A stretch of DNA of 64,000 nucleotides. It comes from Bolinopsis microptera (Eukaryota > Ctenophora > Tentaculata > Lobata > Bolinopsidae). Within the stretch, counting starts at the first letter, position 1. Every line of letters begins with the position of its first letter. Position numbers and translations under genes: made by a program. Location: assembly GCF_026151205.1 (NCBI RefSeq), contig NC_087074.1, positions 2,542,001-2,606,000 on the forward strand, read 5' to 3'. Shown in pieces: positions 1 through 64,000 of this stretch. A model generated the notes under the pieces. It saw nothing but the letters and a program-made list of their open reading frames with translations, was not told the origin of the DNA and made no database searches.

Positions 1-1401
<1,401 letters not shown>

Positions 1402-3804
1402 ATGGCCAGTGATCGCACGTCAGATTATCTCGAGTCTATCGCGGTAGCAGAAGAAGTGGAACTTTTAACAGTGGCCCCCGCATCACCACGTGACGCCACG
1501 CCATCACCATGTCACGTGACGTCATCACCACGCGACATGACGTCATCAGACGAGCAGCAGCGCCGAGTGCTGACCAGACGGAGGCTGGAAACTACCAAGA
1601 CCCTACCCAGCTGCATAGCCAATCCCAGTACTCTGCACAGAAGGAAGAAACCTCTGAGCGAGCAGGTCCTGGACTTGAGGGAGAAGAAGAAGCTTGAGAA
1701 GGCCAGGAGGAGGAAACGTTGGTCGTGCTGTCACCGGCTGTTTCACTGGATTAAATCCGGTGTGGCATCTAAGATAGAGTCGTGTAGTGAGAGTATAAGG
1801 TGGTCGTTCAGAGGGGCGTGTAACTGTGGGTGTAGTTGTAAGATCTGGGGAGATCCCATCAGCAGGATCCAGGGATATCTGGGATCCCACATCTCCACCT
1901 ACTTCAAAGCTTTAGTCTGGCTGCTGAAGATAAACCTTATCTGCATGGTGTTGGGTCTGGTGCTGATAGTGCTGCCCTCCACCTACATTAAGACCACTAG
2001 TAACGACACCACGGAGTATAACAGAGACTCGGGCTGTTACAATTCTGATATTATTCACGGACATAGCAAGACTTCTGAAACTCTTAACTCTATCATCCAG
2101 TTTTTTACTGGTGAGTTCTAAAACTGGGAAAACTTTCCTGTAGTAAAAAATTATACTTTTTATCAGTTTTGGCCACGAATCTAAGATGTGCTTGAGCGGT
2201 TAAATTTTGTCATAATCTGTTTATATATCACAATATTCCCTATATTTTAGGCCTAATAAGTTGTACTGTCAATAACACTGCCACCCCCCAGGTACTGGCT
2301 GGATGGAGAACACCCCAGTTTTTATTGGCTGGTACCCCAAAGGTAAAGTGTGGACTCTAGACTTGGCCTACCTCTACACAGGGGTAGTGATCTCCTACTT
2401 CATCTTATCACTTGTTGTTATCAGCAGCAATGTTTCCAAACTCTTCAACCGATCTGCTGTGGAGACAGTCGGATTTAAACCGTACTCTGATCTTATATTC
2501 AACGCTTGGGACTTCAGTATCAAGAAGGAAAAGTCAGCACGTCTCAAGAAAGTGACGCTGACTAAGTCGTTAAAAGAGCAGCTCGAGAAGGATGCTCAGA
2601 AAGGTAAACGTAGGACTGTGTTTCAGTATCTCTGTGTTGGGAGCTGGAGGATTTTCACAAACTTTTTGTGTCTGGGTGCTATGACAGTGTTCTTCTACGT
2701 ACTAATAGTATACGGAGGACTGTTAGATATAGACGTGACTGAGAATTGTGTTATGGCTGCAACGTCTGATGACACATCACTCGTTTATGACAAGCTCCTG
2801 AAAATCTGGGGCACGTATTCTGCATCGATCATCATGGCAGTGGGAAACGCAGTGTACCCATTGTTCTTCAGACTGCTAGGAGCTCTGGAGTTTTACAAGC
2901 TGGACAGTAACAGGGTGGTCATAACAATGGTCAGATCTATGGTCATGAAACTGACCACTATTTGCACGTTGCTGTATCTTATGTATCAAGAAGTGAGGTT
3001 GAGCGCTGCAACTGTTGAATCAGACGAGGTCGGTGAGGTTTCTATCTTCCCTGGTATAATGAATTGTTGGGAGAATCATTTAGCGTCTAAGATCTATCAA
3101 ATGTGGATTGTTCATCACCTTGTTTTCTGGGTTGTTGCATTTTTCAGAAAGTTCATGAGTGTGGCTTTGAGACGTGTTTCAAAAGAGACCTTATCGGATT
3201 CGACATAACTGAAGAGATTCTAAATCTCTGCTACAAACAGATGATCGTATGGTCCCTCTTCCCCATCGCACCTCTCATCACTGTCGTGGCGGTGTTCGAA
3301 ACTGTGATCGTGTTCTACATAAAACGTTGGGTTGCCATGGGATACCAGGCTCGTACCATAATTCTAACAAGTCAAACAGTGAACGTTGTTAACGCACTAT
3401 TCCTTCTTTCACTGGTGGCTATATTCGCTTTTTACGGGATCATGGTCAGCAACTTCGCTCCCTCTGCTCACTGTGGACCATTCCGTGGTCAAACCAGTTT
3501 CAGTGACCTCTTTGAAACCATGACGGCGGCACTGGGGGTCGTTCAGAAATACACTATCATGACTCTGAGATCCATCACCGCTACCATCATAATTATTGTT
3601 GTTTTCTCTTTGGTTTTGTACTATTATAAATGTGCTGGAGCGAGCAAGGACGTTAAGATAAAACTGTTGGAGGAGCGGATTAGGTGGGGACAGGAAGACA
3701 AAGCTTTTTTACTGGCCAAAGTTTCAAAAAGGTCTCCAAGAAGAAGAGAGGAGAGTATTTTAAGTGAACATGAAGGTAGCTCCAGTTTTAGCAGCCAAAA
3801 TTGA
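1402..3804 (+). CDS. Transmembrane channel-like (TMC) protein, TMC5/7-like; one frame break
   Basis: TMC proteins are ten-pass membrane proteins related to anoctamins; several are pore subunits of mechanosensitive channels. Exon 1 is 1402-2110 (donor GTGAGT) and the second starts at 2292 after a CCCCCCAG acceptor; the join restores FFTGTGWMENTPVF, a typical TMC stretch. Membrane segments are visible from FKALVWLLKINL onward (about residue 170), with a WDFSI motif, the CWENHLASKIY helix, FDITEEILNL, a CGPF motif and the C-terminal KCAGASKD...LLEERI tail that resembles TMC7. Total length is about 740 aa, normal for the family. The frame must slip near 3181-3184 (AAAA): one extra base there gives RRVSKRDLIGFDI and keeps the helix aligned. 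This is either an assembly error or a real lesion. The N-terminus is Ser/Thr/Arg-rich and its DNA holds CACGTG and TGACGTCA palindromes. The exact subfamily is uncertain. Confidence 0.9.
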
Positions 3805-3929
3805 ATAGGTTTACAATTTACTTATACTTTCAAGATATTGCCTTATTTTTTAGTTGTTTACATATTTTATAATATAATTGGTTATTTATCTCATCTTATT
3901 AATCTCAATAGAATTTATGTTTTGACCCT
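3805..3929 (+). other. 3' flank of the TMC gene
   Basis: AT-rich 3' untranslated or flanking sequence between the TMC stop codon and the MITE-like element. No AATAAA is present here; the first one seen downstream is around 5065, beyond the element. Confidence 0.4.
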
Positions 3930-3931
3930 TA

Positions 3932-5017
3932 CGGGTATTTGCCTCACAGAATGGCCAAAAAAAAGGAAGGTCTCTCAAAGTCACAAAACACACTTTATTC
4001 CAGTTTTTATCTCATAAGAAGCTAAGTTGACACTCATATTTTTCTTCCCGGGGGTTCATTTAATCTCATAACCATTTTTTCTTTGAGAAAAATTGGCCGG
4101 AAAATCTTCCTCGAAAAAAACATGCCTCACAGAATGGCCAAATCTGAATTTCTATAATTTTGTTGATGGAGATACTTTTTAAATTTCTATCACCACACGT
4201 TCTTAGAAAACCTATTAAGGAATGGGGTAATAACCTAAAACTCACGAAAAAACTGAGCTGTGAAAAATTATTTCACAAAAAAGAAAAAATGCCTGACAAA
4301 ATGGCAACAAAAAAAAAGAAAACGGGAAAATTTTATTTTTCTAAAACCTTTGGCTCTTGTTTCAGGCATGCTGCTGGTATTAATATGCCTTGTTAACACC
4401 CCCATATAGGTGAAATTTCTTAGAACTGAATAAAAAGGGCATAATTTCCTACACCAAAAATGGCCATTTTGTGTGGCGTTGTTCATATTCCCTGATTTCA
4501 TGATTTATAACCTTCATTCGGCTGTAAAAACACTCCATCTGGGGTGTTATTGTATAATAAATAGCTTGTGAATACTTTAGACTTATGGTTTCATTGAATA
4601 AAAGGAGTTTTAAATTTTGGCCATTTTGTGAGGCATATTTTGGCCATTTTGTGAGGCGTTTAGCCATTTTAACATTTTGTTTCTTCCTAAATTGAACAAT
4701 GTTCGTTTTGTTTGATGAATACTATTCTTTAAACATCTTCTGTCATACTGGTGCCAGAAGTTCTCACCAAAATGCAAACTTAGTTCAAAAATTTGAAAAC
4801 AAATTTTTCAGTGCTCAAAATTTCTACATAAACAGTCATATTTATGCCAGAAAATGTGGTCCTAGTTAATGATTTCACCACAGGAAGTGTTGCCAGAAGA
4901 CTTTTGTTTCATATAGTATCCACAAAACCTACCAGTCTTTTATAAAAAATTAGTTACAAAAACATTTACAAATTTGGCCATTCTGTGAGGCTAGCCATTC
5001 TGTGAGGCATTTACCCG
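3932..5017. mobile_element. MITE-like element with inverted ends and TA duplication
   Basis: The left end reads CGGGTATTTGCCTCACAGAA after TA (3930-3931); the right end is its inverse (GCCATTCTGTGAGGCATTTA then CCCG) followed by TA (5018-5019). The interior repeats the GAATGGCC / TGAGGC motif in both orientations around 4125, 4293, 4462 and 4618-4670. No transposase-like frame is visible. TA target duplications suggest a Tc1/mariner-type non-autonomous element, but the superfamily is inferred. Confidence 0.75.
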
Positions 5018-5164
5018 TAGCTTTGTTTGTAAAATGCACAACATCATATAATTTGGTAACTGCCAAATAAATGACTTATATTGAAATTTGGACGTTTCAA
5101 TTAACGCTAGAGTTTTTTATGCAAGATAAAATCAAACAAAATGGAACTCATATCCCTTACATAC

Positions 5165-6355
5165 CTGTTGGTGTTCAGTAAGCTGATCTGACCAAATAGA
5201 GACAAACACAGCGTTGAACAGGTCCTCTGCTAGATTCTGGTAGTGAGCTAACATAAAACATGCCCTGAGAAGAGGACAAAATATTTAAGGATAGTTAATG
5301 GTTAAGTTATTTAAGGATAGTTAAAGGTTAAGTTATTTAAGGATAGTTAAAGGTTAAGTTATTTAAGGATAGTTAAAGGTTAAGTTATTTAAGGATAGTT
5401 AAAGGTTATATATATATTAAGTTATTTAAGGATAGTAATCACTGTCTTAGGAAATCCTTCATCACATTTGGTGCCTAAGCAGTCGAGGCACTTTTACTGT
5501 AATATTATGAATTTGCCAGTACCCGAGCGATTGAGATCATAATATGATAAAAGAAGCTGTCGAGATCATATGATAAAATAAGCTATTCGAACTGCCAGCT
5601 TACCTCAAAGCAGGATTAGGAGTGTATTTCAAGAACTCAATCTTGAGTTGCCGTAACCACAACACCAGGTCCTTGGGGAAGAGGTTCTTGACCTCCCAGA
5701 CACTAGCGAGCTGGTCCACATCTACTGGCAGCTTGCTGATTGTTGACTCTGAACTCGACATGTCTTGTTGGCGACTGTAGGATATGATGTTATAGCGTAT
5801 TAAAGAAGCTCCCAGAAGACATCACTGGAGCAAATAAATTGTTTCAGTTAGTACATAGCTTCATAATTCATTTTCCCCTCAACAATCATGAATGTTAGGT
5901 GCACAAGTAAAACATAGTATACAGTATAGGAGAAAAAATGTCTCAGAAAATACGCCGATTCATTTCAAATTCCTACCCAGATACTTCAAGAGGAGGAACG
6001 ACGGGGAGTACTAGATCTGTAGTGTTGAGTTGCGTGAGGAAGGCCTCAAACTCCGGCACTATGAGCTGGTGGCCGAGTACTGCAGACAACACCAACTGCT
6101 TGAATATCCTGAACCTATATTTGGGGTTACAATATATTAAGGAGGGCTAGTTTAGAAATAAAATTGCATGGTAGTTGGTACTGAGGTTCAAGATTATTTA
6201 CTTGTCTGGAGAAGGACTAACCTGAAGCCGAGTTGTTTAGCGATGGCGAGTATAGCGTTCATAATGTCAGCCTTGAAGTCAGGATCCTGTGTGGAATCCA
6301 GAGAAGCGACCAGAGTGTGCAGCATCAGGGAGGCATGCTCTGAGTAATCCGCATA
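5165..6355 (-). CDS. MTOR: MTOR exons 23-26 cluster (end of HEAT, start of FAT)
   Basis: Exon 23 gives YADYSEHASLMLHTLVASLD; exon 24 gives IFKQLVLSAVLGHQLIVPEF and must use the GG|GTAGGA donor at 5976 to stay in frame; exon 25 gives the acidic linker and KDLVLWLRQLKIEFLKYTPN; exon 26 gives ACFMLAHYQNLAEDLFNAVF. The last two correspond to the conserved WLRRLSLELLK and ARDLFNAAFVSCW segment of human mTOR. Confidence 0.92.
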
Positions 6356-9300
6356 CTGAGAATGAGAGGGGTAGATTGATTGTTAATTCGAAAATGTAAG
6401 ATCTTATATTCTTAAAAATCAATCATTGGGACCCACAGAAAGTTTTAAATTTAATCGCAGATCAATGTTTACCCCCTAAAAATGTTCTTATGTTCTATAG
6501 ATTTCCTCTTTGGCACCAAATTTCCTCCAAAATTTCCTCGCATATTATTGGTAATATGAAATGATAATTTCCTCCATAATTCACTCTTATTTCACACCAA
6601 CTAATAAAGTCTAAAATGCACTTCAAAATTTCTGCATTTAGGCGGTTGCTCGCTTTTGTTCAGCTAGTAACGGACTGTTAAGGGGGCAGGGGGGGGGGGC
6701 CGGGTCTTCATGGAAATTTTCTCAAAATCGACTTTTTAGTTGTTTCTGATAGAGGGGAGTAATATCTATCAGATGCTTTTGATCCCGTGGAAAAATATCG
6801 TTTCTAGCCGAAATTATTGCCGGTCAAAGGTCAGCGCGTGTGTGTAATTATATTGCGTGAGCGATTTTTGATCGCGTGCCCTGAAAATCGAGTCTAAAAA
6901 TCTATCCTCTCCTACATTTTTTATGCAATTACCCTGAAACTTTCAGGATATGTTCTCGGGATCATTTAGAAGAGATGAGCCAGACAGACTTTTGAGATAG
7001 GCCTTTAAAAAATTTTAATTCGATTTTGAAAATCTTGGACCTCGTTTTTTGATGATTTTTGAGGTCCACGATTGGCCTATCTCAAAATAGATATTACTCC
7101 CCTCTACTCCTCTATCAGAAACAACTCAAAAGTTGATTTTGAGAAAATTTCCATGAAGACCCCCCCTGCCCTCTTAACTAAACCCGTATGTTGTCTACCT
7201 GTGTTAATTATACTTCCATAATTACCGTTATAACGGTAATATATGATGTAAGATTAGTTACTCAAGATTTCTTTACTAGCTTTCCCTATTTAAGATTTAA
7301 ACCAATTTTAGGATATGGTTAAATTCAAAGGAGAAGAGCGACATAAATGTTTATTCGTTATGCAAATATTGCACCCACAGTTCCTTAGCAAGAATTTGGC
7401 CTAGTTAATTGACATTTAATTGCCGCTGGTCGAATAGTTAAGTTATGAGAAGAATAGACAATAGGAATAGATGAATCCTTGACAAGAGTAATTTGCCGTT
7501 GCCCGACCAATCGACTGGTCAATCACCATATATCCTGGCCTCAATTTCTTGTAGAAATTTTATTCTATTGAAAATGCAAATCTATGCTAAAGACGAGAAC
7601 GACTCTCGTCTCTCATATTAACATTTCCAAGCTATTGGTTAAATTGTAACTTAATTATGATTTAAATGCAACGTGACTCGAGTTAACTTTAAGCGGAGAG
7701 GGTGATCATTTAGTCGATCATTGAGTTGTATTTCAGTTTCTGTTTGAGATTTAAAGTCAGTATACTCAACAACGGCAAACCATTTAGTGTAACTCGGCAT
7801 GTCCGTCAAAAGCGGCAGCACTTTCTTGCTGACAATTGTCCAGCTCATTGGTGTTTTCGAAGAAATAAAGGGTAAGAACAAACAAATTTTATCGGTCAAT
7901 AATTGCGTTTTTGAAAAATTAGCGGACATTGACGGACATTGGCGGGCTCGGGCGGACATTAGCGGACATTAGCGGACAAACATTATGAGAATTTTTCGCA
8001 CATAATTTGGACAATTGGAAGGAGCTTATATTCATAAGAAGCCTATATTCATAACCTATCGAGGCATCCCCTTTCCTATTCAATCTCGGAAAGCAGGCCT
8101 CCCCTTTTTTAAACCGAACTCGGAATCGGATTTTCGGCTCATAATGATCAGGGTAGCATGAAACATGAACAAAAGTAGTTTCCAGAAAAACTTTGACTTA
8201 CAAAATTTTCGGTCCGAGACCCGAGTGATTATCGATACATACCTCTGAAGGCAGAGCTCCCGCTTCCGACGGGTCAATCTTATTAATATTGTTTAATCTA
8301 AACTACCTTTACAGCAGGTTGTGCAGACATATCCGCTGCTGAAAGCTGCGCATATTGGAAGTCTACTGGAGATTGTGATCAAGGTACAAAAGAAATAGGC
8401 AAAATGGGCATTATTCTCATTATTTTTAGGTCAAAAATAATAATTTCTGATATTATACTCTATTGAACTGAAATATAGCTCTACTTGCTTATTAGAGGAC
8501 GGAGAACATCATAACTCAAGTTTCAGCTGTTCTTAATGCTTAAAGAAGCAATGCCCATTGATGCACATGCCCATTTGACCGAAAGCTCAGGAATAAAAGG
8601 GCAATGGGGTTGGCAATGATTTTCTTTTCTCGCAATTTATATCAAAATGTTTGCTGCGATCTGAAAACCCAAAATGATCCACAGGTCGTCAATCTATGAG
8701 ATAATGACCGCTTAATGTCGCTGACGTGCTGGCCTTTGTGAAGTGTGAGAAGGAAAAAAGGTAAGCAATTACAAATTAAGAATTTGGTTCAAAAATTCCT
8801 TGCAATTACAATATCGGGGGGTGGGGGTGACATGTCCGCCTATGTCCGCCTATGTACTGTCCTGTCCTTTTTGGATTCTATGAGACATCGGACGTGTTTT
8901 TTGGGACATTAGCGGACATTGACGGACATTGCGAAGGGGAGGCCTGCCTTCCGAGATCGCATTACAAAGGGGAACCCTCGAGTCCAAAATCGTATATCGA
9001 AGGACAGGTGCGAACAAATATTTTCGGCTCATAATGATCAGGGTAGCATGAAACATGTCCGAGTCACAGGATCAAATATGTAAATATACTGGACCAATTT
9101 TCCCAACATTTTTAGAAGAAACCTAAATAAAAAGTTGGCATTTTTTGGCCCCTTGCCCAGATTTTATGGGCGCTTCCTACACCCCTGGAACAAATCAATG
9201 ATCATGTTATACCTCTCTCTTGATAGCTTGGATCCTGAACTTCGCACTTTTTCCCTCTACTACCAGCATTGTTGCTTGTTTATTCGCACTCCTCTCCTGT

Positions 9301-12300
9301 CATCCTCTACCGGATATCAAGGTCACGTGACTAGGTGACTCATACTGGAATCTAGACAGTGACTCAGCTATAGGACGGTGATTATCACGTTCCAGACAGT
9401 GGCTGCATGCCAATAGCCCTGTTAAGCGCAGAACCGCTCCATGTGTTTGTAGATCACGTGATACAAATGTAGTGCACGTATTGGCTTGCCCAGGCCATGG
9501 TCACGTGATATCGATCCTGCATTCTGATTCGCTCCAGCCTACAGGGCTGCATGTCTATAAATACCCACACACAGACCAGTAAGTCAGTGAATTCTTAGTC
9601 TTCTGATATTGTTACCCAGTAGTGGAAGTTATTTCTTCTGACCTCGTATTCCGTTCTTTTTCTCTCGTCTTTTTAAACCATAACAATTTTGATGAGGATC
9701 AAAGAATCAAAGAATTTCTGCCTGTTTTAATTTTAGCTGGTAATATATATTTTATAGAAATATTGTATTATCTAAAGCTCCTTATTAAGGTCCTTTTCAC
9801 GGCATCAGATAAGTTGAATTAACCGATTTTTGAAGTTGAGGGTTTTTGGAGTCCATAGGCCTGAAGGTTAATGGACCTTTTATCGTGAACTTTAGTTTCT
9901 TGAACGAAGAAATGTATTCACATCATAAGTATATAATATATCGGCTATTATACGACTTATCTTTCAGATGAAGGTCAATGTCCTGCTTCCCATCCCAACG
10001 TCTACAACAGAGGATATGGGTGTTGTAAATTTGATACCACGTGTCACGGCAGGGTGATTCAGAGAAACAGTTCGTGCTGCGCGGGAGACAACTACACGCC
10101 ATGTCCCAGTGGAACCTGTCAGAACTACCAAGGGCCAGGTGGGTCTTTGATCTTAGATTTGGATGGCTGACGTAAAGTATCAGTAACAACGCCAGGGGCA
10201 ACATATTGCAATGAGTGCGGCAAAATTTTGCGAAACATGCGATCCCGCACTTGCCTAAAATTGCAAAATATGCGACAAATTTGGCGAATAGTGAGGCTCG
10301 AGTCATATTAAACTTTAAAGCTTTAACTTAGATATCGGGAGGGTGTAACTGGTAAAAACTGTTTTTTTTACAGATCAATGTTTCCCCACACAAACTTTCT
10401 TATGTCCTATAAAAAAGGTCAGGTCTTCTAAAAACTTCCTCTTTGGCACCAAATTTCCTCCAAAATTTCTTCGCAGATTATTTGCCGATCTGCCGTCTTT
10501 CTGGATGTGGATTGTGGGGACAAAGACGTCGTTAAACGCGACAAATTACTCTTTTACTGAGATTTGTTAAAACATAACCACTGTATAAGTTTGTGACTAG
10601 TGACTATCAAAATGTTACAATAATTAATTAATTAATTAAAAATGATAATAAAAAATGTAATAACTAATTACTAATAAATTCTAAATGCACTAAATTTTTC
10701 GCATTGTTTTCCGCGGTTGTCCGATTTAGTTCAACTAGTAACGGACTGTTAAGGAGGCCGGGGGGCCGGGTCTTCATCAAAATTCTCTCGAAATCGACTT
10801 CATAGTTGTTTCTGATAGAGGGGAGTGATATCTACCAGCTGCTTTTGGTCCCATAGAAAAATATTGTTCCTAGCCGAAATTATCGCTGGTCAAAGGTCAG
10901 CGCTTATGAGTAATTGTATTGTACAAGCGATTTTCAATCGCGTGTTCTGAAAATCGAGTCTAAAAATCTATCTTCTCCTAGGTTTTTTGAGCAATCACCC
11001 TCAAACTTTCAGGATATGTTCTTAGGATCAGTTAGAAGAGAACTCTAGAGCCAGAATTTTGAAAATCTTGGACCTCTAAAAATCAAGGTCCAAGAATTTC
11101 AAAATCAAATTAAAAATCTTTAAAGGCATATCTCAAAATTCTTGCTCTAGAGTTCTCTTCTAACTGATCCTAAAAACATATCCTGAAAGTTTGAGGGTGA
11201 TTGCTTAAAAAATGTAGGAGAAAATAGATTTTTAGACTCGATTTTCAGAACACGCGATTGAAAATCGCTTGCGCAATACAATTACGCATATAAGCGCTGA
11301 CCTTTGACCAGCGATAATTTCGGCTAGGAACAATATTTTTCCATGGGACCAAAATAAAAGCAGCTGATAGTTATTACTCCCCTCTATCAGAAACAACTAT
11401 AAAGTCGATTTCGAGAGAATTTTGATGAAGACCCCCCGCCCCCTTAAATCTTATCTTGTCTACCTGTGTTTATTAGACTCCCCTTCGTAACCGTTAGATG
11501 CTATATAAGAATAGTCACTCAATATTTCTTTTCCTTTGCTTATTAACTTTCCCGATTTAAGATTTAAACCAACTTTAGGATCTGATTAAATTCAAAGAAG
11601 AAGAGCGACAAACATGTTTATTCATTGTGCAAATATTGCAACCATGGTTCCTTAGCAAGAATTTGCCCTATTGATTTGCCAATTTTAATTGCTTCTGGTC
11701 CAATAGTTAAGTTGTGAGAAGAATAGAAAGTATGAATAAACAACCTGAACCGACTGGTCATGGACCAGTCAGTTCAGGTCAATCACCACATATCCCGGCC
11801 TCAATTTCTTGTATTAATTTGATTCTAAAGTAAATGCAAATGTCTGCTAAAGACGAGTAGGACTCTCATCTCAACATTTACAAGCTATTGGTTAAATTAT
11901 AGCCCACGTGACTTAACCACAACCAGCGTGACGTGAGGTATAGCCCACGTGACTTAAACACAACCAGCGTGACGCGAGGTATAGCCCACGTGACTTAAAC
12001 ACAACCAGCGTGACGCGAGGTATAGCCCACGTGACTTAACCACAACCAGCGTGACGTGAGGTATAGCCCACGTGACTTAAACACAACCAGCGTGACGCGA
12101 GGTATAGCCCACGTGACTTAAACACAACCAGCGTGACGCGAGGTATAGCCCACGTGACTTAACCACAACCAGCGTGACGTGAGGTATAGCCCACGTGACT
12201 TAAACACAACCAGCGTGACGCGAGGTATAGCCCACGTGACTTAACCACAACCAGCGTGACGTGAGGTATAGCCCACGTGACTTAAACACAACCAGCGTGA

Positions 12301-15300
12301 CGTGAGGTATAGCCCACGTGACTTAAACACAACCAGCGTGACGTGAGGTATAGCCCACGTGACTTAAACACAACCAGCGTGACGTGAGGTATAGCCCACG
12401 TGACTTAAACACAACCAGCGTGACGTGAGGTAAGTGGAGAGGATGATCATTTAGTCGACCAGTTTATATATCAGTTTGAGATTTTAAGTCAGTATATTTG
12501 CAACTTCTCTGAACGGCAAACCATCTAGTGTGACTTAACTTCAGAACATGTCCGTCAAAAGTGGAAGCATTATCTTACTGACGCTTATCCAGCTCATTGG
12601 AAGTGCAGAAATAGGAGGTAAGCTTGAAAGGGATTTACAATGTACATTAACCCATGTAAATATATTATTTAGGGCTCATTATTAAGGTACTTTTCACGGC
12701 ATCAGATAAGTTTAATAACTGATTTTTGAAGTTGAGGGGTTTTGTTGTCCATAGGCCTGCAGTTTATGGACCTTTTATCAAGAATTTAATAATAATAATA
12801 ATTATAACTCGTGCAAGTCCGAAATGGGCCGTGTGCTGCTTCTAGGAAGTACATATGACAGTGCATATCAGCACACTGTTGGCTTTCTTAGAGACCTGAT
12901 GAGAACCAAGCGGAAATCATGATTGCCTGGTAAGCAAGTTCACACTCATTCCGAATGGCGGTAGACTTTACAGCTACACTGCAGCTTACACTGTAGTGGG
13001 AATCGCGTCACTGATATCCTCCGAGCATAATTACCAGAATAAATCCTGTACCAATCACAGCTTGGTGACCTGGCCTGCCTGCCTCAGACGGGGTTTGAAC
13101 CCCGGTCTTCCGCTTGGGAGGCGAGTGAATTACCACTACACCACCCGGCCGACAAAAAAGAGAAGAATTTGAACGGAGAAATGTATTCACATCATAAGTA
13201 TATAATATATCGGCTATTATACGATTTATCCTTCAGATGAAGATCAATGTCCTGCTTCCCATCCCAACGTCTACCACGAAGGATATGGATGTTGTAAATT
13301 TGATACCACGTGTCACGGCAGGGTGATTCAGAGAAACAGTTCGTGCTGCGCGGGAAACCAATACATGCCATGTCCCAGTGGAACCTGTCACAACTACCAA
13401 GGAATTAAGCCAGGTGGGTGATTTTTGATTTGGATGATTGACGTATCAGTGTCAACGCCTGAAGCAACATATGAATTATGAGTGCAGCAAAATTTTGCGA
13501 AAAGGGCGACCCCGCACTTGCCTAAAATTCCTTTTTGAGGTGGCAAATTTGGCGAATAGTGCGGCTCGAGTCATACTCAACTTTAACTTAGATATCGGAG
13601 AGTCTAACTGGTAAAAACTCGATCCGCGAAGCGAAGAATAAAACTGCCATCCCACGTGATCTGTGAAACAGATTTTTAAGAAGGCTCCTTCAACTCTTCA
13701 AGTGACTGAGACACCAGACACCACCATAAGGGGTATAGTATGATATTATGAGGTAACTAAGTATCGGCTGATGATGACGGATATTTCACGACATCTTTAT
13801 TATTATTACCAGGAAGATCCGGTCGGGAGGTACTAATTCAATAATTGCACCAATAATGTCCAATAATTAGTAATTAGTTACAACATACAATCAACTGTTA
13901 GTTTTACCCCCGCCCCTTGAGGAATCTCTTTTTTAAGGACAGTTTTACCAGGAAAAAAGGACAACTCACCTCCGATATGTCCCTAATAGTTCTGACAGCC
14001 CTCCTTCGGATATCCATCTCGTTGCTCGTATCTCCGATTATAGCAACAATTTGTGGCAGAAGAAGGTGTAGGTAGTTATCTAGCGTCGTCCCGAAGTTTT
14101 TCAGTTGCCCCAGGAGGCGTTTAGTAGCTTCTCGACCGAGTGATTGGTCGTCATGCAACACCTAAAAAATCATACAAACATTTTCAGAAGGGTTAAGTAA
14201 ATTTTAGAAACAGCGAGACGACCGATAATTTGGATACATCATCAATACTGTCCTGAAAATAAGAGGTATTTGAGAGGACAGTCTTCAAAATTAGGAATCA
14301 TTAAGAATTTATTTACCTTCATGATAAGTGGAATGAGTTGAGCGATGTAAGTTTTGAACTCTCCGCCCAACGCATTTATCAGTCTTTCTACCACCATCAT
14401 TATAGTATTTTGAAAGGGTGTATCGCTATCAGATCCCTTATTCCAGAAGTCTATTATCAGCTTGATAATGTCATTAGCATATGGTTTTATATGGATACCA
14501 ACAATCTGAGGATTAAAGAAAAATTAGATGTATTGAATTGGGAAAGAAACGTTTGCTTAAACTGCATAGTATTCAGAGCGCCAACGTATATGGAACAAAA
14601 TTTGTACTAGAATTTAAAATTGTATGTTTAAGTTAAGAAGCTCACATATCAACATTACCTTGGTCAAGTCAGCGAGTTTGTTGAAGTAGGAATCTACAAC
14701 TTTAGGTTCTGAAGTTTTGACGTTCTCGAGGAAAGTTGGCATCACTTTTGGGAGATATCCAACTGTGCCAACACTACCAAGTCTCTGAAAGTTTGTAATC
14801 GCATTAACTAGCGAAATACTAAATACCAAATCTATCAGTTAATGAATCATTCTATGGATTTTCTAAAATTACATAAAATTCCAACAAATCCTGAAATAAA
14901 GTGATAACCTGAAAGACAGTTATAATGATCTGCACGACTTGAGAATGGTACTCGTTCAAGGACTTGTCCTGCAGTATGTTCATCAGAGCGTGGATAACCA
15001 CGCAGGGATAATATTGTTTCTCCATGTTGAAATCCTTGTCTGACTGTTTCTGTATCAGCAGCTCACTGGGGAAAGGTCAAATGTCGGGATCATTTTGCAA
15101 ACTCAACTTAAATATACGTGTAGACATACAAACGTGGTGGTACCATATTATATTGGGGGGGGGGGGGGGGGCATTGGCCAACCATATTATATTATCTGTA
15201 TTCCCACTTGGGCCTCTATCAGGGCTTTAGAAGAAATTTTACAACAGTTTTGCAACTGTATGAAGTAAGAATAACCACTTCTTTGCACTATTAGCCGGAT

Positions 15301-18300
15301 GTGAGAAATTCGTACCTGGTCAGTCCAGTATTAAATGAAACTGCCTCCATGGGAACTGGCTGAGTGATTGGGAACTTTCTTAGCTCGTTTAAATTAACTT
15401 TGTTGTTTTTGTAAGGACTGAGGGCGCCCAGTTGGCCCAATAGTCTCATACAGTCACCTCTGAAATATTCAACTATTACACTTATGAGAGGAAACAAAAA
15501 CAGTAAAGCACAGCTATCAGCTACATAATGTTATTTCAATATTTGGTTGATAAATTATCTGTCACAGATTTGAACAATATTACCTGACGTCAGCAGAGTT
15601 CTCGGTGCTGATAATGTTGAGAAGTGTGTTGAGTAACTCTGGGTATTCTTGGTAAGGTTTCACGACGTATCCAGTATGTCGGACAAGGTAATACATTGCT
15701 CTTAGAGACGGCTGAAAATAAGGAAATTACAATCCACATTCCATGATTTAACATAAACACTGAAATAGTACCAGAGGAAGAGGTAATGTTGCATTTGCCA
15801 TGAACGATATTCTTTCAATCCCCATAGTCAGGCACTATCGGCCTTATTTGATCCCAAAAATTGAGTTATCTCAGACTACGATATACCTCTCTTTCTTTCA
15901 GGTCTGAAATCCTCTTGATGAGGAAGGGGAAGAGCTCGTCAAGATATGTCATCATGGTTGCTCCGTCCACCTACATGAAGCACGGATGTTACAGAAATCG
16001 GAGGAAGACAAATTGTAATTTCACGTGGCGCGCGTCAAATGCGCGTCTGTGCTGCGCCGATGGGGCTACAAATTACAGCTTTTCCCTGAATTTTGTAGTG
16101 GATTTTGTAGTGGATTTTGCGCGCCGCACGTACTTAACAATATTTATCATTGTAGAATCTACGAGTCGTAGAGTCGTAGTACGACGGTAGCAGTCAGAAG
16201 TCTCAATAAACTGCTCGTACTTATACTTTTAAAGACACTTATAAGATATGAAAATCTAAGTAACACATCCACCCCACTCAGGCCGCCCATCCCAAATAGC
16301 TTGAAATCTGTGACAAATCCCTAAAAATCCAGAATGAGAATCTTTACCCCTGGGCCCTGAAGGGGATTTGTGTTGCTGAGTATTTGAAATATGTTTGGTG
16401 GTTAAATAGGTAGTACATATCCCTAACGATCACAAAGACCAAGTTTTAAGCTCTTGAACCACTCAAGCCACTCACAGAGTTGGCCAATCCAAAAATGACT
16501 GAAATTCTGGTAAAATCCAGATCGAGAATCTTTACCCCTGTAGTGCTTTTATGATCCGGGGTAGGTGGGACATGTTATAGTTTTAAAATGGGTTCTACCT
16601 GCCCAAAAACATCAAAAATAAGTTTGACCAAATGGGGGGATAGGGGGGGGGGGAAAAATTACAATGAAAAACCAGTTTAAAATTTTATGTAGGTTTTTAG
16701 GTTGGGGGGTGGGAAGTTTTATTTAAAAAGGGTTTTTCGTAAAAATTAAAAATTTTTTGATTAAAAAAAAAAATTTAAATTAAAATAGTAAAATAATTTA
16801 AAATTTTTTCCCCCGTAGGCTTTTGTTCCGGGGTAGGGGGAAATGTTTTATTTAAAAAGGGTTCTACCTCCCCAAAACCATATAAAAAAAAAAGTTTCGC
16901 CTCTAACCACTAGGCCACTCCCGGGGGCCACCCCCATCCCAAAATTCCCGAAATACAGTAAAATCCAGATTTTTAAAATCTTTCCCCCTGTAGTGCTTTA
17001 TGTTCCGGGGGTGGGTGGGACATGTTTTATTTTTAAAAATGGGTTTACCTGCCCCAAAACCATCATAAAAATAAAGTTTCGCCCTCTCAACCCACTCAGG
17101 CCACTCCCAGGGGCCACGCCCATCCCAAAATTACCGAAATCCAGCTAAAATCCAGACTTTAAAATCTTTACCCCTGTAGTGCTTTTATGTTCCGGGGTAG
17201 GTGGGACATGTTTTAGTTTAAAAATGGGTTCTACCTGTCCCAAACCATCATAAAAATCAAGTTTCGACCTCTCAACCCACTCAGGCCACTCCCAGGGGCC
17301 ACGCCCATCCCAAAATTACCGAAATACAGCTAAAATCCAGACTTTAAAATCTTTACCCCTGTAGTGCTTTTATGTTCCGGGGTAGGTGGGACATGTTTTA
17401 GTTTAAAAATGGGTTCTACCTGTCCCCAAACCATCATAAAAATCAAGTTTCGACCTCTCAACCCACTCAGACCACTCCCAGGGGCCACGCCCATCCCAAA
17501 ATTACCGAAATCCAGCTAAAATCCAGACTTTAAAATCTTTACCCCTGTAGTGCTTTTATGTTCCGGGGTAGGTGGGACATGTTTTAGTTTAAAAATGGGT
17601 TCTACCTGTCCCAAACCATCATAAAAATCAAGTTTCGACCTCTCAACCCACTCGGGCCACTCCCAGGGCCCCGCCCATCCCAAAATATCCGAAATCCAGC
17701 TAAAATCCAGACTTTAAAATCTTTACCCCTGTAGTGCTTTTATGTTCCGGGGTAGGTGGGACATGTTTTAGTTTAAAAATGGGTTCTACCTGTCCCAAAC
17801 CATCATAAAAATCAAGTTTCGACCTCTCAACCCACTCAGGCCACTCCCAGGGGCCACGCCCATCCCAAAATTACCGAAATCCAGCTAAAATCCAGACTTT
17901 AAAATCTTTACCCCTGTAGTGCTTTTATGTTCCGGGGTAGGTGGGACATGTTTTAGTTTAAAAATGGGTTCTACCTGTCCCAAACCATCATAAAAATCAA
18001 GTTTCGACCTCTCAACCCACTCAGGCCACTCCCAGGGGCCACGCCCATCCCAAAATTACCGAAATCCAGCTAAAATCCAGACTTTAAAATCTTTACCCCT
18101 GTAGTGCTTTTATGTTCCGGGGTAGGTGGGACATGTTTTAGTTTAAAAATGGGTTCTACCTGTCCAAAACCATCATAAAAATCAAGTTTCGACCTCTCAA
18201 CCCCACTCAGGCCACTCCCAGGGGCCACGCCCATCCCAAAATTACCGAAATCCAGCTAAAATCCAGACTTTAAAATCTTTACCCCTGTAGTGCTTTTATG

Positions 18301-21300
18301 TTCCGGGGTAGGTGGGACATGTTTTAGTTTAAAAATGGGTTCTACCTGTCCCAAACCATCATAAAAATCAAGTTTCGACCTCTCAACCCACTCAGGCCAC
18401 TCCCAGGGGCCACGCCCATCCCAAAATTACCGAAATCCAGCTAAAATCCAGACTTTAAAATCTTTACCCCGTAGTGCTTTTATGTTCCGGGGTAGGTGGG
18501 ACATGTTTTAGTTTAAAAATGGGTTTCTACCTGTCCCAAACCATCATAAAAATCAAGTTTCGACCTCTCAAACCCACTCAGGCCACTCCCAGGGGCCACG
18601 CCCATCCCAAAATTACCGAAATCCAGCTAAAATCCAGACTTTAAAATCTTTACCCCTGTAGTGCTTTTATGTTCCGGGGTAGGTGGGACATGTTTTAGTT
18701 TAAAAATGGGTTCTACCTGTCCCAAACCATCATAAAAATCAAGTTTCGACCTCTCAACCCACTCAGGCCACTCCCAGGGGCCACGCCCATCCCAAAATTA
18801 CCGAAATCCAGCTAAAATCCAGACTTTCAAATCTTTACCCCCTGTAGTGCTTTTATGTTCCGGGGTAGGTGGGACATGTTTTAGTTTAAAAATGGGTTCT
18901 ACCTGTCCCAAACCATCATAAAAATCAAGTTTCGACCTCTCAACCCACTCAGGCCACTCCCAGGGGCCACGCCCATCCCAAAATTACCGAAATCCAGCTA
19001 AAATCCAGACTTTAAAATCTTTACCCCTGTAGTGCTTTTATGTTCCGGGGTAGGTGGGACATGTTTTAGTTTAAAAAAATGGGTTCTACCTGTCCCAAAC
19101 CATCATAAAAATCAAGTTTCGACCTCTCAACCCACTCAGGCCACTCCCAGGGGCCACGCCCATCCCAAAATTACCGAAATCCAGCTAAAATCCAGACTTT
19201 AAAATCTTTACCCCTGTAGTGCTTTTATGTTCCGGGGTAGGTGGGACATGTTTTAGTTTAAAAATGGGTTCTACCTGTCCCAAACCATCATAAAAATCAA
19301 GTTTCGACCTCTCAACCCACTCAGGCCACTCCCAGGGGCCACGCCCATCCCAAAATTACCGAAAGTACAGCTAAAATCCAGACTTTAAAATCTTTACCCC
19401 TGTAGTGCTTTTATGTTCCGGGGTAGGTGGGACATGTTTTAGTTTAAAAATGGTTTCTACCTGTCCAAACCATCATAAAAATCAAGTTTCGACCTCTCAA
19501 CCCACTCAGGGCCACTCCCAGGGGCCACGCCCATCCCAAAATTACCGAAATCCAGCTAAAATCCAGACTTTAAAATCTTTACCCCCTGTAGTGCTTTATG
19601 TTCGGGGTAGGTGGGACATGTTTTAGTTTAAAAATGGGTTCTACCTGTCCCAAACCATCATAAAAATCAAGTTTCGACCTCTCAACCCACTCAGGCCACT
19701 CCCAGGGGCCACGCCCATCCCAAAATTACCGAAATCCAGCTAAAATCCAGACTTTAAAATCTTTACCCCTGTAGTGCTTTTATGTTCCGGGGTAGGTGGG
19801 ACATGTTTAGTTTAAAAATGGGTTCTACCTGTCCCAAACCATCATAAAAATCAAGTTTCGACCTCTCAACCCACTCAGGCCACTCCCAGGGGCCACGCCC
19901 ATCCCAAAATTACCGAAATCCAGCTAAAATCCAGACTTTAAAATCTTTACCCCCGTAGTGCTTTTATGTTCCGGGGTAGGTGGGACATGTTTTAGTTTTA
20001 AAAATGGGTTCTACCTGTCCCAACCATCATAAAAATCAAGTTTCGACCTCTCAACCCACCTCAGGCCACTCCCAGGGGCCACGCCCATCCCAAAATTACC
20101 GAAATCCAGCTAAAATCCAGACTTTAAAATCTTTACCCCTGTAGTGCTTTTATGTTCCGGGGTAGGTGGGACATTGTTTTAGTTTAAAAAATGGGTTCTA
20201 CCTGTCCCAAACCATCATAAAAATCAAGTTTCGACCTCTCAACCCACTCAGGCCACTCCCAGGGGCCACGCCCATCCCAAAATTACCGAAATACAGCTAA
20301 AATCCAGACTTTAAAATCTTTACCCCCTGTAGTGCTTTTATGTTCCGGGGTAGGTGGGACATGTTTTAGTTTAAAAATGGGTTCTACCTGTCCCAAACCA
20401 TCATAAAAATCAAGTTTCGACCTCTCAACCCACTCAGGCCACTCCAGGGGCCACGCCCATCCCAAAATTACCGAAATCCAGCTAAAATCCAGACTTTAAA
20501 ATCTTTACCCCTGTAGTGCTTTTATGTTCCGGGGTAGGTGGGACATGTTTAAGTTTAAAAATGGGTTCTACCTGTCCCAAACCATCATAAAAATCAAGTT
20601 TCGACCTCTCAACCCACTCAGGCCACTCCCAGGGGCCACGCCCATCCCAAAATTACCGAAATCCAGCTAAAATCCAGACTTTAAAATCTTTACCCCTGTA
20701 GTGCTTTTATGTTCCGGGGTAGGTAGGACATGTTTTAGTTTAAAAATGGGTTCTACATGTCCCAAACCATCATAAAAATCAAGTTTCGACCTCTCAATCC
20801 ACTCAGGCCACTCCCAGGGCCAACGCCCATCCCAAAATTACCCGAAATCCAGCTAAAATCCAGACTTTAAAAATCTTTACCCCCTGTAGTGCTTTTATGT
20901 TCCGGGGTAGGTGGGACATGTTTTAGTTAAAAATGGGTTCTACCTGTCCCAAACCATCATAAAAATCAAGTTTCGACCTCTCAACCCCACTCAGGCCACT
21001 CCCAGGGCGCCACGCCCATCCCAAAATTACCGAAATCCAGCTAAAATCCAGACTTTAAAATCTTTACCCCTGTAGTGCTTTTATGTTCGGGGTAGGTGGA
21101 CATGTTTTAGTTTTAAAATGGGTTCTACCTGTCCCAAACCATCATAAAAATCCAAGTTTCGACCTCTCAACCCACTCAGGCCACTCCCAGGGGCCACGCC
21201 CATCCAAAATACCGAAATCCAGCAAAAATCCAGACTTTAAAATCTTACCCCTGTAGTGCTTTTATGTTCCGGGGTAGGTGGGACATGTTTTAGTTTTAAA

Positions 21301-24300
21301 ATGGGTTCTACCTGTCCCAAACCATCATAAAAATCAAGTTTCGACCTCTCAACCCACTCTGACCACTCCCAGGGGCCACGCCCATCCCAAAATTACCGAA
21401 ATCCAGCAAAATCCAGACTTTAAAATCTTTACCCCTGTAGTTGCTTTTTATGTTCCGGGGTAGGTGGGACATGTTTTAGTTTAAAAAATGGGTTCTACCT
21501 GTCCCTAAACCATCATAAAAATGAAGTTTCGACCCTTCAAACCCACTCACATCCACGATATTCCACAACCTCTCAACCCACTCACATCCACAACCTTCCG
21601 AATGTAGGTACGGACTTCAAAAACCGAAAAATATATTTTCGGCTCAGAATGATCAGGGTTGCATGAAACATGAACAAAAGTAATTTCCAGAAAAACTTTG
21701 AAAACATTTGAAAATTTTTGACTTTTCGGTCCGAGTCATTCTTGATACGTACCTCTAAAAGCAGAGCTACCGCTTCCGAGCTCGTATTGCGAAGGGGAGG
21801 CCTGCCTCCCGAGATCGCATTACAAAGGGGACTCTTGAGTCCAAAATCGTATATCGAAAGGGTAGGTGCGGTCTTCGAAAACCGAAAAAAATATTTTTGG
21901 CTCATAATGAAACATGAATAAAAGTAGTTTCCAGAAAAACTTTTTTTAAATTTTGACTTAGAAAATTTTAGTCCGAGTCATTCTCGATACGTACCTCTGA
22001 AAGCAGAGCTCCCGCTTCCGAGCTCGTATTGCGAACGGGAGGCATGCCTTCCGAGATCGCATTACAAAGGGGACCCTCGAGTCCAAAATCGTATATCGAA
22101 CTTCGAAAACCGAAAAAAATATTTTTGGCTCAGAATGATCAGGATAGCATGAAACATGAACAAAAGTAGTTTCCAGAAAAACTTTGAAAAATTTTGACTT
22201 AGAAAATTTTCGGTCCGAGTCATTCTCGATACGTACCTCTAAAAGCAGAGCTACCGCTTCCGAGCTCGTATTGCGAACGGGAGGCCTGCCTTCCGAGATC
22301 GCATTACAAAGGGGACCCTCGAGTCCAAAATCGTATATCGAACTTCGAAAACCGAAAAAAATATTTTGGCTCAGAATGATCAGGATAGCATGAAACATGA
22401 ACAAAAGTAGTTTCCAGAAAAACTTTGAAAAATTTGACTTAGAAAATTTTCGGTCCGAGTCATTCTCGATACGTACCTCTAAAAGCAGAGCTACCGCTTC
22501 CGAGCTCGTATTGCGAACGGGAGGCCCTGCCTTCCGAGATCGCATTACAAAGGGGGACCCTCGAGTCCAAAATCGTATATCGAACTTCGAAAACCGAAAA
22601 AAAATATTTTTGGCTCAGAATGATCAGGATAGCATGAAACATGAACAAAAGTAGTTTCCAGAAAAACTTTGAAAAATTTTGACTTAGAAAATTTTCGGTC
22701 CGAGTCATTCTCGATACGTACCTCTAAAAGCAGAGCTACCGCTTCCGAGCTCGTATTGCGAACGGGAGGCCTGCCTTCCGAGATCGCATTACAAAGGGGA
22801 CCCTCGAGTCCAAAATCGTATATCGAACTTCGAAAACCGAAAAAAATATTTTTGGCTCAGAATGATCAGGATAGCATAAAACATGAACAAAAGTAGTTTC
22901 CAGAAAAACTTTGAAAAATTGTGACTTAGAAAATTTTCGGTCCGAGTCATTCTCGATACGTACCTCTGAAAGACTACGCCCATATAATAATAAATCACCT
23001 ATATTGTGCTTTCCGGACATGCTAGACGCCCATTTATTTCAGATTACTGCAGATAATTAATTGTTGCATCTGATCTGAAAAATTGAGCCCAAACGTATTT
23101 GAAATGACGAAGTTATCAAGCATTTAATGTATCTCGTTAACAAAATTGATAGGGTGATTATGTGATAGGTCACCTTAATTGGGTTCCCTTGCAATTTGAC
23201 GGGGCCATCTAATCACCTGAACAGGTAATCGAATCACCTGATCACACGTAATGGATAAACTCGTCATGCCTCGTATCTCGGTCATCTGAGAAGCTACAAC
23301 CCTCATTTTTTCAGATCAAACGTAATTTGAATGGCCAAATACGATCCTATAAATTTGGCTCGATCTGATTATCAAAACTATCGAATAAATGCGATCATGA
23401 ACCTTCATAAAAAAAATGAAAATGAATATTCTTGAAAAAATGAAAATGAATCTATTCCTCGCATGAGTGGTGTTAGTAAGTCATACCAAAAAGAATACCC
23501 CGGAACATAAATCCCTTCCAGGTGTTAAGATTCTCATTCTGTCTGGATTTGATTTTACCCCGGAACATAAAACCTGGATTTCAGTAATTTTGGGATGGGC
23601 GTGGCCCCTGGGAGTGGCCCGAGTGGGTTGAGAGGTCGAAACTTGATTTTTATGATGGTTTGGGACAGGCAGAACCCATTTTTAAACTAAAACATGTCCC
23701 ACCTACCCCGGAACATAAAAGCACTACAGGGGTAAAGATTTTAAAGTCTGGATTTTAGCTGGATTTCGGTCATTTTGGGATGGGCGTGGCCCCTGGGAGT
23801 GGCCCGAGTGGTTAGAGAGGTCGAAACTTGATTTTTATGATGGTTTGGGACAGGTAGAACCCATTTTTAAACTAAAACATGTCCCACCTACCCCGGAACA
23901 TAAAAGCACTACAGGGGTAAAGATTTTAAAGTCTGGATTTAGCTGGATTTCGGTAATTTTGGGATGGGCGTGGCCCCTGGGAGTGGCCCGAGTGGGTTGA
24001 GAGGTCGAACTTGATTATTATGATGGTTTGGGACAGGCAGAACCCATTTTTAAACTAAAACATGTCCCACCTACCCCGGAACATAAAAGCACTACAGGGG
24101 TAAAGATTTTAAAGTCTGGATTTAGCTGGATTTCGGTCATTTTGGGATGGGCGTGGCCCCTGCGAGTGGCCCGAGTGGGTTGAGAGGTCGAAACTTGATT
24201 TTTATGATGGTTTGGGACAGGCAGAACCCATTTTTAAACTAAAACATGTCCCACCTACCCCGGAACATAAAAGCACTACAGGGGTAAAGATTTTAAAGTC

Positions 24301-27300
24301 TGGATTTTAGCTGGATTTCGGTCATTTTGGGATGAACGTGGCCCCTGGGAGTGGCCCGAGTGGGTTGAGAGGTCGAAACTTGATTTTTATGATGGTTTGG
24401 GACATGTAGAACCCATTTTTAAAGTAAAACATGTCCCACCTACCCCGGAACATAAAAGCACTACAGGGGTAAAGATTTTAAAGTCTGGATTTAGCTGGAT
24501 TTCGGTCATTTTGGGATGGGCGTGGCCCCTGGGAGTGGCCCCGAGTGGGTTGAGAGGTCGAAACTTGATTTTTATGATGGTTTGGGACAGGCAGAACCCA
24601 TTTTTAAACTAAAACATGTCCCACCTACCCCGGAACATAAAAGCACTACAGGGGTAAAGATTTTAAAGTCTGGATTTTAGCTGGATTTCGGTCATTTTGG
24701 GATGGGCGTGGCCCCTGGGAGTTGCCCGAGTGGTTGAGAGGTCGAAACTTGATTTTTATGATGGTTTGGGACAGGCAGAACCCATTTTTAAACTAAAACA
24801 TGTCCCACCTACCCCGGAACATAAAAGCACTACAGGGGTAAAGATTTTAAAGTCTGGATAAATAGCTGGATTTCGGTCATTTTGGGATGGGCGTGGCCCC
24901 TGGGAGTGGCCCGAGTGGGTTGAGAGGTCGAAACTTGATTTTTATGATGGTTTGGGACAGGCAGAACCCATTTTTAAACTAAAACATGTCCCACCTACCC
25001 CGGAACATAAAAGCACTACAGGGGTAAAGATTTTAAAGTCTAGATTTTAGCCGGATTTCGGTAATTTTGGGATGGGCGTGGCCCCTGGGAGTGGCCCCGA
25101 GTGGGTTGAGAGGTCGAAACTTGATTTTTATCATGGTTTGGCACAGACAGAACCAATTTTTAAACTAAAACATGTCCCACCTACCCCGGAACATAAAAGC
25201 ACTACAGGGGTAAAGATTTTAAAGTCTGGATTTTAGCTGGATTTCGGTCATTTTGGGATGGGCGTGGCCCCTGGGAGTGGCCCGAGTGGGTTGAGAGGTC
25301 GAAACATGATTTTTATGATGGTTTGGGACAGGCAAAACCCATTTTTAAACTAAAACATGTCCCACCTACCCCGGAACATAAAAGCACTACAGGGGTAAAG
25401 ATTTTAAAGTCTGGATTTTAGCTGGATTTCGGTCATTTTGGGATGGGCGTGGCCCCTGGGAGTGGCCCGAGTGGGTTGAGAGGTCGAAACTTGATTTTTA
25501 TGATGGTTTGGGACAGGCAGAACCCATTTTTAAACTAAAACATGTCCCACCTACCCCGGAACATAAAGCACTACAGGGGTAAAGATTTTAAAGTCTGGAT
25601 TTAGCTGGATTTCGGTCATTTTGGGATGGGCGTGGCCCCTGGGAGTGGCCCGAGTGGGTTGAGAGGTCGAAACTTGATTTTTATGATGGTTTGGGGACAG
25701 GCAGAACCCATTTTTAAACTAAAACATGTCCCACCTACCCCGGAACATAAAAGCACTACAGGGGTAAAGATTTTAAAGTCTGGATTTAGCTGGATTTCGG
25801 TCATTTTGGGATGGGCGTGGCCCCTGGGAGTGGCCCGAGTGGGTTGAGAGGTCGAAACTTGATTTTTATGATGGTTTGGGACAGGCAGAACCCATTTTTA
25901 AACTAAAACATGTCCCACCTACCCCGGAACATAAAAGCACTACAGGGGTAAAGATTTTAAAGTCTGGATTTAGCTGGATTTCGGTCATTTTGGGATGGGC
26001 GTGGCCCCTGGGAGTGGCCCGAGTGGGTTGAGAGGTCGAAACTTGATTTTTATGATGGTTTGGGACAGGCAGAACCCATTTTTAAACTAAAACATGTCCC
26101 ACCTACCCCGGAACATAAAAGCACTACAGGGGTAAAGATTTTAAAGTCTGGATTTAGCTGGATTTCGGTCATTTTGGGGATGGGCGTGGCCCGGCCCTGG
26201 GAGTGGCCCGAGTGGGTTGAGAGGTCGAAACTTGATTTTTATGATGGTTTGGGACAGGCAGAACCCATTTTTAAACTAAAACATGTCCCACCTACCCCGG
26301 AACATAAAAGCACTACAGGGGTAAAGATTTTAAAGTCTGGATTTAGCTGGATTTCGGTCATTTTGGGATGGGCGTGGCCCCTGGGAGTGGCCCGAGTGGG
26401 TTGAGAGGTCGAAACTTGATTTTTATGATGGTTTGGGACAGGCAGAACCCATTTTTAAACTAAAACATGTCCCACCTACCCCGGAACATAAAAGCACTAC
26501 AGGGGTAAAGATTTTAAAGTCTGGATTTAGCTGGATTTCGGTCATTTTGGGATGGGCGTGGCCCCTGGGAGTGGCCCGAGTGGGTTGAGAGGTCGAAACT
26601 TGATTTTTATGATGGTTTGGGACAGGCAGAACCCATTTTTAAACTAAAACATGTCCCACCTACCCCGGAACATAAAAGCACTACAGGGGTAAAGATTTTA
26701 AAGTCTGGATTTTAGCTGGATTTCGGTCATTTTGGGATGGGCGTGGCCCCTGGGAGTGGCCCGAGTGGTTTGAGAGGTCGAAACTTGATTTTTATGATGG
26801 TTTGGGACAGGTAGAACCCATTTTTAAACTAAAACATGTCCCACCTACCCCGGAACATAAAAGCACTACAGGGGTAAAGATTTTAAAGTCTGGATTTAGC
26901 TGGATTTCGGTCATTTTGGGATGGGCGTGGCCCCTGGGAGTGGCCCGAGTGGGTTGAGAGGTCGAAACTTGATTTTTATGATGGTTTGGGACAGGCAGAA
27001 CCCATTTTTAAACTAAAACATGTCCCACCTACTCCGGAACATAAAAGCACTACAGGGGTAAAGATTTTAAAGTCTGGATTTAGCTGGATTTCGGTCATTT
27101 TGGGATGGGCGTGGCCCCTGGGAGTGGCCCGAGTGGGTTGAGAGGTCGAAACTTGATTTTTATGATGGTTTGGGACAGGCAGAACCCATTTTTAAACTAA
27201 AACATGTCCCACCTACCCCGGAACATAAAAGCACTACAGGGGTAAAGATTTTAAAGTCTGGATTTTAGCTGGATTTCGGTCATTTTGGGATGGGCGTGGC

Positions 27301-30300
27301 CCCTGGGAGTGGCCCGAGTGGGTTGAGAGGTCGAAACTTGATTTTTATGATGGTTTGGGACAGGCAGAACCCATTTTTAAACTAAAACATGTCCCACCTA
27401 CCCCGGAACATAAAAGCACTACAGGGGTAAAGATTTTAAAGTCTGGATTTAGCTGGATTTCGGTCATTTTGGGATGGGCGTGGCCCCTGGGAGTGGCCCG
27501 AGTGGGTTGAGAGGTCGAAACTTGATTTTTATGATGGTTTGGGACAGGCAGAACCCATTTTTAAACTAAAACATGTCCCACCTACCCCGGAACATAAAAG
27601 CACTACAGGGGTAAAGATTTTAAAGTCTGGATTTAGCTGGATTTCGGTCATTTTGGGATGGGCGTGGCCCCTGGGAGTGGCCCGAGTGGGTTGAGAGGTC
27701 GAAACTTGATTTTTATGATGGTTTGGGACAGGCAGAACCCATTTTTAAACTAAAACATGTCCCACCTACCCCGGAACATAAAAGCACTACAGGGGTAAAG
27801 ATTTTAAAGTCTGGATTTAGCTGGATTTCGGTCATTTTGGGATGGGCGTGGCCCCTGGGAGTGGCCCGAGTGGGTTGAGAGGTCGAAACTTGATTTTTAT
27901 GATGGTTTGGGACAGGCAGAACCCATTTTTAAACTAAAACATGTCCCACCTACCCCGGAACATAAAAGCACTACAGGGGTAAAGATTTTAAAGTCTAGAT
28001 TTTAGCCGGATTTCGGTAATTTTGGGATGGGCGTGGCCCCTGGGAGTGGCCCGAGTGGGTTGAGAGGTCGAAACTTGATTTTTATGATGGTTTGGGACAG
28101 GCAGAACCCATTTTTAAACTAAAACATGTCCCACCTACTCCGGAACATAAAAGCACTACAGGGGTAAAGATTTTAAAGTCTGGATTTAGCTGGATTTCGG
28201 TCATTTTGGGATGGGCGTGGCCCCTGGGAGTGGCCCGAGTGGGTTGAGAGGTCGAAACTTGATTTTTATGATGGTTTGGGACAGGCAGAACCCATTTTTA
28301 AACTAAAACATGTCCCACCTACCCCGGAACATAAAAGCACTACAGGGGTAAAGATTTTAAAGTCTGGATTTTAGCTGGATTTCGGTCATTTTGGGATGGG
28401 CGTGGCCCCTGGGAGTGGCCCGAGTGGGTTGAGAGGTCGAAACTTGATTTTTATGATGGTTTGGGACAGGCAGAACCCATTTTTAAACTAAAACATTTCC
28501 CACCTACCCCGGAACATAAAAGCACTACAGGGGTAAAGATTTTAAAGTCTGGATTTAGCTGGATTTCGGTCATTTTGGGATGGGCGTGGCCCCTGGGAGT
28601 GGCCCGAGTGGGTTGAGAGGTCGAAACTTGATTTTTATGATGGTTTGGGACAGGCAGAACCCATTTTTAAACTAAAACATGTCCCACCTACCCCGGAACA
28701 TAAAAGCACTACAGGGGTAAAGATTTTAAAGTCTGGATTTAGCTGGATTTCGGTCATTTTGGGATGGGCGTGGCCCCTGGGAGTGGCCCGAGTGGGTTGA
28801 GAGGTCGAAACTTGATTTTTATGATGGTTTGGGACAGGCAGAACCCATTTTTAAACTAAAACATGTCCCACCTACCCCGGAACATAAAAGCACTACAGGG
28901 GTAAAGATTTTAAAGTCTGGATTTAGCTGGATTTCGGTCATTTTGGGATGGGCGTGGCCCCTGGGAGTGGCCCGAGTGGGTTGAGAGGTCGAAACTTGAT
29001 TTTTATGATGGTTTGGGACAGGCAGAACCCATTTTTAAACTAAAACATGTCCCACCTACCCCGGAACATAAAAGCACTACAGGGGTAAAGATTTTAAAGT
29101 CTGGATTTTAGCTGGATTTCGGTCATTTTGGGATGGGCGTGGCCCCTGGGAGTGGCCCGAGTGGGTTGAGAGGTCGAAACTTGATTTTTATGATGGTTTG
29201 GGACAGGCAGAACCCATTTTTAAACTAAAACATGTCCCACCTACCCCGGAACATAAAAGCACTACAGGGGTAAAGATTTTAAAGTCTGGATTTAGCTGGA
29301 TTTCGGTCATTTTGGGATGGGCGTGGCCCCTGGGAGTGGCCCGAGTGGGTTGAGAGGTCGAAACTTGATTTTTATGATGGTTTGGGACAGGCAGAACCCA
29401 TTTTTAAACTAAAACATGTCCCACCTACCCCGGAACATAAAAGCACTACAGGGGTAAAGATTTTAAAGTCTGGATTTAGCTGGATTTCGGTCATTTTGGG
29501 ATGGGCGTGGCCCCTGGGAGTGGCCCGAGTGGGTTGAGAGGTCGAAACTTGATTTTTATGATGGTTTGGGACAGGCAGAACCCATTTTTAAACTAAAACA
29601 TGTCCCACCTACCCCGGAACATAAAAGCACTACAGGGGTAAAGATTTTAAAGTCTGGATTTAGCTGGATTTCGGTCATTTTGGGATGGGCGTGGCCCCTG
29701 GGAGTGGCCCGAGTGGGTTGAGAGGTCGAAACTTGATTTTTATGATGGTTTGGGACAGGCAGAACCCATTTTTAAACTAAAACATGTCCCACCTACCCCG
29801 GAACATAAAAGCACTACAGGGGTAAAGATTTTAAAGTCTGGATTTAGCTGGATTTCGGTCATTTTGGGATGGGCGTGGCCCCTGGGAGTGGCCCGAGTGG
29901 GTTGAGAGGTCGAAACTTGATTTTTATGATGGTTTGGGACAGGCAGAACCCATTTTTAAACTAAAACATGTCCCACCTACCCCGGAACATAAAAGCACTA
30001 CAGGGGTAAAGATTTTAAAGTCTGGATTTAGCTGGATTTCGGTCATTTTGGGATGGGCGTGGCCCCTGGGAGTGGCCCGAGTGGGTTGAGAGGTCGAAAC
30101 TTGATTTTTATGATGGTTTGGGACAGGCAGAACCCATTTTTAAACTAAAACATGTCCCACCTACCCCGGAACATAAAAGCACTACAGGGGTAAAGATTTT
30201 AAAGTCTGGATTTAGCTGGATTTCGGTCATTTTGGGATGGGCGTGGCCCCTGGGAGTGGCCCGAGTGGGTTGAGAGGTCGAAACTTGATTTTTATGATGG

Positions 30301-33300
30301 TTTGGGACAGGCAGAACCCATTTTTAAACTAAAACATGTCCCACCTACCCCGGAACATAAAAGCACTACAGGGGTAAAGATTTTAAAGTCTGGATTTAGC
30401 TGGATTTCGGTCATTTTGGGATGGGCGTGGCCCCTGGGAGTGGCCCGAGTGGGTTGAGAGGTCGAAACTTGATTTTTATGATGGTTTGGGACAGGCAGAA
30501 CCCATTTTTAAACTAAAACATGTCCCACCTACCCCGGAACATAAAAGCACTACAGGGGTAAAGATTTTAAAGTCTGGATTTTAGCTGGATTTCGGTCATT
30601 TTGGGATGGGCGTGGCCCCTGGGAGTGGCCCGAGTGGGTTGAGAGGTCGAAACTTGATTTTTATGATGGTTTGGGACAGGCAGAACCCATTTTTAAACTA
30701 AAACATGTCCCACCTACCCCGGAACATAAAAGCACTACAGGGGTGAAAAGCACTACAAATCCACTACAAAAATCAAGGAAACGTGCTCTCATCGAAGACC
30801 TTTTTGCGGATAGCCATGATTAGTTTATTACGTATTCATGTTGTTGATAATATTATTATAATATAGTGTGTGAAATCGAACCACGAGAAATTAATCGAAA
30901 TATACCAAAGTTTACCTCAGCAAGTTGACTGATGCAGCCCAAAATATGTCTAAACAGCGAGGAAGATAGTTCAGGGCTCTTCAACTAAAAATAAAGAGTA
31001 TACGGGTTATTTTAAATAATAATAAACATGGATTTAGGATTACAACCCGGTCATTGAAAAGCTTAAATTTCTATCGTGAAATATGGAAAGAAGCAAATAT
31101 AGGTGCAAACTGCAAACCATGGAGTAAAAAAAAAGAACTAAAGAAATTTAAGATACGTGTAATTTGACACTACCTTTGGCATGAGTATTGACATAATCGG
31201 CTTGAGATAAAGTCGCACTAAAGTCGGTTGGGCGCTCTTTATTAGAATGTGAAGGAGTTTGGCTGCTTTCTCTTTGTTACGAGCTGAAAAGAAAGGTAAT
31301 AATAGGCAAGCACACCATAACGTTAGTAACTATTGTGTGCACTCAGCACTGTTCCGGTAATCACGTCCCCATCTGCAACATCTTAAAACGAGATAAGAAG
31401 TACAACTCTTACCAATGCCACTGTGTTCGAACTGATGGAGTATGTGACTGAGCTGTTCTCTCAGGAAGGGGAGGATGTAGGCAGGGTTCTCGTCGCTCAA
31501 GTGTCCCAGAAGTTCCAGTACCACTTCCCGGACGTCGTGGGAGGGGTCGTTAACAGCCAGGAATAGCATCTGGGACAAGTTCGTCAGGTGACTTGATGAC
31601 GATTTAACTTTTAAGTAGCTCAACGATTTAGACTTAATCAATCTATTTTCAAAACTAAAGGGAGTTCAAGAAGTGCTATTATATACAGCAGTCAACTGAA
31701 TGCTATTAATAATTCAGATTTCAGAGGCTATTTTGGACTATTTAAGTATATTCATCAACAACGATCCGTATTCTTTGAGTTCAAAGGTAGCCCGTAGCAC
31801 CCTAAAGATGAACGTCAATATGAATTTGGGGTCAAATTACTGAACAAGACAAAGATAGCCTATATGCTCAACATATCCCAAAATCACGCTCACCTGAATA
31901 TTTTCTGACAGAGCCAACTGTTTGTGAAAGTCGGTGTTAAATTCTCTGAGGGTAGCGAGTCTGATTTCAGCAAGAGGGTCAGCTACAACGACCGCCAGAA
32001 GTTTAGTCAGAACGTCCGTCATCATGGTATGTGGAGAGTAGACACGTGCACCCACCAGGTTCACACCAGCATTAGTCGCCCTGATAAGATACTGTTAAGA
32101 CTGGGGGACGCAAAAAAACAGAGCAGTCCAGATTAATAAATTTTCGATATAATACTTTGGAATCAGTAGTTGTTCTGACAGCAACCCTGATATTATGTCG
32201 ACACATGATTGTGGGCACTCTGACTGCTTTAGATAGTTGGTCGAAAAGCAATTTAGCCCACTTTAGCTCAAACAGAATTTGGTAGCATTTCACTCCTTAT
32301 AAAAAATCGGTTAACCAAAAACTCAACCAATAAGCTTTTATGACTTCCTAAACAATTGATTACAGTAAACAGTAAGCAAACAAATACTCACTTGACGCAA
32401 GGGACAAGTTTTCTGGCACAAGTTTTAGCAGTTTCTCGTCGGATCTCAAAGTTTGGGTCGTTGAGATACTCTTTAGCCAGATGGGTTATAAACGCTGTAA
32501 GACAGAGAATTTAACATTTTGCAAAAAGATTTTGATCGAAGAATATCAATTTATAAAATCATACTTAATATTAGGGATGTTTTATTGAAAATGCCCATAT
32601 AAGGATATAACTCCACTCACGTTTAAGGAGTTTGTCATCAAATTTGAATTCCCCGATTGTTCTAATAGCCAGTAGTTTACTCTGGACATCAGTAGGAGCA
32701 AACCAGTCCATGGGCTCTGGGTACGGTTTATCTTCTTTGATGTACGGCAGGTTCATGATTATACGAGAGAATATGTTCAGGAGACCATCTGAAAACATGT
32801 TACTTTAGTGATTTAGTTAACCAGAAATGGAAATTAAAATTGAAATTTAGGCATTAATATCAAGCTCAAGGACATTCAAAACTAATTTAATTGGGATGAC
32901 TTATGTAACAAAGAACTTATTATTTTAATGTTAGATTCACCCACCCTGGATCTTGTTTTTAACAGCAGGAACATTAGCATGAAGTACAGCCAGACAATCA
33001 GTGAGCGCTTTAGTCAGAGTCATCCACAGCATTCCATCAATACAGTCACATATTGATATGTGGAACTTGTCCCTGGTTGCTTTAGCTAGGAGTGATATGA
33101 GTTGCAACACGTTTCCTTCTACCTGGGTGTTGATGCTACGTCTGTATCTGATGGTGAAGAGGTGGAGGTTACACCTTTTAAATAGTAACTTTAAAAGAGG
33201 TAAATATACTTGTTCGCAAATATAATAAGTGGGAATCTTTGGACGAAGTTAGGAAAACAGTGAAACTAGCACATACTTGGCAAGCTCGAGAGGGTTAGGA

Positions 33301-35852
33301 ATGTAGGGTTTGATGACGGTGAATATCTTGTCTATGTAACAGATAATACCATCCTGCATACTGTACGCTATCTGCCCTATTGCCAGGAATGCTTTAGGAG
33401 ATACCAAACCTGACGGCTTGAAATTCTTTGCCTGAAATGTAACAGAAATTGAGTAAATCCATCTTCGTAAATGAAATAATCAGATAGATGAACGATAGTT
33501 ATGACGAATCAACAAACACTACCTGGAAATACGAATATTTATCAACAAGTTTGTCATCAATTCGTTGTAAACTTGACAATAACATGCCTGATTTCATATC
33601 AGGACCTTAAAAACAGAAAGCTAACCTGGGTGGTAAGATAACGAAAAGTTTCAGAGAGGAAGTATTCCTGGAATGTGGAACTATCAAAAGCAGCAAGACG
33701 AGGCAGCACCTCCGTTAACAGGAACTGAACTTCGGAGTTTTTGTAATTCTTTTGCAGCACCTTTTCTACTCCTTGTCCGATCTACAAAACCATTATGGGA
33801 TTATTCGTTGATTTTCTTTATCTCAGAATAAATTGTGATACATTTAAAAAAAATAGTAATAAAGCGTTTCAAGAGTAGACACTCTGAAATACACAACCCA
33901 CCTTGATAAAATTGTTCACGTTTTCGCCCGGTTCATATTCGTTAATCAATTTCCTGCATTGCTGTGAAAAATGGTGTCCCTCTTCACCAAACACGTTCTT
34001 CGGAATATCATACCTGAAATAGTTCAAATTGTTGTTGGAACCATAACAGAATGATATCCTAAGTCTCGTAACTTCATATGATATTCATCAAATTCTTATA
34101 GATTATATCTTGCCCCTGATAGGCAAAAAGCTAGTGCAAGTATTAAATTTGAGTTTTGAATTTCAGTATATACAGTGTATAATGATCGCATCGTTACTAC
34201 TACACTAATTTACTCCAAGAAAGACGATATTTTTAGGAAAACTCACAGCAAACTACTATCTGTTGGATCGTGTCCTTGTATCAAGCACGCAGTCTCCCTC
34301 TCCAGCGAAGACAACCCAATCAGCTTCAACAAACTGATCTTATCTGGACCACCAAAACAGTTCTCCTCGTATACCAGCAGTTCCTGACGCATGGTAGAGG
34401 TCCGTAACATCTCGATTATTATCATGATACCTCCACGCACTTCGTCATCCTTTGTTAACATGCTTTGTGCTTCACGGAGCAGTTCCTGGTAACATAATTT
34501 TTTAGCTGATTGTGGACATTTGAAATTCGACAACAACCTTTGGAAATGAGGACAATCTGACAGAACTAAATCTAAATACTTATTCTAGTTAGAACCCTTG
34601 GCAGGGATATCAAACTTTAAGAACTGGATAAATTCAAAACCCACCCGATAGTAACGTTTAGTCTCGTTCTCCTCATCGTGAGGGCTGTGAACGTTGTGAA
34701 TGTTGGTTTCTCTCTGGGCCACGATGGTCAGTGAGGCACGAAGTGCTGCTATCGCCGCAAATCTTATCTCCTTTTTCTGGTCTTTTAAAACTTTAACGAT
34801 GAGCTCTCGGAAGGAATTGAGCTTGTGGAAGAAGTAGGTTGGGGCGTTGATAGCCATTTCTCTTATAATGAGAATCTGAAACACAATATGTCAACATTTT
34901 AATTCCAAATGAAATATCAAATCTAACAATAATTTACAGATGCTTGTGATAGTAAAATCGAAAACGTACTAAATTTATCATACTATTACTGTAATAGAAA
35001 TGAAAAATTCAAGAGATAAGAAGACATACGGCGGCCATCTTGGAGCTAGCATTACTCTCTCGGCTGCTCTTTACTTTCTCATCCAGAATCTCAAACGCTC
35101 TGTCCATGACTGGCTCAATGAATCTGTCGTACAGGTTCCCTTCCGCACGTGCAAGACGACCCATCGCCCACGTGCTAAGGCGCAGAGTGGCGTCGTCATT
35201 ACAGGAGAGGTTTATTGTAGAGAGTGACTTGTTGTAACGCTGGGGTTGTGAGAACGACTTGCTGTCTGCTTCTATCAGGGCCACTGGAAATTACCATGAT
35301 CATTTAAGAATTTCAAACTGAATAGACCATCGAAGATAAGTATGATATTGACTGGGAATGGCTAAGGACTTTTGAGATGATAGGAAAAACTGAATTGATA
35401 TCCGGCAAGGGGCCGAAGCAACCTTATCAAGTATTTACCGATGGAAAGAACAGCTGCTTTCTTGTCCGCGACATCACTACTGTTGCTCAAAGTAACAATC
35501 TTGTGATTTAGTTCGTCAACAAACTTGCTGTACTTCTCCCCTCCAGGTCCCTCCTCTTGGAGGTCGCCCGCTATGTAGCTGTGGGGTGAATATCACGTGT
35601 TGATATCACGTGTTGATATCACTTGTTATTGTCACGTGTCATTGTCACGTGTTATTGTCACGTGTTATTTTCCTGGTCAAGAAAAGTGTTTTTCCAAAAT
35701 TCCCTCGCAGTAACGAGATACAGAGAAAGGTAATTATTAAATACAAATGTTTTAAAAAGAACTCACTTCTTAAGTTGGCAGGCAGCATCACACCGCTGAT
35801 TATCGTTCTTAGCCCGGATTAGGTTGAAGATGAATCGTTCTACTGTTGTCAT
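5165..35852 (-). CDS. MTOR: Serine/threonine kinase TOR (mTOR), N-terminal HEAT half and start of FAT
   Basis: TOR is the catalytic core of TORC1/TORC2, the nutrient and growth kinase. Exons from the start codon: 35767-35852, 35439-35578, 35030-35283, 34645-34875, 34247-34485, 33902-34013, 33626-33781, 33277-33431, 32945-33147, 32621-32788, 32392-32494, 31894-32080, 31413-31569, 31174-31283, 30916-30984, 15887-15970, 15584-15711, 15316-15459, 14909-15065, 14659-14784, 14317-14505, 13970-14161, 6222-6355, 5977-6108, 5604-5774, 5165-5264. All junctions are GT..AG and keep one frame over 1,309 codons. Diagnostic stretches against animal mTOR: REMAINAPTYFFHKL, NPAYILPFLREQL, EHSGIG, PKVMPTFLENV, LINALGGEFKTYI, YLHLLLPQIV, LAEDLFNAVFVSIWS. 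The last visible exon corresponds to about human residue 1440, at the start of FAT. A CAACAG|GTATGTAAG donor follows, so FRB and kinase exons must lie further left, outside the window. Confidence 0.95.
5284..5434. repeat. 26-bp tandem repeat in MTOR intron 25
   Basis: Five to six copies of a unit containing AAGGATAGTTAAAGG followed by TTAAGTTATTT. The last copy is expanded by a short TATATATA insertion. It begins about 20 bp upstream of MTOR exon 26. Confidence 0.93.
6682..7173. mobile_element. Foldback MITE with TTAA duplication, copy A (internally deleted)
   Basis: Flanked by TTAA (6678-6681 and 7174-7177). The ends are G-rich/C-rich (GGGGGCAGGGGG and its inverse), and the arms carry GTCTTCATGGAAATTTTCTC and TTTCTGATAGAGGGGAGTA in inverted orientation. 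The right arm is much shorter than in copy B. TTAA targets are characteristic of piggyBac-type transposition; no coding sequence remains. Confidence 0.8.
7799..10170 (+). CDS. Small secreted cysteine-rich protein, copy A (91 aa)
   Basis: Exon 1 (7799-7871) encodes a signal peptide, MSVKSGSTFLLTIVQLIG..., ending in donor GGTAAGAA. Exon 2 (9968-10170) follows a CTTTCAG acceptor and encodes DEGQCPASHPNVYNRGYG, CCKFDTTC, RNSSCCAG and PCPSGTC before an in-frame stop. The mature part has eight cysteines spaced C-13-CC-5-C-10-CC-7-C-4-C and one NSS glycosylation site. A GTGGGT donor-like site lies inside the last codons, so a third exon is possible. The gene is antisense inside MTOR intron 22 and is a tandem duplicate of the gene at 12548-13421. 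I do not recognise the family; defence, adhesion or matrix roles are all open. Compared with copy B, the upstream TATA-like box is lost and the intron has 1.9 kb of added repeats. Confidence 0.72.
8060..9060. repeat. Dispersed repeat fragments in the copy A intron
   Basis: Two fragments (about 8085-8270 and 8930-9056) match the 243-bp tandem unit at 21.6-23.0 kb, sharing TCATAATGATCAGGGTAGCA, TTTCCAGAAAAACTTTGA and ATCGCATTACAAAGGGG. Between them, at 8816-8935, is a copy of the G-run end GGGTGACATGTCCGCC and the TTTTTGGATTCTATGAGACA module also found at 44.8 kb and 46.9 kb. No coding potential. Confidence 0.75.
9324..9563 (+). promoter_or_regulatory. CACGTG-rich, TATA-containing promoter-like block
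   Basis: Three CACGTG palindromes at 9324, 9455 and 9502, the first within a full GTCACGTGAC, precede TATAAATA at 9556-9563. The block lies in the extra sequence of the copy A intron, about 400 bp before exon 2. It could drive an alternative transcript of copy A or be carried by a mobile sequence. Inference from motifs only. Confidence 0.4.
10753..11443. mobile_element. Foldback MITE with TTAA duplication, copy B (near-complete hairpin)
   Basis: Flanked by TTAA (10749-10752 and 11444-11447). Two arms of about 340 bp are near-perfect inverses: the left arm runs from GTCTTCATCAAAATTCTCTC through CTAGCCGAAATTATCG, TTTTCAATCGCGTGTTCTGA and TCAGTTAGAAGAGAACTCTA, and the right arm returns in reverse. 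The centre contains a second small hairpin around AATCTTGGACCT. It has no gene and resembles piggyBac-type non-autonomous elements by its target site. Confidence 0.85.
11898..12430 (+). repeat. 41-bp minisatellite, 13 exact-length units, each with CACGTG
   Basis: The unit starts TATAGCCCACGTGACTTAA, then CACAACCAGCGTGACG(T/C)GAGG. It repeats 13 times without length change over 533 bp; units differ at ACCAC/ACAC and CGTGAGG/CGCGAGG positions. Each unit has one palindromic CACGTG and one GTGACG(T) motif. It ends about 120 bp upstream of the copy B start codon; block A has only a single degenerate counterpart. Confidence 0.97.
12465..12470 (+). promoter_or_regulatory. TATA-like box of cysteine-rich gene copy B
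   Basis: TTTATATATC lies 78-83 bp upstream of the start codon, a plausible core promoter position. The equivalent place in copy A reads TTGTATTTC and has no TATA box. Confidence 0.45.
12548..13421 (+). CDS. Small secreted cysteine-rich protein, copy B (84 aa)
   Basis: Exon 1 (12548-12617) encodes MSVKSGSIILLTLIQLIGSA, a good signal peptide with likely cleavage after GSA, then donor GGTAAGC. Exon 2 (13237-13421) follows a CCTTCAG acceptor and encodes DEDQCPASHPNVYHEGYG, CCKFDTTC, NSSCCAG, PCPSGTC and a stop. It has the same eight-cysteine pattern as copy A, and the sequence around the cysteines is almost unchanged while the signal peptide and tail differ. As in copy A, a GTGGGT donor-like site overlaps the stop, so the last exon may be longer in the transcript. 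The gene is nested antisense in MTOR intron 22, preceded by a TATA-like box and the 13-unit CACGTG minisatellite, and its intron carries a SINE. Function unknown. Confidence 0.75.
12788..13162 (-). mobile_element. tRNA-derived SINE with target-site duplication
   Basis: Read on the minus strand, the head is CCGGGTGGTGTAGTGGTAAT (A-box), a CTCCCAA anticodon-like loop as in glycine tRNA, and GGTTCAAACCC (B-box), followed by about 270 bp of body and an (ATT)n tail. The direct repeats AAGAATTT at 12780-12787 and 13163-13170 flank it exactly. The paralogous site in block A (about 9890) lacks it. Confidence 0.9.
13970..15970 (-). CDS. MTOR: MTOR exons 16-22 cluster (mid HEAT region)
   Basis: Seven exons encode the region from VDGATMMTYLDELF to TIRDISE, with GYVVKPYQEYPELL, LLGQLGALSPYK, MPTFLENV and YLHLLLPQIV matching mid-HEAT mTOR. 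The cluster is isolated between a 14.9-kb intron full of satellite DNA (15971-30915) and a 7.6-kb intron that hosts the nested cysteine-rich genes (6356-13969). Confidence 0.93.
15155..15181. repeat. G17 run with flanking 13-bp direct repeats
   Basis: A run of about 17 G followed by GCATTGGCCA sits between two copies of ACCATATTATATT, in the MTOR intron between exons 18 and 19. The arrangement looks like a short insertion with a target duplication, or slippage. Confidence 0.6.
16260..21545 (+). repeat. 185-bp satellite array, left arm (about 28 units)
   Basis: Units contain ACCCCTGTAGTGCTTTTATG, TTCCGGGGTAGGTGGGACAT, AATGGGTTCTACCTGTCCC, AAGTTTCGACCTCTCAACCC and GGGGCCACGCCCATCCC. Period is about 185 bp. 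The first three units (16260-17050) are strongly diverged and indel-rich, then the array becomes homogeneous. It lies in MTOR intron 15. The short frames across it are produced by the repeat; 185 is not a multiple of three, so no frame persists. Confidence 0.97.
21600..22970. repeat. 243-bp tandem repeat between the satellite arms (about 5-6 units)
   Basis: The unit contains AATCGTATATCGAACTTCG, GGCTCAGAATGATCAGGATA, TTCCAGAAAAACTTTGAAAA, TCGGTCCGAGTCATTCTCGA and GAGCTCGTATTGCGAACGGG. Unit starts at about 22085, 22327, 22568 and 22812 give a period of 242-244 bp. Single diverged copies lie at 8.1 and 9.0 kb. Confidence 0.95.
22975..23400. repeat. Dispersed repeat, copy 1
   Basis: Runs from AATCACCTATATTGTGCTTT through CATCTGATCTGAAAAA, TATCTCGTTAACAAAATTGA, AATCACCTGATCACACGTAA and CTCGGTCATCTGAGAAGCTA to CTCGATCTGATTATC. 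It is the reverse complement of a repeat at 52390-52960. It has no coding potential and sits at the centre of the satellite palindrome. Confidence 0.8.
23490..30755 (-). repeat. 185-bp satellite array, right arm (about 39 units, inverted)
   Basis: Same satellite as 16260-21545 but on the opposite strand: GATGGGCGTGGCCCCTGGGA, GGGTTGAGAGGTCGAAACTT, CAGAACCCATTTTTAAACTA, ATGTCCCACCTACCCCGGAA. The period alternates 184/185 through TTTAGC versus TTTTAGC variants. The first unit or two (23490-23580) are degenerate; the rest are highly uniform. The array ends abruptly at AGCACTACAGGGGTGAAAAG, 160 bp before MTOR exon 15. Confidence 0.97.
30916..35852 (-). CDS. MTOR: MTOR exons 1-15 cluster (N-terminal HEAT repeats)
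   Basis: Fifteen exons separated by introns of roughly 100-400 bp encode about 790 residues of HEAT solenoid. The start codon at 35852 begins MTTVERFIFNLIRAKND, shorter than the vertebrate N-terminus and lacking its Ala/Thr-rich leader. Exon 9 must begin at 33147 (ATACAGACG) rather than at the nearer AG at 33122, because only the former keeps the frame. The start lies about 400 bp downstream of the TUBGCP5 stop codon, so the promoter is probably in that gap or within the preceding gene's 3' region. Confidence 0.93.
35594..35664. promoter_or_regulatory. 13-bp-phased CACGTG array in MTOR intron 1
   Basis: CACGTG occurs at 35594, 35607, 35633, 35646 and 35659, with CACTTG at 35620: six positions in exact 13-bp register. 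CACGTG is the core of binding sites for MYC/USF/MITF-TFE type bHLH-zip factors. The array lies about 190-260 bp downstream of the MTOR start codon. A regulatory role is inference; it may be a simple repeat. Confidence 0.5.
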
Positions 35853-36255
35853 CACATCTTCATTCTTTTAATTATCCATCTTCTAAAAACAGAGTTTTTA
35901 GGCGCACATATCATAAATGTTTTACTGAGTATTAGCAAGCGTCTATGACACATCATGACACATCAGATCATAGAAGAGAATCAGATTAGAAGGTAAATAT
36001 AAATTTTAAGAATCTTTTGGTCAATTCCATTATATCACAATCTTATACATTTAATCATAATTGAAGAAATTCAATGAAAGCATCCATAAGTCGTTAATAA
36101 ATACAAAAGATACAAATATCAAAAATTTACAATGCTACATAATATAAAATAAGTAAATTGTCATCAACGTATCTTAAATATGCATTACAATAATAAAAGA
36201 ATACAAAATTCCCTGACAATACAAATAAACGAGATTGGAACACAGTAACTTTGTA
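35853..36255. other. Intergenic gap between TUBGCP5 stop and MTOR start
   Basis: AT-rich, about 400 bp, with no gene seen. It must contain the TUBGCP5 3' untranslated region and probably the MTOR promoter or 5' UTR. No AATAAA is obvious on the minus strand; an ATTAAA occurs near 36050. Confidence 0.5.
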
Positions 36256-39200
36256 TCAGGACAATGAAGTCTCCAACCAATCGAAATGAGGCTGGGGCAC
36301 GCTGGCCACCTGGTTCCGCTTTTTAACCAAGTTGGTTACAAACTCAATACACTTCCGTACATCTCTCATGATCTGTTCGAGGGCCACATTGTCCAACTCC
36401 TCAGCATCCAGCACACGTCTGAACTTTATACCCTTGCTAAGAGCATGTCTGATAGCACCCAAACAAGATGAATATTCCGGAGTAAGGAGACAGTACTCTT
36501 CCATAATATTACAGTACTTTTTATGAATCTGCACGTACTCATCAAGTTCCAGCGCTTTGTCCAGTTCACGGCGCATGTCAGCACCGGTACAATGCAGCAC
36601 CCTCTGCATTGTGTACGCCTGGATCACCTTGATAAAGTTAATAAGCTCGTACCTAAAACAGTGTACCTGGTTTGAGAGCGGGTGTTGCAAGTTAGACTGC
36701 ACCACCAGAGGTAACACACACCACGCTGTGTACTTTATCTGCAGCAACAGTGTGAAAACCTTCTGATAGATAACCAGCAGTTCGTTATCTAACACAATGT
36801 CAACAGGAAATGGCGGCAAATAGTCCACTTTAACACACTGGAACATGTCCAACTCGCTGGTGGTTTGTTTGGTAGGGTTCTGTTGTTTGACCACACCCAT
36901 TCTCAAGTGGTTGGAGTAGTTGGTGAAGGGGGACATGCACTCCCTCAAGAACGGTGTCATCCCTCGTAACGTCTCACCCGTGTAGACGTCTTTGAACATT
37001 TCTTCGCAGAATGTGGACATGGGGAGGCCAGCTTCCATCAGCAGGACTTTTCTAAGGGTGTTAAGATGGTCGTCCAGGTGGAAGTCGTGTCTGAGTATTT
37101 TGAGGAGAGAGAATGAAACTTGTGTGCAGCGTTTCTCCATCAGAGGGACTAGGATCTTCAGGATTGATGTAGATGGAAGGATGTGTAGTTTGCCTATAGT
37201 GTTGAAAATCTCGCTGTAAATTGGGACCTCTTCTTTTTGGGGAGATAAACTCATTGCCATGTCCACGAACAGTGATGTCAGCAAACGGTCACTCTGACAC
37301 TGATCAACATTACCTAACTCAAACGGGATGAGAGTCGTTTGGGGAACCTCTGGGGCTGAGCTTAACAGGGATTTACCGAGATACTTCTTGATGAATACGT
37401 GGAAAAGATCCGCGTCTGGATCACCAAGTTTTCCTAACTTACTGATTAGCTCGATCGCTTTTCCTGCCTTTAACAACTTTTCCCTTAACGGTAAAAATAT
37501 GCCTGGAATCTGGCTGTCAGGACCTAAATCATTATCCTTGAAGACAAGGCCACTTTCCCAGAACTCTGTAGAAGAAATGGATATATCAGGGTCACGTGTT
37601 AAGAACAGTTCGTCGGTGGTGTTGTTGAGATCCCCGTGCGAGAGCCAAGTGTCGATGGTGGTGAGGAGCGGTTGTAAAGTACAGAGGAATACTGTTAGCA
37701 GTACCTGTCAAGGATGGTGACTCAATTAGTTACAGCAAATCGGTGGAAGAGGGTGTAATGTAAATAACGAGTTATTTTGGGTACAGAATATTTGGTAAAA
37801 CCCCAGGGGATTATTCTTTTTCTAAACATAAACAAAGATGATTTAATTAATAAGGTACTAATTATTGCAATAGACTGATATCGTGTCAGAGAACAATTAA
37901 TAATTTGATCTAAGGAACCTTGGTAACATGTTGTGACAGAATGCCCATACTCTCATACAACTCCAGTGTATTGAACAAAATGTTGATGAGTCGGGTTACA
38001 CACACACTCGGACTATCCAAGTCTATATCATGCAGGATCTCTTCTACCTGAATTGTTATTATTATTCTACCTTACATTGTTTAATAAAATACGGAGTTGG
38101 AAGATTTCTCACAGTTGACCGATGCTGATCACTTGATTACACGTCACAGTATGGAAAGTTGAGTAAAAGTATGACATCATGAATAGAGTATGACGTCATA
38201 TAAAGAGGGAGCTCACGTACCATGTCGTAAAGAGCGCTGACTATCTCACACTGGCCCCTGATACATTCCTTTAGTTGTATTACCGTTACTACATCACTTT
38301 GCCTCATTACCTGAAACCAGAAATACAAGTGAACTTCTGAATTTGAAGAGTTGGTTAAGATTTTGACAGTAACTGAATCATAGACCTCTTTCAATATTGC
38401 TCTAAAGTTATAAAATTAAACATTGCACGAGTTTGAGGTTTTCTAAAACTTAGAATATATCTTTATAATTAAGTTTGATGTTTTACCAACTTACTTTGCG
38501 CTCAATGATAGACATTGCGCTTGTGAGCTGCTGCAAGTACATGAATATAGCGCACGCAAAGGCTTGGTAAGTCCTACTGCCGTAAGGGTGGGAGGGCTGT
38601 GCAACATAGTTCAGCACATCGTCACTCACATAGTGCAGACTTTGCACCTGACAGAATATCCGGGTCATTCCTTTATAACTTCTGTAAAACACATGTCTCA
38701 TTTACGGTAACACGACATCTGTCCGACAGCGACTCTTGTCCGACTCATGTTACCAAAAAAACGACATCTGTCCGAAATTGTGATTTAATTTCAATTAGAG
38801 CTTGTGACGTCACAAGATTACCCGTGAGCTTGAGAAATACGAATGTGATCCGAAAGTCGGAGAGTTGTCGCCCAAAACGACTCCTGTCCGAAACCGCTAA
38901 TTCAGCTGTCGGACAGATGTCGCCCAATCCTCATTTACATATTCTATATAATCTAAATTCTGAAACTCTAAACCTGAAGCTACTCGAAAAGTTTTCAAAG
39001 AAAACTATTCAGGGTAAAGTTTAAGCACAAAGTACAATGAAGTTAGTTGATCTTACCATCTGAATGATGTCGAGGAAGTAGTTGAGGACATTGTATAGTG
39101 CCTCTTGAGAGTAGTGCTGAACTGTTATATCCTCTCTAAGGTACACTTTGTGTTCATCAAAAACGGGGAATATGAAGCTAGTTGGGGCTCCTTGAAGCAT

Positions 39201-42200
39201 TGTCAGGATCTCCCGCAGTATCTGTACAAGTACAGAGTTAGAATATTAGGTTTATAACGTACACTTTTTACGTTACACAAATACTTATTCGATATTGTTG
39301 AGCAGGTGAAGAAATTTCAGCAATAACCTTTACTCTGATATTCATGCTTTTCATTCTAGTCATATGGTAGTTAATACAGTAACTGTAAACTCAATTTGAA
39401 GTTTCTAGTTCACAAATTTCTGAGCGGCTTTCCGGCATCTAATTGATATGTTAGGGCAGATGATAAATAAAATGATAATATAATATCAGTACCTGCAGCT
39501 CAGTAATAGGCTCCAGATTAGCATCATTCCTCCAGTACTGCTTAACAAGAGACTGGCAAATGTCAGCGTATTTGGGTATCATGGCTGGACTCATCTCTGG
39601 TTCCTTCACCGGCACTGAAATTGACACGTCACATTCACATTGTGGTACAGAGGCACATATTAGGTGCGATGGGTGCGGGATCGCACAATTTACCGTTTTC
39701 CGCACATTTCCGCATAATTTATTGTTTTCCGCACATTTCCGAACATTTTGTAATTTTCTGCATATTTCCGCATAATCTAGCATTTTCCGCGTAATTTCGC
39801 ATAATTTTGAAATTTTCGCGTTAAGATTTTCAAGTGTAAAAACCAAAATATTTTAAAAGTCGGGCTCTTTTAGGACCGTGACTCAGGCCCTTTAAGGACC
39901 CTGACCCAGGCCCTTTCGGGACCCTGACCCAGGCCCTTTCGGGACCCTGACCCAGGCCCTTTCGGGACCGTGACCCAGGCCCTTTTGGAACTCATGCCTA
40001 GGCCACGTGACCCGGTTACCACGTGACCCAGGCCTTTTCGGGACCGTGACCCAAGCCCTTTCGGGACCGTTACCCAGGCCCTTTCGGGACCGTGACCCAG
40101 GCCCTTTCGGGACCGTGACCCAGGCCCTTTCGGGACCGTGACCCAGGCCGTTATGGAACCCTCGTCGTTACCGTACTTCGATTATAGTGTATCAGTTATC
40201 ATTCGTAACTTCACCACATCATCTGCTTACTCTATATCACATCACAACGTCATGGACCGTTTCCTAAAGAAACGAACAGCTACACACAGTGACCGGCTGC
40301 ACGACGGCCAGGCCCCCCTCATTATTCGGGAGATCAGATCATGACACCAATTAGTGACGTATGATTAGTGATGTGATCCATCAGTAGAATTTAATTGACC
40401 TAGAAATGGGCTAGATACAGAGTAGAGTTCACATGTCGACTCTGTTCACATAATATTATTAGTTAAATTGTGTTAATACTTTACCATACTACACGTAATA
40501 AAACAAATAAACCCTGTTTACAATGAGATAACATCACATGATCGAATCACGTGTTTTGATAACAAAGCTAGAGACTAAGGGGTATGGAGCACACTGCTTT
40601 TCATGTGTTTTATAGACTGACCATTAGTTCTTTTACACAGATTGTACTACTAGTCTTAACTATAATTATAAAGATTATCTTTTGTGGGGACCGAGGGCTC
40701 GTCATCCGAGTATAAAGCTGACACTCCTGATCACTACGTTCATAGAAATATTTCCTTTACCCTCATGAGATGTTGTCTGTATATATTGTCTTAACAATTG
40801 ATCAATGTTCTCATTGTTCCAAATCTCATGATTCAATTTCACTTAACAAATTAACTCCTAACTAACCTTATGCCTAACTTACCTTATGCCTAACACGCAT
40901 TACACATTATTTTATTTCCTCATCTTTGCCTTTGTTGATTGTTCATCTTCTCGCACAATTCCTTAAGTGGGTGAGTCATCGTCATGTGAATGTTTGCATA
41001 ATGATCATTATGATCATTATGAGCCTAACATATTTTTTCCGGTTTACTTGCTACACGTTGCGATCAAAAGGGTGTGTCAACGATTTACTTTACTGAAGCC
41101 CGTACCTTTTAGTAGTACCTACCTCTCGATATACGATTTTGGAATCGAAGCTTCCCCCTTGTAATGCGACCACATATGTGATATACCAGTCAAGCGGTCA
41201 GATCTTAAAGATCATGTTTACTTCTTAATGCAATGCCATGATGTACAGAGTTGACATGTGAACTCTACCCTGTATCTAGCCCATTTCTAGGTCAGTTAAA
41301 TTCTACTGATGGATCACATCACTAATTATACGTCACTAATTGGTGATATGATCTGATCTACGTTGGACCCCTAATAATAAGGGGGCCTGGTCGTCGGCCT
41401 CTCCAGTGACCCATCATCAAGCTCACCACACAAGAAACAGAAGATACCTGCATGGGATCTGATCGACTCTATCAAGAGGCGACTTCAAATAACGGTCTCC
41501 TGATCTCTACCAGATCAAGTCACTGTTCTCAGATAACTGAATCTCAATATTAGGTTCAATCATGGTCTTAGTAAAGAACTACACCTTCAGTAACACATAA
41601 ACAGACCTATTTTTGATAAGAGCGGCGGTTATACGTTTAGAATTTCCAAAGTCCTTGAGAAAATGCAAAAGAAAACCGCACAATTCCCGCACAAATTTCG
41701 CCGCACATTTGCCGCATAATTGGTAAAAATTTACCGCACCTTACCGCACATTTAACCTTTATAGTCGGGTGTGGTACCGCATAATTTCGATTTTTTACCG
41801 CACCTAATATGTGCCTCTGTTGTGGTAACACTAGTACTATAATCTGATTTGTGCTGCTTGTGTTGTGGTCAGTGCATATAAAACAGTGCATATAAAACAC
41901 TGGTCCTCCCCTGTCATAACCGGTTTTCTAGTATTAATGTATTTTTAAAGAACGAAGTCAGGGACTCAAATGGGAATATTATAATTTTAAAATATTATGA
42001 TTTAAAAATAACTTTTAATTCTTCGAGGCTTAAAGGATTTATAAATGCTTTTGTCAAATTAAGCAAAGTAACATCAGGAGCATGTAAATATAGCAACATT
42101 CACATGATAAGAGGAGCAGCATAAAATAACTAGCATCGTTGATGCCGGCGAGATGTTAGCAACGTACCTTAATTCAACTCAAGATCAAAACGTCACGAGT

Positions 42201-43290
42201 TCATTTAATGATCAACACAATCAAATAGAAGAGTTAACAAATAAATAGTTAAACAAAATCAATTTTACATTTAAACAGAATATAAAATCCATATAGTTTA
42301 ATAAACTGTGAAGCTCCAAACGATAACCAGCTAATGACTTCTTCTAGTTCCCCAGTGATTGCTCAAGTCTTTTGACCACCCCCATTGTCACGTGACTAAC
42401 CAAGAGGAAGACGAGAGTAGCCGGTATCTACACTTTCCTCCTCACTGTCCAGCTCCTCCCCACTGGATATCTCCTCCTCGCTGGGATCAGAGTACTCAAA
42501 GTCTGCCACTAGGATAGCGTGCCAGTCTACCGTCTCCTCTACCGTCTCAGTTTCTTCTTCTATCTCTCCTGAAGATACAGGATATCAATCTAAACTATTT
42601 ATAAGATTTCAGCCAGATTAGTACAGAACGAAATATGAATTCCAGCAAGCTAAGTAGTTGTTACATTACTAATGTCACACATTAGTAATGTAACTAATTG
42701 TAACAGTGTTTCGAATATTTGAGTTTTTGAACCCACGTTTGTAAGCTTGATTGACAGGATTCCTTGAGACATGCATGAGGAACTGCATGACACAATACTC
42801 CACATCCACATCCTCCCTTCCTTTAGCATCCTCCTCCCTCCCCTGTGTTAAGTACTCTTCTGTAGCTTCTTGCAGGTCATCTCCCAGATCCTGTTGGGAT
42901 GACACTCGGAACTTCCTTATCAGTCCGTCTATTCTCCTGAAACAAAAGGTGAGATGGGCTTGGGTGGTGCGTTCTGTTAACTTAGTTATTCAAACTGGTC
43001 TGTTATTTTGGTAGATATTCAAACTGAAGCAGATTTGTTGCTAGACGTTTGGTTGTAGTGAAAGGGCTGTTTTTTAATTTCTTTAAAATTCACTGCACAA
43101 CACACCTCTGCACGTCATTTGAATTGATAGATAGATATTTGTTGTTGGGAAGACTTTTCAATGCTGCTGAATGACATTTTTTAAACTGGTGCGATGTTTC
43201 TGAGCATTCTGTTTGTCTTGATACAAGTTCTTTCAATAAGTCATTTTGTGTTTTAGTTCGCTCCACAAAAAACTTAGGGCGTGATGCCAT
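36256..43290 (-). CDS. TUBGCP5: Gamma-tubulin complex component 5 (GCP5), 886 aa, nine exons
   Basis: GCP5 is a specialised subunit of the gamma-tubulin ring complex, which nucleates microtubules at centrosomes. Exons: 43106-43290, 42737-42936, 42401-42568, 39493-39614, 39057-39221, 38495-38647, 38221-38310, 37919-38047, 36256-37704. All have GT..AG borders and sum to 2,661 nt, exactly 887 codons with the stop. Landmarks: EEYLTQGREEDAKG...VMQFLMHVSRNP (GCP5 N-terminal signature), an acidic linker EEEISSGEELDSEEE, LREILTMLQGAPTSFIF, SRTYQAFACAIFMYLQ (GRIP1 region), PLLTTIDTWLSHGDL, and the GRIP2 stretch FPVDIVLDNELLVIYQKVF, LLLQIKYTAW, YTMQRVLHCTGADM. It is somewhat shorter than the human protein (about 1,020 aa) but looks complete. 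The hAT-type element lies in the 2.8-kb intron 3. MTOR follows on the same strand. Confidence 0.95.
38706..38929. mobile_element. MITE, 224 bp, with 9-bp target duplication (MULE-like)
   Basis: Terminal inverted repeats share CGACATCTGTCCGACAGC (left starts GGTAACA, right GATTGGG on the inverse strand). CTCATTTAC is duplicated at 38697-38705 and 38930-38938. A 9-bp duplication points to the Mutator superfamily. The interior has further CGAC..TGTCCGA motifs. It lies in a TUBGCP5 intron, about 60 bp from an exon. Confidence 0.85.
39648..41819. mobile_element. Non-autonomous hAT-type element, 2,172 bp, copy 1
   Basis: The ends are CAGAGGCACATATTAGG and its exact inverse, flanked by perfect 8-bp duplications TTGTGGTA (39640-39647 and 41820-41827). 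An 8-bp duplication plus CAG ends indicates hAT. Subterminal regions are rich in CCGCACA/GCGGAAA motifs. A second pair of long inverted arms (about 40300-40445 and 41240-41405) makes it foldback-like. No transposase frame is present. It inserted 33 bp from the 3' splice site of TUBGCP5 intron 3. Two related, noisier copies lie at 53.1-54.4 and 58.1-60.4 kb. Confidence 0.92.
39870..40150. repeat. 23-bp tandem repeat inside the hAT element
   Basis: About 11-12 copies of a unit containing GGGACCGTGACCCAGGCC followed by CTTTC, with a single diverged stretch holding two CCACGTGACCC motifs near 40010. The same array, with many small indels, recurs in the third element copy near 58330-58620. Confidence 0.93.
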
Positions 43291-44003
43291 TCACTGCAAG
43301 ATAATATTTAGTTTAGTGGTAAACAAGGTCTATTGGCAACATAAATCTAGGAAATCTAAACTTCATAAATATTCAAAAGATTCTGGATGCCATAAAACAA
43401 ATATCTGATCAACATATTATAGAATTTGTTAAAACTAAAGCAAAAAAGAAAACTCATAACGAGTTAAGCACAGGTTTTACTCAGATTTGAAATCCCTACA
43501 AAATTGTTAGGTTTTGAAGCAAATTTGTACAACTTTTTAGACACTTTGAACGGAAATTTGTTTTTCTTTCTATATTGTTGAAGATATGACCAATGATGGA
43601 CTGGTTTTCAAAGTTGTTGGGTCACGTTTAAACAAATTAGTTTTGATGGCTTATACTGCTGGATAAACACTGAATTCTCTCTTAAAATATTCTCTAAAAC
43701 TTTGTTTCCTCATATTCGTAATAAATTAGCTAATACTACAAACAATATCATAATAATATAACAAACGCACCGTACAAAAGTAGGGCTCTCAAAAATTTAC
43801 AAAACAATTCTTAAACCTAAATGTGCTGTAAATGGAACACAGAGGGTCACTGCAGTTGTAACAGGCTGGCTCATAATCAAACCCTGGAGGCTTGAATCTT
43901 GATCCAATGTTTAAGACCAATTATGATATTTCACTCAGTAAACATTAACTGAAAAATATTTTCACAAGTTCAATGAAAATTGCTTGCTTTGCACACAACG
44001 TCT
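43291..44003. other. Intergenic region between the OCIAD-like gene and TUBGCP5
   Basis: AT-rich, with no recognisable coding, RNA or repeat feature. It must include the 3' end of the OCIAD-like transcript and the promoter of TUBGCP5; neither motif could be assigned. Confidence 0.4.
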
Positions 44004-44678
44004 TTAAACGTCTTCAATGATATCACCATATTTGTTTCGCCTCACATGCTTAGATGGGATCTCAGCAGGTGGTAAGCTGTAAGATTTCGAGTTATCAAAA
44101 TCTCGCCCTTTATAACTTGAGTGAGTATTTCTATCTGCATCAAATGCTTTCAAACCGATATCAGTTTCATGGGTTGTGTGGTCGATTTGCTCTTCATGTG
44201 TGTCTATCGGCTTCACTTCTGTGGGCACACTACTAGGATATACCATATCAGAAGCACTTTGGGACATCATTTGGTCAAAATTCATAATACCCTCTGCCTT
44301 TAATCGTTGATCAAATATTTTCATAACTTCGTCTTTTATTGGTGAGGGTGGTAAACTCCTTACCCTGGGTAAACAAACACCTCGTCCATAAATAGAGCGG
44401 GCAGTAGTAAATGCACCAAATGCAACGCCAAACTTGATTACTGAACTCCATGACTTCATAGTAGCATTTCCCTTTGTCGAAATGTAATTTCCAGCTAGTT
44501 TGAAGGCAAGATATCCAGTTCCAGAGGACACAATAGTGCTTTCTAACAAACATCTAAGAACAGAATTGGCTACTTCCTTTTCCTGAGGGGTAAGATTTTT
44601 GGGGTCAAATCCTAGCGATCCTGGCACATTTGGTAGTTTGGTGCTGTCATTAATTACTCCATTTTCTTCTTTTTCCAT
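44004..44678 (-). CDS. OCIA domain-containing protein 1-like, 224 aa
   Basis: The start chosen is the ATG at 44678 (MEKEENGVINDSTKL): a CTCAG acceptor-like site lies 15 bases upstream and the decayed paralogue keeps the same AAAATGG context, so the extra upstream residues of the open frame are probably intronic. Residues 30-120 resemble the OCIA domain: LTPQEKEV, a Cys-Leu-Leu-Glu-Ser segment, a hydrophobic stretch with SVIKFGVAFGAFTTARSIYG, then GVCLPRVRSLPPSPI. The end RRNKYGDIIEDV resembles the conserved NKYGDTWDE end of OCIAD1. OCIAD proteins are small membrane-associated proteins of mitochondria and endosomes. The similarity is moderate, so family assignment is likely rather than certain. 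It lies 0.7 kb upstream of TUBGCP5 on the same strand. Confidence 0.7.
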   Translation of the reverse strand: MEKEENGVINDSTKLPNVPGSLGFDPKNLTPQEKEVANSVLRCLLESTIVSSGTGYLAFKLAGNYISTKGNATMKSWSSVIKFGVAFGAFTTARSIYGRGVCLPRVRSLPPSPIKDEVMKIFDQRLKAEGIMNFDQMMSQSASDMVYPSSVPTEVKPIDTHEEQIDHTTHETDIGLKAFDADRNTHSSYKGRDFDNSKSYSLPPAEIPSKHVRRNKYGDIIEDV

Positions 44679-44919
44679 TTTATAGCCTATTTCCTGAGAA
44701 TATTGATTGCAATCTAGTATGTTTAGAGAACTTGTCATAATATACAATCAAATAGACAATAGACATGGGAAGAAAATATAGTATAGTACACTCAGCTTCA
44801 GTGTATTTAATTTGGGGGGGGGGGGGGGGGGGGGGTGTCATGTCCGCCTATGTCCGCCTATGTCCTGTCCTTTTTGGATTCTATGAGACAACAGACGTGT
44901 TTTTTGGGACATTGGCGGA

Positions 44920-45095
44920 CACGGACGGACATTGGCGGACTCGGACGGACATTGGCGGACTCGGACGGACATTGGCGGACTCGGACGGACATTGCCGGAC
45001 TTGGACGGACATTGGCGGACTCGGACGGAAATTGGCGGACTTGGATGGACATTGGTGGACATTAGCGGACATTGGTGGACATTAGCGGACAAACA
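44920..45095 (+). repeat. 20-bp tandem repeat (GGACATTGGCGGACTCGGAC)
   Basis: About nine copies, progressively decaying into GGACATTAGCGGACATTGGT and ending in GCGGACAAACATT. The same terminal module occurs at 7925-7985 in the MTOR intron. All long frames here are repeat artefacts. Confidence 0.93.
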
Positions 45096-45099
45096 TTTT

Positions 45100-46645
45100 G
45101 AGGACTGAAGAGTACTGAAGAGTACTGAAGGGTACTGAGGAGGATGGCTGAGAAGGATGGCTGAGGAGGATGGCTGAGGAGGATGACTGAAGCGGATGAC
45201 TGAGGAGGATGACTGAAGAGGATGACTGAAGAGGATGACTGGGGAGGATGACTGAGAGGGAGGAGAAGGATCAGGAAGACCCAGGAGGAGGAGGACCCAG
45301 AAGGAGGACTGAGGAGGATGACTGAGGAGGACTGAGAAGGAGGAGGACTGAGAAGGAGGAGGACTGAGGAGGATGGCTGAGGAGGACGGCTGAGGAGGAT
45401 GACTGAGAGGGAGGAGGAGGAGGAAGAGGAGGAAGAGGACTGAGGGGGAGGAGGAGAAGGACTGAGGAGGAGAAGGAGGACCCAGGAGGAGGAGGACCCA
45501 GGAGGAGGAGGACCCAGGAGGAGGAGGACCCAGGAGGAGGACCCAGGAGGAGGACCCAGGAAAAGGCCCCAGGAGGAGGAGAACTGTTGAGGACTGATGA
45601 GGAGGACTGAGGACGAGGAGGAGGAGTAGGAGGAGGACTGAGGAGGGGAGGAGGAAGAGTAGGAGGAGGACTGAGGAGGGGAAGAGGAAGAGGACTGGGG
45701 AGGATCAGGAAGACCCAGGAGGACCCATGAGGAGGAGGAGGAGGACCCAGGAGGAGGAGGAGGACTGAGGAGGACTGAGGAGGAGGACTGACGATGACTG
45801 AGAAGGAGGAGGACTGAGGAGTACTGAGGAGGATGGCTGAGGAGGATGGCTGGGGAGGATGGCTGAGGAGGATGACTGAGGAGGATGACTGAGAGGGAGG
45901 AGGAGGAGGACTCAGGAGGAGGACTCAGAAGGAAGAGGAGGAGGACTCAGGAGGAGGACTCAGGAGGAGGACTTAGGAGGAAGACTTAGGAGAAATGAGA
46001 AGGAGGACTGAGGAGAACTGAGAAGGAGGAGGAGGAGGAGGACTGAATAGGAGGAGGAGAAGGAGGGGGACTGGGAGAGGACTGGGGAGGAGGAGGACTG
46101 ATGAGAAGGATGAGGAGGAGGACCCAGGAGGACTGAGGACCGAGGAGGAAGAGGATAAGGATGAAGAGGAGGAGGACCCAGGAGGAGGAGGACTGAGGAT
46201 GAGGACTGAGGAGGACTGAGGAGGATGGCTGAGGAGGATGACTGAGAGGGAAGAGGAGGAGGAGGAGGAGGATGACTCAGGAGGAGGAGGAGGACTGAGG
46301 AGGACTAGGAAGGAGGAGGAGGAGGAGGACTGAATAGGAGGAGGAGGAGGGGGACTGGGGGAGGACTGAGGAGGAGGATGGAGGACTGAGGAGAAGGATG
46401 AGGAGGAGGACTGAGGAGGACTGAGGAGGAAGAGGAGGAGGATGAAGAGGAGGAGGAGGACCCAGGAGGAGGACCCAGGAGGAGGACTCAGGAGGAGGAG
46501 GAGGACTGGGGAGGAGAAGGACTGTCGAGGACTGATGAGGAGGACTGAGGACGAGAAGGAGGAGTAGGAGGAGGACTGAGGAGGGGAGGAGGAAGAGGAC
46601 TGAGGAAAATCAGGAAGACCCAGGGGGAGGAGGAAGAGTAGGAGG
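45100..46645 (+). repeat. Polypurine (GGA/GAG) tract, about 1.5 kb
   Basis: Nearly continuous purines on the plus strand, built from GGAGGA, GACTGAGGA, GACCCAGGA and GATGACTGA blocks. The 273-residue Ser/Pro/Leu frame on the minus strand (45973-46794) is the translated repeat and not a gene. Confidence 0.95.
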
Positions 46646-47459
46646 AGGAAGCATCTAAATGTTATTTCCATTTTTGTCCGTTTTTGTCCATTTTTGTCCG
46701 CTCTATTTTTTGTCCGTTTTGAAAATATAGGGTACCGAACGGACAAAAAACATGATCCCCCATAACAGCAAAAATTGAACATTTTATTTAGCAATTTAGG
46801 TGTCCATTGATGTCCGCCTATGTCCGCCTATGCATATGTCCGTCTATGTCCGCCTATGTCCGTCTATGTCCGCCTATGTCCTGTCCTTTTTGGATTCTAT
46901 GAGACAAGCGGACATAGACGGACGTGACACCCCCCCCCCCCCCCCCCAATATAACAGGTAGAATTCGGTGACATTTTTTCGGTCCCAATTTGGACCATTT
47001 TACGGTCTTTAATTTATGAGGCAACTTTAATTTTTCCATTTTGAAGCCTATTTTAATTTAAAGACTTTGCCTTTATAAAAATCGCGTCTTATAAAAACAA
47101 ACTGAGTGTACTGTACAGTATACAACAGTGATGTCCCTCCTAATAATTGTTCTAATGAGGTGTTGGTACAACAAGAAGTAGGAAACAATAAACTTCTAGG
47201 ACAAAGATTAAGGAATCCAGAGGCTTAACAAACATGAAAACAGAAATTGTTGGAACCTTTTTGTCTTGTGGTGTCAAAAAGAGCGGCGTTGTATGGAATA
47301 CATTGTAAATTTTAAGCAGAACTTCATGTAACTGACCTAACTTTAAATTCGAATTTATTAAAACGAAATTTACTTTTATTTAAAGATAAAATGTAACACA
47401 GAATATAACAGTAAAATGAAAATAAGAATAAAAATTCCAAGCTGAAGACTAGATTTATA

Positions 47460-47961
47460 TCATCTTTATCTGCTTCACATCTGCGGGCAGAATTCTAGGA
47501 CTAACCACATTAGAAGCGCTGTGGGATTCAATTTCATGTTTCACAATACGTATGGCCAATAAAATATAGCTGATCAGTGATCAAATATGTTCATAAATAA
47601 GTCCCTTATTCCCCGTATCTGTGAGGGTTGTGTTGCAGGTTCTGCACTCTAGGTAAACAAACACCTCTTTCATACATACTGCGAGCTAACCAAAATACAA
47701 CAATTCCAACACCGATACTAATTACTGTATTCCTTGACTTCATGGTTTGAGTTCCATTATCTGCTATGTAATTTCAATTCTAGTCAGTCTTAAAGCAAGA
47801 AATGAAGATACAGAAGACACTAAAGTTCTTTCATACAAACATCGAAGATTGGGATTAGTTTCCTCAGTATCCTGAGATGTGTTATTTTGGGAATCGACAC
47901 CTACATTTGCAGCTGAAGGTTTGATAGTTTCGTTTTTCAATCCATGTTCTTTAACATCCAT
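47460..47961 (-). pseudogene. Decayed duplicate of the OCIAD1-like gene
   Basis: The frame from ATG 47961 (MDVKEHGLKNETIK) reaches LRCLYERTLVSSVSSFLALRL, parallel to LRCLLESTIVSSGTGYLAFKL in the intact gene. A frameshift near 47780 then moves to a second frame with NYIADNGTQTMKSRNTVIS and ARSMYERGVCLPRVQNL, ending at a stop at 47607. Homology continues without an open frame to about 47460 (HSASNVVSPRILPADVK). The match includes the acceptor-like TTTTTAG before the start, so it is a DNA-level duplicate, not a retrocopy. Confidence 0.85.
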
Positions 47962-48689
47962 TTTAAAGACTATTTCTAAAAATATTGTAACACGTAATGA
48001 AGAAAATTTGTATGGGTGGAAATTGTTACAGTAAGAAAAGCCATTTTTCTGCTACAGGTTTGGCGACCTAACAAATCATTGGACACAATAGTATGATATA
48101 TGTAAGGATCTGGGATCCCCATCGAAATACAAATGAGGCCTGATCAGTCAAATTCCTGATGTTTGAAAAAGCTTAATAAGGCTTTGCAACAGCTGCCACA
48201 ACCTTAACAGGGGCCAATAACAAACCCCCTTGTACCAATATAAGACTGGTGGTAAATTTATTGCTTCTTTAGCAAACGGCTTGAGCCTATTAAGGTAGAA
48301 AACCATGTTACCTCCTAGTCAACTGCTCGCTCTACTCATCAGAAGTTAGGGAAAATTTAACCTCCATGGAGTCGTTTACATATATTACGTAATCATTTTT
48401 TGGAATATTTTTTAGTTTTAATACACATAGCTATTGTGTCAAAATTACACTAGCGTAATCATTCGGAAACACCCCTCCCCCCCCCTCCCCCCTGGCCTTA
48501 GCTGATTACGTAATATGTGAACGACCCCCATCCCGAAAGCACCAATGACCTAGCCGGTATGCTCTCGGATAAAACTCGGTTGTATCACGTTGCGACCCCC
48601 ACGGTTGTTTCACTATGGTGAAACTTTATCGTCCTGATGATACAGGGGGAGCCGCGCACTCGTGCACGGCGGGTCATACAACATATGAC
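47962..48689. other. Intergenic, no gene seen
   Basis: AT-rich sequence with a C-rich patch at 48475-48495. From about 48580 it carries GTATCACGTTGCGACCCC and GCCGCGCACTCG motifs shared with 50690-50780 and, inverted, 52620-52700. No coding exon recognised. Confidence 0.4.
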
Positions 48690-49420
48690 AATTCGGCGGG
48701 TAGTTGATGCACTGATCACAAGCAAGAGCCACTTTGGTCTACTTGCTGTGAGATGTCTCAGCTACATGGGTTGGGGGTCCCCCCTTTTTTTTCTTTTTTT
48801 TCAAATGGTAGAAAATTTGTAAAAACCAGGCTAGAAACTAAAACCCTTTGTAATCTATAAAACGGTCAACTAAAAATAACATTTCACAAAATCACTTCAC
48901 AACAACAAGTGGTTCAGCTGCCCTCCCCCATCAAATACTCCCCAACCTTTTATAATCTAGGAGTGTTGATCAGGTTAAGGTCCAAATCACTTATTGCAGT
49001 GATTGGAAAAATTGTGACACCTCTGTAACCCCTGATAAAGATAAAAACAAGTTCTGAGCAGATCGAATCGCAGTCTGTATCTGATAAACGACATTTCATC
49101 ACAGTACCTTTCCACTTAAATATTGGCTTCATTTAACCTTACCTGGCACGACAGTCCCTATGCACGGCGCTCTTTTCAAGCTTCCTGAGAGAAGTTCACC
49201 AAACCATGTGCTTTCGCGCCGCTGCGGGCGCAAGCCACTGCAAGCGCAAGGGCTCTGGATCATGGATAGAGCATTACTGGGCCACGCTCAGCTTGTCATT
49301 CCGCCTTTTAAAAAAAAGGGGGGGGGGACCCCCAACCCATGTAGCTGAGACACCTCACATCAAGTAGACCAAAGTGGCGTTTGCTTGTGAACGGTGCGTC
49401 AATCTATGTTTATAAACATG
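48690..49420. repeat. Inverted-repeat (foldback) unit
   Basis: Arms at about 48705-48795 and 49310-49410 match in inverse orientation: GCCACTTTGGTCTACTTG, GTCTCAGCTACATGGGTTGG and GGGTCCCCCC followed by a T-run. About 500 bp separate them, with no recognisable coding content. Confidence 0.8.
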
Positions 49421-51018
49421 ATAGCCTGAGGTACCCAGGTAAGATAGACTATAGAGCAATGAGAGAAAGTAAAAAGTAAAGTAAAAATTATGACATAACA
49501 TCATCACTAATGTCTACAAAATATCATTGCACGTCACATGGAAAAATATACAGTAACTATTTCTCCATCAAATTTAAAAGTAATAATTTATCAAATATCA
49601 ATCATGAATAACAACAACATTAAAAATTTAATTTATTCATACTTCCCAATGGAGTAAAGATTTATAAAACGTTTCTTTGCTACATAAGGATGAAACCACA
49701 AATAATCATTGTGTTTTTCCTTATTACTGATATAACTGGCACCTTCAATTCTTGTTAAAACTTTAACGGGTGATACTCTTAAAATATCTGTTCCATATAT
49801 TGGACCGTCGACGAGTCCAACTCGGCGCGCGTCCTGGTAGGTTGTAAACCTACAAGTTAAAACTTCTTTCGAAACATTCCAAAAATGAAATTCATTTGCA
49901 AAGAGAAGCAAACTTTTAATTTGTTTTATTAATAGACTAGCGAGCTAGGTAACATTAAACCATGGGCTTGTAGCGCGATGCACTACTGGGTCGCGCGCGC
50001 GCATCCAATAATGCTTCTCACAACCACAGATCTTATGCAGATCGGCGAGATGCAAAGGATTGACATTGTGAATCAAACCATGGGCCGTCACGTACTACTG
50101 GTCAGTCCATACTCACATATTACTATAGGACAACAAAATCAAATTAAACCCTGCAAATTCGATTGTTTAATACTATCTTAACATTTAAATTTTTGTATAT
50201 TTAATTTTATCAGTCATTTGCTATATTAATAAATGTTTTTCTTTCCTTTAAAGTTCGCAAGGCGCGCTTGACATACGTTGCATGCCACTTTTCGCGCGCC
50301 CCCAGAAACCCTTACTGGTAGGGGCCTAACTTCGAAAATAAAAAAGATAGAAACGTCTGGTTTTGAACAAAATGTTCGCCTTGTAAAAATAACGTTTCCC
50401 CCCAGGGGGAAAATTCAAAACAATGTAGATTTTGAATTATCGCGAAAAGTCTTATTTTGGGCCTTATAAAAGTACACAGCTTTAACTTTGCGGATTCCTG
50501 TACTGTGATTGGCTGAATTGTGTCACGTGCTAGCTGTTTGAACAGTGGAATGCGCCACGCGTGCAAATCATGCTTGATGTCGCGCGCGAGGTCGAGCCGT
50601 CTGTTTAAATTAAACCAACTCTAGTACCACCGCCAGCCAGTAACTTTTCCTGGGAACAATTTACCAATCAACTTTATCAATCAGCTTGTATCACGTCGTG
50701 ACGCCCCATTTTCAGTTCATTTAGTGGAAGTATCCGGGCGAAAGCCACGATACAGCCGGCCGCGCACTCGAGCGCGGCGAGTTTACAACTTGCTTTATCC
50801 AAAGCCCTGGCCTTGCGCTTGCAGTAGCGCGCGCCCGTAATTTTTTATAACTACATTTATGGATATTTATACTCCACATTCACTTGTAGCGCGATTCAAT
50901 ATTAAGCCTTGTAGGTTTATAACCTACCAGGACGCGCGCAGAGTTTGGAACAAATATTTTACGAGTATCATCCGTTAATACTAAGCCGCGCATCAAAAGG
51001 AAGTTAGTGTAATATTTC

Positions 51019-51077
51019 GTTAGGGTTAGGGTTTAAGCATATGCTTTAGTTAAGGATCGGGTTAGGGTTAGGGTTGG
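51019..51077 (+). repeat. Interstitial telomere-like TTAGGG repeats
   Basis: Two short runs, GTTAGGGTTAGGGTTT and GGGTTAGGGTTAGGGTTGGG, lie 25 bp apart. They match the animal telomere repeat but are only 2-3 units each. Confidence 0.7.
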
Positions 51078-52389
51078 GATCAAATTAAAGGGTTAAGGTT
51101 TCGAGTAGTCGTTCAGGACCAGCTATAGAACGGGTTGAAAAAGTCACGTGACAGTCAAGTGTAACTGTAAAGTGATTAATCATCATCCACAACGTAGATT
51201 TTGAATAATCGCAAAAAGTTTTATTTTAGGCCTTCTAATAGTGCGCAGCTTTAACTTTTCGGATTCTTGTTCTCTGATTGGCTGAATCGTATCACGTGGT
51301 ACGTGGTGAAATTGCATTCTTGGAATGTTTGAAGCGTGCAAATGCAATGAACTTATCAGAAAGGGGCTGGTTCTCGTATCAGCCACTGCGATACCATATT
51401 CACCATAATTGGATCGGTAGTCTTTTAATAAGTTTCACGTTTTTGTGTTTTCAGTCAAGACTTTTCCTCATCGCATCATGACTAATATGCACGGAGTACT
51501 ATATGGCTACTGGTGCGGAGTTTGTTGACCACCACTATTGTGCACCAACGAAATATATCCATTATATTGGTTCTGATGTAATGAGGGACAGTTTAAACTT
51601 CAAAAGTTTGAGAGCTGGAAGATTAAACAATTGGTAAGGTCGTTAAATTCAACCCTCGGTGCAAGACCGACGATAATGAAACTTTTAGATCATTAAACAA
51701 TGTAGTTGAGATTTGAAGCTAAAGGATTGAGACAAATGAACGAGCGAGGACTATTGTTATGCAGCTGTTACGTACCGACTCAAAAACGGCTGAATCCCCG
51801 CCTAGAAAGAAAACTCATTCCACATTTTACTTAGTTATAAATTACTTCGACTTGGCGATTCAAATTTGTTTACTCCTAGCAATGGGAATGTTTAAAGTAT
51901 CTCCAGAGGTTCTCAGTTGTCGGGGATATGTAATGATTGGTTCTTAGTTGTCAGAGCTGATTGCATTTCCCAAGCTAGCATGTTAATTACTGGGCGGCGC
52001 TCAGCCTGTCATTCCGCCGAATCTTTATTCGTTTATAAACATATAACAATTATAGCCTGGGGTCCCCAGGTAAGCATGTTAATTATTAATTAGTTAACTA
52101 GGTAAAATTGACAGGTTCTTAGTTGTTCGTCAGCCGAATCAAGTGAGGTGGATAATTGAGCCTAGTTGAGAAATAATTAAACATTTTTTCTTAAAGATAG
52201 ATTTAATTGTTATACCATATACAGGGTGGGCCAAAATTCAGTGTGCAAATGTTGGCCTTAATAGCTCAGTCACTAAATGCCCAATTGAAATAATTTTTTC
52301 CGGTATGACTTATATTCGTGCTCATTTTTTCAAATGAAGGTTCATTTTTGCATTTATTTGATAGTTTGCGGCGAGATGCGCTACTGTGC

Positions 52390-52960
52390 CTCGCCGAGCT
52401 GCGATGAATTGACATCGTCAATTAAGGATAATCGGATCGAGCTCAATTTTATTAAATTTTGTTGGGCCATTCGAATTAAGTTTGTCCTGAAAAAATTAGA
52501 ATTGTAGCTTCTCAGATGACCGAGATACGAAAATAACGAGTTTATTGATTACGTGTGATCAGGTGATTGGTTAACCTAATCACGTGATCAGGTGACCCCG
52601 TTAACCACCCCGTTAAACATTTGTCATACGTTGTATGACCCGCCTGTATCGTCAGGACTCAGGACCATAGTGAAACGACCATGGGGGTCACAACGTGATA
52701 CAATTAAACATTACGGGAATCGTAAAGGCTGCCCTATTACGGTGTCGTGTCACGGTGTCGTGTCACGGTGTCACATAATCACCCATTCAATTTTGTTAAC
52801 GAGATACACAAAATGCTTGATGACTTCGTCATTTCTAACCCGTTTTGCCTATTTTTTTCAGATCAGATGCAACATTTAATAATCTACCGTCTCTGAAAAA
52901 TATTAGGCGTCCAGCATGTTCAGAAAGAACAATATAGGTGTTCTAAAATATTCAAAATTT
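52390..52960. repeat. Dispersed repeat, copy 2 (inverse of 22975-23400)
   Basis: Shares GTAGCTTCTCAGATGACCGA, GTGTGATCAGGTGATTGG, TTTTGTTAACGAGATACA, TCAGATCAGATGCAAC and AACAATATAGGTG with copy 1 on the opposite strand. An extra block at about 52610-52740 matches the 48.6-kb repeat in inverse orientation, so one repeat has inserted into the other or been rearranged with it. Confidence 0.75.
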
Positions 52961-53069
52961 CAAATTTTGGCGACGGAATCCTTGTAGGTTTACCACCTAC
53001 CAGGACGCGCGCCGAGTTGGACTCGTCGACGGTCCTTCCAATATATGGAACAGATATTTTGATGTGTCG

Positions 53070-54440
53070 AATCTACGTGTTTTTTGATAACAAAGTAGCG
53101 GACTTAGGGGTATGGAGCACATGGCTTTCTATTTGTGTTTTATAGATGACCATTCGTTCTTTTTACAAGATTGTTATTAGCTAGTCTTAACTATAATTAT
53201 AAGATTATCTTTTTGTGGGGACCGTGGGCTCGTGTCGAGTTCTAAAGTCTGACACATCTGATCATCGTTATTGAAATATTGCCTTTACCCTCATGAGATG
53301 TTGGTTGTATTCTAATTGGTCTTAACAATGATCCCAATGTTTCCATTGTTCCAAATATACCTGATTAATTAACTTACACATTCACGCCTATAACTAACCC
53401 TTATGAATCCTAACCGCAATTACACATGATTTTTTTTCTCATCTTTGCCTTTGTTGATTTGTACATGTCTTTCGCACCAATTCCATAGTGGGTGTTGTCC
53501 TCGTCATGGAATGTTTGCGCATATAATGAACTCACTATGTCATTATGAGGCGTCAGTAATCTATGTTTTTTGCGCGGTGTTTACGTTGCGAGCAGACGCG
53601 TTGCGCGCGTGGACAACAGGGTGCATGTTGTCAATCGATGTTTAGAGCTTTCGTGTAGGCTCGCGTCGACGCTTTTGTTAGATTAGCGCCTACGCCTCTG
53701 GCGAGTATTGAGCACGCGATTTTGGGATGGAGAGTCTTCCCCTTGTAATTGCGACCACTTATGTGATATACGAGTCACGCGGGTCCGCTCTTAACGATAT
53801 GGTTTACTTCATAATGCAATGCCCTATGATGTACAAGAGTTGACATGAGAAACTTTACCCGGTCTCTAGCCCATCAGCGTCAGTAAATTTACTGATGAAC
53901 ACATCTAATTATACGACACTAATTGGTGATATGATCTGCTCTTACGTGGGACCCTAATAATACGGGGGCTGGTCTTCGGTGCTCCCGGTGCCCCAATCAA
54001 GCTCACCACACAATGGAAATGAAGATACTGCATGGATTGAATTCGACTCTATCCGATGCGACTTCAAACTAAACTGTTCTGATTCTAACAGACCAGTCCC
54101 CCACTTGTTTCAGCTAAACTGCCTTCAATCTAAGGTTCGATCATGGTTTAGAGTAGCTCGTCATACCTTCAGGTAAAAAACTTATGAAAACAAGACCTAT
54201 TTGGTGATAAGAGCTGGGGTTCTACGTTTTAGACGACTTTCCTCACGGTCTTTGGGTGAAGGAATGCTCAACGAAAACCGCCGCGAAGTCCGCAGACAAA
54301 TAGAATTTCGCCAAAAATCGCTGCACATTTGCCGCATAATTGAAAAAATTTTTACGCTCCTTATCGCACATTTAATTATAAGTCGGTGTGGTTACCGCAT
54401 AATTTCGCTTTTTTTTACCGACACCTAATATGTGCCTCTG
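53070..54440. mobile_element. hAT-type element copy 2, left part missing
   Basis: Matches copy 1 from its ACGTGTTTTGATAACAAAG region to the right end CCTAATATGTGCCTCTG at 54440. The left third is absent; the junction at about 53065 abuts the GC-rich module. It differs from copy 1 by many single-base and short indels. Confidence 0.8.
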
Positions 54441-57400
54441 TTATGGATTCATCAGTTTTCATGACCCCCACAACGTTGAACAGAGGTAATACTTTTAAAT
54501 GTTCGTATGAAACAAGTTTTGTAAAATATTAACCCGCACTTAGTGATGCTAGAGACTTTAATCATTTTATAATGAGGAGGAGTACCGGTTCTTAGAAGGC
54601 ACTGAAGGAGGCTATATAGAGTAGGTTACAATTTATTATAGTAAGAAAAATGTGGCTGTAGCTATTAAGGGTTTGAGAGAAGCAAGAGCAATGCGGCTCG
54701 ATAAACTAAACAAGGTTTATTTGTTCTGGTTGGATGAACAATCGTGTTACTGATTGCCATAATGGTCAAATTTCAACAACACCAAGGTCTCATTTTGCCA
54801 AGGAATGTGTACGGTACTAATAAACAGGTACTAGTTACAATTTTGTTAAATTGCTTTAGTTTTTTTTCTGCGGTTTTATCCCTCCGATTCCGACATTTTA
54901 TGAGTAAAAATCTCCTCCCATACTTCCTTCATATATTTCCCCGCGCATTATTCGTTGGCGGGTTACACACCGGTATGACAGTCCATCTTATTAATATATT
55001 TTATACTTAAAAAAGAATATATTGTTTGTTGATAAGGAGTTTAAATGTATAAAAAATTGATCAAAGTATTTTTTTTCAAGGAACACGATAAATTTATTTT
55101 TTAGCACATTTTATAATTATCTATTCCATAGCTTGTGTTCAATATGTAAACGCATGTTTCTTTTTCAATGCAACCACTATTATGCTTACTTTCCCACCGT
55201 TTTCCGGTGGTGTCATAATAACAGGCCACCGGAGAAGTGTTATTATCCTAATATCTGTATTTGTTATTGGATCTCCTGGTTCTATGCCACTATCTTACCC
55301 ACGCATCAGCATCTTTCTGTACATTCTGGAAAAGGAAACTTTTTATTAGAACATCCAAACCATTGATAATTTGGGTCAATCAAATATATATTTATTGTTA
55401 TGTAAAGAATTTTTTGGCACTCAACACTATGATATTGAGATATTCAAGACATGATTACTATTCAAGTTGCTTTATATTAATGGAATCTAACCTCAGAAGG
55501 CATAGTTGGGGTTGTTGCGACAGGATCAAATTTATCAAAACATCTCTGAGGGGTCGTCCAACCTGTGACGCTTTCCAGATTTGTCATTCATGATCTTTAT
55601 CAGCATCACTACTCAAAGCTCCTAGGTTTCCTGTTATCAAGTTCTTCTCCTCCATATCTGCTCTTGAGGTATTCTTAGATGGTTTCCACTACTTTTGCAC
55701 AACAATGGCACTGATATTCTTCTCAATTTAGTGGCCATCACAGAGTTTTTTAGCCCGCAGCTGCAGAGGGTTTGGCCAAATCTTTCAGTAGAACTTGTAT
55801 TCTTCATTCTCATTGTTGCTGACATCCCATGGTACAGTGACACGAGGAAATAGCACCACAAACGAAATTTAGACATTTTACCTGCTTTACGTATGTAAGC
55901 GTAGAATTAATTCTTTACAAAAATACTTACCTGATAAAAGTCACTCAAATATGGAAATATAACAAGTATAATTAATCTGTAGTAGTTTCGGGGAATGAAT
56001 TAGAAAAGTTACTTGAACCCCCAAACCCTCAAAGCTGTATTGATGGGTTGGGTAAAGCAAGAGGGTCTATTGAACCAAACCATTTACACAGTTATATTAA
56101 GCATGCTCATCAGATATCAAACGTTAATTCAGGGACTTTGACACGTTGTACTTTAAATATGTGTTAACAAGGAGCGCCCAACTGGGAAGAGAGGTCCAAA
56201 CAAAGTAGCAAGTGTAGTTTTAAACATCATTGACGCTTGATCCAATAGAAACACCTAACTTCCTTCTTCTATCAATTCAATCAAAAAAACATTGATGCTA
56301 CCTTAACGACCAACAATAAGAAAAATTAAGACAAAGCGCGCATCGGTGTTCATTCTCAGATCCAACATTACTATATATAAATCCGAAAGACTACGAAGAA
56401 AGAAACGACTGTAAACAGGAGTCCAGAATTTTACTAATAATATAACGCCGAGACGCTTATATGGATATATCCGTACCAGTTTACTGAACAACGCATCAAC
56501 TTTCGCAACAACCGTAAAAGAATATTCTTTTTCAACATTTGTGGCTGGGTTCGAATGCTTCTTTAGGCCTTTGGTCAAGTAAAAGGAAATAAAAAATTGG
56601 CCAAGGGGGGGGTCAAAAAAATAATAAAAAAAAATTTTTTTAAAATTAATTTAGGTCCCGAAAAAATGGCCCAAGAGGTGTCATAAATCACAAATATTAA
56701 AATAAATACGATTGACTTATTTCTTGATACGTCTCTTGAATTCTAGGACACTTAGACTTTTAGGAGTTTTAGAGAATCACGGGTTCCTGCTCGGTATTTT
56801 AACACGATATCGACTTTCTGTTAACTCGGAGTCTGCAATTTTTTCTGCCGAATCTCACGTCGTTTCATGTCCTTTATATGAGTATTACTATTACTGCTGT
56901 TTGTTGTACTTGTGTTTAGGCGAGTGGGAACTTTTTAGTTATGCTTTTTCCATATGAATCCACAAATTTGCCGGAAGAAGAAAGTGTTCAGAAGAGTCGC
57001 TAGGCTGCCGCGCAGAAATGATGTTTTAGAGAGAGAAGGTGTGCAATTTTTACTGGTGTTTTGCCAGAGAGGAGCCTGCCAGAGTAGCTCTATCCAAATT
57101 ACTTAGACTCTTGGTCATCTCTGATTTGAGTTCTTGCACCAAATAGATTCCAAAGACACAAGTAGTACATTGAGGATGATACCTTCAAAATTCCTTGATT
57201 TGCAATCAATCTATGGTATGGGGTGCGCGACGTGCTATAAAGGACTGCATCATGAAAACCATGTTTCAGACAAGGTATCATTTCCACTGTTGGAGCTATA
57301 CATCCGTGTGGAATTATTTTTTTAGGCGCAACTCTGCCCTTTCTTAATAGCTCGGGAACAAAATGGAAGCATGTCCTGAAAATTGAAATAAGCGGCTCTG

Positions 57401-58111
57401 TAATCTGTGTAGATGCGTAAATCACGATCGTTTCCCAGCCTATAACAGTTCTATAAACAATTAATGATCCTGAATTAACCTTTGATAGGAGTGACAAATG
57501 GAACTGTGTCGTGAGGGTTGGTCATTGTATCCATCGTTAGCAGAACTTTGACAAATCATGGAACCGACAGGACATAGTGGCGCAGACGACTTAAAACACC
57601 TCTATCCGCAGCACATACAACCTTGTAACTTCTATTACTACACATTATATTTATACTACCCTCTCTACAATTGTCAATACGAATGCTGATACTTGGATAA
57701 ATAATGATAATAAATCGTGCACTTGCGGGGGAGACCGGAGATGGGAGATTTTAACCAACATCTTGTGTCAGGTGTGGCATGTATAAGATGTAGAGTCTTT
57801 AGGAGTACTACTGGCAAGTTCCATACATGTTGTCAGGTAGTGTCATGGGCGCCTAATCTAAAAGGTCTGTTGTGTGCTGTTACTCATGGAATCGAGATGG
57901 AAGAAAAGTTTATTAATAGGTACTGTAGTTCGACTCAAAAAGTTGCTTCACTTATTGTCCAATTAAGAAGAAAGTCCCCAAGATACTCATTCACAGTCCC
58001 TCATAAGATCCACTCACCAAGTTGATTTTTTTATTTGGGTTTTATAACGGATATTACTTGAGAAAATATTATGGAAAAACAACAATTTTATCTTAATTTT
58101 TAAGTAAGGCT
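54441..58111. other. Flank of tandem unit 1, no gene recognised
   Basis: The same 3.7 kb recurs at 60354-64000 with dense small indels. Several short minus-strand frames exist (57099-57497 is the longest, 132 residues), but none is kept open in the second copy and I recognise no family. Fragmentary coding sequence of a host gene cannot be excluded because the indels would hide it. Confidence 0.4.
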
Positions 58112-60353
58112 CAGCGGCACCTATTAGGTGCGCTGGGTGCGGGATCGCAAAAATTTACCGTTTTCGCACATTTCGCATTACTTTATTGTTTTCCGCACAT
58201 TTCCGAAATTTTGTAATTTTCTGCATATTCCGCATAATCTGCATTTCGCGTAATTTCGCATAATTTTGACAATTTTCGCGTTTAGAATTTCAAGTGTAAA
58301 AACCAAAATATTTTAAAGTCGGGCTCTTTTAGGACGTGACTCAGCCCTATCAGGACCTGATCCCAGGCCTTTCGGGACCCTGACCAGCCTCCTTTCGGGA
58401 CCTGACCCCCCCCCCGCCCCCTTGGGAACGTGACCAGGCCTTTTGGAATCATGCCTAGGCCACTCGGGGACCCGGTTTCACGTGACCCAGGCTTTGTAGC
58501 GCCGATGCACTACTGGGTCGCTGCGCTCGCAATCAATACTGCTTCTCGGTAGAACGGCGACCGTGAACCAGGTCCCTTACGGGACCGTGACCCAGGCCCT
58601 TCGGGGGCCGTGACCCAGCCGTTTTTTGGAACCCTCGTCGTTTACCGTACTTCGGTTATAGTATGGGTATCAGAATATCATTGTAATTCACCCCCATCAT
58701 TGCTTCTCTATATCCTCAATCACACGTCGTGGACCGTTTCTCCTAACGAACCGAAAGCTACCACAGAGACCGGCAGCACGACGGCCAGGCCAATTTTCGG
58801 GTGTCCCCGGAGCTCCGATCATGAGACACCATTGGAGTTGTGATTAGTGATGTGACTCCCTCAGTAGAATTTATTGATCAGAATATGGGCTATAAGATAA
58901 GAGTAGGTTCACGCATGTCGACATCTGTTCACATAATATTATTAGTATAATTGTGTTAAATTTCCATACTACCCGATATAAAACAAATAAAACCTGTTTA
59001 CAATGAGATAACATCACTCTGATTCAATCACGTGTTTGATAACCAACCGCTAGTGACTAAGGGGTATTTGGAGCACATGCTTTTTCCTGTGTGATCTCGA
59101 CTGACATTGTTCTTTTACACAGATTGTATACTTGTCATAACTATAATTTATACAGATTATCTTTAGTGGGGACGAGGGTCGTCGTCCGAGTTAAGTATAA
59201 GTTGACACTCCTGATACTAGTTATCGAAATATTTCCTTTACTCATGAGATTTTGTCCTGTATACTATTGTCTGAACAATTGATCATGTTCTCATTGTATC
59301 CAAAATCTCCATGATTCACATTTCACTTAAACAAATTAACTCTAACTAACCTTTTCGCCTATATACACGGCAATAACACATTTTTTATTTCCATCATCTT
59401 TGCCTTTGTTGATTGTTCATTTCGCGCACAAATTCCTTAATTTGGGTGAGTCATCGTTCAGATGTGAATATTGTTGCATCGATGCTCTACTAGTGATAGT
59501 GTTATGGAGGGGGGTGGTCCTCTAGCTGGTATATTTGTGTTCCGGTATACTTGCATGACGCGGCCGTTGCCCGGATCCGATACGGGGTGTGTGTCAACGA
59601 TGTTTGAGACGCCTGTTACTGAATCCGTACCTATTAGTTGGCTACCTCTCGATATACGATTATTTGGAATCGAAGCTTCCCCCTTGTTATGCGGACCACT
59701 TATGTGTAATACGAGTCCAAGCGGTCAGATCTTAACGTATGTGTAGCGTTTTTAGGCACCTTGTTCTTAAGGTCAGGTTAGGAGATATGCTCGCAGATGG
59801 ATGTCACATCTACGCTGTAATTATCGTCTCAGCTAATTGGTGATATGATCTGATCTATGTGGGGACCGCTTTAATTACATAAGGGGGTTCGGTGGTCGGG
59901 CCTCTCCAGTGGATCTAGATCAGGTCGCAGAAAGCTTTCACGCCACGATACAGAGTAACAGAGAGAATAACCTGCTGGGATCTGATCGCTGTCTAACAAG
60001 AGCCGGACTTCAACTCATTCTCTGAGTCTCTAACCAGAATCAAGTACTGTTCTCAGATAACTGAATCTCAATTTAGGATCATCATGGTCTAGTAAGAACT
60101 AATACACCTTCAGTCACCCATTAAACCTCAGACTATTTTTGATAGAGCGGCGGTTATACGTTAGGATGTTCAAAGTCTTGAGAAAATGCAAAGAAACGCA
60201 AATTCCCGACAAATTTCGAAAACAAAAAATCGCCTCTGCAACATTTGGCATAATTGTAAAAATTTAACGCACAATCTTCACGCACTCATTTAACTTTTAT
60301 AGTCGGGTGTGGTTACCGATAATTTCGATTTTTTTACGCATAATATGTGCTTG
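58112..60353. mobile_element. hAT-type element copy 3, full length but indel-rich
   Basis: Starts CAGCGGCACCTATTAGGTG, includes the 23-bp repeat block (58330-58620) and both long inverted arms, and ends near TAATATGTGC. Relative to copy 1 almost every 10-20 bases has an indel. A 60-bp insertion near 58495-58560 matches the GATGCACTACTGGGTCGC module at 49975. No target duplication is clear. Confidence 0.8.
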
Positions 60354-63300
60354 GTATATGGATTAATCATTCATGACCCCACAACAGAATGAGAAGTATT
60401 ACTTTTAAATGCTTCGTTATGAAACAAGTTTTGTAAAATATTAAATCCGCATTCGATAGTCATGATAGAGACTAAAACATTTTTTCATGAGGGAGGAGTT
60501 ACCGGATTTAGAAGAAACTGAAAGGAGGCATTATAGGACTAGAGTCACAATTTAGTAAGTAAACTGTGGCGTAGCTATTAAGGGTTTGGAGAAAGAGAAA
60601 ATGCCCGAACGATACTAACCCAAGGTTTTATTTTGTTCTGGTTTTGGATGAAACAATGCCGTTACCTGATCGCACTAATGTCAACTTTTCACCCGCCCAA
60701 GGTATCATTTTGCCCAAGGACATGTGTACGGGAAGGTACTACTAAACCAGGCTTCTAGTTACAAATGTTAAATCTGCTTTAGTTCTTTTTTCTGGGTTTT
60801 ATGTCGACTTCCAGACAATTTTATGAAGTAAAATTCTCCTCCCCTTTTAAATTTATTCCTTCCTCTATTTCCCGGCATTTTCCTTTGGAGGGTTACACCC
60901 ACAGGTATGCAAAGCATCATAATCTATTTTATACTAAAAAAGAACCATCTCTGATTGTCTGATAAGTAGTTAATGTATTAAAAATATGAAACAAGAATTT
61001 TTTTAAGGAAACGATAATTTTATTTTAGCACATTTTATAATTATCTATTCCATAGCTAGTGTCAAAAAATGGTAACTGCAAATGTTCTTTTAAAGCACAC
61101 ACTATTATTGCTATTTCACCAATGTTTCCGGACTGTGTTACTAATAAACCAGGCCACCGGAGGGAATTGTTACGTATAACTTATATCTGTATTTGTTTAT
61201 GATCTACTGGTTGACCACTATCTTCCCACGCTTCAGATCTATCTCGTATTCCTGAAAAGGACAACTTTTTTATGATTACATCCACAAAATTGAATAAATT
61301 GGTCAATCAGAATATATTTTTATAGTTTATGTAAAGCAATGTTTTGATCAAAATCTGCTCATTGAGAAACTTCAAGACATGGGTACTCATTAAAAAGTAG
61401 CTTATCTTGTAGAATCTAACATCGAAGGACATAGTTCGGGTTCGATGCTACAGATTCAGATTTATTAAACATCTCTGAGGGTGGCCCCACATCATGAAGT
61501 TTCAAGATATGTCTTCATGATCTTATTAGCATCACTATCAATGCATCTTTGTATCTTGGTCATCAATTTCCTTCTCCTCAATCTCATATCTGCCTCTTCG
61601 AGGTATTCTTTGATGGCTTCATTCTTTATGCACAATCGTGCACAGATATTCTCCTACTATTTTATTGCCATCACAGGAGTTTTTTGCCTGCAGCATGCAG
61701 AGGGTTGTCCAAATCTTTCAGTAGAACCTTGTATTTTTCATTCTCAATTGATGAGACCTCTACCAAGGTTCGCTTTAACTTGCTAACTTGGGTTCGTTTC
61801 GGGTCGCAGCCCAGGGCCAAGACATCTTTTTCTTTTTCTCCACCCCAATACTTGTTACAGTGGCCCATAAGAAGTAGAACCATCAACCGAAAAATTTTAG
61901 CTTTTTACTGCTTTAGTATGTAAGCGTCATGAATTCTATCTTTACAAAAATACTTTATCTGATAAAGGTCACTCTAATATGGAATATTACATGTATATTA
62001 CTCTTGTAGCATTTCGGGGAAACGACTTAGACTGATTTATGAACACTCCAAACATCTGTATGATGGTTGGTAACCGCCAGCGGTGATAATGAAAACAACA
62101 TTTACAAACAGACAACCGTTAAAAAAATAGCAATGCTCTAACAGATATCCACGTTAAATAAGGAGACTTTGACACGTTGCTACTTTAAAAAAGGTTGTAA
62201 CACAGAGAATGGGGAAGGCAGGTCAAAACTATAGAAATGTTTTGTTTAAACATATTGAAGCTGTGATCCTATTGAACACCTATTCTTTCTTCTACTAATT
62301 CAATCAAACAAACCTGAAGACCCTTAAGACAAAATAGAAAACAATAAGACAAAACTGCGGCTCGGTGTTCATTTTTAGTTACAACCACTCTATTATATAT
62401 CCGAAAGAATTAGAAGTTAATCGTTGTTATCCACCAGAGTCAATTTTACTATTATATATTAAAGCGAGAGACGATATATATGGATATATCGTACCATTTT
62501 ACTGACAACGAGCATCAACTTTCCGCAAAAACCGTAATAGATTTTACTTTTTAACTTTTTGGCAGGGTCGAATGCTTCTTAGGGCCTTGTGGTCAGTCTA
62601 AAGAACATAAAAAATTTGGACAAGGAATAATTAAATTAGGTTCGATAAAATGGGACCCACAAGAGGTTGTCACAAATCACAAATTAAATATAAGATTGTC
62701 CTAATTTCTAGAAACGTCTCTTGATTTCTTGCTCACTTTAGATTTAGGTTTTTGAGAAATCACGGTTCTGCTCAGTATATATAACACTCCATAGGACTCT
62801 CTAGGATAAACTAGAATCGGCAATTTTTCCGGAATCTCACGATACGTTCACTGACCTTTTATAGTGAGTATACTATTCGGCTGATTGTTGCAAATTGTGT
62901 TTGGAGCTGGAATTTTTAGTAAGCTTTTTTTCATATGAAATCCCCAATTTAGCCGGAAAAATTTCAGAAGTCAGCCGCACAATCTATTTACGTACGCCCT
63001 CAAATTTTATTTTTGAAGAACCCCTACATGAACCACTATTACTTCGCTCTTGGTCCATCTTGATTGGTATTGCACCAAAATACCCCAAAGAAAGTCGAAC
63101 ATTGTGGATGATAACATGCAAATTCCTTTGATGTGTAATAATCAATGGTCTGGGTGCGCGACTGTAATTAAAGACTTGCATCATGAAACATGTTGTCAGA
63201 CAATGGTAACTGTCCATGTAGGTGCCTATAATCAGTGGAACTAATTTTTTAGGCGCACCTCTGCAAACCTTTCATAACTAGCTAAGGCGAAGAACATGGC

Positions 63301-64000
63301 TGGAGCCTGTCCCTGACAAATTGCACAATAAGGGCTCTGTAAAAACTCTGTGTAAGATTGAGTACATCCGATGTTTCCCCGCTATAACACCCACCCCCCC
63401 CCTGTTTTATATAACCAAATAATGTTATGCATTTACCTTGATCGAGTGGACTACATGGAACTGTGTCGTGAGGTTGGTCATTGTACCATTCGGTCAGCAG
63501 ACCCCACTTTGACAAATCATGGAACCGACAGGACAAGAGTGGCGCAGACGACTAACTCTCATCTCACGCACATAAACCCTTGTAAACTTCTTACACATTA
63601 TATTAATACTACCTCGTACAATGTTACTAAGAACTTTTGATATGGTTCAATAATGATAATAAAATCGTGCACTTAGGGGGGAGTTCCGGAGATTTTACCC
63701 CCATGTTTTGTAGGTTTGGATGTAGACTGCTTAGACTATACTCTGCTATCGGAGTAGTACTTACTGCAAACGTCTCCCATAACATCGTAGTCCGATATGT
63801 TCATACTGGCGTCCTCACCTGTATATTACCTCAGGTAATCGTGTCGTGTCTAGCTTACTCCTCATGGTAATAGACGCGGGCACGAAGTTTATTAATGTTA
63901 CCAGCTAGGTTGACCTCCCTCAATAGTATGTTGTCAAATTATTGTCAATTTTAAGATAAGTAGTCCCCAAGACTACTCACCGTACTCTGTACCTCATCAG
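60354..64000. other. Flank of tandem unit 2, no gene recognised
   Basis: Second copy of 54441-58111, running to the window edge. A minus-strand frame at 61671-61886 (CNKYWGGEKEKDVLALGCDP ...) is absent from unit 1, where about 100 bp are missing at that place. No family is recognised. Confidence 0.4.

What the first reader, a model, noticed from the sequence alone, without database searches (positions are those of the whole stretch)
15971..30915. Giant satellite palindrome inside an MTOR intron
About 28 units of a 185-bp satellite face about 39 inverted units across a 1.9-kb spacer, filling a 14.9-kb intron of an essential gene. Inverted arrays of over 5 kb are prone to hairpin extrusion and recombination, and transcripts through this intron would form kilobases of double-stranded RNA.
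Basis: partly seen in the sequence, partly recalled or inferred. Interest (0 to 1): 0.75.

Follow-up and report, generated by a model that had tools for sequence, protein, structure and literature searches.

The report
Giant foldback transposon with satellite arms
The huge inverted satellite array in this TOR intron is one copy of a family of apparently non-coding mobile DNA elements, scattered over the genome, whose two ends have grown into facing arrays of a 185-base repeat.

Summary
In detail: 27 units (+) face 39 units (-) of a 184/185-bp repeat across 2.0 kb and fill nearly all of a 14,945-bp TOR intron. It is one copy of a dispersed foldback-type DNA transposon family. Order: end B (short TIR plus ~240 bp), 185-bp array, 242-bp array, ~590-bp core, inverted 185-bp array, end A (short TIR). 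54 facing end pairs were found (308 bp to 20.8 kb). Of 34 usable pairs examined, 24 (1.3-19.7 kb) have an exact 8-bp target-site duplication; mismatched pairings give 1 of 1,260. The window copy has end A intact, lacks the outer 9 bp of end B and shows no duplication. No transposase was found; superfamily open. Fourteen related short elements differ in length by roughly one unit. The unit shares a 12-bp motif with the end-A TIR, and one motif base agrees between TIR and unit in the five subfamilies seen. Inference: the arms are extended TIRs with extra transposase sites. Closest known: Tetris of Drosophila virilis, with much shorter TIRs. Hairpin, dsRNA and instability claims are untested. The host is probably a lobate ctenophore (inference).

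The parts
15971..30915 (-). TOR intron that holds the element
   Evidence: GT donor and AG acceptor; sequence; TOR exons
16081..30790 (.). the foldback element (14,710 bp); end B on the left, end A on the right
   Evidence: end A 0-mismatch match at C3:2572761-2572789; end B from position 10 of 252 at 100% identity
16081..16323 (+). end B: TIR remnant (outer 9 bp missing) plus subterminal region
   Evidence: C3:2558081-2558323, 100% over positions 10-252
16324..21549 (+). B arm: 27 units of the 185-bp repeat; the three outermost full units are diverged (71, 83, 91% to the A-arm consensus)
16630..16960 (+). stretch of the B arm with many single-base losses and homopolymer runs; looks like poorly polished consensus
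   Evidence: sequence; inference
21604..22972 (+). second tandem array, 242-bp unit, in the spacer
   Evidence: matching spacer sequence in other elements
22973..23566 (+). core, ~590 bp; no long open frame
23567..30747 (-). A arm: 39 units of the 184-bp repeat, 99.1% alike on average
30748..30790 (-). end A: TIR starting GAGAGCACGTTTCC, reads leftwards into the A arm
30791..30798 (+). ATCGAAGA, where the right copy of a target-site duplication would lie; no left copy next to end B
   Evidence: sequence

Best explanation
It is a non-autonomous foldback-type DNA transposon, inserted in a TOR intron, whose two terminal regions have grown into long facing arrays of a ~185-bp module. Shown: it belongs to a family with defined ends, a recurring internal order, many insertion sites and, at most examined sites, 8-bp target-site duplications. 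Inferred: a cut-and-paste transposase supplied in trans recognises the TIRs; the module arose from sequence carrying a TIR-like motif, so each unit may offer an extra binding site; arrays lengthen and shorten by unequal exchange or replication slippage; the arms stay inverted because each extends its own end. The insert is removed with the intron.
For: Common ends: end A and end B align at sharp outer edges in many loci, with unrelated flanks outside. Genome-wide the end-A pattern has 89 matches and the end-B pattern 75 (up to 3 mismatches), against 0 for reversed controls. 54 facing A-B pairs, 308 bp to 20.8 kb. TSD: of 36 pairs examined 34 are usable; 24 of 34 have an exact 8-bp duplication; control 1 of 1,260. 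Same array polarity in 13 of 13 stretches with both. Recent spread: five A arms (window, L012, L014, L026, L028) are 99.3-99.8% alike between elements, while A and B arms of one element agree at 91-98%; window end B is 100% identical to several other loci. The outermost B-arm unit is diverged to 70-74% in 7 of the 8 main-subfamily B arms profiled (93% in the eighth), as if inherited with the element. 14 short elements measure 426, 427, 610 (x3), 615 (x5), 616 (x2), 794 and 1329 bp. End A and unit share TGTAGTGCTTTT in inward orientation, 0 of 500 shuffles. GTAGT against GTAGG agrees between TIR and prevailing unit in 5 of 5 subfamilies seen.
Against: No autonomous partner: 0 of 150 hAT hits (150 of 365 candidates scored) and 0 of 88 MULE hits lie inside any of 61 end pairs (54, plus 7 from the listed part). 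KDZ and P-type RNaseH searches gave none, and their controls did not ring either. The window copy has no TSD. 10 of 34 pairs lack an exact 8-bp TSD, among them all three elements under 1 kb that I examined, one from the ladder group. Two further elements of 728 bp do not fit the ladder. End B shares only 7 bp with the unit, reached by 153 of 500 shuffles, and end A also shares a 10-mer with the unit in the wrong orientation. One GTAGG unit each occurs in L014 and L028 of the GTAGT subfamily, and 2 of 54 pairs have disagreeing TIRs. Some A arms fit less clearly: L009, L010, L011 and L024 reach only 97-98% to other arms. The most conserved block of the unit is GC-rich, not the TIR motif.
Confidence: 0.88

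Rival explanations
1. A locus-specific satellite palindrome made by inverted duplication of a simple array at this intron.
For: Long, homogeneous inverted arrays here; the window copy has no TSD.
Against: The same ends, order and inverted arms recur at many sites, 24 of 34 examined with exact 8-bp TSDs. The window A arm is closer to A arms elsewhere (99.3-99.5%) than to the facing B arm (95.8%).
Confidence: 0.04
2. Assembly artefact: two arrays from different loci joined.
For: One stretch of the B arm (16630-16960) looks poorly polished. The assembly that I suspect as source used wtdbg and TGS-Gapcloser (passages of PMC10232365).
Against: The architecture repeats at independent loci with matching TSDs, which random joining would not give. 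TOR exons stand on both sides.
Confidence: 0.04
3. The arrays expanded after insertion of a short MITE-like copy, independently at each site, and long elements never moved as such.
For: Short elements exist with lengths about one unit apart. Unit numbers differ between copies. The window A arm has hints of a 16-unit duplication.
Against: A-arm units differ less between several elements than between the arms of one element, and few variants are confined to the window's array. The large copies share spacer array and core. All three examined elements under 1 kb lack a TSD, whereas most long ones have it.
Confidence: 0.15
4. A Helitron or Helentron carrying satellite arrays, as in bivalves.
For: Those also disperse tandem arrays (title and start of abstract of PMC7492417 in the listing).
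Against: Here the ends are inverted repeats and insertion makes an 8-bp duplication; Helitrons lack both (recalled).
Confidence: 0.01

Closest known systems
Tetris (Drosophila virilis, PMC4079207; abstract and the first parts of Results and Discussion read)
   Same: Foldback form, TIRs with ~220-bp internal tandem repeats, middle domain without apparent coding capacity, 8-10 bp TSDs, non-autonomous, partner unknown, a shorter relative (DAIBAM), a stretch shared by TIR end and repeat. Arrays of up to 66 of its repeats are also known.
   Different: Tetris TIRs reach 1,735 bp and only 3 structurally complete copies were found; its long arrays are described as satDNA-like and as possibly having disrupted the element. 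Here arms of 5-8 kb lie within elements with intact ends, 24 elements (of all arm sizes) having exact TSDs. Sequence comparison with Tetris was not run.
Galileo (Drosophila, P superfamily, PMC3573991; abstract and passages read)
   Same: Long TIRs with tandem repeats of ~210 bp in one subfamily; repeats said to hold secondary transposase binding sites; unit number differs between the two TIRs of one copy.
   Different: TIRs up to ~1.26 kb, 7-bp TSD, known P-type transposase; here 8 bp and no P-type RNaseH hit (control silent).
MITEs with internal satellites (Xenopus miDNA4, Xstir; passages of PMC12628747 read)
   Same: Short non-autonomous element with a variable number of internal tandem units.
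   Different: In the passages read no facing arrays of multi-kb length are described.

Membership tests
Foldback-type elements | long inverted arms built of tandem sub-repeats around a middle domain | tested here: met
Foldback-type elements | target-site duplication on insertion | tested here: met
   24 of 34 usable pairs; the window copy itself has none
TIR-order DNA transposons | short terminal inverted repeat at both ends | tested here: met
   ~40 bp, ~86% alike between ends A and B
TIR-order DNA transposons | encodes or is linked to a transposase | tested here: inconclusive
   longest open stretch in 12 spacers 250 aa; family searches
hAT superfamily | 8-bp TSD (recalled) | tested here: met
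   not specific to hAT
hAT superfamily | hAT transposase within matching ends | tested here: inconclusive
   150 of 365 candidates scored; 0 of 150 inside 61 pairs
Mutator (MULE) superfamily | TSD of about 9 bp (recalled) and MULE transposase within matching ends | tested here: inconclusive
   TSD exactly 8 bp in 24 pairs and 7 in 2; 0 of 88 MULE hits inside 61 pairs
P superfamily (Galileo) | P-type transposase in the genome | tested here: inconclusive
   no hit with PF21787, but the controls did not ring either
Tetris family | sequence homology | not tested
   Tetris sequence was not fetched
Classical (centromeric) satellite | large arrays without element ends | tested here: not met
   dispersed copies with ends

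The most novel reading that the evidence does not exclude
A transposon family in which the terminal binding region itself has become a satellite: arrays of dozens of transposase-site modules per end, kept inverted by the logic of transposition, giving 10-20-kb mobile palindromes that can land in introns of essential genes. In a ctenophore, where loop anchors carry a GC-rich motif, the invariant GC-rich block of each unit could also recruit architectural zinc-finger proteins, so each copy would be a mobile cluster of chromatin sites.
Probability: 0.15. Interest if true: 0.78.

Novelty: new variant of a known kind. Interest (0 to 1): 0.52.

Why it matters
One genome holds short elements with a few units and giant elements with dozens of units per arm, under related ends. 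That makes the step from transposon end to satellite array directly testable. It also shows that multi-kilobase near-perfect palindromes stand at many places, one inside a TOR intron, so host tolerance of hairpins and dsRNA can be studied.

Tried and rejected
Satellite as a private feature of this locus: rejected by genome-wide copies. Autonomous partner: hAT, MULE, KDZ and P-type searches gave nothing inside paired ends. The 17.8-kb copy at C10:14.09M looked like a candidate because it leaves the array after about one unit; the DNA there is another repeat with 43 matches including itself (40 of 78 candidates scored), so I take it as a nested insert. The unpaired end B at C9:12530258 lies 5.7 kb from a hAT hit; with hundreds of hAT candidates I judge that as expected by chance (estimate, not computed). 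My first guess for the host was a sea anemone (literature search); dropped for the chromosome number. A STING-based species test gave no match and no control. Unpaired end-B loci L040 and L044 show no stop-free frame over 100 aa in the 1.5 kb seen. The bacterial promoter scan at end B is not meaningful here.

Rows dropped: the rows WINDOW and L009 are invalid (the end-B pattern matched end A), so 36 rows, 34 usable. The ten without an exact 8-bp match: two have 7 bp, one has the 8-mer offset by a base, seven have none. These 34 cover 33 of the 54 pairs plus one other; 21 pairs were not examined, most of them short. In one search I used 79 of 89 end-A rows. Of the ten left out by hand, one is an end B, eight begin differently, and one (C8:14188276) was left out though it begins like an A end. 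All 75 end-B rows were used. Lengths are from coordinates; of the 14 ladder elements one was read (L050).
Full report
OBSERVATION. The inverted arrays are real. TRF finds a 185-bp array at 16797-21549 and a 184-bp array at 23574-30744. Self-alignment widens them to 16324-21549 and 23567-30747, in opposite orientation. A unit profile counts 27 and 39 units of over 70% length. The arms match in reverse complement at 95.7% over ~4.8 kb. The gene is TOR: one exon hits mTOR at 3e-13. A peptide joined across the intron aligns collinearly but weakly, best E 0.042, and Transportin-1 scores about the same.

NOT A PRIVATE PALINDROME. A 201-bp query from the left edge has 547 matches in the genome, a lower bound (40 of 330 candidates scored). 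I fetched 20 stretches around such matches, some chosen because hits lay on both strands. Thirteen of 20 show both orientations, and in 13 of 13 the plus array lies left of the minus array; of the other seven, two are continuations of elements already counted. Comparing the sequence outside the arrays gives two end types with sharp outer borders. End A begins GAGAGCACGTTTCCTTGATTTTTGTAGTGG. End B begins CAGAAGACGTTTCCCTGAATTTTGTAGTGG and has over 200 bp more before the array. They are imperfect inverted repeats of each other.

COPY NUMBER AND TARGET SITES. With up to 3 mismatches the end-A pattern matches 89 places and the end-B pattern 75; reversed controls give 0. A degenerate 18-mer gives 223 against 3, of which only the first part was listed. 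From 79 of the end-A and all 75 end-B rows, 54 facing pairs lie within 25 kb, 308 bp to 20.8 kb long, and 46 ends stay unpaired. I examined the flanks of 36 candidate pairs; two rows are invalid. Of 34, 24 have an exact 8-bp duplication, two have 7 bp, one has the 8-mer offset by a base, and seven have none; mismatched pairings give 1 of 1,260. The 24 include elements of 1.3 to 19.7 kb (sizes). One of them, C10:14.09M, contains another repeat next to end A. The three elements under 1 kb that I examined (L050, L051, L052) all lack the duplication. This identifies a DNA transposon family with 8-bp target duplication, with the short forms still to be checked.

THE WINDOW COPY. End A is intact at 30790. 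End B matches other loci at 100% from position 10 inward, so its outer 9 bp are missing, and the 8-mer right of end A is not next to end B. It has lost one tip, or there is an assembly fault there. Part of the left arm (16630-16960) reads like poorly polished sequence.

ANATOMY. Spacers of the fetched elements share a 242-bp array and a ~590-bp core (its output was cut at 150 rows); in the window the core lies next to the A arm. The core has 65 matches, in elements of this and other subfamilies and at places without paired ends; only 39 of 1,508 candidates were scored. In 12 spacers the longest open stretch is 250 aa; in the window the longest (218 aa) lies over the 242-bp repeats. I take the elements to be non-coding.

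EVOLUTION OF THE ARMS. Five A arms (window, L012, L014, L026, L028) are 99.3-99.8% alike between elements; other A arms reach 97-99% to their nearest. A and B arms of one element agree at 91-98%. The A-arm and B-arm consensus differ at four positions, though none is fixed. The outermost B unit is diverged to 70-74% in 7 of the 8 B arms of the main subfamily that were profiled; the eighth is 93%. So arms seem inherited as built rather than homogenised across the palindrome. In the window's A arm, units 8 and 24 share two variants that are rare elsewhere, and units 2 and 18 share one rare and one common variant. This hints at a duplication at a distance of 16 units; one rare variant shared by units 19 and 25 does not fit it. 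A related group of 14 short elements has lengths 426, 427, 610 (x3), 615 (x5), 616 (x2), 794 and 1329 bp, steps of roughly one unit; two of 728 bp with a slightly different TIR do not fit. The one that was read (L050) has end A, about two units in one orientation, and end B. Short and giant forms therefore look like a series; direction and order are inferred.

MECHANISM. Shown: ends, duplications, dispersal, structure. Inferred: mobilisation in trans by an unseen transposase, and unit arrays as extra binding sites. For the latter: end A and the unit share TGTAGTGCTTTT in the same inward orientation (0 of 500 shuffles reach 12). In the five subfamilies read, GTAGT in the TIR goes with GTAGT in the prevailing unit, and GTAGG with GTAGG. 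Against: end B shares only 7 bp (153 of 500 shuffles); end A also shares a 10-mer with the unit in the opposite orientation. L014 and L028 each hold one GTAGG unit, and 2 of 54 pairs have one GTAGT and one GTAGG TIR. The subfamilies are related, so few independent changes are needed. The most conserved part of the unit is another, GC-rich block. For Galileo, repeats in the TIR are reported to contain secondary binding sites (passages of PMC3573991; Discussion of PMC4079207).

SUPERFAMILY. 0 of 150 hAT hits (150 of 365 candidates scored) and 0 of 88 MULE hits lie inside any of 61 pairs. KDZ and P-type RNaseH gave none, without working controls. I leave it open.

HOST. Twelve contigs of 15-26 Mb have known lengths, and C9 has places up to 17.4 Mb: 13 large contigs, at least 97.5% of the 264.7 Mb by my sum. 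Ctenophores of three studied species have n = 13 (passages). The Bolinopsis microptera assembly has 13 chromosome-scale scaffolds with 97.23% of bases, an estimated 254-Mb genome, and was made with wtdbg and TGS-Gapcloser (passages). Mnemiopsis leidyi is 248 Mb (passages). I infer a lobate ctenophore, perhaps B. microptera; no sequence test was made. In M. leidyi over 75% of loop anchors carry a GC-rich motif bound by CTEP1 and CTEP2 (section read). Its letters did not appear in the text that I saw, so a link to the GC-rich block of the unit is only a lead.

KNOWN OR NEW. Of the literature searches made, Tetris was the closest listed; no listed title or abstract start describes such elements in a ctenophore. 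The library holds open PMC papers only. Foldback elements with tandem sub-repeats are a known kind. The arm size within elements that keep their ends, the number of copies with clean duplications and the graded series make this a new variant.

CLAIMS NOT SUPPORTED. Nothing here shows hairpin extrusion, excess recombination, dsRNA or an effect on TOR.

Noticed in passing
window 52312-52940, 8059-9057, 41011-41169: Pieces of the element's core (82-84% identity) and of its 242-bp repeat (76-97%) lie elsewhere in the window, where no 185-bp unit was found, so these modules also occur apart from the element.
   Followed up: partly
G000:C2:11382811-11389490 and C2:11519536-11520093: Two elements about 137 kb apart have the same flanking sequence, one 6.7 kb and one 559 bp long: perhaps a duplicated or haplotypic region with one copy internally deleted.
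   Followed up: no
G000:C5:13629707-13630449: Three end-B tips stand in tandem, 325 bp apart, at the end of one element.
   Followed up: no
   Followed up: partly
window 45134-46649: 1.5 kb of purine-rich GGA-type repeats with strong strand skew (GC skew 0.62 at 45001-46000).
   Followed up: no
window 11898-12432: 13 copies of a 41-bp repeat, 97% matches.
   Followed up: no
window 3091-3804 (+) and 36256-37707 (-): Neighbour genes: an ORF with a TMC domain (Pfam E 2.6e-8) and a gamma-tubulin complex component (E 3.4e-25).
   Followed up: yes
185-bp unit, block CCACTCAGGCCACTCCCAGGGGCCACGCC: This GC-rich block is invariant in the five unit versions aligned (four subfamilies), more so than the TIR-like motif; a possible protein site of unknown role.
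   Followed up: partly
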